Assembly (NCBI RefSeq): GCF_000165425.1
Contig: NW_001799003.1
Coordinates: forward strand, 176,246-240,245
Direction of reading: 5' to 3'
Length of the DNA: 64,000 nt
DNA from: Paramecium tetraurelia
Taxonomy: Eukaryota; Ciliophora; Oligohymenophorea; Peniculida; Parameciidae
The position numbers were made by a program, and so were the translations under genes. Of this stretch, positions 1 through 64,000 are shown one piece after another; position 1 is the stretch's first letter; the number at the start of each line of letters is the position of its first letter. The notes under the pieces are model-generated. The model had not been told where the DNA came from and searched no databases. It saw nothing but the letters and a program-made list of their open reading frames with translations.

Positions 1-165
1 AAAATAAAGGTTTCTATTTTCTTATTATTATTATCTAGAGAATCAACTGAAGAAACACTCCTAGCTTTATTAGAAGATACTTGCAATAAAGTTAATGCCG
101 CATAACTAGCATGAGTTTCATAATCATCATTATATTCAAAATATAATATCTATATTTATAATCTT
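1..165 (-). CDS. 3' or internal part of an unknown protein gene running off the left edge
   Basis: On the minus strand a frame with no TGA runs from about 165 to base 1. It reads as a mixed hydrophilic sequence with Ser, Asn and Asp clusters (for example YNDDYETHASYAALTLLQ). Amino-acid composition looks protein-like and TAA/TAG are not needed as stops. The upstream exon could be joined by a short intron between about 165 and 210, but I could not fix its borders. Another minus frame is also open here, so the reading is tentative. No family recognised. Confidence 0.35.
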
Positions 166-537
166 CATCATCCCCTTTGTATCAATACCTTATTGGTTGA
201 TACTTCAATACTGTTAGAAATATAAATAATTTAAGAGATATAAATTATGTATTCTTATTTATTTAAGTCGGCTTTTGTTGATTACTTTAACTTGGTATTA
301 ATTCATTTCCAAATGTAATCATATTATTATAGTGAAACAAATATCCATGCAAGTGTTTTAAATCCTGAGTTAATCCTCAACATTTAATATTTTTTTATTT
401 TCAAATAATTAAGATAACGATTATGTGTTCATTTCTTTATAATCTACTAATGGTTAAGAACAAAAATTTATTTTTAATTGATGAATTTTGGTTTTAATAA
501 ATGCAATTTATAAGTAAAATTAAATAAATAATACAAA

Positions 538-3158
538 ATGTAACAACCAATGTTCGAGAATCAATTAGATCCTGAAGAAATGGAAGCATGGCTTGCAGAA
601 GTAGAATTGGTACATGAGAAGATAAAAAAATTATCAAGCGACTAGGTATAGATTAATTGTAATTCAAAGGCAAATGTTAAAGATGACGATGAAGAAATAA
701 TGAAGATGAGACAAAAACGAATAGAATAAGAGAAAAAAAAAGAAGAAGCTCGTAGATAGTTATAATTGTAGAAAGAGGAGGAAGAATAAAAAGGCAGGAA
801 AGGAAAAGGATAAAATAAAGATTATGCTAATTTTTGCAAATATTGTTGTTTAGAGTATGTTAAATAGACAGATAAATGTTATTGGTGTAAAAGAGATACT
901 TTGACCTAGGAATGTAAAATTTATGAATAATCTAGAACGCTACAATTAATTATTAGAAAAGGTTGAAAAATATAAAGAAGACAAGAGTAGAAAGCAATAA
1001 AAAAAACAGAAATTTGAACTTATGGAGAAAACAGAGAAAATTTTATGGAAAAAGAGTACATTTACTCATAGAAAATGGGAGTATTATACTAGTTCAGAGG
1101 AAGAAATTGAGTCTGAGCCTATCGTACCTAAGGATGATCCTAATTTCAAGGCACTTTAATTAGATATGGAGCAAAGAAACAAAAGAAAGGAAGAGGACAT
1201 GAAGAAAGCAGAAGAATTGAAAAAAAAAGGAAACGATTATTATAGTAAAGGAGATTTTGATTAAGCAGCTTGGAACTATTCTTAAGCACTAGAACTAGTG
1301 AAAGATAATTAAACTTTATGGTTGAATAGAGCAATTACATATATAAAATCAAATAAAAATAAGAAGGCTATAAATGATTGTACAAAGGTCATATAGTATG
1401 CTGATTGCTTTGAGAACGGGTTCACTTAGAGCAGAGAGACTTGCTGCAAAGCATTTGCAAGGAGAGCTTTGGCATATTATAATAGAGATTGTTTATTTGA
1501 AGCACTCAGTGATATCAATCAGGCCTTAGAGCTTATACCAGATGATAAATGGGTTTAAAACCTTAAAAAGGAAATAGAAGCCAAAATTGATCATTATGAA
1601 AGGCTGAAACAGAATGAAAATAATGAGAAGGATTTAGAAGAGCCAAAATAAGATATTTAAGATTAGTAATAAAACAGTAATGATGTAAATAAATTTAAAG
1701 ATAAAAATACAGTTATTGAAGAAAACCTTACATACAAATAAATAATCGATAAGTTTGTTGGAGAATAAGATATAGAACTTTTATCATTATTTAAAGTGTT
1801 AAAAGTTGATTCAAATGAAGCCACGGCCTATTTTTATGAGAAAAATGGGTTGAAACAACTCTTAAAAATAATATCTAAAAATGATTAAAAATTACACGAT
1901 TTATAAAATGTATTTATCCTTATGATCATAGATTTTGGCAAGTTTACCTGCTTTGATATTATAGATATATCAAGAAAAAAGTCTGTTGTATTAAGAATAA
2001 TTTCTAATTTAATATAATGGAATTGAAGTTATTTATTAAAAAATAGGGTTTTTGTTGACTCAAGTAGGCACTAAAACCTAATCTGCAATATATGATACAA
2101 TAGGAGATTATCTCGATGTTTTAAATTTGATGAGCGAGGAAAAACCCAGATCTATTCTTCAATAGCATGAAATAATAAAAACAAAACTATACCCTGAATT
2201 ATTTCATAGAATTCTTTCTTTGTATAAGACTGAAAGGGATATGGTTGCTACATTTTTAAGTTTTTGCAGTAATTTGAGTTACGGGTAAAATACACCCTTT
2301 AAAAATGTACTTTTTGAAAATAGAAATGAAATCATTGTTATAGTTGTTGAGCTATTTGAAAAAGTAGAAATTAAATAAGCAAACATTAGGATGATGAATT
2401 AGCTATGTAATCTATTGTCGAATTTATTGACTGAAGATAAATTTAGGTTGTATTTCTTATCAAAAGATTTAAATTCAAATTTTTTTCAGTCTTATTTCAA
2501 ATTTATCAAAGCTGTTTAATTTAAGGATAATGATTACAATTCTTTAAAAGAAAATGGAATAGCTATTTTGGTTAATTTAACATTTCAGATTAATTAAATT
2601 CAAACTGATTTTGTAAGTAAAATCCCAAGTTTAATTCCTACTTTAATTGAATATTTAGAGTCATAACCTGATGGATTAATTATAGAAAGAGTCTTAACTG
2701 TGTTGACCAAAGTCAATTATGAAGACAACATTTTCATAATATCAAAATTTATAAAAAAATACAGCAACTAATCGATTCTATGTTTACTTCAATGGCTATC
2801 AGGCAAATCTCTTGTAGTTATTAATCAATTAAAATCAAAGTAAATAAAGCTATTTGAATTGCTGGAAGAATTAAAATTACAATTGCATTGCGATAATGAG
2901 ATTAATTATTGTAATTGTTGCAACGTAATTGGTAAGATAATTGATTTATTATCTCCGATTAATGGAGAGGTTAATGCTTGTTCCTTTTTCAATGAAACAA
3001 TTCCTAGATTGTTGAGTTTTGTAAAAGATAAAACTGGAAATTCCAGAAAAAATTCAGCTATTCTTTTAGCAAAACTAACGAAAGATTAAAGTAATTTGTA
3101 AAAATTAAGGGATTTGCATGGAATGGAGATTTTACAATCGGTGATGGGTAAATTGTGA
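538..3158 (+). CDS. TPR and armadillo-like repeat protein, TTC12-like
   Basis: Read with TAA/TAG as Gln and two introns (914-935 and 1910-1931, 22 bases each), this gives 859 codons ending in TGA. Residues about 99-118 hold a CxxC...CxxC pair that may bind zinc. A charged linker follows, then about 218-335 form tandem TPR helices (KGNDYYSKGDFDQAAWNYSQ and the next repeats). The C-terminal half is leucine-rich and helical, like armadillo repeats. TPR followed by armadillo repeats is the layout of TTC12, a cytoplasmic factor for axonemal dynein assembly, a sensible role in a ciliated cell, but UNC45-type proteins share it. A 24-base GT...AG stretch at 641-664 lies in frame without a stop, so it could be an extra intron or coding. 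TPR call strong, TTC12 identity inferred. Confidence 0.82.
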
Positions 3159-3207
3159 ATAGTATTAGATATGTATATTATTATATATATTTTTAAATTT
3201 TTTGATT

Positions 3208-5420
3208 ATGCTCTCAAAATAGAAGAAATTACATGAGATAGTATCATAGAGCATCTTGAAAACGTAAGTCCTTAATAATAATTAGATCTACTACAAAATC
3301 CACCAAATAGCTAAGCTAATCATTTAACCCTAATGGATTAATTGGACAATCTTTAAGCCCAAATTAAAAAACAAATTAGAGCATGGGATAAAAAAAAGGA
3401 AGTCACATAAAATAGTATTAGCAGGAGCTACTGAAATTGATGACAAGTCATAAATAGTCATCCGGGAATAAAAAAGCAAATATGTCAGACATGATGAGTT
3501 AATAAAAGGAAAGTAAACGAATTAATTCTGGTACAAGTCAACCATAAAAATCATAAACATCTAGCAAATTAAGTTTTGTTAATACAGGTCTTACGATAAT
3601 AATAAATCATGAGAATCAATAAATTAAATTTAACATTGAATCATCAAAAACTACAGGATATTTAGAAGAATTTTTGAAACAGGAAGTAAAAAAGCATTCA
3701 ATACATTAATATTCCTCTACAGGCTCATAACCAGATGAGAGAAAAGTAACATGTGGTACTGGAAATGAATTTTCAGATCTGGAGATAGTTTCATTTCAAA
3801 CTGTCGATAAGAACCTTCCAGTTGATTATTATTTACAATAACCTAATAAAAGTTTAGAGGTCTTTAGTGGATAAACATTGAATTTACAACCATTTTATGG
3901 GACTCCATAATAGAGCAAAATAACACTAAAAGATTTCATTTTTGTGAAATGTATTGGAGTGGGTGGATTTTCAAGAGTCTATATGGTGAAGAAGAAATCT
4001 AATGGAAGATTCTATGCGATGAAACTAATAGATAAGGAGTTCATTTTGCAACATAAGAAATAAGGTATGATTAGAATTAATTGTATAGGGATTGTTTAAA
4101 ATGAAAGAGATATTATGACAGTACTTGATCATCCTTTTATTATTAAATTAGAATATGCATTTGAATCTAAGAATTTCATAGTATTTGTACTAGAATTTTG
4201 TAGTGGAGGAGAGTTGTTTTGGTAATTAAGACAAGTAAAAAGAATGACAGAAGAATAAGCAAGATTCTACTTTACTGAGATTTGTTTAGCTATGTTCTAT
4301 CTGCATTCATTATCTGTAGTGTATAGAGATATCAAACCTGAGAACATTTTGATAGATTTAGATGGTCATATTAGAATAGCTGATTTTGGATTGTCCAAAC
4401 CTAATATGACTGAAGATGATTATGCATACAGTTTTTGTGGTTCGCCTGAATATATGGCTCCTGAGATGTTGTTGAAAGTGGGACATAATGTTTAAGTGGA
4501 TCATTATTGTCTAGGAGCATTGTTATATGAATTAGTCACTGGATTGCCTCCATATTATTCTAGAGATACTGATGAGATCTATGAATCAATACTTAATGAA
4601 GAGTTAACTTTCCCTGAGAAATTAAATTTATCATCTGACATTAAGGTAAATTCAATTTTTAAATAGAATCTATTACAAGGTTTATTATGCAAACAACCCT
4701 CAGAAAGATTGGGAGCGAATAAGGGATTAACAGAATTACTTACTCACTCTTGGTTTAAGGATGTGGATCTTGTTGCAATATTATAAAAACAAGTACCTCC
4801 ACCATTTAGGCCAAATCAATTCAAATTTAATTATGATTCAAATGATTTGATGAAAGGAGAGTTAGAAACTAGAGAAAAGTTACTGGGCAAGACTGGCTTA
4901 CAATAAGAAATTAGAATCTTTAAGGCTTTTTACTTTGACTCTTCGGAACAGAAATAAATGAAATAGGAACAAGCAAAAATATTCAAATAACATTTCATGA
5001 TGATCACTTAATAATAATTGGCACTCAATACTAAATTTAAAGCACAAAGAAAAAGTACAGAACCAAAAGAACATCCATCAAAACCGGCATCTCCTTAAAC
5101 TCACAATAGCAAATAATAGAAACTCACTCCAGAATAATTCTAATCTCTTCAAAAACGAATAAAATCTTAGTAAAATTCTATTTCATTCTAGGTAATCGTC
5201 CATAACCAATGTTTAATAAGTCAGTACTATTTAGAGTCCAGCTCAATCCAAAGTGTAAGGATTAAAGAGAATTATTTCTCAAAATAATTTCTTCGGTGAT
5301 AGACAAAATACTTTGCCTAATGGATAAAAAGATATAGATTACCATCAGTTATTATCTAATGTCTCTACAGATTAAATGCTTCATAAAAGAGTGTCCTCCT
5401 TAAAATAAAGAAGAAAATGA
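3208..5420 (+). CDS. AGC-type serine/threonine protein kinase
   Basis: Four introns (3264-3285, 4065-4088, 4646-4666, 5170-5191) give 708 codons. The first about 240 residues are Ser/Gln/Lys-rich and probably disordered. The kinase domain then follows in order: glycine loop GVGGFSRV (about 242-249), AMK lysine (about 264), catalytic loop YRDIKPEN (about 357; Tyr-Arg-Asp is usual in AGC kinases), ADFGLSK (about 376) and APE (about 402). After the lobe comes an AGC-like tail with FKAFYFD resembling the hydrophobic motif, then a low-complexity Gln/Ser tail. All catalytic residues are present, so it should be active. It lies 49 bases after the TPR gene and 56 before the coiled-coil gene, all on the plus strand. 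Substrate unknown. Confidence 0.9.
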
Positions 5421-5476
5421 ATTACTCAAATAAACATTAATTATAATTTTGAATTTTCCCTCTCTCAACATTCAAT

Positions 5477-7842
5477 ATGAATACCAATACAGACTTGGAT
5501 AAATTGTTATTCCTAAAATCCAATTAACCTCATTAATCCTAGAACCCAGATATTACAATCACTTCTTATAGCGATATATCAGATGGAACGCCCAATAAAT
5601 AATCATTCAAATTTTCAACAAAAGCAAAACAAGAAGATGTTCAACCTTAAATGCAAGCTTCAAATTCAATTATGGAATCAATGACTCCCAAGAAAATCAA
5701 TAAATTAATTGATTGGTCCAAATATAATGTTGCTCCAGGAAATGGCAAAAATATTTTCCCTTAAGTAGCTGGTATTAGTATTGAATTTTCTAATGAAAAC
5801 TCATTGAATTTTAAGCAATAAGTCAAAGTAAATGATGATCATTTTTCACATAAATTCATTGAGATTGAATAGAAGTCAAAAGATTTCTCAAACATAGATG
5901 TATTGACTACAAAAAATGAATCATCAGAATCCAAAAAAATTGAATCTTTATAGAATGCTATCTCATAAAAAGATTAAATGATAAGTGAATTAAAAAACGA
6001 AATAGCATAACTATAATCATAGGATCATACTTTATAGCAAGAAATCGAAAAAATGTATAAAATTCTTCATAGCAAAGAAAAAACTATAGAAAATCAAGAA
6101 TTGTAAATATCTAACCTAACAACTCTAATAAAAAATGAATAACAAGATTAAAATATGCTATCTGAAATCAAAATAAAAGAAATTAAAAGATCCAGTGTTT
6201 TCGAAGTCAATACAAAATGTTAAATTTGCTTAGCTGGGAAACAAGAACTAAAAAACATTCTTAAAGAATGTTCATTAGAAAGTGAGTCAAGTATTCTGGA
6301 TATGGAAAATGATTTGGCAACTTAAATTCGCGAGGTTGTCACTTTATTATTATCAAGATAAAGAGAATAAATTGACATAGCATTAGAATAGTAAGAGGAT
6401 ATGATTAAAGAATTAACAGATCAAATTGAATAATATAAAGAATAAAAAACATAAGCCTCAGAAGAAAATAAATCATTATAAAGAAAGATATCGTTAATAT
6501 TTAATTAATCGTAGGAATAGGAGAAAAATTTAATCGAAGAATTTGAGAAAATCAAAAAAATTAATTACAATCTAATCTAGGAAAATTAGCACTTTAAATT
6601 GTAAATATCATCATCTAAAAGCAGAGACTTATCTAAATAGTCTATGGATTTTGAAAAGCTAAAAAGTTGTTGTAATTCTACTTAATCTGATAAAAATGAA
6701 TTATATGGTGATATCCATTTAATGAGACAACAATTTTAAAGTCAAATTACAGAATTGCTTGAAAAAAAATAAGAATATGAGAAGTAAATACAATAGTTGA
6801 AAGAAGACTCCTTTTCAAAAGTATATTATTTAATTTATTTAATAGAGTAACTACAAATTTTAGCTCTAAAGTATTAAAGAAAAAGATAAAAAAAATATTG
6901 AATTATTTTCTTAAATCAAAATGCTATAATAAACTTAAAAGGAAAGCGAAAGGTCAATATTAGAATTAAAAGATGAATAAGAAAAATTAAAAAAAAAAGT
7001 GCAGTTCAAAAATGTTGAAATCAAGCAATATATTGAATAAAATAAAACTATTTAAGACAAGAATAATGAGTTGAGCACTAGAATTATTTAATTGCAATAA
7101 AAATTAATTTCATAAGGATCAAATCAAAAGGATTTAAGGTAATCACCAAAAAGCAGAAGTTTAGAATAAAGTCGAGTTATCAGTTAATATTTACAACCAA
7201 ATATGAATCATCAACAATTAAATTAATTAATTAATGAATACAAAAGTTATCAATAAGAGTTCGTAGATTTAAAAGTGGTCTTTGCTGAAAAAATAAAATA
7301 ATATGAAATCTTATAAAATGTATTTAATTATTTATTATCATTAGAAAATTCAAAAATTATAAAATGATAATTTCTCGTTAAACCATTTAAACTAAAAACT
7401 GATTAATGAAAATAATAAATTGAAAGAGGATAGAATTATTACAAAAAGAACTAGTGAGGAATTTGCTCCTGGTGTAAGATGGTCAGCCGCTACTGGTGAA
7501 TCAATTAACATGAAAACTATTATTTAATAATCTGATGATGACTTTGAAAAGAAAAAATGCTTTAATGTTTTAGAACTCATGTAACCGGAATTATTATCTA
7601 CAGAAGAGACCCTTCATATTCTTAAAGAGATTTTATTAAGATCTGTAAAGTCCCTTGAATTAATTAAGAAGATTTATTAAATATCAGAGATTAAAGAACT
7701 TTTATTAATATTTTCAAAAATAGATGAGAAATGTTTAATATCCAATTCAAAATTGAATAAGATCATCACTTGTGTTTTAGAAGAAAAAAGAAAGTTATAA
7801 TCGACAAATAGAAATGAGAAACCGGATTTCTTTAATTCTTGA
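5477..7842 (+). CDS. Long coiled-coil protein of unknown function
   Basis: With two 25-base introns (6821-6845 and 7320-7344) the frame is 772 codons. The first about 190 residues are polar and Ser/Asn-rich. From about residue 200 to 640 the sequence is dominated by Glu, Lys, Gln and Leu with heptad-like spacing, that is long coiled coils. A CxxC pair (CQICLAGK) interrupts the coil near the middle. The C-terminal about 130 residues are again helical, with a short motif APGVRWSAATGES before them. No enzyme motif is visible. Length and pattern suggest a structural or scaffold protein, perhaps of cortex or basal body, but that is inference. The stop lies 15 bases from the convergent gene at 7858. 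Confidence 0.82.
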
Positions 7843-7857
7843 TTGTATTTATAAGTA

Positions 7858-8786
7858 TCAATATTTTGATTGCATCTTTTTTCCATTTTATAATTACTTA
7901 TCATTTGTTTATTTCCTTTATATTTGCATTTTACTTTCTCTAACCACAGATTCTATGTACTTCTTATCTAAATATTTGATCACAAAGTCCTTTTGATCAT
8001 TGGAATTACCATTTGAAGTTTAATCAATGTATTATTAATATTAGTTTTTTATATTTTTAATTATGATAGTGGTTTCCTAAAATATTTCTTGATTTATTTG
8101 ATTTAGACTTGATTGTTCTTTCAATTGTTTTTAAGGTGAATAAAATTGAGTTGCTTTTGATGTTAATTCTTAAACATTCTCTAAGCTTTGATCTTGACAA
8201 TTTGCTAAATAAATGTACACGTGATGTTTTTCCTATTTTAGATTGTTAAGAATACCTTTATTTTCAATTTAGGGTTCAATCTCATCTTTAATTATTGAGT
8301 TTAGATTTCAGATTATTATTCTGTTTGTAATACCTATGGATTTAATTAAATTGCAGGAGGGTTCAATAAACTAATTAAAAAAAGGATATATTTTACATTC
8401 CTTCATCCTCTACGTTTTCACCATTTTCTGCACTTACTGGCAATTCTAAATTATCCTGTTATTTTTATGGCGGGTTTGGCTAAAATATAATATATATAAG
8501 ATATATTACTTTTGTGCGCTTCTTTTTTAAAGTGGCAGCCTTTGTAAATCTAAATTTAAAAGAAACATACGTCCTCTAAACGCTCTTATTCTTATATGCG
8601 TTGTAAATATTATTTCATTTTCCTTTCTTCTCTTGTTGATGGTTATTCATTATTGAGGGATTGTGCATAAACCTTTGGAAGAGCTACTAATTCAGCTGGC
8701 TTTATGGTTTTCTACTGTTATTCATCCTAAGAAGATAACTAACTAGAATTTTCCTGACTTTCTGCCTTCTAATATTAATCACTCAT
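7858..8786 (-). CDS. Unknown charged protein, four introns
   Basis: The minus strand reads ATG at 8786 to TGA at 7858-7860 with introns at 8540-8570 (31), 8480-8509 (30), 8371-8396 (26) and 8233-8255 (23), leaving 273 codons. The N-terminal third is Gln/Ser/Glu-rich. A basic helix (REERKMKQYLQRIQEQERLE) and a KKKRTK patch that could be a nuclear localisation signal follow. An acidic stretch (VSAENGENVEDEG) comes next, then a helical C-terminal half. I do not recognise the family. Intron 8540-8570 uses an AAAG acceptor rather than the nearer TTTAG; only the farther one keeps the frame. Converges with the coiled-coil gene. Confidence 0.7.
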
Positions 8787-9362
8787 ATTTGTATAATTTA
8801 TAAAATAATTATGTTGTTAAATTTGGTTTTCTAATAATCATATTTTTAAAAGGAAAAATAAATTTTAATATTCTTATGATTTTAAGCAAAACAAGTGAAT
8901 ATTTATGATAATAATCAACTATTGTTAATCAATCTACATAATCTCTAACCTATATATTCATAATGAATAAATGACAATATATTCTTAATTAACATCACTG
9001 CCAATATAAAAATTAATCTTTATTCCAATTATTTGTGAAGAAAAAAGTGCAATATTGTATTTAATAGTGAATTTGATTTATTAATCACTTTTGATGATAA
9101 TTTCAAATTCTTAATCATAAATACTTATTGTAGTGTATTTAATAATTTTATAAATAAGGCTTTTTAACTAAAATCGTTCTATTAAAGTCTATGAAATATA
9201 TCTATCTGCTTAATTAAGATTATTTTTGATCAATAAAAACAAAAAATTACATTTTGTATACTTTTAAAATGAACATTACTTCAGATTCAGAACCGTAAAC
9301 AATTTAAGAATATTAGAGAAGTTTGAATCTAATTATAAAAAATAGGCAACTACAATTTGCAA
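8787..9362. other. Intergenic, no gene seen
   Basis: Very AT-rich sequence between two divergently transcribed genes, so it should hold both promoters. I see no coding frame, RNA gene or repeat that I could support. Confidence 0.5.
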
Positions 9363-12300
9363 ATGTTTTCAAATTAATATTTTTATTTCTTTATGTTTAT
9401 GATTATAATTTTAATCATCTCCTTTGCAAAGTCTTAATGGTCCATAGTGAATAATTTTCTCACCTCTCAACGAACATACCAAAAAACATCCTATTGCTAT
9501 AATGTTTATGATTAGATAGAATACTTTTGCGAAGCATCCTCATACACTAGTGCTAATTTTATTACTTGTCAATAACCTTCTCGTAGTTATATCACTCTGG
9601 ATCAAACTTTCAAAGGCATCAGATATTACTATCAATAAGGATTCGTTGGTGGAGATTTCATATCTTTTGATTTATACTTTCAAGGTAAGTGGGTTAATGA
9701 TGAAGTAGTTTTTCAATTAGGATCCTTTTAACACAAATTTTCATACACTTCGCCTGATATATACCCAATCACATAAGGGTTTTGTGACTCCCTTTAAACT
9801 GATGTAAAGACAGTTAATTTCACTCTAACAAACTCATACTCAGGGAGCATGGTATTTAGTTTGTCTACCAAAAATGTGGGATCTGTTTCAATCAATATGA
9901 TTACCCTCTCAAGAAGATCAAATTCAATAACATGCTACCCCTCATGTTAATCATGTAGAGGGCCAGAGCAAAACTAGTGTTTATCTTGTTATTATGGTGT
10001 ACCAACAAATAATATATGCCCCCCATGTCCAAATAATCTATATTATGAAAAATAATCAGGGTGCAAAATTAATTGTAAATTTTAGAATTCCAAATTTTCA
10101 AATGGATTTTGTTAGGCATTTGATTGTAATTTCAGTCTTATATTTTAGATAACTCCATACTCTTATATGATTCTTATATATCACAAACTAGTTTCGTAAA
10201 ATGGCAATAACTCTACGACCCCCTTCATATAGACACATCTCCAAGCTTACTTTATTCAAGTTCACAATAGTAAGTCTATGGCATCTTTCGATATAAATCT
10301 GGAATAGGAAGATATATTAATGAAATAACTACATCGACATCCACCTATGCTTATGGACTTAGAATATAATTGGAGTTATACAATAATATAGAACTTGGAA
10401 CAGGAATAAGATTTATGATTAATAACACTTACTATGGTTCTATTTACAAAGATTCTTAAGGGATCTAAACACACAGAATTATGATTGGAAATTCTAACAG
10501 CCAATACTCTTCCATTTAAATTCTTGATCTCTATATGTTTGTTGATATGCTCTAATATCCATTCTACTTTTCAGCTATTGGAAATTTCACGTAATATTAT
10601 AATTTATCTAAGTATTTCATCCTCAGGATGGAGTTTAATATCTCTCTAAATTACAAAGGGACTTTGCCCAAGGAATTGCCAGGTGTGTGATGTACCCTAT
10701 TAATGTAAAAAATGCTATTCTGGCTATTATGTGAATAAAGACGGTAATTGTATTTATTCTTGTTCTACTGTCACCTAACAAATCGTAGGAGACTATTGTT
10801 TGGATTATGATTACGAAATTCCTTGTAATTAATATTGCTTAATTTGTAGATTCAAAATATTTGATTAAAGACTTTTATAATATGGCTAGTGATCAAGATT
10901 AATACCCTGAATATAAATTAGTCTCCTAAAAGGGAGTTAATTTTTTAAAAGGTGAATATATCTTTTAGTCTATTAAGAATGACATTACGATGTTAGGTGG
11001 GTAATATATCTGGAGTTAGGCTGTATTTTAGAGAATTCATTAAATTAGCAATCCACACCATAGAATTACTATTTCATTTAGAATTGTCTTTGGTCCTAGT
11101 TTTCCTTCAGATGGCAGATTTATTTATACTGTTGATGATAATGCACCTATTTCAAATTCTGGGTCAGGAGGTGGTACATATTTCATAAAAAATAAAATTG
11201 TCCATTCATAAAACTAATTAACCGTACAGTGGGAATGTTATGGAGAAAACAATGAACCAATAAAAGCATATTGTGGATTCTATAATTATTTCATTATAGT
11301 ACATTATTGTTAACCCTATTGTTTAAAATGTACTGATTAAGATACATGTCTAGAATGGGAACAATATGATTAAGTTTAAATTCAGGTATCTCAGGCTGAA
11401 TGTTAAAGTGAATAATACTATGATAAATTTGAATTAAAATGTAAAAGTTGTCCTTCTTCTTGCTTAACTTGTTAATCATCAATCTATTGTCTATCATGTA
11501 AACCTACTTACATTATGACTAAATTAGGATGCGTGTGTTAAACAAATCAATATGATGACGCCAATTAGTGTGTGAATTGTCCGTAACAATGTGAATAATG
11601 TTTAAATTCATCATTCTGTGTTAATTGTTCAATCTTAAAATATAGAACTCTATTGAATGGGTAATGTGTATGTCTAGATGGATATTACTCAATACCCACA
11701 AATCCTTAATGTTAGAGATGCCATTACTTATGTAAAACTTGTTCAGGATATTCACAATGTATATAGTGTTAGAGTATCAACAATATTGAGAAAGTTGATT
11801 CTACATGCAAATGCAAAGCGGGTACAGCATATCAAGATTCACTTAAGACATGTGCAGCCTGTCATGTAACCTGTTTGACTTGTTTTAAAATTTCAATAAA
11901 TGGATGTTTGACCTGTGATTCTGTTTAAAAAAGAGTGTTGAGAGGATTGAAATGTGAATGTCAACCAGGATATTATGAATTGAATAATATTTGCATAGGT
12001 AATTTTTAATCTAATTTTAGATTGCCCTGCGTTAGAGGATAATTTATTAAGTCAATGTTATAATCAATGCAATAGCAATCAAAAATTATGGCATACAACT
12101 ATTTGTAGTGCTTGTGATAGTCCCTAAGAATTAGTCCAAAATAATTGCGAACCCAAATGTGGAGACACTTAATTAACTCTTTATGAAGAATGTGAAGATG
12201 GTAATAATATATTAGATGATTTGTGTTATAATTGTTAATTTTAATGTCCAAAACATTGCTTGACTTGTAATTCAGCAACTACATTACCTTGTCCAGATAT

Positions 12301-15300
12301 TTGTGGAGATGGAATAATTTCAGGTAACGAAGAATGTGAAGATGGAAATACAATATAATATGATGGATGTTACAATTGTTAATATTAATGCTAGCCTGCT
12401 TGTACTAAGTGTATTTTGGGGAAGTGTTATGAATGTTCAACTGTAGGATGGTACACTGATACATCAACTACTAATTGGCAATGTAAAGAATAATGTGGTG
12501 ATGATATACTAACAGGTACTGAATAATGTGAAGACCTTAATACAAGTGATACAGATGGATGCCATAATTGTAGATACTTTTGTCGAAAGGGTTGTTCATC
12601 TTGCGATTATACAACTGGTACATGTTTAAGTTGTGAATAACCAGGTTATGAACCTTATCTATATTATTGCAGAAATATTTGTGGAGATGGATTGATTGTC
12701 AATGGTCTTTATGGATTTTTCCCGGAGTATTGTGATGACGGTAATACTAATTACAGTGATTATTGCAATAGTTCTTGTTAGGATTGTGCAACCGGATATA
12801 AAAGATCAAATGTGAAAAAATGTGAACCTATTTGTGGTGACAATCTTAAAGTAGTTGGTGAAATATGTGAATCAGGACTAATATTACCTTATAGAGGCTG
12901 CCAGAACTGTTAACCTAAGTGTCAAAGTATTTGTGATAATTGCGATACTAACGGGAAGGGTTGTTTAGAATGTTAACTTGGATATGTTAATTTGAATAAA
13001 GTGTGTCATTCTATATGTGGAGACCTAATAGTTACTGAAGCTGAAGAATGCGACGACGGAAACCTAATATATGGAGATGGTTGTCATTTCTGTAGGTTTA
13101 GCTGTGTTAAATCATGTCTCAGCTGCATCAATGGAGTTTGTTATTTATATGAAAATGATGAGGATTACGATTGGTCCATATCCAAATGCTTATCCATTAT
13201 AGGGTTAGATATGAAATCTAATTAATAAACGTGTCTATTATTTAGTGATCTGCTCTATTTCAGTAGATCTTATGTGAAGAACATATTTTAATGCCATCAT
13301 CAATGCAAAGTGTGCTAATTCTAAACATGCTATCTTTGCCAATAAGGTTATGAATTAACACCTAATAAGTAAGAATGCAGACAATCCTCCATATTATTAG
13401 AGGAATTAAAATATTGCCAAATAAGCATTGGGAATTACTGTTATATATGCTATGATTATGCTTATTTCGATATATTTGAAAATAGATGTAAACTACCTTC
13501 GTATTTATTTCAATTAATATAATAATAATGCAATCAAGGTTATCAATTGGATAATAATGGGAACTGTGTTTCTTCATGTGGAGATGGCATTCTTACTGAG
13601 GAGGAGGAATGTGAAATCTAAGACGAAAATTGTTTATATTGTATTTACCAATAGCCTTATAGATGCAATCGTTTCTTCAAGGATCTCTGTCTTGAATGTG
13701 AACTTGGTTATTAGTATGATACGATGAAGAAATCATGTCAAATCTAGAGGGAATATAAATATTTAGTTAAGAATGAAGAAGAATACAATTATTTGATTTG
13801 TTAAATCGAGTTAAGTGGTAATTGTATTAAATGTGAACATGGGACGTGTTTAGAATGTAAACAAAACTTCTTATTTATTAATTCATTGTGTAAGGATATT
13901 TTAACACCTTCAGAAATAGAAATATTTAATGCAGAATTGGTTTAAGAATAACATCAAAGTTCATTTAATGATGAATAGTAATAATAATAGTAATTATGTG
14001 ATTTAAATTGCAATAGATGCATAAATGGAATTTGTGAATATTGTAAGAATGGTTTTACATTAAATTCTCTTATTCAACTCTGTTAAGCAAGTGATTTCAT
14101 CTAATATGTTAAAGTCTATGATGAAAATATAATATTGGATTCAGTATTCAATTTAGATGAACATCGTTGCGAATTACTCAATTATCAAATATTTGTGGAT
14201 AATAAATTCTATGTTTATGATGAGAACTGCTAGAGTAATGGAGTTAATTAATAGAGTGAGTAGTATGATCCTTCAACCGACACTCACGAACCTTGTGATT
14301 AAAATTGCTTATTCTGCAATTAGGGGATATGTAGTTTATGTTTAAAAGGAAGTTACATCTTTAATTATAAATGTCTTTAATTTGGCGTTGTTGAGTATTC
14401 TTAAAAAGAATAAGTATGCGGAGATAAGATAGTGTAAATTGGAGAAGTTTGCGATGATGGCAATGAGTATTAATATGACGGTTGTTTCTAATGTCAATTT
14501 AGTTGTGAGGAAAACTGTTTAAAATGTGAATATGGCATTTGTTTGAGTTGTAAAATTGGATTTATTCTGGATTCTACAACTTGTAAACCTTTTTGTGGAG
14601 ATGGCTTAGCGATACCATACAAGGAGGAATGTGATGATTTCAATGAATCTCAAGGTGATGGATGTGATCTATGCAAAATTGAATGTGTACCTAATTGTTT
14701 AAAATGCAATTAAGTACATTGTTTCAAATGTGAAAAGGGATATAAAAATGAAAATGATATTTGTGTAGCTGACTGTGGAGATGCTATCGTAATTCATGAA
14801 TATGAATAATGCGATGATGGCAATAAAATTATGTATGACGGTTGTTTTAATTGCCAATACTAATGCAGTCAGAATTGCTTAGAATGCACTTAAGGCATTT
14901 GTACCTTCGCTTGCCCTGATGATAGTATTGTCATTGAAGGTCTATGTCTTCAATAGTGTGGTAAACTAATAGTGAGTTATAACAAAGAATGCGATGATGG
15001 CAATGAAACTGAATATGATGGATGTTTTGAATGCAAATTTTAATGCATCCTTAATTGCGACTCTAATTTTTGTAAAAAAGGGATTTGCACTAAATGCATA
15101 TATGGATATGGTTTATAAAAACAACAATGCAACTTATTAGAAATAGAGGAGAGCAACTTTGATTCTATGTTAGGAAATTAACAGAATAGTTGGATTTGTA
15201 AGGATTCTGAATGTGTGTTCTCTGAGAGTCCTACTCTAAAATTAAAGAGCTAAGGATTGTAGAATGAAAAATATAAGTTGCTAATTCAGTTTGATTAGGA

Positions 15301-16732
15301 AGTAGTTTGTGCATTTACTGAATGCCAAGATATATTCAACATATATTTCCTAGAAATAGAAGAAGATTAATACAAAGTCGAATGTTCTCCTTTTGAAGAT
15401 TAGGGATTTGCAGATCAAGTAGCATGGGTTGAGTACTTAATTGAGATTAATGTATTCAATCCAATAAAATTCTAGCCAACTTTAATTGTTACACTTTTAC
15501 AAGAAATCCTTAATTAAAATTAATAAAATGTTACAACAATTGATTACAAAATAAGCTTAGACAAAGCAATAATTTTAGAATAGAATCAAAAACAAGCAAC
15601 TGCTTAAATGCAGATGACAAGCAAAGCTGTTGTAATAGCTTCAATCTCGCTGGGTGCACTTTCATTAATCTCTGGGGAATCGACTTTTATTATGGAATTA
15701 CTTAATATCATATAGTACCAGTCATTCCTTAAATATGTGAATTAGGAATATCCAGAGAATTTATTAATCTATTTTTAAGCTTCTGAAATGATATCAGTTG
15801 GGCCTTATTTGTAGGTTTTCAACATTGATTAATTGATTGAACCCATCTTAGAAAAGGATAAATTCATTGAACTTGATGGAAAGTTTCTGTATTATGAATT
15901 AGAACCAAGTATCATTGTTAACATCTGTCCCTAAATATTCCAATCATTTGGAGTTTTATTGGTGATGTATTCTGGGAAGGTATTCAATATGTTATTTGTA
16001 TATTTAATGTCCAATAAATGGTTTTCCTCAACCCTATCAAACAAGAACAATCTATACTCAAAAATAACATACAAAATCTTAAAAACGATTAGGAAGGGAA
16101 TTAAATTGTTGGAGATCTAGAAATACTATTTTGGTTTGAAATAGATAAAATTGCTTCTATTATTAAACTCTTGGGACTTGCTATTCAAGTCTGTGTTGTA
16201 TTTGAATGGTAAGAAAAATGAAAGTCTTAGAAATACCATTGAGTCTACAATGAGTTTAGTTATCATAGCAACCTATTTAGCTGTTCTTATTGATTGTTTT
16301 TAATCTTGCAGACCTAATAAATTATTAAACAAAGCCTAAAGATTTGATCAAATATTTGTGACCTTAGAACTTTGTAGAACATTTCTCTTTAGTGGTGTCT
16401 TAATCTTATTCTAAAGCAATCAAGTTTTATAAACATTGTTTCTGTATATTGGAAGTTTTAGTTAGTGCTTTTTTATTTATAAGTATAAACAAGTTGATCA
16501 ATTTGGTAAAATTTTATCAATCCTTATTGAAGGATCGGTATCCATCTTTATATTGACTTCAACAATTTACTTTAAAGCCTTCAGAGCGTATGTAAACCCA
16601 GATACTTTGACAACTATAGGATTTGCCCATATAGGAATATTGCTTATAAGTTCAATTATTTTAGGTGTAAAATAAACTATCTTTACCATGAAAGTATTTA
16701 TTAAAAAATTTATGGAGATTAAAATCAATTGA
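9363..16732 (+). CDS. Giant cysteine-rich multi-pass membrane protein with CGDG/CDDGN repeats
   Basis: Four introns (10126-10148, 10591-10612, 10825-10849, 11999-12020) leave 2426 codons. A hydrophobic signal (MFMIIILIISFAKS) starts at 9393; an in-frame ATG at 9363 lies upstream, so the exact start is uncertain. The ectodomain begins with glycoprotein-like segments and CxxC clusters. From about 12.15 to 15.05 kb come about 11 units of the form CGDG...E.CDDGN...DGC..C...C, as in the Myxococcus-type cysteine-rich repeat. From about residue 2050 to the end there are about seven hydrophobic segments, suggesting a seven-pass membrane domain with a short Lys-rich cytoplasmic tail. Such proteins are large families in ciliates. 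A surface or sensory role is plausible but not shown. The reading frame has no breaks. Confidence 0.85.
12150..15060 (+). repeat. Array of about 11 CGDG/CDDGN cysteine-rich protein repeats
   Basis: Within the giant membrane protein, units begin near 12160, 12300, 12490, 12680, 12830, 13010, 13570, 14415, 14590, 14775 and 14955. The best-conserved units read CGD..I...EECDDGN...YDGC..C...C. Some are degenerate: the one at 12830 lacks CDDGN and the one at 13570 ends early. Spacing is about 130-190 bases where adjacent, with a less regular block between 13.2 and 14.4 kb. Confidence 0.8.
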
Positions 16733-17140
16733 AATAAACTTAAATTTCTCTTGTTTTCTAATATATATTAATAATTTATAAATAAGTACAATTATTATCA
16801 ATATTTTTGAATTTAAGAAATTTTCTTAAAATAATAATTAACCACAATTTTGATGAGTTAATTTTTAAATATTTTATATCCCAAATAAAAAGTATAGATC
16901 AGAATTTAAAATGGGGAATCTATATTGGGATAATATTATCCATTTTGAACTATAACTCCCTAATGTAAATGGTATATAAATGGAGAAATCAAATCATTTT
17001 TTTTGCTGATTATTCTGCGGATTTTAGACAGCTTATTAAATGACTTCTTAAGCTTTTTAAGTGTTGGTTTATTACTATGGATTATAAAGCTTGCATTTGT
17101 CTTTATCAGATCCATTCATTCCTGTTTTCATTTTTTGCAT
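16720..17140. repeat. Non-coding duplicated block, upstream side of antigen copy 1
   Basis: This stretch is nearly the same as 30361-30790, with scattered substitutions and small indels. Its left border falls at the last codons of the giant membrane gene (shared AAAATCAATTGA). No conserved reading frame is seen. It marks the left part of the duplicated antigen locus. Confidence 0.8.
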
Positions 17141-18835
17141 CTTTTTATTATATAATAATGAACCGATTGTTTATTATAATATATATTATAATGAACAATA
17201 ACTGTTTTTAAAATAAGATATTTTATATCCATAATATAAATAATATAATTAATTTCAACATAATTATTGGCAATAATTTGATATTCAAATATCATGAATC
17301 ATTTGAACTTAGATTGGGAAGTGATTATAACATTACAATTATATATAATTAAGCTTCAAATATATTCTTCTAAAAAAAAGAATAATGCATAGTAAATCAG
17401 AATGGATTGTAAGAAAGACGTATTCATTAGTTTTTCTATCATCCACCAATTTTATACTGGAGTAAAAAAGAGAGAACAATCTGAATTAGAAGTCCTTTCA
17501 TACATTTTAAAATTAATTCTCATTTCTTTAATAATATTGATATCTAATAATATATTCATCACCTGATATAATCAAAAGGAGATGAAAAATGCAAGAAAAT
17601 GAGAATTCTAATCAACATTTGAAATTGCTGAAAATCGTTAATTTGAAATCCTATCATTTTAGAAATTATAGATTTAGTATTTCTATATGGTAATGACTCT
17701 AACTAGCCTGAATGTTATTATACCAGAATTATGAGGAAAGTAACTCTATTAAATATTTTTAAACAGAATTATAGCTTAAAAAGAAATTCATCAATAATCC
17801 AATTAATTAATATAAAATTTCAAATATTAATAATTTTTAGAATTAATTTTAAAGTGCGATCATAAAACCACCTCGAAAATAATTGCACCATGGATGAATT
17901 ACAATAATCTCCTTTATAAATATGATAAAATAAAATAATTTAAAACTTTTTCTTCATGAAAATGTCAAACTTTTGTAACTATTAATTCTTGGCTTCCATG
18001 CTATCTTCTAAATGATAGTGTGCATAATAAGCAAAGCAAGAATAGATTACAAAATATTGTTCATTATGGCTTGGCAAGATGAGTTTATCCAAACGTCAGT
18101 TAAATTTATATACTAAATTCTATCTGATTTAGGTGAAAATCAATTATTTTTATTGGTTAGGACTATAACTCTGATTGCTGATTATTTCTTCCAGGATTTT
18201 AAGATGTATAAGTCTAATCATAGACAAAATGCTTAGAATATGCATTATGGTGGATCTTTTGCCTATATTTTTAGAAATGAGATGTAAAAATAAAATAGAA
18301 ATAATTTAAACTTATAAATTTTAGATGAGTATTATACCCTTTAGTGTTGAGACCAGAAGGAATGATCTTTGATTCTTATAGAATTAATTATATATAACGA
18401 ATCATCTTAAAATATTTCATATTTCAAAGATTGCTTATCTGCTTAATGAATCATTTTTCCCTAATTTTATATTCTATTGTTATTTACTACACCTTTCTTA
18501 TATAAGAGTTGATGCATTGAGTATATCCACATTTAGGGATATTTCACATATTTGGTTGAACTTAATGGTATCAACAATTTTCATTGAAATAAACATACTA
18601 TCCAAAACTAAGATAGTGAGATCATCTTTAAAAAAGACTTCGATCACTCTATTGAGGGCTAGGTAAATTTTCTACCCTTTTTCAATATCAAACAGAACAA
18701 TATACAAATTAAAAATAATAATTATGAGAATTAATCATTAAATTAAATTCTCCTGAGAAATTCGAAATTAATAGTATATCAGCTAGAAATTAAACGAAAT
18801 TAAATCTTATCCATTTAAAAATCAAAACCATAACC
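17141..18835. other. Intergenic stretch with weak ORF scraps
   Basis: About 1.7 kb between the shared block and antigen copy 1. It has no counterpart upstream of copy 2, where 30791-32124 differs. Short ciliate-code frames exist (one starting near 17402, one at 18066-18350) but none extends or matches a family I recognise. It may hold decayed gene pieces. Confidence 0.4.
18066..18350 (+). CDS. Small unknown ORF, possibly a gene fragment
   Basis: ATG at 18066 to TGA gives 94 residues with a plausible composition (MAWQDEFIQTSVKFIYQ at the start, HYGGSFAYIFRNE near the middle). No family recognised. There is no clear exon on either side, and the frame is only moderately long for this code, so it could be chance or the remains of a larger gene. 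Confidence 0.25.
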
Positions 18836-18866
18836 CTTTTATGTTTAATTTACTAAATAAAGAATG
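18836..18866 (+). promoter_or_regulatory. Conserved upstream block and start of the antigen genes
   Basis: The bases just before the antigen ATG (TTTAATTTACTAAATAAA then the start) recur at 32100-32127 and, inverted, at 53144-53175, although sequence farther upstream diverges. Conservation this close to the start suggests a core promoter or 5' leader. The leader must be short, as is usual in Paramecium. Confidence 0.5.
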
Positions 18867-21800
18867 CAAATCAAATATTTGCTTTTAATAAGTCTTCTGC
18901 TTGCAGTAACTAAGCAAGTGACAGTGACTAAAACCGATACATGTGATGATTGCACTTAATTCAAATCATCCTTAGATTGTAAAGCATTTGGATGTACTTG
19001 GACAGATAAAACAGCCGCAGCAGCAGGATCTTGTGCTAAATCTACAACTCCTCCTCCTGTTACCTTTACACCATATTGTTCAACAATAGAGACAGCAAAT
19101 TGTGCTAAGACATTTGGATGTGCCTTAGTTGAAGGAAAATGCACTCATTTCACAGGATGTTCAGCCTATGTCAAAACTACACACTCAGACTGCTAAGCCA
19201 TATCTTACATGTGTATTACAAATGGAACAACATGCACAAATGCACTTGAATGTGTTGGATATACTAAAGAATAATGTGAAACTACCCCTAGCTTGAAGAG
19301 CCCATACAAATGTAAACTTGATGGAGAAACATGTAGAGACTATAAATGTATTGAGGCTGATTCATCACTTACAACTGATTTAGCCTGCTCAACTTGGTTA
19401 TTAGGTTGTAGATCAACAGGCGCTGGTTGTATTGATTTAGTACCACCATGTGCTAGTTATTAAGGTACTTCAGAAACATGCCCAAAGATGAAGGGATCAG
19501 ATGGAAATTGTGAATTTAATGCAGATGGTAATGTTTGTAAAGCAAGAGTATGCACAGGTGCAGATACTGGACTTAACACTAATGAGGCTTGTGCTTAATA
19601 CTAAGTTGGATGTGTAACAACAGGAAAGGGATGTATTGCAACAAGAGGAGCTTGTTCAACTTATGATGGAAATGCTTCAACTTGTATTGGATATATTGGT
19701 ACAGATGGAGAATGTGCTGGTGATGCTACAGGTACTAAATGCAGAGCTAGATTATGCAGTGAAAAAACCGCAACTACTGATGCTGAATGTGGTACTTGGA
19801 AGACTGGATGCAAATCAAATGGAAAATAATGTGTTGATTCATTAGGTGCTTGTAGCTCATATGATGGAACAACAACTACATGTGCTGGTTTGAAAGGATC
19901 TGATGGTAATTGCAAAGGAACTTCAACAACAACAGCTAAATGTGCCTTAAAAGATTGTGTGACTGATAGTAATGACACATTTAAAACATAAGCTCAATGT
20001 GAAGCTATCTAATCAAACTGTAAAACAACAGGAAAAGGATGTGTAGCAACATTAGCTGCATGTTCTTCATATTCTTATACAGATGATGGAACATCTTGTA
20101 ATTCATGGTATGGATCAGATGGTAGATGTAAACCTGGAACAGCTGGAAAGTGTGCAGCTAGAGTTTGTACTGAAGCTTTAACATCATTAACTACAAACAA
20201 ATAATGTGATGATTACAAGAGTGGATGTGTAACCACTGGAGCTGGATGTGTTTCAACAACTGTTTGCTAAGATACTGTTAAATAAGTTACTTGTGAAGGA
20301 ACAGGTACTTGTGGATGGAATTCAATCTGTGTTTCAAAGACTAGTTGTGGTTAATTATTGACCAAATCTATTTGTGAAAGTGTCAAGATAAGCAATAAGC
20401 CATGTAAATGGGATACAGGTACATGCAGAAATGCAAGATGTGATGATTTTACAGCTACAGATGATAATACTTGCAATACCTTACTTGAAAATTGTGTTAC
20501 TAATGGTACAAAATGTGTTGATGGTACTAATTGTGCTGCTTAATTTAAAGGAACATAATAAGCATGTTAAGCCTTTAAAGCCAAATGCACAAATGATACT
20601 AATGCAGCTGATACTGCTGTTTGTAAAGCAAGAACATGTGATGATTCATATCTCACTTACGATAATGATCAAGATTGTGGTAATTATTTGACAGGTTGTG
20701 TGACAAAAGGATCTGGTTGTATTATTGACACAGCTGTATGTTCAAGTTATTCTGGTACTCCAGAATAATGTGATAAATTTAAAGGAAATAAGACTACTAG
20801 ATGTTGGAATACAGGTGCTGCTACTGTTTCTGGTGCTTGTGTTGATAAATAATGTACATAGGCTACTAGCATGGGAGATGACACAGCATGTGAATCATTT
20901 TTAACAGGATGTTTATATGATGGCAATGGAAGTTGTGTAGCTAAAAGTGCTGCATGCACAGCTTATACAGGTACTGCCATTACTTGCTTAAACTTTAAAG
21001 GAAGCAGTGCAGCTAATCCATGTTTCCAAGGTGTAGGAGGTAAGTGCAGAAATAAAACATGTAGTGATGATATAACTAGTTAAAGTGATGGAGATTGCAA
21101 TACATTTTTACCAGATTGTGTTACTAAGGGAACTGGATGTATTGATAAGACCTCTTAATGCACTGCATATTCAGGAACAACTGATAAATGTTTAACATTT
21201 ACTGGAAAATCAGGAGCAGATAAATGCACAAGATTAGAAGCTTGCGTTTCAAAAGCTACAACATGTGCTTCAAAAACAGGAATAGCTGGAAATGACGACT
21301 GTTTATCATATCATGCTGATTGCAGATTTAAATTTGGAGATACTGCTTGCATGCAAAGTTAAACTGTTTGTACAAGTTATACATTGACTGGTACTGATGA
21401 TGCTGCAAAGTAGACTTATTGTAATTTAATTACAACATCATCAGCTGGTTCATGTAGTTATGATACAGGTGTAGTAGGTACATGTTCTGCTAGAGCATGC
21501 AATCTATGGGTGAGTACATTAACTAATATTACATGTGACAATTACAATGGAACAGCTTCATGTAAATTAAATGGTGCTTCTTATTGTTATGCTCCTTTAG
21601 CCTCATGTGCTTCATACACAATACCAAATAGTACAACAGATAAATTAGCATGGTGTAATGCAATGTTCACAAATGCAGCTACCCCAACTAAGTGTTCATA
21701 TGATGCAGGTGTCAGTACAACAGCATGTTCAAATATAGATAGTTGTGAAGAAATCATTTCTCCTACCAGTGCTGCTTATTGTAATAAAATATTAGATGAT

Positions 21801-24800
21801 GGAGACTGCTAATTTACAAATAACAAATGTATTACTACTAAAAATGCATGTACTGGTTATTTATTAACTGGTATTACTACAGGTTAAGCTGCCTATTGCT
21901 CTGGCTTGAGATCAGATAATTCGGGAACTGTTACAAAATGTTCATATATTTCTGGAACTTCTACAACTACTTGTGTTGATGAGGTAGTAGCAACAGTTGC
22001 TAATCCAGCCGCTATCACTGTTGGAGCTTGTAATACAATTTCATCACCAACTTCATAAGCAGATTGTAATTTAGGAACTGGAAGTTGTAAATATTATTCA
22101 GGAGCTTGTTATGCCAGAGTTGCATGTGCAAGTTATACCGTTGTTGGTGCAGATGCAACTGCTAAGCAAAACTTTTGTTAGAATATGTATGATAATACGG
22201 CAAATACTTACTGCTCTTATAATGCTGGAGCTTGTGCTGCTGGTAAAGCTGCTTGTACTGATTATTCTACTTTAGCTGGGGCAGATGATGCTGCTAAAAC
22301 ATTAGAATGTTCTAAACTCAGAATAAAAACAGGAAGTGCTTGCGGCTTCACTGCATCAGGAACTGCATGTGCAGCTCCAGCCGATGCTGCTGCTTCATGC
22401 ACACTTGTAACATCTGATATCACTGCTGATGCAGATTGCGCCTTAAGAACAATATTAGGATGCAAGAAACATGCTACTAATCCTGCTTGCATAGCAAATG
22501 GTGCATGTACTGCTGCTGCGCCTACTGGTACTGGAGATGCTTAAGTCACGAGCTGCTAAGCTTTTATTGGTCCTGATTCTAAATATTGTACATTTACAAC
22601 CGGTGCAAATTGTGCAGTTGCTCAAAGTGCATGCTCAGGTTATTCAACTCTTCCATCTGGTACTGAATTAGCTTATTGTTCTTTAAGAATTAATGAGAAT
22701 GGATAAAGATGTACATGGGTTACTCCTGCTACAGCTTGTTCAGATCCTTCCGCTACATGTGTGAGCTACACTGGTCTTACTGGTACTGATATGCTAAAAT
22801 AATGTTAAGCTAAAAACGATTTAGCTGGAGTAAGATGCTCATGGAATATAGGTACTACTGCATGTATTGCTGCTCCAAAAACCTGCGCTGGTTGGAATAG
22901 TCTTCCAACTTCAGGATAATTAGAATTTTGTTAGGCCAGAATTAAATCAGATGGTTTGAGTTGTTCATGGGTTAGCGGTACTTCATGTACCGATGCTCCA
23001 GCTGCTTGTACATCATTAGCTAGTCTTCCAAATTCAGGAGAATTAGCTTATTGTGTATTAAGAATCAAACAAGATGGAGTAAAATGTTCATGGACAAGTG
23101 GTGGTAATTGTATAACTCAACCAACAGCATGTACTGACTGGAGCACTCAACCATCATTAGAATTTTGTTAAGCTAGAAGTAATATAAGTGGAAATAGATG
23201 TTCATTTGTTGCGGCTGCTGCTGCATGTTCTGATGCTCAAGCTGCTTGTACTGGATATAGCACATTACCTTCACCAGGATAATTAGCATTTTGTTAAGCA
23301 AGAGTTTAATAAGATGGAACTAAATGTTCATGGACTGCTGGAGGAGCAGCTTGCAGAGCTTATTCATGTGAAGATACAGCATCTCCTTAATCATAAGCTG
23401 ATTGCGATACTACTGGAACAGGATGCACATATGAACCTCAACTTTAAATTTGTTATAAGCCATAGACAGCATGCACAAGTTATACTCCAGCAGGTTCTAC
23501 TGAAGCTGATAAACTTAACTATTGTAATAATCTATTAAATTCTGCTTCTACTCCTGTTGGATGTACTTACATCAAAGGAAAAGCTAGTGTTACAACATGT
23601 TCAGTATTAGGTGCTTGCACAAGCTATGATGTTTCAGATGTAGCTGCAGCTGATAAATTAGCTGCTTGTTAAGGTGTAATTCCCTCCTCTGGTTCTTGTA
23701 CATACTTTTCAGGAAACACATGCGTTGCTGTTGCAGCCTGCTCTACATATACTGGAGGAAGTTCCGGAACTATAGTGGTTGATTGTGCAAAATAAAAAGA
23801 TACTACTGGATTATTATGTTATGGATCTGGTACAGCATGTGCTGCAGCAACTTGTGAAAATGTTACAGGAGCAACAAGTCTTGATGATTGTAAGAAATAC
23901 GCTACAAATTGTGTGTACGCAGGTGGAAAATGTTACACTACATCTGCAACTTGTGCATACTCTACTGGAGGAACTAATGCAATTTCAACATGCAATAGTC
24001 TAAAAAATACTGGTGGCAATTTCTGTACAGCTGATGCTGATGCTGATGCTAATTGCAAAGACAGAACATGCGATGATACGGCAACAAATAGTTTCTAAAC
24101 TCATGATGAATGTAAGACTTATCATTCAACTGCCAAATAAACGGTTAAGGTTGTATCCTTGCTTCAAAAAACATGTGCTTAATAAAGTGGATATCTTAGC
24201 TATTGTGAATGGGCCTTAGACACTAACAGCAAATCAACTTGTGCCAAAGCAACTGCTGATACCAATAGTGCTGCTTGTACAAAGTTGACTTGTGAGTTGA
24301 ATGTTACTGCAACCAGTGATTCAGAATGTATATCATTCAATTCTGATTGTTTAAATAAAGGTTTAGGTTGTATTCTTAAAACAGAGCCTTGCTCCTCTTA
24401 CTATGGTACAAAAACCTCATGCTAGGCATTTACAGGAAATGGTAAGAAATGCTACGGAGATTCCACTACTACTACTAAAGCAGCTTGCAGAGATAGATAA
24501 TGCACTGATATGTCTACAGCTACCAGTGACAGCGAGTGTGAAAATTTCTTAACAGGATGTTTATTCAATGGAGTTGGTTGTGTACATAAAAGTGCTGCTT
24601 GTAGTTCATATAAGGGAACCTAAGCAACTTGCTCAGGATTTAAGGGAAGCAATGGAACCAAATATTGTTGGGGATCCAGTACAACTGTGGTTGGAAATTG
24701 TGCTGATAGAAAATGCTCAGATAAGGTTGGCACAACTGATGCAGAATGTTAAACGTTCTTGCCTCCTATTGCTCCATCAAAAGTATAATTATGTATTACT

Positions 24801-26879
24801 GATGGCAAAACTTGTGTTGATATTGGAAAGGCCTGTTCATTCTTTAAAGGAAATGATGACACATGTTTATTATTCACAGCTAATGATGGTCCATGCAAAG
24901 CAAGTTCTGTTTCAGCATCTCCTGTTGCTTGTACTTCTAGAGTTTGTTATGAAGCTCCAAACACATATACAACAGATGATTAATGTTCGAAATATCACCC
25001 ATCATGTAAAACAACAGGTAGAGGATGTAAGAGCACTGTTGGATGTGGAGAATTAACTTCTTAAGCTTCATGCACAGCAAATACATCATGTCAATGGGCA
25101 GGATAATGCAGAACTTTACCAGCTACATGTGGTGCATTGACTACATATGGTCAAGCTATTTGTACAAATACACCTTTATCAACTGGAAAGAAATGTGCTT
25201 GGTATAATGGTTCTTCTTCCAATGTTTGCAGAGATTTCGTATGCGCAGATTATGATGGATCAATTGCAACTCACAAGGATTGCAATGACAAAGATACAAC
25301 ATGTACAACTAGCGGTGCTGGTTGTGTAACCTTGGGAGTATGCTCATCCTATAGATCTAAATCTGTTTGTGAAGCTGCAAACACAACTGAAACTTCAGTT
25401 AGATGCACTTGGAATTCTACAACTGCAGCTTGTAGATAAAGATAATGTGCAGATGGAGTTTTTACCACTGATGATGCTTGCAACACATGGCTTACTGGAT
25501 GTAAAACTTCAGGAACAGCTTGTGTAGGACCAAACTTTGGATGTGATGTGTTTACAGGAAATCCTAAACTTTGTTTGAAGAATAGCGCTAAAAATCCATG
25601 TTTATATGTTAATGGAATTTGCTATGATTATGACAATTGTACAGATGTTAGTTCTTCAACTTACTCATTCTGCTAATCCTTCTCTAAATAATGTGTGCCA
25701 ACAAATACAACTTGCAGAGCTATTACTCAATGCGATAAATATGAAGATATCAACTCATGCACCATTGGTATTAATAATACTGTATGTGGATGGCTACCTG
25801 AAAATAAATGCAAAGAATACACAGTATGCAGTGATGCAGCAGGTACTGTCTTATCAGCTTGTACCAGTTGGGGTTCTACATGTGTTTCAGATGGAACCAA
25901 ATGTGTCGATAAAGGAACTTGTGCTTCATATTTAACCACTTAAGCTTGTGATAATGCAGGTACTGATGGATCATGTTAATGGACTGGAACTGCTTGCAGA
26001 TTGAGAGAATGTACAGATAAGGTTGCTACAACTGATGCTGAATGTTTAGCTTATACTGTTAAGAGTGGAATCTGTACAACTGATGGAGCTAAATGTGTTC
26101 CTAGAGCTACATGTTCTTCATATTTAACTGAAGCAGCTTGCACAATCGGATAAGATGGAATTCCATGTGTTTATGATTTACCAGTTGGTGCTACTACAGG
26201 AACTAAATCATGTAGACCTAAGGAATGCACAGACATCAAAGGAACTACTAATGATGCTTGTGTATCAATGATTCCAAACAAGGCTTGTGTTTCTAATGGA
26301 GTTAATTGTGTTAAATAAGATACATGTGCCAATTATAAGAATAGATTATCATGCAAAGCAGGAGGTTCAGATGGAAAATGCGCATTTACTCCAGCACCAA
26401 CTACTGCAGATCCAAATAATGGAACATGTGTATCATTCAAATCATGTGAAAATGCCAATAGTGATTAAGATGCTTGTGTTACTAAACCAAAAGCATGCAA
26501 ATGGTAATCAACTACAACTGGAACTACCACTACTACTAAATGTTCATCAATGGATTGCCCTGGAGTTGCTTCTGGTACAACTTGCAACCCATTCCAAAGT
26601 TTCGATGGAACTTCAAGCACAATTTGTGTTTTGGTCAATAATGTATGTTCAGTTAGCGATCCATCAACCCTTACAGCAGAATAATGCTATAAACCAACAA
26701 CTGTTTACACATACACTTGGAATGAATCCACTAATAAATGTGTTTCATGCAAAGCTCCAACTAATAATAACAATAACTCAACCAATCCAAACACTACAGA
26801 CCCAGACACTAATACTGATGATAATGGATACATCTTAGGTGTTACAATTCCATTGGCTATATTGGGAATCTTTGTTTGA
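18864..26879 (+). CDS. Surface (immobilisation) antigen, copy 1, intact
   Basis: One uninterrupted frame of 2671 residues without introns. Residues about 1-17 are a signal peptide (MQIKYLLLISLLLAVTK). The body is built almost wholly of cysteine-spaced units with frequent Thr, Ala, Gly and Ser (motifs such as CSSYDGT, TGCKTSGTACV, GKCRNKTC), the periodicity of Paramecium surface antigens. A central zone (about 22.6-23.4 kb) has tandem 40-residue units. The end has an Asn/Thr-rich spacer and a hydrophobic tail (GYILGVTIPLAILGIFV), fitting a GPI-anchor signal, so the protein should coat cell and cilia. Length matches known antigens of about 250-300 kDa. A 14-codon stretch near 24.15 kb reads in a shifted frame (see findings). 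In Paramecium usually one antigen is expressed at a time; nothing here shows whether this one is. Confidence 0.93.
22560..23400 (+). repeat. Central tandem repeats of antigen copy 1
   Basis: Six to seven units of about 120 bases (about 40 residues) follow each other. They share the pattern C...S.LPS.G.L.(Y/F)C..R....G..CSW..G..C. Units differ by substitutions and small length changes. Neighbouring parts of the gene are only loosely repetitive, so this block was probably made by recent unit duplication. The matching block in copy 2 is at 35830-36690, and copy 3 has lost part of it. Confidence 0.75.
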
Positions 26880-27060
26880 TTTTGATTTAAAATTTATATA
26901 GGGAAAATTACATATATTAATAAAAAATTTCATTTCTCGCAATCAATTTTGATAGAAATTATTATTCTTCAATCTTTACAGTTTGTTTATTTACAGATTA
27001 AAATATGCTATCACTCTACAATATTTTTGTTTTATTATTCACTCATACTATTAAATTTAT
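26880..27060. repeat. Shared 3' flank of antigen copies 1 and 2
   Basis: This sequence after the copy 1 stop is nearly identical to 40173-40352 after copy 2, up to the assembly gap. It should contain the 3' untranslated region and poly(A) signal. No separate gene. Confidence 0.8.
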
Positions 27061-27497
27061 TTACTATCCAAATTAACTTTGAGTTCAAGGTTAATCCATT
27101 CATATTTTGATATAATTATACAAAAAGATCAGCAGTTTTGTAACGGAATCATTCTAAATTATACTAAATATAATAAAACATTAACAAGCCAAATTTATTT
27201 TAGCCTATTATTTCTATATACAACTATTACTACTTAGTAAAACTATGAATTGTTATGATTATTAGAAATAAAATAATTATTATAGCTACTTTATTGTCGA
27301 AATAGTAAGTTTATTTATGATATTTTATATTATAGTTAAAATAAAAATAAATTAATCTCAAATGATAGTGGATTTGTAAACTGTTTAAAAGGTTGCTGCC
27401 AGGAATGAAATTTGATTATTGATTAAGTAATATTATTAAATTTAATAAAGAATACAAAGCTATATCTATTAATTAATATAAGAATACTGGATCTCTA
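27061..27497. other. Intergenic, nothing seen
   Basis: AT-rich spacer between the antigen 3' flank and the decayed TPR copy. No frame or repeat that I can support. Confidence 0.4.
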
Positions 27498-28150
27498 AAA
27501 TGATGCAATCATATAGATTGATAAAAAATGACGATAGCTTCTAAAAATGACAATTCTTAATACACAAAGGGTGTAAAATCATATATATCTGTATTAGCTG
27601 AACGTATAAAGCCATTATAAATTAGTCTTTTTATATATCTGGTTTATAATCACAATGAAGAAATTGTATATGAGAAAAACCCTTGTCTGTTTATTCAAAA
27701 CAACTCTATTCTCCATCTACAAAGGTATAAATTATTGATATACAAATAAGCAGATAGTTTAAATTAAATATCATTATAATAATTGAATATATGTGATTGA
27801 CAGCAACAATAATGTAATTCTCTTGGCTTATAAAGTATTATCTATTAGTTTAGAGCATTTTAAGTAGTTATATACAAAAGATACTTTTTATTCTATTTTA
27901 GGATAATCATTAGCAACGATGCATAGATATGATAATGCAATTTAGATTTTAGATCAAGTATTGAAAACAATCAAATAAGTGCTAATCTCTTGTTTGGAAA
28001 GGTTACAAACAATTCGAGTTATTTAGGCGACTGTCTAAATCAAGTGGTTTGTTTCAGTTCTATAAAATTATTATACAATAAATACCAAGCAAATGGCTTA
28101 TATATAAGGCTATTTTGATGAATCAAAATTTTCCATATGTTCAAAATCAG
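27498..28150 (+). pseudogene. Decayed copy of the TPR gene at 59-61 kb
   Basis: Several stretches match the intact TPR gene. 27498-27610 corresponds to the unit and intron around 60177-60285, and 27880-28015 to 60755-60910 (MHRYDNAIQILDQVL is readable in both). Frames are broken and units between are lost or scrambled, so no full protein can be made. The copy lacks the 27-base intron-like insert found at 60792-60818 of the intact gene. It lies just before a decayed copy of the vWA gene, in the same order and orientation as the intact pair. Confidence 0.75.
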
Positions 28151-28439
28151 ATAGGGAAATAAATGTGTTGATGTAACTGGATCTGTAAATTAACAAAAGA
28201 AATAGTAATAATGAATCAAATGATAATTTGAAAATAGTAATGATCATCAACATTAGTTATTAAAATAATTTTCATCATCTCTTATTTTGTCAATAAATTT
28301 TCTAATTATTGTATTTGAAATTATTAGAGAACTTGCAGTTGACAATTGAATATATGCAAAACAGGAATTAAAATAAAGTGCTAAAAAACTCTAAAGTAAA
28401 ATTTTGTATAATTACAATTTTTATATTAAAAGTATAACT

Positions 28440-30250
28440 CCATTAGAATTAATTAATAGAAGAGCAGATTAAAGCGCAAAAAATCATCTTAGAAATAGTT
28501 ATATTATTTGAAGATTGGTTGAGTGATTACTATCAATATGCCCAGAGAAAATATAGAGTAAAAATAAAGTCTGCAATTTTATGCATCCAAGATGATTTGT
28601 CGGAATTTTTACTAGCAATTAAGTAGTAACTATTAGAAATTTTTCCTAATAGTATTTCAAAGATGCTCTAAATGATATCAATTGATGGAGTTTTTATTAT
28701 TAATCTATGCCCAGAGTCTGATTTCAAAAACAGCAATTGCTACTATCTACGCAGAGTTTGGGTATCAAAGAGAAAATATTTGCATTAAAATACTTACAAA
28801 GTATTGATCTTGTAAATGGGAAAGTGAAAAAATTAAAAGCATATTGATTTAGAAGAACTCTGATAATAGGTGTCGAAGAAATATGAGTATAACATTTTAA
28901 GTCCTGAGACACTAATAGACTTTCATAGAATATATAATTCTTTAGAAAAAAAAATACTGCCTCAAGAACTTCAAAGGTATTGTGATTACAAAAGACCGAG
29001 TCTTAAATTTCATATAGATTAGGAGAAAGTTAAATATGTATCAGCTGAATAGTTTAAAAGAAAAAAATTGAAGCCTTTATTCGCAGTTAAAGGCCAGAGT
29101 TAGAAAAAATGGATACCAAGTCATGTACAAAGTTGTAATTGCTTTTCTAAAAATAAATTTAAAAAAATCATAACATGATGTCTAAAAAGCAAAATTTTGG
29201 ACGTTGTATTAATAATGGATTTCACTTTTAGTATTTTTCCTTGGATTAATCAAGCAAAAGAAAGTATATTAGCAATAATCGATATTTTTAATAAAGATGT
29301 CTCATAAACATAAATTAAAATTGCTTTTGTTGAATATAGAGGTTTTAAGATGAGAAGGATTTTTAATATCATGGTTTTATGACGGATGTTTAATTACCAA
29401 AATCATTTATACTCTCTAAGCTAATGGTGGTGATGATGAAGCAGAAGATATTGAAGGCGAAATTGTGCAAGTATTAATTTAAATTTTCGAACCACCGTAA
29501 TGTATACTTTATTTTCTAGAATAAAGATTTTTACTCATTATCTAACATTACTATTAAAAATAGTCTTCAGAAAGGATTTCTAATAATACTAATTTCATTG
29601 ATAAAGAAAAATGAAAATTATTCCGCTTTTAGTCATTTTACAAATAGAGACCTAGTGATTTCTGATTTTTAGGGAAACTAGAGGTCCTTTCAGATCCACT
29701 TATACATCCATTTTAGAAAATTTAACATTTGAAGGATGAAACAAACATTCAAAATTTAGGAATTGAAACATTTTTCCAGAGTTAGTTTAATGATAGAGTC
29801 TAAAGAAATTAAGTTCATGAAGAGTCTCCTAAAATTGATCATTTCTATAGCTGAAATAACTTAACATTCAGAATGTGAATGTAGTTTTTAATGTTTGTGG
29901 TGATATTTTCTAAATTATTTTTTATCATTACGATGGTTAAATTGATGATGCCTATACTTACCAAAATGTCTATAGTTTTATGAATTGACTGAAATTTGTG
30001 AATGCTGTGGTAATGAATTAAAATTTATTATAAAAAGTGTATTAAATTAAACATTAGATTTAAAAATATGTGAAGAGTGTTAGAGAGATTACTTAGATTA
30101 GAGATGTAATCAAAGTGCATAAATTTTATAAAAGCAAGTCTTTTTCGTGAAAAATTTTATAAAAGAAATATGTTTCTACTATTCATCATAATCTGGCAGA
30201 AGAAAAGTAAGATAAATTTAATGACACTGATGGAGAATCCAAATATTTAT
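28440..30250 (+). pseudogene. Decayed copy of the CCCH/vWA gene at 62-64 kb
   Basis: 28500-29170 matches the Cys/His-rich N-terminal part of the gene at 62248 (shared text ATCAATATGCCCAGAGAA). 29190-29440 matches its vWA domain: the frame reads VLIMDFTFSIFPWINQAKES where the intact gene has FIMDCTGSMDPWINQARES. The metal-site motif is therefore mutated and the frame breaks soon after. 29500-30250 shows further coding-like debris that may match sequence beyond the right edge of the window. No intact product expected. Confidence 0.7.
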
Positions 30251-30360
30251 GTGAGGAAGCATGCTAATTGCTTGAAAACCCATATTGTTTGAACATATAC
30301 ATAATTATTTATTATTAGTTTTCTGAATAATTGTGATTTTTGTCATCATAAAAAAAATTA

Positions 30361-30790
30361 TCAAAATCAATTGAATATAACTAAATTTCTCTAGTTTTTT
30401 AATATATATTAATAATTTATAAATAAGTACAATTATTATCAATATATTTTTGAATTTAAGAAATTTTCTTTAAATAATAATTAACCATAATTTTGATGAG
30501 GTAATTTTTAAATATTTTATATCCCAAATAAAAAGTATATATTAGAATTTAAAATGGGGATTCTATATTGCGGAGAATATCATCCATTTTGAACTATAAC
30601 TCCCTCATGTAAATTGGTATATAAATGTAGAAATCAAATCATTTTTGCTGATTATTTCGCGAATTTTAGACAGCTTATTAAAAGACTTCTTATGCTTTTT
30701 AAGTGTTGGTTTATTACTATGGATTATAAAGCTTGCATTTGTCTTTATCAGATCCATTCATCCCTGTTTTCATTTTTTGCATCTGTTTAT
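30361..30790. repeat. Non-coding duplicated block, upstream side of antigen copy 2
   Basis: Near-copy of 16720-17140, including the AAAATCAATTGA that in the other copy forms the end of the giant membrane gene. A short standard-code ORF at 30614-30808 is not preserved in the other copy and is not treated as a gene. Confidence 0.8.
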
Positions 30791-32124
30791 TTTAAATTTA
30801 TTAACTGATAAATTATGATTTTATAAATTAATACATTCTATATAAATAATATCAATTAAATTTTTATTCTTTATTCAAATATCTTGAGGAGTTCAGCAAA
30901 ATTATTGGTACACAATTAGACTAGAAGGAGAATCATTTAGAAAATAGGAACGTTATCAATATGAATTCCAAATATTATTAATTTTAATAAGTAAAATAGC
31001 TAGCTAAATTTGATTTATAGATATGGGGTTATGTTTTTCCTGGGTCCTTACGAATAATAAATTAAAGTAATATGACAAAATGAAAGTTTGTATAAATCCT
31101 TTATTCTATAAATTAAAATTTATTTTTGTCAGAAAAATATATTACTTCATTTAATATTTTACAAAATAATTGTTTAGAGCAAAGGTTGATAGAAAAACAA
31201 AAATTTAGGGTGATCATTTTTTTGAAATAGATTATTTAATAAATTATTATACCCTTCTCATTAATTTTCCCATAATATTTTGGAAATAAAGTATACATAA
31301 TCTGGAAGCAAGGATTCTTCTAATTTCAGAGTTGCAAGTAGTAATTATGAAGTCAAAATTGATATTATTGATTATACTTTTTTTTTTTTAGAATAACAGA
31401 ATAAATTAATTGATGTAGGTTTGTTTCTGTGATTCTATATTTTGATATTCCCACCCTGTATTTTCAGATGTAGAAAATAGAAGGAAAAATACTTCTTTAA
31501 TAATTAGAATTAACAATTTTACTATTGTCTCAAAAAGAGATTATTTTAAATAAAATAGTTGCAAACTTCGAATAACTTTTATTGAGCAACTATTTTACTC
31601 AATTCTGATCAAAAGATGCAAATCTCTCCAATAAGTGTCGTATATTGACAAATTACTATAAAATTTATTCCTTCATATATATCAACATTTAAACATGATT
31701 CATCCTTCTCCTTTATTTTTTCTATAAATATTCTATTGATAAAGTTGATCTGTAATAATAATATAGACACACTATCTAATTTAGAAGGACTCTATTAATC
31801 TTGATAACTTTCAGACCTGGTTATTCTGAAAAAATAGGTGTTTGTTAATAAAAAAATAAATATATAAGTTGATAATATCATCAAACATATTAAAATAGAA
31901 TACAAACACTCTGTTAGAAGCCATCTGTGTTTTCATTCTCAAGTTAGTCTAGATAATTATATTAAAATTAATGATGATTATGATGGAGGATTATTAGATA
32001 AAATTAAATTTCCTAAATTACATATTTAATAATATGATATAAGATAAAAAATTAAAAAATTTAATTTTTCATATATTTTAAATTGAAAAAGTAGATCCTT
32101 AAATATTTAATTTACTAAATAAAA
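30791..32124. other. Intergenic, upstream of antigen copy 2
   Basis: About 1.3 kb of AT-rich sequence with no supported gene. It differs from the matching interval upstream of copy 1 except for the last about 25 bases before the ATG. Confidence 0.4.
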
Positions 32125-35100
32125 ATGCAAATCAAATATTTGCTTTTGATAAGTCTTCTGCTTACAATAACTCAGTAAGTGACAGTGACTAAAAATGATA
32201 CCTGTGATGATTGTACATAATTCAAATCTTCCTCTGATTGTAAATCATTTGGATGTACCTGGACGGAGAAAACAACCACAACCCCAGGATCCTGTGCCAA
32301 AACTACTACACCACCACCTATTGCTATTACAAGATATTGTGAAACAATAGAGACAACAAATTGTGCTAAGACATTTGGATGTGCCTTAGTTGAAGGAAAA
32401 TGCACTCATTTCACAGGATGTTCAGCTTATGTCAAAACTACACACTCAGACTGCTAAGCCATATCTTACATGTGTATTACTAATGGAACAACATGCACAA
32501 ATGCACTTGAATGTGTTGGATATACTAAAGAATAATGTGAAACTACCCCTAGCTTGAAGAGCCCATACAAATGTAAACTTGATGGAGAAACATGTAGAGA
32601 CTATAAATGTATTGAGGCTGATTCATCACTTACAACTGATTTAGCCTGCTCAACTTGGTTATTAGGTTGTAGATCAACAGGCGCTGGTTGTATTGATTTA
32701 GTACCACCATGTGCTAGTTATTAAGGTACTTCAGAAACATGCCCAAAGATGAAGGGATCAGATGGAAATTGTGAATTTAATGCAGATGGTAATGTTTGTA
32801 AAGCAAGAGTATGCACAGGTGCAGATACTGGACTTAACACTAATGAGGCTTGTGCTTAATACTAAGTTGGATGTGTAACAACAGGAAAGGGATGTATTGC
32901 AACAAGAGGAGCTTGTTCAACTTATGATGGAAATGCTTCAACTTGTATTGGATATATTGGTACAGATGGAGAATGTGCTGGAGATGCTACAGGTACTAAA
33001 TGCAGAGCTAGATTATGTAGTGAAAAAACTGCAACTACTGATGCTGAGTGTGGAACTTGGAAGACTGGATGCAAATCAAATGGAAAATAATGTGTTGATT
33101 CATTAAGTGCTTGTAGCTCATATGATGGAACAACCACTACATGTGCTGGTTTGAAAGGATCAGATGGTTAATTGCAAAGGAACTTCAACAACAACAGCTA
33201 AATGTGCCTTAAAAGATTGTGTGACTGATAGTAATGACACATTTAAAACATAAGCTCAATGTGAAACTATTTAATCAAACTGTAAAAACAACAGGAAAAG
33301 GATGTGTGGCAACATTAGCTGCATGTTCTTCATATTCTTATACAGATGATGGAACATCTTGTAATTCATGGTATGGATCAGATGGTAGATGTAAACCTGG
33401 AACAGCTGGAAAGTGTGCAGCTAGAGTTTGTACTGAAGCTTTAACATCATTAACTACAAACAAATAATGTGATGATTACAAGAGTGGATGTGTAACCACT
33501 GGAGCTGGATGTGTTTCAACAACTGTTTGCTAAGATACTGTTAAATAAGTTACTTGTGAAGGAACATCTAATTTGTGGATGGAATTCAATCTGTGTTTCA
33601 AAGACTAGTTGTGGTTAATTATTGACCAAATCTATTTGTGAAAGTGTCAAGATAAACAATAAGCCATGTAAATGGGATACAAGCACATGCAGAAGTGCAA
33701 GATGTGATGATTTTACAGCCACAGATGATAATACTTGCAATACCTTACTTGAAAATTGTGTTACTAATGGTACGAAATGTGTTGATGGTACTAATTGTGC
33801 TGCTTAATTTAAAGGAACATAATAAGCATGCTAAGCCTTTAAAGCCAAATGTACTAACGATACTAATGCAGCTGCAACTGTTGCCTGTAAAGCAAGAACA
33901 TGTGATGATTCATATCTCACTTACGATAATGATCAAGATTGTGGTAATTATTTTGACAGGTTGTGTGACAAAGGGATCTGGTTGTATTATTGACACAGCT
34001 GTATGTTCAAGTTATTCTGGTACTCCAGAACAATGTGATAAATTTAAAGGAAATAAGACTACTAGATGTTGGAATACCAGTGCTTCTGGTGCTTGTGTTG
34101 ATAAATAATGTACATAGGCTACTAGCATGGGAGATGACACAGCATGTGAATCATTTTTAACAGGATGTTTATATGATGGCAATGGAAGTTGTGTAGCTAA
34201 AAGTGCTGCATGCACAGCTTATACAGGTACTGCCATTACTTGCTTAAACTTTAAAGGAAGCAATTAAGCTAATCCATGCTTCCAAGGTGTTGGAGGAAAG
34301 TGCAGAAATAAAACATGTGGTGACGATACAACTAGTACAAGTGATGGAGATTGCAATACATTTTTACCAGATTGTGTTACTAAGGGAACTGGATGTATTG
34401 AAAAGACCTCTTTATGCCCTGCATATCAAGGAACAACTGATAAATGTTTAACATTTACTGGAAAATCAGGAGCTGATAAATGCACAAGATTTGGAAGCCT
34501 GTGTATCAAAAGCTACGACCTGCGCTTCAAAAACAGGAATAGCTGGAAATGATGATTGTTTATCATATCACGCTGATTGCAGATTTAAATTTGGAGACAC
34601 AATTTGCATGCAAAGTTAAACTGCTTGTACAAGTTATACATTGACTGGTACTGATGATGCTGCAAAGTAGACTTATTGTAATTCAATTACAACATCATCA
34701 GCTGGTTTATGTAGTTATAGTACAGGTACAACAGGCACATGTTCTCCTAGAGCATGCAATCTATGGGTGAGTACATTAACTAATATTACATGGTGAAAAT
34801 TATAATGGAACAGCTTACATGTAAATTAAATGGTGCTTCTTATTGTTATACTCCTGTAGCCTCATGCGCTTCATACACAATACCAACAAGCATTACAGAT
34901 AATTCAGCTAAATTAGCATGGTGTAATGCAATGTTCACAAATGCAGTTACCGCAACTAAGTGTTCATTTGATTCAGCCACTCCAACTACATGCTCCAATA
35001 TAGATAGTTGTGAAGAGATCATTTCTCCTACCAGTGCTGCTGATTGTAATAAAAAATTAAATGATGGACAATGCTAATTTGTTAACAACAAATGTATTAC

Positions 35101-38100
35101 TACTAAAAATGCATGTACTGGTTATTTATTAACTGGAATTACTACAGGTTAAGCTACTTATTGTTCTGCTTTGAAATCAGATAATTCAGGAACTGTTAAA
35201 AAATGTTCATATATTTCTGGAACTTCTACAACTACTTGTGTTGATGAGGTAGTAGCAACAGTTGCCAATCCAGCTGCTATCACTGTTGGAGCTTGTAATA
35301 CAATTTCATCACCAACTTCATAAGCAGATTGTAATTTAGGAACTGGAAGTTGTAAATATTATTCAGGAGCTTGTTATGCTAGGGTTGCATGTGCAAGTTA
35401 TACTGTTGTTGGTGCAGATGCAGCTGCTAAGCAAAACTTTTGTTAGAATATGTATGATAATACAGCAGATGAATATTGCTCTTATAATGCTGGAGCTTGT
35501 GCTGCTGGTAAAACTGCTTGTACTGATTATTCTACTTTAGCTGGGGCAGATGATGCTGCTAAAACATTAGAATGTTCTAAACTCAGAATAAAAACAGGAA
35601 GTGCTTGCGGCTTCACTGCATCAGGAACTGCATGTGCAGTTCCAGCCGATGCTGCTGCTTCATGCACACTTGTAACATCTGATATAGCTGCTGATGCGGA
35701 TTGCGCCTTAAGAACAATATTAGGATGCAAGAAACATGCTACTAATCCTGCTTGTATTGCAAATGATGCATGTACTGATGTTACTCCTACTGGAACTACA
35801 GATGATGCGAAGACCACTAGTTGCTAAGCTAATATTGGTCCTGATTCTAAATATTGTACATTTACATCTGGTGGTGCAAAGTGTGTAGCTGCTTAAAGTG
35901 CATGTTCAGGTTATTCAAGTCTTCCAAGTGATGATACTAAATTAGCTTTTTGTCAATTAAGAATTAATGAGAAAGGATAAAGATGTACATGGGTTACCGC
36001 TGCTACAGCTTGTTCAGATCCTTCAGCTACATGTGTGAGCTACACTGGTCTAAGTGGTACTGATATACTAACACAATGTTAAGCTAAAAATGATTTGGCT
36101 GGAGTTAAATGTTCATGGAATATAGGTACTACTGCATGTATCCCTGCTCCAAAAACCTGTGCTGGTTGGAATAGTCTTCCAACTTCAGGATAATTAGAAT
36201 TTTGTTAAGCCAGAATTAAATCAGATGGTTTAAGATGTTCATGGGTTAGCGGTACTACATGTACAGATGCTCAGGCTGCTTGTACATCATTAACTGGTCT
36301 TCCAGCCTAAGGGGAATTAGCTTATTGTTAACTAAGACTAAAACAAGATGGAGTGAAATGTTCATGGAGTAGTGGTGCTACCTGTTAGGATTAGCCAACA
36401 GCATGTTCAAACTGGAGTACTCTTCCATCATCAGAATAATTAGAATTTTGTTAGGCTAGAAGTAACGCAGCCGGAAATAGATGTTCATTTGTTGCAGCTG
36501 CTACTGCATGTTCTGATGCTCAAGCTGCTTGTACTGGATATAGTACACTACCTTCATCAGGATAATTAGCATTTTGTTAAGCAAGAGTTTAATAAGATGG
36601 AACTAAATGTTCATGGACTGCTGGAGGAACAGCTTGCAGAGCTTATTCATGTGAAGATACAGCATCTCCTTAATCATAAGCTGATTGCGATGCTACTGGC
36701 TCAGGATGCACTTATTAACCTCAACTCTAAATTTGTTATAAAAAAGAAGCAGCATGTACAAGTTATACTCCAACAGGTGCTACTGAGGCTGATAAACTTA
36801 ACTATTGTAATAATCTATTAAATTCTGCTTCTCCTGCTGTTGGATGTACTTACATCAAAGGAAAGACTAGTGTTTCAACATGTTCAGTATTAGCTGCTTG
36901 CACAGGCTATGATGTTTCAGATATAACTGCTGCAGCCGATAAATTAGCTGCTTGTTAAGGTGCAATACCCTCTACTGGTTCATGTACATACTTTTCAGGA
37001 AATACATGCGTTGCTGTTGCAGCTTGCTCTACATATACTGGATATACTGGATCAGATGTAGTAGGTGATTGTGCAAAATAAAAAGATGATACTACTAAAT
37101 TATTATGTTTTGGATCTGGTACAGCATGTGCTGCCGCAACTTGTGAAAATGTTACAGGAGCAACAAGTCTTGATGATTGTAAGAAATACGCCAATGGTTG
37201 TATATACTATAATTCTAAATGTTATACTTTATCAGCAACTTGTGCATACTCTACTGGAGGAACTAATGCAGTTTCATTTTGTAATAATCTAAAAAACACT
37301 GGTGGTGATTACTGTACAGCTGATGCTGATACTGATGCTAATTGCAAAGACAGAACATGTACTGATACTGCAACAAATAGTTTCTAAACTCATGATGAAT
37401 GTAAGACTTATCATTCAACATGCAAATCAGACGGCTAAGGTTGTATCCTTGCTTCAAAGACATGTACTTAATAAAGTGGATATCTTAGCTTTTGTGAATG
37501 GGCATTAGATACTAACAACAAATCAACTTGTGCCAAAGGAACGGCAGATACTAATAGTGCTGCCTGTACAAAGTTAGCTTGTGAGTTGAATGTTACTGCA
37601 ACAAGTGATTCAGAATGCCAATAATTCAATTCTGATTGTTTGAATAAAGGTTATGGTTGTATTCATAAAACAGAGCCTTGTACCTCTTACTATGGTACAA
37701 AAACATCGTGCTAGGCATTTACAGGAAATAGTAAGAAATGCTATGGAGATTCTGCTACTACTACGAAAGCTGCTTGCAGAGATAGAAGATGCAGCGATTT
37801 GGCTACAGCTACCAGTGATGCCGACTGTGAAAATTTCTTATCAGGTTGTTTATTCAATGGAGTTGGATGTGTAGACAAAAGTGCTGCTTGTAGTGCATAT
37901 AGGGGAAACTAAGATACTTGCTCAGGATTTAAGGGAAGTAATGGAACTAAATATTGTTGGGGACCCAGTGCTACAACTGTTGGCAATTGTGCAGATAGAA
38001 AGTGTTCAGATAAATCTGGTAGCACTACCGATACAGAATGTTAAACTTTCTTGCCTCCTATTGCTCCATCCAAAGTATAATTATGTATCACTGATGGTAC

Positions 38101-40172
38101 AAATTGTGTTGATATTGGAAAGGCCTGTTCATTCTTTAGAGGAGATGATGCTAAGTGCTCCTCCTTCACAGCTAATGATGGTCCATGCAAAGCAAGTTCA
38201 GTTTCAGCATCTGCTGTTGCTTGTACTCCTAGAGTTTGCTATGAAGCTCCAAATACATATACAACAGATGATTAATGTTCCAAGTATCACCCATCATGTA
38301 AAACAACTGGCAGAGGATGTAAGAGCTCTGTTGGATGTGGGGAATTAACTTCTTAAGCTTCATGCACAGCAAATACATCATGTCAATGGGCAGGATAATG
38401 CAGAACTTTAACAACTACATGTGGTGCATTGACTACCTAAGGTCAAACTATTTGTACGAATACACCATTATCAAATGGAAAGAAATGTGCTTGGTACAAT
38501 GGTCCTTCTTCCAATGTTTGTAGAGATTTCACATGTGCAGATTATGATGGATCTATTGCAACTCACAAAGATTGCTAGGACAAAGATACCACATGCACTA
38601 CTACAGGGGCTGGTTGTATAACCTTAGGAGTATGCTCATCTTATAGATCTAAATCTATCTGTGAAGCTGCAAATACAACTGAAACTTCGGTAAGATGTAC
38701 ATGGAATTCTACAACTGCAGCTTGTAGATAAAGGTCTTGTGCAGATGGAGTGTTTACCACTGATGAAGCTTGCAACACATGGCTTACTGGATGTAAAACT
38801 TCAGGAACAGCTTGTGTAGGACCAAACTTTGGATGTGATGTGTTTACAGGAAATCCTAAACTCTGTTTGAAGAATAGTGCTGGAAACCCATGTTTATATG
38901 TTAATGGAATTTGCTATGATTATGACAATTGCACAGATGTTAGTTCTTCAACTTACTCATTCTGCTAATCCTTCTCTAAATAATGTGTTCCAACAAATAC
39001 TACTTGCAGAGCCATAACTCAATGCGATAAATATGAATATATTAACTCATGCACAATTGGTGTTAATAATACTGTATGTGGATGGTTACCTGAAGGTAAA
39101 TGCAAAGAATACACAGTGTGCAGTGATGCTACTGGTACTGACTTATCAGCTTGTACCAGTTGGGGTTCTACCTGTGTTTCAGATGGAACCAAATGCGTCG
39201 ATAAAGGAACTTGTGCTTCATATTTAACCACTTAAGCTTGTGATAATGCAGGTACTGATGGATCTTGTTAATGGACTGGAACTGCTTGCAGATTGAGAGA
39301 ATGTACAGATAAAGTTGCTACAACTGATGCTGAATGTTTAGCTTATACTGTTAAGAGTGGAGTCTGTACAACTGATGGAGCTAAATGTGTTCCTAGAGCT
39401 ACATGTTCTTCTTATTTAACTGAAGCAGCTTGCACAATTGGATAAGATGGAATTCCATGTGTTTATGATTTACCAGTTGGTGCTACTACAGGAACTAAAT
39501 CATGTAGACCTAAGGAATGCACTGATATCAAAGGAACTACTAATGATGCTTGTGTATCAATGATTCCAAATAAGGCTTGTGTTTCTAATGGAGTTAATTG
39601 TGTTAAATAAGATACATGTGCCAATTATAAGAATAAATTATCATGCAAAGCAGGAGGTTCAGATGGAAAATGCGCATTTACTCCAGCACCAACTGTTGCA
39701 GATCCAAATAATGGAACATGTGTATCATTCAAATCATGTGAAAATGCCAATAGTGATTAAGATGCTTGCAACAGTAAACCAAAAGCTTGCAAATGGTAAT
39801 CAACTACAACTGGAACTACCACTACTACTAAATGTTCACCAATGGATTGCCCAGGAGTTGCTTCTGGTACAACTTGCAACCCATTCCAAAGTTTCGATGG
39901 AACTTCAAGCACCATTTTGTGTTTTGGTCAATAATGTATGTTCAGTTAGCGATCCATCAACCCTTACAGCAGAATAATGCTATAAACCAACAACTGTTTA
40001 CACATACACTTGGAATGAATCCACTAATAAATGTGTTTCATGCAAAGCTCCAACTAATAATAACAATAACTCAACCAATCCAAACACTACAGACCCAGGT
40101 ACTAATACTGACGATAATGGATACATCTTAGGTGTTACAATTCCATTGGCTATATTGGGAATCTTTGTTTGA
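32125..40172 (+). pseudogene. Surface antigen copy 2, full length but frameshifted
   Basis: Aligned by eye to copy 1, this copy keeps the start, signal peptide (MQIKYLLLISLLLTITQ), body, Asn-rich spacer and hydrophobic tail, in the same order and close to the same length. It differs by eight single-base insertions: near 33167, 33285, 33572, 33952, 34491, 34792, 34816 and 39915. The frame is lost after the first, and the frame used at the end is not that of the start. In-frame length differences also occur, such as a 9-base loss near 34080. Between 34.8 and 39.9 kb the frame is continuous. It is either a recent pseudogene or a low-quality assembled stretch. The 33.1-34.8 kb cluster of insertions stands out. 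Confidence 0.85.
35830..36690 (+). repeat. Central tandem repeats of antigen copy 2
   Basis: Same approximately 120-base units as at 22560-23400 of copy 1, with substitutions and a few unit-internal length differences. They encode the C...LPS...CSW...C pattern. Confidence 0.7.
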
Positions 40173-40352
40173 TTTTGATTTAAAATTTATATAGGGAAAA
40201 TTACATATATTAATAAAAAAATTCATTTCTTACAATCAATTTTGATAGAAATCATTATTCTTTCAATCTTTTCAGTTTGTTCATTTACAGATTAAAATAT
40301 GCTATCACTCTACAATATTTTGTTCTATTATTCTCTCATCCTATTAAATTTA
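40173..40352. repeat. 3' flank of antigen copy 2
   Basis: Near-identical to 26880-27060. The match is cut by the run of Ns, so the right border of the duplication is hidden. Confidence 0.8.
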
Positions 40353-40604
40353 NNNNNNNNNNNNNNNNNNNNNNNNNNNNNNNNNNNNNNNNNNNNNNNN
40401 NNNNNNNNNNNNNNNNNNNNNNNNNNNNNNNNNNNNNNNNNNNNNNNNNNNNNNNNNNNNNNNNNNNNNNNNNNNNNNNNNNNNNNNNNNNNNNNNNNNN
40501 NNNNNNNNNNNNNNNNNNNNNNNNNNNNNNNNNNNNNNNNNNNNNNNNNNNNNNNNNNNNNNNNNNNNNNNNNNNNNNNNNNNNNNNNNNNNNNNNNNNN
40601 NNNN
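40353..40604. other. Assembly gap of 252 N
   Basis: Run of undetermined bases. It sits exactly where the duplicated antigen block should end, as expected when repeats confuse assembly. Real length unknown. Confidence 1.
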
Positions 40605-41299
40605 AGTACTTTATTATATTTAAAAAGCAATAAGTTATTTGTTTAATGTTTTTTTTTAGTATATATATTTTTTAATTTGCATAAATTGCTTCTTGCTTTT
40701 TCAATTAATTGAACAAAGACCTACAATTCTTTATGATTTCCATCTTATAAGCAATATTGAGCTGAATCTATGTATTACGGACAATCTTAACATGATATTA
40801 TTTGTTGCGATTCATTAATTGCTAAGATCTGCAACTAAAGAGGAAGCTTTTAAAGAGATTTTTAAAAGAAACTAAATAGCGAAGGTATTGGCTTTGCTGA
40901 TGGAACCACATAATATTCATAAAACAATAGATCCTAATCATTCTTTATTAAAGAAATAAAAAGAGAAATATTAATCAAATCTTAAATAAGATGATTTAGG
41001 CAATAAATTGCTTAAATTTCAAAGGTACCTGAAGTGTTAGAGCAAATAAATAAGAAGTTTATTATGTTAATTAAGTTGAGTAGTGCTAATTAAGTGCAAA
41101 CTTCGCGGTTGTAATTCCTAAACTACACACAAGTAAGTATGTATGTTAATAAGATAGTTTAAGGAATTTATCTGCTAGTTTTATAGCAGAATTGAATAAA
41201 TTTGGAAGATTAAAGAGATACTGTAAAGAAATAAACTATTAAGATTCAATAATTATAATGAAAGTTTGGTGAGACGTAGTTTAAATAAATTCAACATAC
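40605..41299. other. No gene seen
   Basis: Sequence after the gap. Short coding-like scraps may belong to the 5' part of the retroelement that follows, but I could not assign a frame. Confidence 0.4.
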
Positions 41300-44150
41300 C
41301 TTGAGTTAATTGAAAATACTAGGATGATATTAAGAGAAACTAAGACTAATAAGAAGATTAAGAAAATATGGAAGAATAACCAGTCTAATAAATAGCTAAG
41401 TTAGATTGCAAGGAACTGTTGGCATTTGTTCTTAAATTTGCCAGCTTGAGAAATAGTAGTTGAAAGACAGCTTCACTGATTTCTGTGATAAATATTGGGA
41501 GAGAAACTCAATTGAAGTACATGATGGAGTCATAACCAATAAATTTGCGAAGTTTCAGCAACATGTGCTAAGCTATAACTTGTGATTTATGATTCATATA
41601 AGAAATGTTCTCTTAACTTATCTTTGCAGAAAAAGTGGTTTACATAGTGAATTAAAAAAGAGGAATAATTATAGAAATTTTATTAATTACAGAAACTCTG
41701 AACGAAGAATCTATTAATTTATAATAGATAAGAGATGTAGCAATACATTAGAAATCTAATGGGCGATTAGAAGATGCCATGAGGGATTCAATCAGTTCAA
41801 CAGTTATAATCCGAATTATAGCAATAGACAATGTTTAAACAACTAATAGGGAGGCTCTAGGTAATTTATTGGGTTGAGGAGCAATTATGGAATCAAAACT
41901 ATAGCCAGATTTATTTAGAGGGAAAAACAGACAAATCCCTCATAGTTTCGTTCTTTATGGATAGAGAAGATGAATGATGAAGCTTAAGGCTGAGTACTAA
42001 CAGAGTGTAAACCATATTTAAGGGTAAGTCTAAATAGGTGAACTAGACCTTGACTAAAGGGATACCAGCAGCAAGACAGAATAAATCGTTTCCCAAAAGT
42101 CACCACAACACAACTAAACTAACTCACAGAATAACAAATTCAAATGTTGGCTCAATATAAAAGGCACCAGTTATTTGGCAAAAGAAAACTAACCACTTAT
42201 TATCTATCTAGAAGAGGCAAGGTAAAAATTTATATAAAAGTTTCCTCAATATACTTTTTTGTTCAAAAAGAAGGTTAAACATAAGAGGTGTTGCAATTGG
42301 AATACACTCATACTTTGATTTCACTTATATTTCAGATAGGTTAATTCCCAAAAATCCTACAGATTATGACTATATTGCTATAAATTGTAGAAACCAATGC
42401 TTGGATTTGATCATTTGAATTTTCTACATTTCAAACAAACAAATTCGTAAAAGAATAAAACTTATTCATGGATACAAAGTTTAATTTTCAAGAAAATAGA
42501 AAGTCAAAGAATTGTTGTATATAGAATTTTAATCATAATAGTTTATAGTTCGATTAGTTAACTAACATTCTAGATTAATCAGACCTCACTTTTGTTGAGA
42601 ATAATAGTATCCTCTCTTTAGACTTCATTTGTTGTTCAGGTTAAGCATGATTTGAAAAAGTCTTATTTTCACTAAATTTTCAAGTCATGCAAAATTAGCA
42701 GTGACCTAAATCGATAAGGAGTAAGCAGAACACAGGATAGGCCTCAAAAGGTGAATGCTTATAATCTCAATTAAGAGGCAGCATTTAAGTGTAATGATTT
42801 CTAAACCTGATAAAATTGTATTAGATGTGACATAAGAAAGAGACTTATGATTAAAAAGATTCATCTTATCTTACCAAATCAAGCTAAAGGAAAACATAAC
42901 TATTGAAGAATAATTTATGAAATTGCTACAATATTTAATCAGTCAAATCCCAAGAAGGCTTTCTGATAAATAAAAGAATGGCAACTCTAACCCTCAAAGA
43001 AGGATGGTTGGTATCTCAGACACTTTTATAAGAAAAAACTCTAAAATAATAAAACATCTATGGAAGTGCAACGTCCTTAAATAAATAAATATATTAGTAA
43101 TGCCCAAATAGTTTCATTAAGTAAGGAATATCCAGAGATTCATTAAATAGCTATTCAGGCCTATCACAATACTAAGCCCATTATTCAACTTTTTTTAGAT
43201 TTAAGATTCTTAAATAAGATTTAAGGATTTTGCGAGCATTATCTTAATTAAGAGTAAAATGGCATCATTTCTAAAAGAGGAAATCAGTAACAATGGGGAA
43301 ATTGGTAACATTCTTAGATGATATAAATAAGCAAGAGAGGAAATGCGTGATCTTTATTGATTTCTCAAATGCATATTGCACCATCATTAGAATTAAGTTA
43401 TTCTTAGTTATGGAAGAAAAAGAAGTGTTAAAATTGAATAAATTGACATTTCTTAAAGGACTATGTTCTTTACTTCATTATCAAGACCCTCTCAAAGAAT
43501 AAGAGAAATGGTGGTTTAAATGGAGTTTTTTATTGATCCACATTATCACTATTGCTATTCAACATTTATTTGGATGCCTTTTTATAAGATATCTCCTCAA
43601 ATATGAATTAAGAGCTGAATGTTGAAGCTTATGCAGAGAGGAGTTGATCACTTTTATTGTAGACTACAAAGATGCAGAACACTTTACTTGTTTATTAGAT
43701 GAAATTAGTAGAATATGGAACTAATATTAAATAAAGCAAAATCAAGAGTATTTCTAATTGGAAAATCTAAATGAAATGCAGAAAATATATATGGTACTTA
43801 AGTACTCTAAAGTATAACTATCTTAAAGAACGATCTAACAAAAATACAAAAAAGGATTTGAAGGCCATAATCAAATTACCAAAATCGACACCAAATCGCA
43901 TTATTAATATTTAATCAGAATTAACAACAAAAGTAAGGTTCCTAAAACCTCAATGAAATACACTACTAACAAGATAAAATTTGCAAAACTTAACTGTATT
44001 ATATGAAAGATTAACATATAATTGAATAGGATTTTGGACTTAAATTTACAGAATTTCTAGAATTCATTTAGGGGAAAAGAAGAAAAATATAGTTATCAGA
44101 TTGAAGAAAAAATAGAAGAACTGATAACTGAGATCAATCTGAATAAAAGA
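41300..44150 (+). mobile_element. Degraded non-LTR (LINE-type) retrotransposon
   Basis: Three conserved pieces lie in the expected order on the plus strand, in broken frames. Around 41370-41463 is a helical ORF1-like segment. At 42150-42420 is an endonuclease-like segment: NIKGTSYLAKEN then, in another frame, NIRGVAIGIHSYFDF and YDYIAIN, like the apurinic endonuclease of LINEs. At 43290-43500 is reverse-transcriptase motif A (VIFIDFSNAYCTI, compare FIDFSKAFDTV), and near 43651-43690 a decayed motif C (FIVDYKDAEHF in place of a YADD-like centre). Frameshifts and lost motifs show it is dead. Element ends and target-site duplications were not found. Confidence 0.65.
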
Positions 44151-44631
44151 GAATGAATAATTTATTGCTGTTTAGTTTCTTAAAATGACATTCTAATAAT
44201 ATTAATAATAATAATCAATCATTTCTTCTTGTACCCTCACGAATTCTTAAAGCATGATAGGCATTTCAATTAATTAATTTGATTTATGAGAAAATGCAGA
44301 GAATATTTGTATACGAAATATAAAAAAATGCACAAAAATTCTAGAATATATATTATTTCTAAGAAGAATTATTTAAAAAATTTTATTTCAAACTTACTTT
44401 AAATAGGCTTGGTTCAATTGTTAATTGGCTATTGCTATCGTAAAATAAGCAGGCATTTTCTATTTTAGGCCAGCGAATATTAAATTAATATTAGAAGCTA
44501 GGGATTTTAGATTTGATAAAAAATGTCATTAATTGATTGTAGTCATCAAAGAATCAATTTTTGATGAATTTTTAATTATTTTAGATTGAAAGAAAAGTAA
44601 ACAGAAGAATGTAAATTAAGCTAATATGAAA

Positions 44632-45681
44632 TCAAACATGAATTAAATCATTCTTTTATCTAACTTAAAATTCTTAATTCTAAAAGTCCCAAGTAATAAA
44701 ATATTCTTCATCTGAACTCAAAGCTGCGAAATTCCAATTAGTGCTAAATGGGATAATCTATTATATCTTAAACTCTTAAGTTTCATCCATTTTTAAGAAA
44801 TACATTCTATATTTATGTCGAACAATAAGCAAGCGAGATATATTTGAGTAAATTGATTCAAAATAATGAAAGTCATAATTTCCCTGTCCTAATATTATTT
44901 TATTCTTCAATTCAAAAAGTAAATTTCGTGGATTCATTTAAAACACATATAACTACCCATCACTAGTAGGTTACCATGTTAACTTATCATGATCAATAAA
45001 ACAGATTTTAGTTCCATAATCTTCATTCCTAATATTCTAAAACTTTTTCCATTGTACTTCATTATTTATGATTGCTCTTTATTGTCTCCAAAACGTTATA
45101 GTTTTATTTTCAGAGCATGAAGCTAATATGTCTGAAGTAGAGTTCTCAACAATACTATAAATTTCCCCAGTCATAGATTTCAATGTCTCTTAACATATCC
45201 AACCATTATTTTGACCCTAGGCTACCCAAATCTTGATTGTTCCATCTTCACTTGATGATATGATTGAATCATCCTTCTTACTTATTATGATTGCACTCAC
45301 CCTCCCTTTATGTCCAACCAATTAGGTGCAAAATTTCCAAGTATTTTTCTGTAATTCCCAAACCAGCATTGTTTCATCACTTCCGCCAGCAACAAGAAAA
45401 TTTGATTATATACCAAATTTAATTATTTTCACCAGCGATTTCCCTTTTAAAAATTATGGATTCGTAACATAGCCATTATTGAACTCCCATATCTTTACAT
45501 CATGTTTCGATGCAGCTGCTAATAAATTGCCCTTATTATTAAATGCTAATGCTCCTCCCCATTTTCTCTATTTTTATTTTGAAATTAATTAGTAATTTAA
45601 GCTGCTCCCTTCAATAATTTCTTCAACTTAGGTCACGTTTGTATTTTCCAACTATTCCTATAGATTTAAATCTTAATCCAT
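44632..45681 (-). CDS. WD40-repeat protein
   Basis: Intronless minus-strand frame of 349 residues from ATG at 45681 to TGA at 44632-44634. After a short polar N-terminus, blades end in the usual Trp-containing strands: VKIWEF, MLVWEL, IKIWV, ITFWRQ and, near the end, YFITWDF. GH dipeptide (VGHKGRVSAI) and SSSEDGTIKIW are typical of WD40 propellers. It should fold as a single beta-propeller scaffold. The partner is unknown. It is the only clearly undamaged gene between the gap and the inverted antigen copy. Confidence 0.85.
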
Positions 45682-46056
45682 GAAAAAAAATAATTATTAA
45701 TAATATTGTTTTCCTTTTAAATTAAATACAGTCTCATTATAATACATATGTCATCATAGATTCTCGATTTTAACAAACATTTATATTAGTTTCAAACATT
45801 TAGAACTCTTCTCTTTCATAGCTTGAAGCTCCATTCTTTTTAAAAGATACATTAATGATTCATTTATAAAGCTAATTATTTAGGTAACATCCTTGGTGCA
45901 AAAATATTTATTGATAGCACCTATTAGCTGAATTCAAGATTATTGAATTTGTGCCTTATAGATAAGCCAGTTTAAAACAACAATAACGGATAAATAATAA
46001 ATTCTGATTGCTAATTATTCAATAAAAATAACATATATTACTTAAATATAACATAT
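45682..46056. other. Intergenic, nothing seen
   Basis: AT-rich spacer between two minus-strand genes. No supported frame or repeat. Confidence 0.4.
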
Positions 46057-47555
46057 TCATGCTTTATTTTCCTTTGCAGATAATAACTTTTTCAAATTTT
46101 TCAGTTTTATTAGTTCAAAATTTCCATTACTAAATCTCATAGCGAAAGGCCTACAAGAGATGGTTTTTTGGAAATGGATAATAGTGAATTGGTTTTTCAT
46201 ATTTTTTAAAGTTTGGGGATCATATATTAAAATTGAGCCAAGATAGAATTGTTTTCCATGTGATGAAAATTATAATTTTTAATTTAAGACTAATCTAAAG
46301 TATATGTTATTTTATTAGTTTTAGAATCCATTATTTCTAAACTATTTCTATAAATTTTGCAACAAAATTAGTTACAAATTGTTTCTATTATCAAAACCAC
46401 CTTCACTACCCTCTTCTATAACTCCTGTTTATTTATAATCAGAAATTTTTCCTTCAATTATGTATCCTGATTTATTAAGAATTTATAAAAGCAAAAGCAA
46501 GTGCTTCAAATGGTGTTGTCTAATTAATCTGTGTATAATCCTTTTTTGATCTGAAATATCCCATGACCTAAGATTATGAATCATTCCCAATGTAAGTAAA
46601 AAATTTCCATTTTTAGAAAATTTGAGTATAGAAGAAAGATCTTATTTTTTAAGATAATTTCCTTCCACAACCACAATGACTTTTAGATTTTTTTTACGAT
46701 ACATCATATATATCTTTAGGTAGCTTTATTTTAGATGGCGACTAAACTTTTGGCTTAATTAAATCCTGCTATGAAATTTGATGATGATAAAGGATGACTA
46801 GTTGCTTCATCTAAAACAAAACCAAAATCTGAGTTACTTTAATCTTCCCATAATTTTCCATTTTTCATGTGATACAGATATGAATTCTTCAACTTTCAAA
46901 AGGGAAAATCTACAACCTAATATTTGTCTTTCAACTCCTCTATCACCTACAGTTTTAAGTTCTTATTTATTATAATCAAATTTATCAATTATTTTAAAAT
47001 ATTTATAACTTGATCCATATATAAGTGAATCATTGTTATACATTCCATAAAGCCATTGATAAAATCTAATTTTTTTCTAAGGAAAATGAAATTCTATTGA
47101 TTTTTTCTCTAGTGACCATATGATGATTGATGAATTTTCACCTTCAATAGCTAATCTCTGATTAACATGACATATGGAATAGTTGCTGTTTAACTACTTT
47201 ATAATCCATTAATTTCTTCAATCTTTAATTCAGAATTATTATTTGTTAAAATCAATTCAAATGAACAGAAAAAATATTTCTTCAATAATGTTTGGAATTC
47301 CTAAACATTATTAGAAATTTTATTATAAATTGTGAAATCAAGATTTGCAGTTATTTCTACAGTTTTTTGTTGATTATTTTAATAGTTAATTTTTATGGAT
47401 AAGATCGTTTTCTTTAAAACTTATACATACATTCAACAATTTATTTACAATTTTTTAGATATTTAAAAGTATTTAATGCAGATAATTTTTTCTTAAGTTA
47501 TTTCTCTTAATTACCAAGAAAATCTTTTTATATTACTGCAAACCAAAGTTTTCAT
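46057..47555 (-). pseudogene. WD-like repeat protein gene, apparently damaged
   Basis: ATG at 47555 opens a frame beginning MKTLVCSNIKRFSWQ. Downstream sections read as WD-like strands: LAIEGENSSIIIWSLEKK (about 47150), HEKNGKLWED-like text (about 46850), and LKFSKNGNFLLTLGMIH with LRSWDIS (about 46600-46560). The end (RFSNGNFELIKLKNL) stops at TGA 46057-46059. Between about 46870 and 46850 the frame must shift by one base, and an in-frame TGA lies near 46705. I found no intron that removes either. The gene is therefore probably dead, unless my exon model is wrong. Confidence 0.5.
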
Positions 47556-47932
47556 GGTTAATTCTTCTAAATTTATTTTTAATCAAATTAAAATAAGAAA
47601 TATTTCAATTCATTAGTAATCTATTTGGAAGTAATTATTTATACTAAATTATGCCCTCAAGTGTTAGTTAAATTTAAGAATGATAGGGATATTCACTTTT
47701 AGGTAGTAATTTATCTAAATTTTGAGATTAATCAAAAATGAGAATATTACAATATTGAGGAATGGAAATTAAATAGGTTGCAATATAAAAAAAATAAGGA
47801 TGCAAATTTGTTTTAGATTGATTCTCAAACATGACTCATTGATTGCAATTAACATAAACATAGAAAACACTTGTGAAAATGAAATTTTCAATTATATATA
47901 TAAATTTAAAAACACAGATAATTTTAGTTTTA
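47556..47932. other. Intergenic, nothing seen
   Basis: AT-rich spacer between two minus-strand genes. No supported frame. Confidence 0.35.
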
Positions 47933-49468
47933 TCATTTTTATTGATGAATTTGTTTGATAAAATCTTTTTATTATGATTCAGAGATTTTATGTTAATTTT
48001 AGATACCTGGGTTCTTCAAAATAGAGAAAATGGAATAATAAAAGTTTAAGAGCTTAGTATAATGATTTACTTTATTAGGGTCAAATTTAAACACGTTTAA
48101 CAATTTTTTAAGATTAACTTCTTAAAAAATCTCATCTCCAGACTCTAAATGTGTTTTTATTTCTTATTTAATTGAGTCACTTACTACTGCATCAAAATCA
48201 TACCTTATAAAATAATTATAATATGTTACAATAGAGCTTTTAGATATTCTATTACTTCCTTCTTTGGATTGTGCATTTATTGAAATAGTGGTTAATTCAA
48301 TTGGTTCCGAGATGGAAAACATTATTATTGTATAGAGTATATCCTTAAGAAATTTGGTTATCCTTTATGCTGTGGATGTTGATTATTGTTATTGCTATTA
48401 TTAATATTACTACCATTGCTATTATTAAAATTATTATTATTCTTATTAATAATGGTAGGAAATCGTTGAGAATTTATGTTCTCTGGATGTTAACCGAAAC
48501 TTAAAAAAGGATTCATTCCAGGAAGTTTATTAAACTAAAAAATTTGAGATCCTACATTGTTAAGTTCTTGTTCAAACCTCTAAAAAACCTATTAAAATGG
48601 AATTCTTTGATCAGGGGAATAAACTAGCATTTGTTCAATAAGTTCGATATACTTTGAATTCCCTTGTAATTATAACGTTTGTAATTTTATTTGATTCAAA
48701 AATTTGATAATTTCAATGACTTAAGAATCAAAAGGTAAACTCCCATATACCATCTAATACAATATCAAACCAATCTAGATTTATTCATATAATTACTGAA
48801 TAAATATCAATTTAGCTTTTATGATTTTCAATATTCTTGATAGAATTAAAGCAATAGCTTAATTCCAAGTCTTGCTATATTGGGCTTATTTCTGGAGCAG
48901 CATATGCAGGCGTTCCAATTTTTTCAAGGGGGGAATCATCATCTTTTAAAAATATTTTTGCAATTGCAAAATTTGCTATTTTAAATATTGGCTTTCCGTT
49001 TACATATTTAACTTATATGTTTTCAGGTTTGATATTACGATGAATAATAAATTCCTAATAAAGAACTCTATAACCATTTAGAAATTGAATAAAAAATTCA
49101 TCTATTTTAAAATCATCGAACTTTTTTTTTTAATCCCATATTTATTGTAAAGTAGTTTCGCATTTCTCCATAATTATTACAATCAAATTCCTTTCTTTTA
49201 GTTTTCTGACGAGATGTACATAAACTAAATTTTAATTATTTCTATTTTTATAGAGTATTTCATGGATTTAGAATTACATTTCATAATGCATCTATAAGTG
49301 CTATTCTTGCATTGGTATTAGCTATAATAGTGTTAAATTATTAATTACTCTAGCACAATAAGCAATATAAGAATTCCGAGTTGATTTGCAATCATATAAT
49401 TTATCAGTAATATTCTCCCCAATAGATATCTGGTACTCATCAATTATCAAAATTTCACCTATCTGCAT
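47933..49468 (-). CDS. Divergent ULK/ATG1-like kinase lacking catalytic residues
   Basis: Minus strand, ATG at 49468. Introns of 27 bases after the Arg near residue 45 and 22 bases in the C-lobe (after DIYS) are clear. A 44-base one within the Asn-rich linker is needed to join the C-terminal part, giving about 480 residues; that join is uncertain. The kinase fold is readable: IIMEKCETTLQQ, catalytic loop IHRNIKPENIQV (about residue 134), KIANFAIAK (about 156), GTPAYAAPEI, SIGLILYQMVYGSLPFD, and a final RIPFQQVF helix. Catalytic Asp is Asn (HRN) and DFG is NFA; the VAIK lysine region reads CAR. The arrangement KIADFGFAK/GTP resembles ULK kinases. It is probably a pseudokinase with a poly-Asn linker and a helical C-terminal domain beginning MFSISEPIEL. 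Confidence 0.65.
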
Positions 49469-49905
49469 TTCTTATATTAATTTACTTATTAATTTAACAC
49501 TTGAGATAAAGAATTTGGAATTAAACTTAATAGAAAAAGAATGAAATATAAATATAAACAGATGGTATGAACCAGAAAAATAGAAATTGTAATAATTATA
49601 AATAACTTTGTATCTACATTAATAAATCGTCACAGATAATTACATTTGGGCTCATTATTGGGTTTTGATTCTACTTTGGTTATAATAAACAATAATTTCT
49701 AATATAATTTGATAGAATATATTATATATTCTATTAGTTTGTATTAAAACATAATATATTTTCATAATCAAATTTAATAGATTTAATAGCTGAGCTCAAC
49801 AGAACTAAAAATATAACAAGGACTATTAAATCTATTAATCTATTTAAGAAATTAAAATATCAATATATGGAAATAAGTTAATCAACAACTAGAAGCTTAT
49901 ATTAG
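49469..49905. other. Intergenic, nothing seen
   Basis: AT-rich spacer between the pseudokinase start and the broken end of antigen copy 3. No supported feature. Confidence 0.4.
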
Positions 49906-52900
49906 CATCCAGCAGAAGCAGAAATTTACCTACCATTGCAATAGTTAAGTTTATCATCCTCAGTAGTACTCGTTTGGGTGTAACTTGGACATGCTGTTTG
50001 TGGAATAACCAAGTTAATTTTGGGGTGAATAAGAACATCCTGTTCCATTAAAATCTTAATCAACTTATGATTAAGGAGATACATTGTCTAGAAATGAATA
50101 ATATCTGCAATTTGTTCCACTCGTCCATAAACATTTAGTTCCAACTTATAAAATTCTGGCTAAACAAAATGCTAATTATACTGTTGATGGAACAATCAAT
50201 CCACTCAAGCAGCCTGAGCATCTGTACATGTAGTACCGCTAACCCATGAACATCTTAAACCATCTGATTTAATCCTGGCTTAACAAAATTCTAATTATCC
50301 TGAAGGATCTGAGCAAGCTGTGGCAGGGGTAACCCATGTACATCTTTATCCTTTCTCATTAATTTTTAATTGGCAAAAGGCTAATTTAGTATCATCGCTT
50401 GGAAGACTTGAATAACCTGAACATGCACTTTAAGCAGCTACACACTTTGCATCACCAGATGTAAATGTACAATATTTAGAATCAGGACCAATATTAGCTT
50501 AGCAACTCGTGGTCTTCGCATCATCTGTAGTTCCAGTAGGTGTAACATCAGTACATGCATCATTTGCAATACAAGCATTATTAGTAGCGTGTTTCTTGCA
50601 TCCTAATATTGTTCTTAAGGCGCAATCCGCATCAGCAGCTATATCAGATGTTACAAGTGTGCATGAAGCAGCATTATCAGCTGGAGCTGCACATGCAGTT
50701 CCTCCATTAGTGAAGCCGCAAGCACTTCCTGTTTTATTCTGAGTTTAGAACATTCTAATGTCTTAGCAGCATCATCTGCCCCAACTAAACCAGTATATTC
50801 AGTACAAGCAGTTTTACCAGCAGCACAAGCTCCAGCAGTTCCCAGATTTCTGATCTCAAGCCAGAACAATAGGTAGCTTAACCTGTAATAATACCAGTTT
50901 ATATATAACCAGTGCATACATTTTTAGTAGTAATACATATGTTATTATGAAATTAGCAGTCTCCATCATCTAATCTTTTATTACATTAAGCAGCACTGGT
51001 AGGAGAAATGATCTCTTCGTATGTATCTATAGTGGAACATGCTGTTGTGCTTTCACCTGAATCATATGAACACTAAGTAGGAATAGTTATATTTTTGAAC
51101 CTTGAATTACACCATTCTAGTTTAGCTGAACTCTCTTTAATGGTAGTTGGTATTGTGTGTGATGCAAGCAGCTTAAGTTTGGATACAGAATTGTATCTCC
51201 AAATTTAAATCTGCAATTAGCATGATATAATAAACATTCATCATTCCCAGCCACTGACGTTTTTGTACCGCATGTCGTAGTTTGATACATGCATTTATCT
51301 GCTACTGATTTTTCAGTATAATTTAAACATTTATCAGTTGTTCCTGGATATGCAGACCATAAAGAGGTCTTATCAATACATCCAATTTCCTTTGTAACAT
51401 ATTAATCAGGTATAAATGTATTGCAATCTGAATCACTTAAACTTATCACATTGTCTTGGAGTACCAGAAAAACTTGAACATAAAGCTCTTTCACTAATAC
51501 AACTAGTTCCTTATGTCACACAGCCTTACATTAGATTATCATAAGTGAGATATGAATCATCACAGGTTCTTGCTATACAAGCAGCAGAGTATCAATTGTG
51601 CGTTTGGCTTTAAAGGCTTGGCAAGCATATTATGTTCCTTCAAATTAAGCAGCACAATCAGCATCATCGACACATTTTCTACCATTATTAACACAGTATA
51701 ATCACCACATCTTGCATTTCTGCATTTACTTGTATCCAATTTACATAGTAAACTGTTTGTCTTCACACTTTACAAATAGATTTAGCCAATAAGTAACTAC
51801 AATTAGTCGTACAGATTGAATTCCATCCACAATTAGATGTTCCTTCACAAGTAACTTATTTAACAGTATCTTAGCAAACAGTTGTTGAAACACATCCAAC
51901 TCCAGTGGTAACACATCCACTCTTGTAATCATCACAATATTTGTTTGTAGTTAATGATGTTAAAGCTTCAGTACAAACTCTAGCTGCACACTTTCCAGCT
52001 GTTCCAGGTTTACATCTACCATCTGATCCATACCATGAATTACAAGATGTTCCATCATCTGTATAAGAATATGATGAACATGCAGCTAATGTTGCCACAC
52101 ATCCTTTTCCTGTTGTTTTACAATATGATTAAATTTTCTGACATTCAGCATCTGTTTTAATAGTTTCCTTTCCATCCAACACACAATCTTTTAAGGCACA
52201 CTTAGCTGTTGTTGAAGTTCCTTTGCAATTACCATCTGATTCTATCAAGCCAAGACATGTAGTTGTTGTTCCATCATATGAGCTACAAGCACCTAATAAG
52301 TCAACATATTATTTTCCATTTGATTTGTATCCAGTCTTCCAAGTACCACACTCAGCATCAGTTGTTGAAGCATTTCCATCATAAGTTGAGCAAGCTCCTC
52401 TTATTGCAATATATCCCTTTCCCGTAATTGATTAATCAGCACCTGTACATAATCTTGCTCTAAAATTATTACTTCCATCTGGATTCAATTCGTAATTTCC
52501 ATCTGATCCCTTCATCTTTGGGTATGTTTCTGAAGTACCTTAATAACTAGCACATAGAGTTATTGAATCAATACAACCAGCACCTGTTGTTTTACAATCT
52601 GATAACCAAGTTGAGCAGGCTACATCAGTTGTAAGTGAAGAATCAGCTTCAGTACATATGTAGTCTCTACATGTTTCTCCTTTAAGTTTGTGTTTAATAT
52701 CAATTGAACTTGTCGATACACTTGTATGGACTCCTTAAGCTACAGATAGTTTCACATTAATCTTTAGTATATCCAACACATTCAAGTTCATCTGTTCTAT
52801 TTGTTATACACATGTAGATTTGGTTTAGCAATCTGAATGTGTAGTTTTGACATAAGCTGAATATCCTGTGAAATGTGTGCATTTTCCATCAACTAAAGCA

Positions 52901-53146
52901 CATCCAAAGGTCTGAGCACAACTTGTAGTCTCTATTTTTAACAATATGATGTAGAAGTAACAACAGGTGTTGTAGATTTGGCACAAGATTCTGCTTTTTG
53001 TGGCTGTTTTCTCTGTCCAAGTGCATCTAAATTTAGTTGCTTTACAATCTGAGGATGAATTGAATTAAGTGCAATCATCACATTTATGTATTTTAGTCAC
53101 TGTCACTTACATAGTTATTGTAAACAGAAGACTTATTAATTTGCAT
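49906..53146 (-). pseudogene. Surface antigen copy 3, inverted and 3'-truncated
   Basis: The reverse complement follows antigen copy 1 from its ATG (53144-53146) to the position equal to about 23.57 kb of copy 1, then homology stops at 49906. Large internal parts are lost, including part of the central repeats, so 4.7 kb of gene is reduced to 3.2 kb. The signal peptide has lost about 15 bases (only MQI then broken text), and many frameshifts follow. Some stretches stay readable, such as the cysteine units around 51.9-52.1 kb. At one site it carries ACATCTAATTGT where copy 2 has one T more, which shows that the copy 2 base was inserted. Confidence 0.88.
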
Positions 53147-54573
53147 TTTTATTTAGTAAATTAAATATTAAAGGATTTTTTTTTTGATTATTAAATAGAT
53201 AAGGTTTTGATTTTTTTTATTATCTCATTTTTTTTATTTATTTTATCTTAATTCTCATAAGCAATTTTATTATTATCTATTAATTGCTTGATATTTTGAG
53301 AATTACAATTGAGAATCATTCAATGGATGATTGCATTCTAGATTGGAAATGCTTACAATTTTATTCATCCAAATACAGGAAAGTTTATTATTATTTTCTT
53401 TAGAACTAATATATATACTATAAACAATATAAATATTATTTCAAATGCTTCTATTTCACGAAAATTTAAGAAATTGTTGATGGAATGGACAAGTCTGAAA
53501 AATTATGGCTAATAGAAGAGTCATCAGAAAGTGTATCTATACTAATTGATATCAGCTTATAAGTTGTTGATTTAGGAAAATTTGTAGGGAGATTTAAAAA
53601 AAGGAGAGTTGTTATAAGTAGGAGATAAAAATGTTGAAATGAAGTATTTAGAATAATTTACAATATACAAAAATTGACTTGTGTCTTTCAGATCACAAAT
53701 AGTCCAATGAGATAGTCATCAAAATAGGTCGGATAATTACAATATTTGGTTTTGTTTTGATTTTTTCTCTTTGAACAAAAAGGAAATTTAAGAACTTGGA
53801 ACAAAAATGAACGTTTTATGATTACAATTAATTATTTTCTTAAAACTCTTGAATAGTACCATATTTTAATTATGGTAAGTACTGTTTATTGGAGATTTAA
53901 AATATTTAAACACCAAACTCATGAAAATTGTAATTATGATTTTTATGTCTATATAAGAACTAATAAATTAAGTATAGATTTATTCTTAAGTTGAATCAGA
54001 TTTGCATGTGTTTTATTATTACATTATTATTAAATTAGTTGATTTGAATATGAAGATTTACATCTATTTTAAATATATCAAAACAAGCATAATCTTAGCA
54101 TATCTAACAAAAAATCAAAATGCTTAATTGGCAGGAATTTAATTCCTCTAATAATATAGAAGATTGTAAACATTTTTATTTATTCGGTGTTAATTCATAT
54201 CATTATTACAAAAGTTATTTGTTTGAGATTAACAAGGAGTAGAGCATGTTTTGAATTAGCAAACTTAGCATTTATGATCTTATTTTAAATATATCTATAA
54301 ATTTTATAAAATTGGTGCGATGAATATAGAGGAATAGAATCTCTTTCAAAAATGTTAAATGATAAAATGATGCATAATGTAAATTAAGAATTGAAACATA
54401 GGACTATCTTTCAGTTTGATTTAGATATAGGTTTAAAAATTCTATTTAAGTGAATCTTTAAATCGCCATATAAATTAAAATGTTAACTTGAACATGAAAA
54501 GAGGTTTCAATAAAAATAGGAAAATTAATTGAATTAAATTATATGTACACAAAAACATTGATGTTATCACTCA
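53147..54573. other. Intergenic with one weak ORF
   Basis: About 1.4 kb of AT-rich sequence. The first about 25 bases match the upstream block of the other antigen copies. A plus-strand ORF at 53485-53637 (51 codons, starting MDKSEKLWLIEESSES) is too short and isolated to call a gene. Otherwise nothing seen. Confidence 0.4.
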
Positions 54574-55726
54574 TCAGTTATGTATGAATCTGGGCTTTAT
54601 TGATTATGAAAATAATCGTTCCTTTCTAAATAATAAATTTATAATTTACTCTTTTCCAACATACGGTTATTCATCTATAAAAAAATAGTGATCTAAGCAT
54701 TCTATAACATCTAACCTCTGATATGGATCAGGATGCAGCATTTATGTGACTAAATCTACTGCTGCGGGATCTATCTCTAATTGTTGTAATTTAGAGGAAT
54801 CCTTTTAAAAATATATACGCCTTTAAATTCTTTTATTTTTCAACAATTCATAAAGCACTACTCCTGCACTATAAATGTCAAATTTATTTGTATGAATAAA
54901 ACCCTCAATAACCTCAGGTGGTCTATAAAATGGAGATCCACCAAATCTACAAAACTCTTAACCAAAAACTGCCTGACTAAAGCCTCCAATCTTAACTTTA
55001 GGCTTTTCAAAATTTGTAATAATAATATTTTCTGGCTTGATATCTTTATGCATAATGTAATTAGAATGTAGATGCCTTATACCTTAGTTTTATCTAAAAA
55101 CTTATTACCATTTAATAATTATATCATAATCTCTTTCACAATTTTTAATGGGACCTTCTTATATCTAGAAAAAATTTGATCCAAAGTAACATATTATTAA
55201 TAATCCAAAGTTATAAATTATTTCTTCTTATCTATACAATGAGAATTCCATCTCAGAATATTAGGGTGAGGATTCCTTTAGAGATAGACTTCAATCTTAA
55301 ATTCATCAACAGGCACCTACACATTTTAGTAGATTCTCTTCATAATTTACTTTTTTTTCGTACTTTTATCCTTCACAATAATACTCTAAGTTTAAATAAA
55401 AATACATTTTATACATTCTCTTAAAAAAATGTTGGTTCCTCCTTTACTTTTTCATACTATTCTTACCATTTTATCGAAATCGGAATCTTACCTTCAATAA
55501 AATCCTAAAACCACATCAATTCGTCATATGACTCTCCGCGAACCTTATACCTAGATTACTATCTAAAAATTCTGAATCCTTTAGTAAACTCGGTAAAACT
55601 AAACAATAATTAATAAATACCTATTCTTTCGCCACTATATAGCCAAATCAACTAAATCAAATCTGCAGACAATTTCTTCAAAATTATTCTAATCGTTTAT
55701 CGCTCTAATATACAATATATCGTCAT
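54574..55726 (-). CDS. Atypical protein kinase with HKD and altered DFG
   Basis: ATG at 55726, introns 55386-55405 (20) and 55165-55190 (26), TGA at 54574-54576: 368 residues. The N-terminal about 100 residues are not recognisable. Then come KQIMKRI (VAIK-like lysine), HPNILRW, and GIRHLHSNYIMHKDIKPENI with HKD replacing HRD but the catalytic Asp kept. KIGGFSQA follows where DFG should be, so the metal-binding Asp is Gly. RPPEVI stands for APE, then FDIYSAGVVLYELL and DPYQRLDVIECLDHYFF. No glycine loop is visible. Frame and introns are intact, so it is likely a real, weakly active or inactive kinase rather than debris. Confidence 0.72.
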
Positions 55727-56180
55727 TTACTAGGATCGTAGGATGAAAAGTACTATAATTATTATATTATACCAAATTCAAGATTAATCTTATCATTTAA
55801 AGTAAAACTATTAATAATTTATGCATAAAGCAAAATTAGTATTAATATCGATATAAAAATATAGAATAAATAGAATTCTGCATATTCAAGAAATTCAACC
55901 ACATTCTTAGAAAACAGGTAATTATTTACTCTTAAATCAAGGATTATTTGAAAGTATTTGTTTATCTCTATTACTATTTTTGAAGACATCTCTTAAAAAG
56001 GACAATGGATTTGAGAAATAATGAATAAACAATTGAAGTTAGCGAAGTGTATGTTATTTGAGTTAAATATTGTATAGTTTCAATATAATATGGAAATTTA
56101 AATTCCTTAAAAATGAATGATTGCTTGAAGGATAAAAAATTAAAATATTTAATAGAAATTACCTTTGATACAATCACCTC
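55727..56180. other. Intergenic, nothing certain
   Basis: A minus-strand standard-code ORF at 55974-56177 continues the frame of the broken gene that follows, so it may be its decayed tail. Otherwise AT-rich with no feature. Confidence 0.35.
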
Positions 56181-56559
56181 TCAAAACTATTATTTTATAT
56201 CCTTAACTTCAACTTCACAATAGTGATAGTACCTAAAATTATTGAATGCACATTTGGGACAATTGTAAGATCATCAGATGATAAGGGGGTCAGAATCCAT
56301 TGTAAATTCTTGCTGGTTCTTCTGATAGTCTCCAAAGTTCACTAATCTATACTTAATTCTGTGATGATAAACTAAGGAGGTGAATAAATTATAATATGGA
56401 ATAAAATTTGAAATAGTACCTCCATTTCATAGTAGAGTACTGATATTTTTTACATATCTTGTAATACGTGGGCTAAAGACTTGAAATAGAAACTAATTAC
56501 TAGCTTTGGCTTAATCAATAAATATTAGTCAATTTAGAACTAAAAATCAATAAATCCAT
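56181..56559 (-). pseudogene. Fragment of an unknown gene ending in a CxxC motif
   Basis: ATG at 56559 and two introns (about 31 bases after MDLLIF; 21 bases near 56440) give readable protein: FLFQVFSPRITRYV, NLFTSLVYHHRIKYRLV, NFGDYQKNQQEFTMDSDPLI. Two TGA codons in a row follow (56271-56276). The same frame then reads NCPKCAFNNFRYYHYCEVE, a zinc-finger-like CxxC...HxxC, to a TGA at 56181. Either the gene ends at the double stop or, more likely, this is a broken gene whose zinc-binding tail is now cut off. Family unknown. Confidence 0.4.
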
Positions 56560-57717
56560 TACAGTAAATTACAACGAACCTTGCATAAGGACTAGAAGTT
56601 CAATTAATAATTTTAACCCTGAAAATTTGTTATATTTACAATGAGAAATGTTATGAGGAATATTATGAAATAACTATGGATTTTTCTAAATCAAATCTGT
56701 TTACAGAATAGTATCTAATGGTGAAAAAAGGCACTAATTCTCTTTTGAGAATATTTTAGTAAGTGTTTCACATAAAAGTAATTAATTTATAGACAAACGA
56801 TACCTTAAAAATCATTAGCTTTATATTTTCATTGACTAAAAGAGAATTTATCATAAATTTACATGAGTTGAATTTTTTATAATATTATTTTTATTGATTT
56901 AACAAGTAATTGAATATTAGAATTTTTGCATGTTCCCAGCCTTATAATTCTTACCGAGGATTTTATTTTGAGTTTTGGATGTTATATATTAAATTGCTAT
57001 AAGCAAATAAAGATAATAGACTGACTAAGTTATGCTTCTTTTCTAATGGATTAATTCAAACTTAAATCATATATCAACAGAATTTTTAAAAGTTAGTTAT
57101 TTATAAAAATAAATTATTGAATTCATATTAATACAACGCTATTTTGAATAATGTATTAGATTAAATCTCACTACATAAATTATTTCTACTCTTATAATTA
57201 TATATTCCAACCCAATTACAATTATGAGTTGATACTCATTAATTAAATGACTCCTTTTTATTTATATAAAAATTCATCCTAATGGATACAAGTAAATTTT
57301 TCCTTCAATAAACTGATATCATCTAATATTTAAATAACAGTTAGTTAGTTGGTTAAAACTAAATTATATTTGACTTGATGCTGCAAATCAATATCTACTG
57401 TCATATGAAAGAGACCAATTTAATATTAACAATCATGGAAGATCCCTAAAAATATATATGAAAGTTAGAAATTTGGTAGTATTAACTGAATAACTTAGTT
57501 GAATACTTACAAAATTTGTTGATTAATATCTATTGTCAGAAGGAAGGCAACCAAAAATTCAATAGTTTTATGAAATTATTAATTTCGACCTATTTCTCCT
57601 TTATAATTTGTCATGCATTAAAGGAGAAAATCAAGCTCTCGCTAACGGCCAGTTAAGTATATGCTTGAATTATAGAACTTGACCTGTTTGAATTTAATCA
57701 GATGATTAATTTTGTTT
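56560..57717. other. No gene seen
   Basis: AT-rich. A short locally GC-richer stretch at about 57610-57655 stands out but has no frame or fold I can support. Confidence 0.4.
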
Positions 57718-57984
57718 TCATAAAAAACAATAGTCTCTACTATTCGTTTTGGACTGGCCTTTTCCATTCAGAATTTGCTGGCGTAAATAAATAACTAAAT
57801 ATACTGGAGTAAAAGTGAGAACTAAAGTACCTGACGTTATGATTACAGTGGTAAATTCTAGACTTCTGTCACTTTGGGTTAAGGGGATATCCTTAGTCAT
57901 ATTAAGACTTGATAGAAAGTCAAGGCTTATTGCGATCCAAAAAAAAATGGATAAAACAAATAGTTTTGTTATTTGAGCGCTCAA
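57718..57984 (-). CDS. Small putative membrane protein, possibly one exon of a larger gene
   Basis: An 88-residue minus-strand frame with two hydrophobic stretches: LFVLSIFFWIAISLDFLSSL and TTVIITSGTLVLTFTPVYLV. A polar loop separates them and a basic tail follows (GKGQSKTN). Codon use is balanced and it contains no TAA/TAG codon, unusual for local genes of this length but possible. Open minus-strand sequence upstream suggests further exons that I could not join. Function unknown; chance cannot be excluded. Confidence 0.35.
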   Translation of the reverse strand: MSAQITKLFVLSIFFWIAISLDFLSSLNMTKDIPLTQSDRSLEFTTVIITSGTLVLTFTPVYLVIYLRQQILNGKGQSKTNSRDYCFL

Positions 57985-58991
57985 TAATTAGAGAGCATGC
58001 TTTAAGTTTTCAAAATCCCATTGCTATCATATTTTTTCTATGTTCTTCGATGCTATTTGACCTAATATCACTATCTTACAAGATAAAAGCAGAATTTATT
58101 ATTGATGACTTCCATCATTCCCTTGATATTAGGTCAAAATCAAGTTGTTGTTGAATATTCTTATTTTCTGAAAGTCTAAAAATCTCTCTCAGATTTTATT
58201 GATTTTAAGATTTAGGCCTGCAAAAGCTAATTAGAATTTTGGAATTTTTTTGTAACCATTAAATTTTTGTTAAAAAGTTTATTAATATATTGATAAAATA
58301 ATGTAGTTTATGGCGATTAGAATTCTTCAAATATCAAAGTGATTTTATTTGAGTTCTTTAGTAGATATGCAAAAATGTACGTTAAAGTAGAAATTGAATA
58401 TAGTTTATATCCCATTTAAGAATCATAATATATAAATCATAAAGTACTTATTAAATCTTATAATAGAATTTAAAATTATCAAATTCTTTTAATGGATAAC
58501 ATTATATACTTATAATTATGAATTATGTTATTATATATCCTGATGAGTGTTGAAATAAGATTCTAAAACACCAATTCTTGCTAGACGATGTTTATTTATT
58601 CAAAAAGATCGATTTTGCAATTCAAATTCAATAATTATTAAATTAGTAAACCCAAGTATCTAGATTAATTATTAAATTAATTTTTATTTAAATTTCTGCA
58701 TTACTCAAATTTTGTTGAGGGAGATGCATGCAGAAAGTGAAATTATTCTAAAAATCAAAGCTTAGAAAATTCAAGAATTATAATCTATTCATAATTTCAG
58801 TATAGTATAATTAGGTTTTAATCTATAAATATTAACAAGGGTAAATTTCAAATTAATTATAAATAGAGCTAATACAATTTAGTAAAGTGTTTTATATTAT
58901 GATTAGTTGCAAAATGAATGATAATAAAAAAACTAGTATTGAATCAATTAGAAATTTTGATTAGACATTTTGATTTTGAATCTAAAATAGG
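57985..58991. other. No gene seen
   Basis: AT-rich spacer. A plus-strand standard-code ORF at 57909-58154 overlaps the minus-strand membrane ORF and looks like its shadow. Confidence 0.4.
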
Positions 58992-59282
58992 ATGTCGACA
59001 ATATAACAACCTTATTTTTCGATAAAGCCTGAGTAAGAGAGAAATGGAAGTAACTTAGAAACAAAAGGATTCACGATTCACTTATCAAAATCAAATACTT
59101 AAGATAATGGAAAAAAAAACTCAAAATTAAATGCCGATCCAAAAGATTTATTAATAATTTTGCATAGTCTAACTTATGAATCAAAGATTATAAGTTATTT
59201 ATCTAATACTAATACTTAAAATAAACTAGTCCAGAATTCATTTAGATATGTGCTCTAAAATTCTGAGGACATGTAACAATGA
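58992..59282 (+). CDS. Small unknown protein, or first exon of the B-box/TPR gene
   Basis: ATG to TGA gives 96 residues: a polar first half (MSTIQQPYFSIKPEQERNGS) and a helical second half (NADPKDLLIILHSLTYESKI). A 21-base GT...AG stretch beginning inside the last codons (about 59272) would, if spliced, remove the stop and run in frame into the ATG at 59340. This could therefore be the N-terminal part of the next gene. No family recognised. Confidence 0.55.
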
Positions 59283-59339
59283 TAGATATACAGGATAATG
59301 AAAATATATTAAATAGAATTAAAAATAATAAAAATATAT

Positions 59340-61061
59340 ATGAATTCGATTGGAGAATTTGCAATGAAATGTTCTAAAGAAAATCATGATTATGCTTCTT
59401 TGACTTGTTTAAATAAAACATGTGAGTCTAGTAGAATTTATTGTGACTAATGCCTTAGAAATGGAGATCACATAGATCACATTAATGATCAATGGAATTT
59501 GTCAAGATTAATTTAGGTTTTTAAGAGTATTGAGAAAAAAAGTAAAACATTAATTTCAGATTTATGTTTGATGAATGAAGTAATAAATCAACTATTCACT
59601 AAATTAAATTAAAAGATAAGAAAAAAATTTCAATATTCTTAAGAAAGAATATAAGGGTAGGATACAAAACAATTAAATTAAATTTTGGATGAGATTATTA
59701 AATATGATGAATTTTAAAAAGAGTTATTAGAGGAACTTCATCACTATTCTGACAATATGATTATGTATTTAACAAGATAAATCACAGAATTGAAACTAGA
59801 TAAATTAAGTGATTATTAATTAGATTTATAAGATATAGAAGAGGTTGAATCTTTACATGAAAGTGGTAATAAATCATTAAATTAGGTTATCAATTATATT
59901 ATAAAGATAATAAATGTAAGGCAGCAATTAAAATAATAGATGATGCATTACTCATCAATCCAAAACATCTGAATTCATTACGTACAAAAGGTATAAAATC
60001 AGACATTAATGTATTAGCATATTGTTTATAAAGACTTGGTAATTACCATGATGCAATTGTATTTGCAGAAAAAGCTTTGTTAATTGAATCAAAACATGTC
60101 AAATCTTTATTTATAAAAGGTATAAAATAATATTAATAATAATAAGCGGAATGTTTAAGAATGCTTGGTCGCTTCAATGATGCAATTATATGGATTGACA
60201 AAGCTTTATCAATAGATTCTAAAAATATCAATTCTTTATATACAAAAGGTGGAAAATTTCAATATCTGTATTAGCTGAATGTTTATTTATGATTGATAAT
60301 TACAAGGAAGCAATTCTATGGGCAGATAAAACCTTGTCTATTGATTCAAAGCATCTCAATTGTTTATTTACAAAAGGTATACATCGCATGTATATGAATA
60401 AGCTTATAGTTTATATATGATTGATAACTACAATGAAGCAATTCTCCGGGCCGATAAAGCATTATCTATTGATCCCAAGCATGTCAATTCTTTATTTACT
60501 AAAAGTATAAAATAAAACAAAAATTTAGCTGAATGTTTACAAAGGCTTGGTAATTATAATGATGCAATTTTCTGGGCAGATAAAACTTTGTTGATCGATT
60601 CTAAACATGTCAATTCTTTATTTACTAAAGGTATATCATCAGGCAATATGGAAAGCTGAATGTTTAAGAAGGCTTGGTAACTATAGTGAGGCAATTCTAT
60701 GGGCCGACAAAGCATTATCGATTGATTCAAAGCATTTCAAGTCGTTATTTATAAAAGATATTATTTTATTCTATTTTAGGAGAATCATCATGTTCTAAGA
60801 GATGATATAAAAATTTAGCAATGATGCATAGATATGACAATGCAATTTAGATTTTAGATCAAGTATTGGAAAACAATCCAAATCATTATTAATCTCTAGT
60901 TTGGAAAGGTTAAAAATATTTCTAGTTATTAGGAGGCTGTTTACAATCATTAGCAAATTACTAACAAGCTATATGTCTTTATAGTAAGGCTATTTTGATC
61001 AATCCAAATTTGTGCATAAGTTCAAAATCAAAAATGTATATTAAGATATTTATGTAGCTGA
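59340..61061 (+). CDS. B-box zinc finger and tandem TPR protein, one repeat per exon
   Basis: The start holds Cys/His spacing of a B-box: CSKENH...CLNKTC...YCDQC...H...H (about residues 10-45). About 140 residues of coiled coil follow. Then come nine TPR units of 34 residues (GNYHDAIVFAEKALLIESKH and the like), each ending in a KG where the next intron starts. Introns lie at 59866-59885, 59991-60017, 60120-60146, 60249-60274, 60377-60402, 60505-60528, 60631-60655, a suspected 60758-60779, 60792-60818 and 60909-60932. A last one at 61036-61057 leads to TGA 61059-61061. The suspected intron at 60758 begins AT instead of GT; if unspliced, the protein ends early. Partners unknown; TPRs bind protein. 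Confidence 0.72.
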
Positions 61062-61255
61062 ATGTGAAAATTAACTAAAGAAATATCAAATGATAATTTG
61101 AACTATCTAATCTATTTGATGATTATCATGAAGTGAATTATGTTATCTTCTTTTAATTATTTTGGCAATAAATCTTTAAACCTACTCTAAATTTATTATT
61201 TATAAAATTTAAACCAAATAAGAGAAGTAGAAACAGAGGAAAATAATAAAGAATA

Positions 61256-61698
61256 ATGATCACTCAGTTTAGTAATGTTTATTCTAAAGAATAAGATAAC
61301 TCTTATTCCTATAAATTAGATTCTTATTATTAGTTAGGGACTTAAACAAAATATCATTTTATAGTTATTATTCTCCTAATCCCAAGTCACCAATTATATA
61401 TATTAATTGTTCTGATAGTGGGCTTTTGTTCAATGTTATTGGGCATTTTGAATAAATATGGTAATACACTGCCATCAACTTAATCTCAACGAGAAATTAA
61501 TTTTATTTAGTTTTATTGTTCCGTTTGTATATGTCAAAATATTGTCATCTTTCATGCCCTTAACAAATTTTCTTTATAAAGGGATTTGACTATTTACGCT
61601 AAACTAAAGGAGCATTCATTTTTAATGATAAAATTCTAATGCTTCTAAATGAAAATCTATGGTCCCTAATTTGCTTTCCATCTAACAGCTATATTTGA
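61256..61698 (+). CDS. Small unknown protein
   Basis: ATG at 61256. With a 32-base intron at 61333-61364 the frame continues as SPNPKSPIIYINCSDSGLLF and FNDKILMLLNENLWS to TGA 61696-61698. Without the intron a different frame, rich in hydrophobic residues, stays open to TGA 61772-61774. The spliced reading has the more ordinary composition, so I prefer it, but both are possible. No family recognised. It lies between the TPR and vWA genes and is not seen in their decayed copy at 28.1-28.4 kb. Confidence 0.4.
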
Positions 61699-62247
61699 AG
61701 AATCCATTTAATGCAATTGTATAACAGAATTCTTTGGCAATATATATTCAAAAATTCTGAAAAATAATTATTGATTAATAGTTATCATATATTATCAATA
61801 AATAGTAAAAATTACCTAACTATTATAATGACAAGAGAATTTTAGCAGAATGATTTATACTGTTGGTTTTTTATGGGGGATTTTATGTGTATAACAGAAA
61901 CATCGACAAGACATTCCTTAATAAATAATTATTAATGAAATTTATCTAATAGAAGTATTTTGGGTTAATTAAATGCTGTAAAAATAATGTTAAAGTCTTT
62001 GATAATATTTGTAAATTATATGAATTAATTCATTTTTATGATCTGCATTGAAATGATATATGTAATATAATTCTTAAAGATAGCAAAGAAATAAAGCATG
62101 ATACTAAGTTGGGATGAACATCAATTTTTCAGTCGAGATTAATAATAATTTTAACTGCAATTTTGTATTAAAAATTCCTAATTCTATTAGAATTTAAATT
62201 AGAGAAGGGAAGATTAAAATGAACAAAATCAATTTTGAAATATTTAA
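61699..62247. other. Intergenic, nothing seen
   Basis: AT-rich spacer before the vWA gene. An upstream exon of that gene could lie near 62150-62220, but no frame joins clearly. Confidence 0.4.
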
Positions 62248-64000
62248 ATGATTCAAAAGTTATTTGAGTCATTGCTATCAATATGCCCAGAGAATATAAA
62301 ATGTAAAAATAATGGATGTAATCTAATGCATCCAAGATGCTTTGCAGGAATTTGTATTCACAATTTAAATGGTAATTGCAAGAAACCTTGCCCTAAGAAT
62401 TTAATTCATATAAGCAAGGGTAGTTTGAAAGAGAAACTGTAAATGCATTCAATTAATGGAGTTTTCGTTATTAATCTATGCCCAACATTTGATTGTAAAA
62501 ATAGCAATTGCTATTATCTGCACAGAGATTGGATATAAAAGAGAAATATTTGCATTAAATATTTAAAAAACAATGATGACTGTGAGGGTGAATGTGAAAA
62601 AAATTAAAAGCATGTTGATTGGCAATAACTACAATCAGAAGTATTTAAAGAATATGAGTATATGAATTTAAGTCCAGAAACGATGATAGTTGTCGATAAA
62701 ATATATTATGATTTAGAGAAATATTGCATTAAGTACTTCAAAGGTATTTGTGATTATAAAGGAATATGTCCCAAATTTCATGTTGATTGGGAGAAAGTTA
62801 AATATGTATCAGCTAAATAGTTTGAAAGAAAAAAATTGGTACCATGCACTCGTAGTTAAAAGCCTGAGGTATAAAGAATGGATAGCAAGTCATTTACAAA
62901 ATTGGAATTGCTTTTCGAAAAATAAAATCTTAAAAAATTATAACATGATATCAGAGCAAGCAACATTTTGGATATTGTATTTATAATGGATTGTACTGGA
63001 AGCATGGATCCTTGGATTAATCAAGCAAGAGAAAGCATATCAGAAATAATCAATATTTTTAACAAAGCAGTATCATAAACATAAATTAGAATTGCTTTTG
63101 TTGGCTATCGAGATTTTAAAGACGAGAAACATATTTAATATCATGATTTTACAACGGATGTCGAATTAATTAAATCATATATAAGTACTGTCTAAGCTGA
63201 CGGTGGTGATGATGATGCAGAAGACCTAGCAGGGGGAATTTCGCAAGTTTTAAAATTGGACTTTTCGAAGCACTCTTAAAGTATTCTTTGCACATTTTTG
63301 ATATGTGACGCTCCAACACATGGCAAATAATATCATGATTATTCAGTTTCAGATAAACATAACGACTGTATTTAAGAGGGTTCTTTGGAAAATCTTATGT
63401 AAATTTTGGATTAAGAAGAGACTCCTAATAATTATTTCTTTTGTTGTAAACTAAACGAAACTACAAATCAGATGTTTGAGATTATGAAATAAAACTTCAA
63501 GAATTTAGAAATGAGTTAATTAGAAACAAAAGATTTTACAAATTATGTATCTATATCCATGATTAAGTCTTTTCAATCCTCCTGTCTAATTCAAAAGAAC
63601 ATTTCATAAACATAAGGGTTTCAAGCACATTTTATTTGGCATAAAGTAATTGAACCAGTTGAATGCACACAAACGCACTCAGCTAAACCTCACTTTTTCT
63701 AATTTTTTTAACTTAAATGCGCAAATAACAAATTGGCGGCGCTACAATTTTAGCAATAGCAATGCATGAGCAATCATTGCGCTCAAATGCTAATGCCAAG
63801 GCTTCCTATATCTTCGCAGCATTTGATATTAGCACTCCTTTGCCCATTATTATGGAGCTTCCAAAGGGCGCTGCAGATCAGTATAAGGGCGGCTAAGCTG
63901 ATTAAGCTATTATTTAATAGGCGCAAGTTTCATCTCATGTTAGATATAATTAGCCTTTAATAGCAAAACAACTAAGTAGTGCTTAAGCTATTAAGCTAAT
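62248..64000 (+). CDS. CCCH-type Cys/His protein with vWA domain, probably continuing into an alpha-kinase; cut by window edge
   Basis: Residues about 12-190 hold several Cys/His clusters of CCCH-like spacing (CKNNGCNLMHP, CPTFDCKNSNCYYLH, CDYKGICPKFH). A vWA domain begins near residue 238: FIMDCTGSMDPWINQARES carries a DxTxS metal site, then RIAFVGYRDF and GGDDDAEDLAGGI follow. The vWA frame stays open to the window end. From about 63690, however, a different frame gives the protein-like text (FAAFDISTPLPIIMELPKGA, QADQAIIQQAQVSSH), which resembles the alpha-kinase N-lobe found after vWA in VwkA-type proteins. I found no intron that joins the frames, so a frameshift or missed intron lies near 63650-63730. 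A decayed copy is at 28.4-30.3 kb. Confidence 0.7.

What the first reader, a model, noticed from the sequence alone, without database searches (positions are those of the whole stretch)
59866..60932. Each TPR repeat is exactly one 102-base exon, with all introns in the same phase
Between successive short introns the exons 60018-60119, 60147-60248, 60275-60376, 60403-60504, 60529-60630 and 60656-60757 are all 102 bases, that is 34 codons, one TPR each. Every intron starts after the first base of the codon after the lysine in ...K(G). This is a protein-repeat array growing by exon-plus-intron duplication, in a genome whose introns are only 24-27 bases long. The unit of duplication must have been about 128 bases. 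Such regular exon-per-repeat structure allows repeats to be gained, lost or skipped without breaking the frame.
Basis: seen in the sequence. Interest (0 to 1): 0.82.

Follow-up and report, generated by a model that had tools for sequence, protein, structure and literature searches.

The report
One-repeat exons in Paramecium TPR gene
A Paramecium gene is built from repeated blocks, each made of one tiny intron and one 102-base exon, and a decayed sister copy nearby differs by two whole blocks; this is a clear but not unprecedented way for a repeat protein to grow.

Summary
Six consecutive 102-nt exons, separated by 24-27-nt GT..AG introns in phase 1, lie where stated; TRF finds a 128-nt unit. 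The window is Paramecium: ciliate code, Paramecium surface-antigen ORF.

Corrections. The exon border falls at TPR residue 8, inside the first helix, not between repeats. Exon skipping was not observed in P. tetraurelia RNA-seq (PMC5663052), so 'skipped' is unlikely. The array continues past 60757 with two more, damaged units after a junction with AT instead of GT.

New evidence. A decayed copy at 27.47-28.23 kb has five of the units in the same order but two fewer blocks; its third unit matches unit 5 in front and unit 7 behind (20 of 23 diagnostic sites; 36 of 20000 shuffles as good). Whole blocks do come and go. Four units also carry a 27-28-nt insertion compatible with one shared site; there three are TA-flanked, as germline-eliminated sequences (IESs) are. 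Their identity is unproven.

Closest precedent: 90-bp phase-2 LRR exon arrays of Tetrahymena (PMC6564038). TPR expansion carrying IESs is noted for P. tetraurelia (PMC3464196). New member of a known kind.

The parts
59364..59865 (+). N-terminal exon (start codon inferred; the gene finder instead begins at 58992 with a further 21-nt intron): Cys/His-rich, B-box-like stretch then a mainly charged stretch; ends in phase 1
   Evidence: ORF, spliced translation; among the 25 of 29 Pfam families shown none is for the Cys/His stretch; B-box likeness is recalled
59866..59885 (+). Intron 0, 20 nt, GTA..TAG, phase 1
   Evidence: sequence; chosen by the gene finder
59886..59990 (+). TPR exon 1, 105 nt (35 codons)
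59991..60017 (+). Intron 1, 27 nt GTA..TAG, phase 1, no in-frame stop if retained
60018..60119 (+). TPR exon 2, 102 nt
60120..60146 (+). Intron 2, 27 nt GTA..AAG, phase 1, no in-frame stop if retained
60147..60248 (+). TPR exon 3, 102 nt (pairs with decayed unit pA)
60249..60274 (+). Intron 3, 26 nt GTG..TAG, phase 1
60275..60376 (+). TPR exon 4, 102 nt (pairs with pB)
60377..60402 (+). Intron 4, 26 nt GTA..AAG, phase 1
60403..60504 (+). TPR exon 5, 102 nt (front part matches pC)
60505..60528 (+). Intron 5, 24 nt GTA..TAG, phase 1 (split codon begins with A), no in-frame stop if retained
60529..60630 (+). TPR exon 6, 102 nt (no counterpart in the decayed copy)
60631..60655 (+). Intron 6, 25 nt GTA..AAG, phase 1
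60656..60757 (+). TPR exon 7, 102 nt (back part matches pC)
60758..60779 (+). Junction at the next intron site: 22 nt, AT..TAG, no GT donor; the decayed copy also has AT here (21 nt)
60780..60908 (+). TPR unit 8: 102 nt of unit sequence plus a 27-nt insertion (60788-60814 or 60789-60815 by best match; also readable as a GT..TAG segment 60792-60818)
60909..60932 (+). Intron 8, 24 nt GTT..TAG
60933..61035 (+). TPR unit 9, 103 nt as written (one base longer than 102)
61036..61057 (+). Candidate last intron, 22 nt GTA..TAG
27470..28231 (+). Decayed copy of the array: units pA, pB, pC, pD, pE, with intron-like segments 27571-27597, 27725-27750, 28002-28026 and the AT..AG junction 27881-27901
27607..27633 (+). 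27-nt insertion in pB, TA-flanked in this placement (one of six equally good)
27760..27787 (+). 28-nt insertion in pC, TA-flanked in this placement (one of three equally good)
28036..28062 (+). 27-nt insertion in pE, TA-flanked in this placement (one of seven equally good)
62152..63289 (+). Part of the downstream gene with a vWA domain that has a decayed counterpart at 28409-29510
   Evidence: Pfam VWA_4 3.7e-11; 75.8% identity over 1145 columns

Best explanation
This is a Paramecium gene whose TPR domain grew by tandem duplication of one block: a 24-27-nt intron plus a 102-nt exon, about 128 nt together. One ancestral intron at TPR residue 8 was copied with each repeat, so every exon runs from residue 8 of one TPR to residue 7 of the next and the introns have the same phase. 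Whole blocks are gained and lost by unequal homologous exchange, which can break anywhere in the block, including within the exon. The introns are then spliced out one by one as ordinary Paramecium mini-introns. The product up to 60757 is an N-terminal Cys/His-rich region followed by seven TPR exons, probably a binding scaffold. Shown: the array, phases, block homology, and the two-block difference from a decayed copy. Inferred: splicing, function, and the direction of the two-block change (loss in the copy is favoured because its unit pC is a 5/7 hybrid).
For: Six 102-nt exons, six GT..AG phase-1 introns, 0 of 406 in-frame stops. TRF unit 128 nt. Intron interiors more alike than shuffles, 0 of 2000 as high, and than six control introns, 3 of 924 labelings as high. 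Pfam TPR_2 8.3e-30 and ANAPC3 7.9e-67 on the spliced product; best solved-structure match an engineered TPR protein, 2.6e-48. Variable columns by codon position 14, 12, 22 of 34 each (positions 1+2 against 3, p = 0.02). Decayed copy: units pair as pA-u3 (support 98-99), pD-u8 (99), pE-u9 (99-100), pB-u4 (56-61), pC-u5 (55-62) in two trees; net 253-nt gap in the gapped alignment, i.e. two blocks (summed from the blocks); pC switches from u5-like to u7-like: 20 of 23 diagnostic sites fit one change-point, 36 of 20000 shuffles as good (an earlier alignment gave 19 of 22 and 78 of 20000), and the junction behind pC is the AT..AG one found behind u7. Another TPR gene in the window (905-2023) has its TPRs in one uninterrupted ORF.
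Against: No RNA evidence. My codon-usage gene finder did not choose introns 1-6; it accepted the 20-nt intron 0, read through introns 1 and 2 and stopped at 60292. Three of six introns are multiples of three without a stop, a class depleted in Paramecium (PMC11334263 passage). Three of six acceptors are AAG, not TAG, although this is within the genome-wide rate (TAG in 70.5-76.5% by expression class, PMC9612004 Table 1 passage; binomial p = 0.22 with 28% non-TAG). The control introns are predictions: 6 of 16, picked by me for a GTA start and 22-25 nt. The pB-u4 and pC-u5 pairings have weak support. Over its last 38 nt pC is as close to u4 (28) as to u7 (29), u5 being 24, so the u7 origin of the back half also rests on the junction behind it. 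The intron between pB and pC scored best with intron 2 (12), not intron 4 (9) as the unit order predicts.
Confidence: 0.86

Rival explanations
1. The 24-27-nt gaps are not introns but IESs, cut out of DNA between TA dinucleotides, seen here because the window is germline DNA.
For: P. tetraurelia IESs peak at 26-28 bp (PMC3464196 passage); GTA..TAG introns contain TA near both ends.
Against: 6 of 6 begin GT and end AG; 3 of 6 end AAG with no TA at the right end; two are 24 and 25 nt, below the 26-bp minimum given in PMC3464196; a neighbouring 2671-aa surface-antigen ORF is uninterrupted and, aligned with its 93% identical relative, shows 26 indels of which the largest internal one is 9 nt, so the window looks macronuclear.
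Confidence: 0.03
2. Introns were inserted independently at the same TPR position in each repeat (a proto-splice site) after an intronless array had formed.
For: The repeats themselves are similar, so each offers the same insertion context.
Against: Intron interiors share sequence beyond their ends (0 of 2000 shuffles; 3 of 924 labelings), and 3 of 4 intron-site segments of the decayed copy score best with the positionally expected one in the gene (pA-B with i3, pC-D with i7, pD-E with i8; pB-C scored best with i2, 12, then the expected i4, 9).
Confidence: 0.06
3. The locus is a pseudogene: introns and repeats are relics and no seven-TPR protein is made.
For: Past 60757 there is an AT..AG junction, an insertion with a TGA in the continued TPR frame, and an extra base at the end of unit 9. 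The neighbouring copy is clearly decayed.
Against: 1219 nt of spliced coding sequence to 60757 without a stop or frame break. In 5 of 5 paired units the copy's branch is longer than the gene's: in the tree restricted to the part behind the insertion site 0.234/0.036, 0.257/0.037, 0.289/0.066, 0.116/0.018, 0.183/0.154; the tree, with insertions left in for pB, pC and pE, shows the same direction.
Confidence: 0.25
4. The four 27-28-nt insertions in u8, pB, pC and pE are IESs carried by the repeat block and retained in the macronucleus; the alternative is that they are extra introns or unrelated insertions.
For: Best single-gap fits give 27 (pB), 28 (pC), 27 (pE) and 27 nt (u8), and all four tie-sets include the site after exon nt 9; random placement shares a site in 115 of 200000 trials; at that site three are TA-flanked; size equals the IES peak; the 1.1-kb vWA duplicate has 20 indels, the largest 18 nt. 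The u8 insertion has CA on one side, and mutation of a flanking TA was the cause in almost all cases of mutant non-excised IESs (PMC3464196 passage).
Against: End-consensus fit is mixed (fractions of 1528 random TA..TA segments scoring as high: pB 0.03, pC 0.60, pE 0.13). No likeness among the insertions (0.31 of shuffles as good). For u8 a 27-nt GT..TAG placement fits nearly as well (45 against 47 of 50), and pB contains a 22-nt GTA..TAG segment. The three TA-flanked ones would have to have failed to excise with both TAs intact. TA at this site is part of a conserved Leu codon, so its presence is expected anyway.
Confidence: 0.5

Closest known systems
90-bp-exon LRR gene arrays of Tetrahymena (Xiong 2019, PMC6564038)
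   Same: A ciliate repeat protein in which each repeat is one exon of fixed length, with introns in one phase, explained by exon-plus-intron duplication and unequal exchange
   Different: LRR not TPR, 90 not 102 bp, phase 2 not 1, thousands of genes; here one gene and one decayed copy were seen. The paper states that P. tetraurelia LRR genes lack the 90-bp peak
TPR/WD40 repeat expansions carrying IESs in P. tetraurelia (Arnaiz 2012, PMC3464196)
   Same: TPR repeats in Paramecium that expand or recombine, with small extra elements copied along (23 cases of IESs in 3 to 6 identical copies)
   Different: One sentence about IES copies; exon or intron structure of the repeats is not described in what I read (section 9 and passages)
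One repeat unit per exon in human tandem-repeat proteins (Schaper 2014, PMC3995336, passages)
   Same: Repeat unit equals exon; unit change by whole-exon duplication
   Different: Human genes; here introns are about 25 nt and the visible breakpoint is in an exon
Consensus TPR proteins (e.g. 9qhb, 8bu0)
   Same: 34-residue helical repeat, aligned without gaps over up to 229 residues
   Different: Engineered; relevant only to the fold and register

Membership tests
Tetratricopeptide repeat (TPR) | 34-residue repeat matching TPR profiles above cut-off | tested here: met
   TPR_2 100.9 bits (cut-off 27), TPR_1 79.4 (27.8), TPR_8 56.4 (25.7); 34-residue period
   TPR_1 and TPR_2 align residues 368-398 to positions 3-33; the last exon starts at residue 373, i.e. 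position 8 (same register in the alignments)
Paramecium short spliceosomal introns | 20-35 nt, GT..AG, mostly GTA..TAG | tested here: met
   24-27 nt, 6 of 6 GT..AG; 5 of 6 GTA, 3 of 6 TAG
Paramecium short spliceosomal introns | Removed from mRNA | not testable with these tools
   no RNA-seq held
Tetrahymena 90-bp LRR exon arrays | LRR repeats, 90-bp exons, phase-2 introns | tested here: not met
   TPR, 102 nt, phase 1; works like it, not a member
Array of exon-per-repeat units grown by duplication | Introns at one homologous site and phase, shared intron ancestry | tested here: met
Array of exon-per-repeat units grown by duplication | Whole-unit copy-number change between relatives | tested here: met
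   two-unit difference, hybrid unit pC; one relative only
Paramecium IES (for the 27-28-nt insertions) | Flanked by TA on both sides | tested here: inconclusive
   3 of 4 (pB, pC, pE) in one of their equally good placements; u8 has CA on the left
Paramecium IES (for the 27-28-nt insertions) | Precise excision in macronuclear development | not testable with these tools
   no germline reads held
Paramecium IES (for the 27-28-nt insertions) | Weak TAYAGYNR end consensus | tested here: inconclusive
   summed scores pB 13, pC 10, pE 12 against mean 9.9, sd 1.5 of 1528 random TA..TA segments; u8 ends scored 4 and 5 of 8

The most novel reading that the evidence does not exclude
In the germline, each TPR block carries two removable pieces: a 26-28-bp IES at exon nt 10-11, cut out of DNA when the macronucleus forms, and a 24-27-nt intron, cut out of RNA. 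Both were multiplied with the repeat. The macronuclear window shows the IES only where excision failed: in unit 8 and in three units of the decayed copy. Every added repeat would then cost one more DNA excision and one more splicing event.
Probability: 0.3. Interest if true: 0.7.

Novelty: new member of a known kind. Interest (0 to 1): 0.42.

Why it matters
It shows in one locus how a genome with about two introns per gene and mean exons near 400 bp (PMC11334263 passage) can acquire a many-intron gene: one intron multiplied with a protein repeat. With introns this short, recombination must mostly hit the exons, which separates 'exon shuffling through introns' from 'repeat exchange that drags introns along'. 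If the shared insertion site is an IES site, the locus would also let one test how repeat growth multiplies DNA-level excision events.

Tried and rejected
Genome-wide count of such genes: no genome is held for the window and none could be laid. Relatives: the 406-residue spliced product found no confirmed relative in genome contigs (11 pattern matches, none confirmed by tblastn) or viral contigs (9, none); both are collections where a ciliate is not expected. Rfam at gathering threshold: 0 matches; ARAGORN with the bacterial code: 0 tRNAs. One telomere-like pattern: 2 weak matches, 17 of 100 shuffles with at least 2, so no sign of a chromosome end from that pattern.

Gene finding by codon usage was too weak to judge short exons; I used it as a source of control introns (6 of its 16).

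Structure: AlphaFold2 of a contiguous window stretch with introns 1 and 2 left in (135 residues, no alignment) gave mean pLDDT 44.9 and pTM 0.36, too poor to say whether retention is tolerated; no fold search was made.

Rejected: IES reading of the array gaps; independent intron insertion; the 27-28-nt insertions as copies of flanking DNA, of introns of the two arrays, or of each other (no score stood out from shuffles; fractions as good 0.26 to 0.97). Retained introns as harmless linkers between repeats: since the border is at TPR residue 8, retention would insert residues inside a helix; not tested further.

First alignment of pC placed its insertion at the front of the exon; I repeated the diagnostic-site count and the tree on the parts behind the shared site.

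Full report
Setting. Long open frames exist when TAA and TAG are read as Gln; one ORF (18864-26879, 2671 aa) is a Paramecium surface antigen (Pfam Paramecium_SA 2.3e-83), and introns of 20-27 nt fit that genus. No whole genome is held. The surface-antigen ORF is uninterrupted; aligned with its 93% identical relative it shows 26 indels, the largest internal one 9 nt, so there is no sign of unexcised IESs there and the window is probably macronuclear.

Observation. The introns are GT..AG, 24-27 nt, phase 1. One more phase-1 intron of 20 nt precedes a first TPR exon of 105 nt. The spliced frame from 59364 to 60757 has 0 stops in 406 codons; the other frames have 10 and 29. TRF reports 128 nt, 6.3 copies. 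The six exons are 70-82% identical; by codon position pairwise identity is 0.81, 0.85 and 0.64, as for a translated sequence. The start codon is my choice; the gene finder proposes a longer N-terminus from 58992.

Register. Pfam TPR_1 and TPR_2 place the first residue of the last exon at TPR position 8, and the alignments with consensus TPR proteins agree. Each exon therefore encodes residues 8-34 of one TPR and 1-7 of the next. The block is a circularly permuted TPR; repeat and exon have the same length but not the same borders.

A further unit (u8), a GT..AG intron (60909-60932) and another unit (u9) follow. Three things are off there: the junction before u8 has AT where the others have GT (the decayed copy has AT too, so this probably predates their split); u8 carries a 27-nt insertion; u9 has one extra base. 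Without splicing at the AT junction the frame ends at a TGA, 60835-60837. The protein may thus end shortly after the seventh TPR exon.

The decayed copy. Similarity searches within the window found a degraded array at 27.47-28.23 kb, followed by a degraded copy of part of the vWA gene that follows the intact array. Its units pair in order: pA-u3, pB-u4, pC-u5/u7, pD-u8, pE-u9. Relative to the gene, two blocks are missing: a net 253 nt, summed from the blocks. Unit pC matches u5 in front and u7 behind: of 24 sites where u5 and u7 differ, 23 match one of them, and 20 of these fit one change-point, which 36 of 20000 shuffles equalled (first version: 19 of 22, 78 of 20000). Over the last 38 nt pC is nearly as close to u4 (28) as to u7 (29), u5 being 24, but the AT..AG junction behind it is the one behind u7. 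A deletion by exchange between u5 and u7 in the copy is the simplest reading; tree support is weak for pC-u5 (55, 62) and pB-u4 (61, 56) and strong for the other three (98-100). The breakpoint is in the exon.

Are the introns duplicated too? Intron interiors score a mean 1.67 against -2.02 (sd 0.74) for shuffles, 0 of 2000 as high, and exceed comparisons with six other predicted introns (3 of 924 labelings as high, the observed one included; 6 of 16 predicted introns used). Three of four intron-site segments of the decayed copy score best with the expected partner; one (pB-C) prefers intron 2 over the expected intron 4. So the block copied most likely includes its intron.

Is anything unusual about the introns? 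TAG acceptors make up 70.5-76.5% by expression class (PMC9612004, Table 1 passage), so 3 of 6 AAG is unremarkable (p = 0.22). Three of six are translatable (multiple of three, no stop), a class that is depleted in Paramecium (PMC11334263 passage); six introns are too few to make a case. The gene does have many introns for a genus with about 2 per gene (same passage source).

Exon skipping. The P. tetraurelia RNA-seq study reports no case of exon skipping and argues that recognition of only very short introns precludes it (PMC5663052 passage). Nor do the introns confer frame safety: exchange between 102-nt repeats would keep the frame without them (inference).

Shared insertion site. A search over insertion length (0-44) and position (1-44) gave best fits of 27 nt (pB against u4), 28 (pC against u5), 27 (pE against u9) and 27 (u8 against pD), matching 36, 38, 32 and 47 of 50, with shuffled maxima of 28-29; the sets of equally good positions (6, 3, 7 and 2 positions) all include the site after exon nt 9. 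Random placement of those sets gave a shared site in 115 of 200000 trials. At that site pB, pC and pE are TA-flanked; u8 has CA on one side. In these four pairs only one partner has the insertion (u4-/pB+, u5-/pC+, u9-/pE+, u8+/pD-); for pA the front is too decayed to say. The vWA duplicate of 1.1 kb has 20 indels, the largest 18 nt. P. tetraurelia IESs peak at 26-28 bp, are flanked by TA, and TPR expansions are named as a source of IESs in 3 to 6 copies (PMC3464196, section 9 and passages). Against this, end-consensus scores are mixed, the insertions do not resemble each other, and u8 and pB can also be read as intron-like. I hold the IES reading at about even odds for these four, lower for the claim that intact units carry one in the germline.

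Literature. The Tetrahymena LRR arrays (PMC6564038: abstract, sections 9 and 25, passages) are the closest kind. Searches listed no title or abstract opening about 102-base TPR exon arrays in Paramecium; I judged the listings, not the full texts. Subscription journals and ParameciumDB were not searchable. Other papers were seen as passages (PMC5663052, PMC9612004, PMC11334263, PMC5014332, PMC3995336) or abstract and passages (PMC12862383); PMC3464196 as section 9 and passages.

Verdict. Real, well supported, and a new member of a known kind, with a useful decayed copy that shows whole-block turnover and an unexplained shared insertion site.

Noticed in passing
60789-60815; 27607-27633; 27760-27787; 28036-28062: Four 27-28-nt insertions compatible with the same site of four TPR units, three TA-flanked there; possibly retained IESs.
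   Followed up: partly
60758-60779 and 27881-27901: AT..TAG at an intron site in both the gene (22 nt) and the decayed copy (21 nt, in frame and stop-free there), suggesting an old donor loss.
   Followed up: partly
18864-26879 and 32125-40172: Two surface-antigen genes 93% identical; within the ORF the second has nine single-base insertions relative to the first and looks broken, or reflects sequencing error.
   Followed up: partly
50205-53319: Fragmentary third surface-antigen copy on the minus strand (Pfam 1.7e-05 for 51766-53319).
   Followed up: no
62152-63289 and 28409-29510: vWA-domain gene next to the TPR gene and its decayed copy next to the decayed array: the pair was probably duplicated together.
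   Followed up: partly
905-2023: A second TPR gene in the window with its TPRs in one uninterrupted ORF.
   Followed up: partly
40353-40604: Run of N (assembly gap).
   Followed up: no
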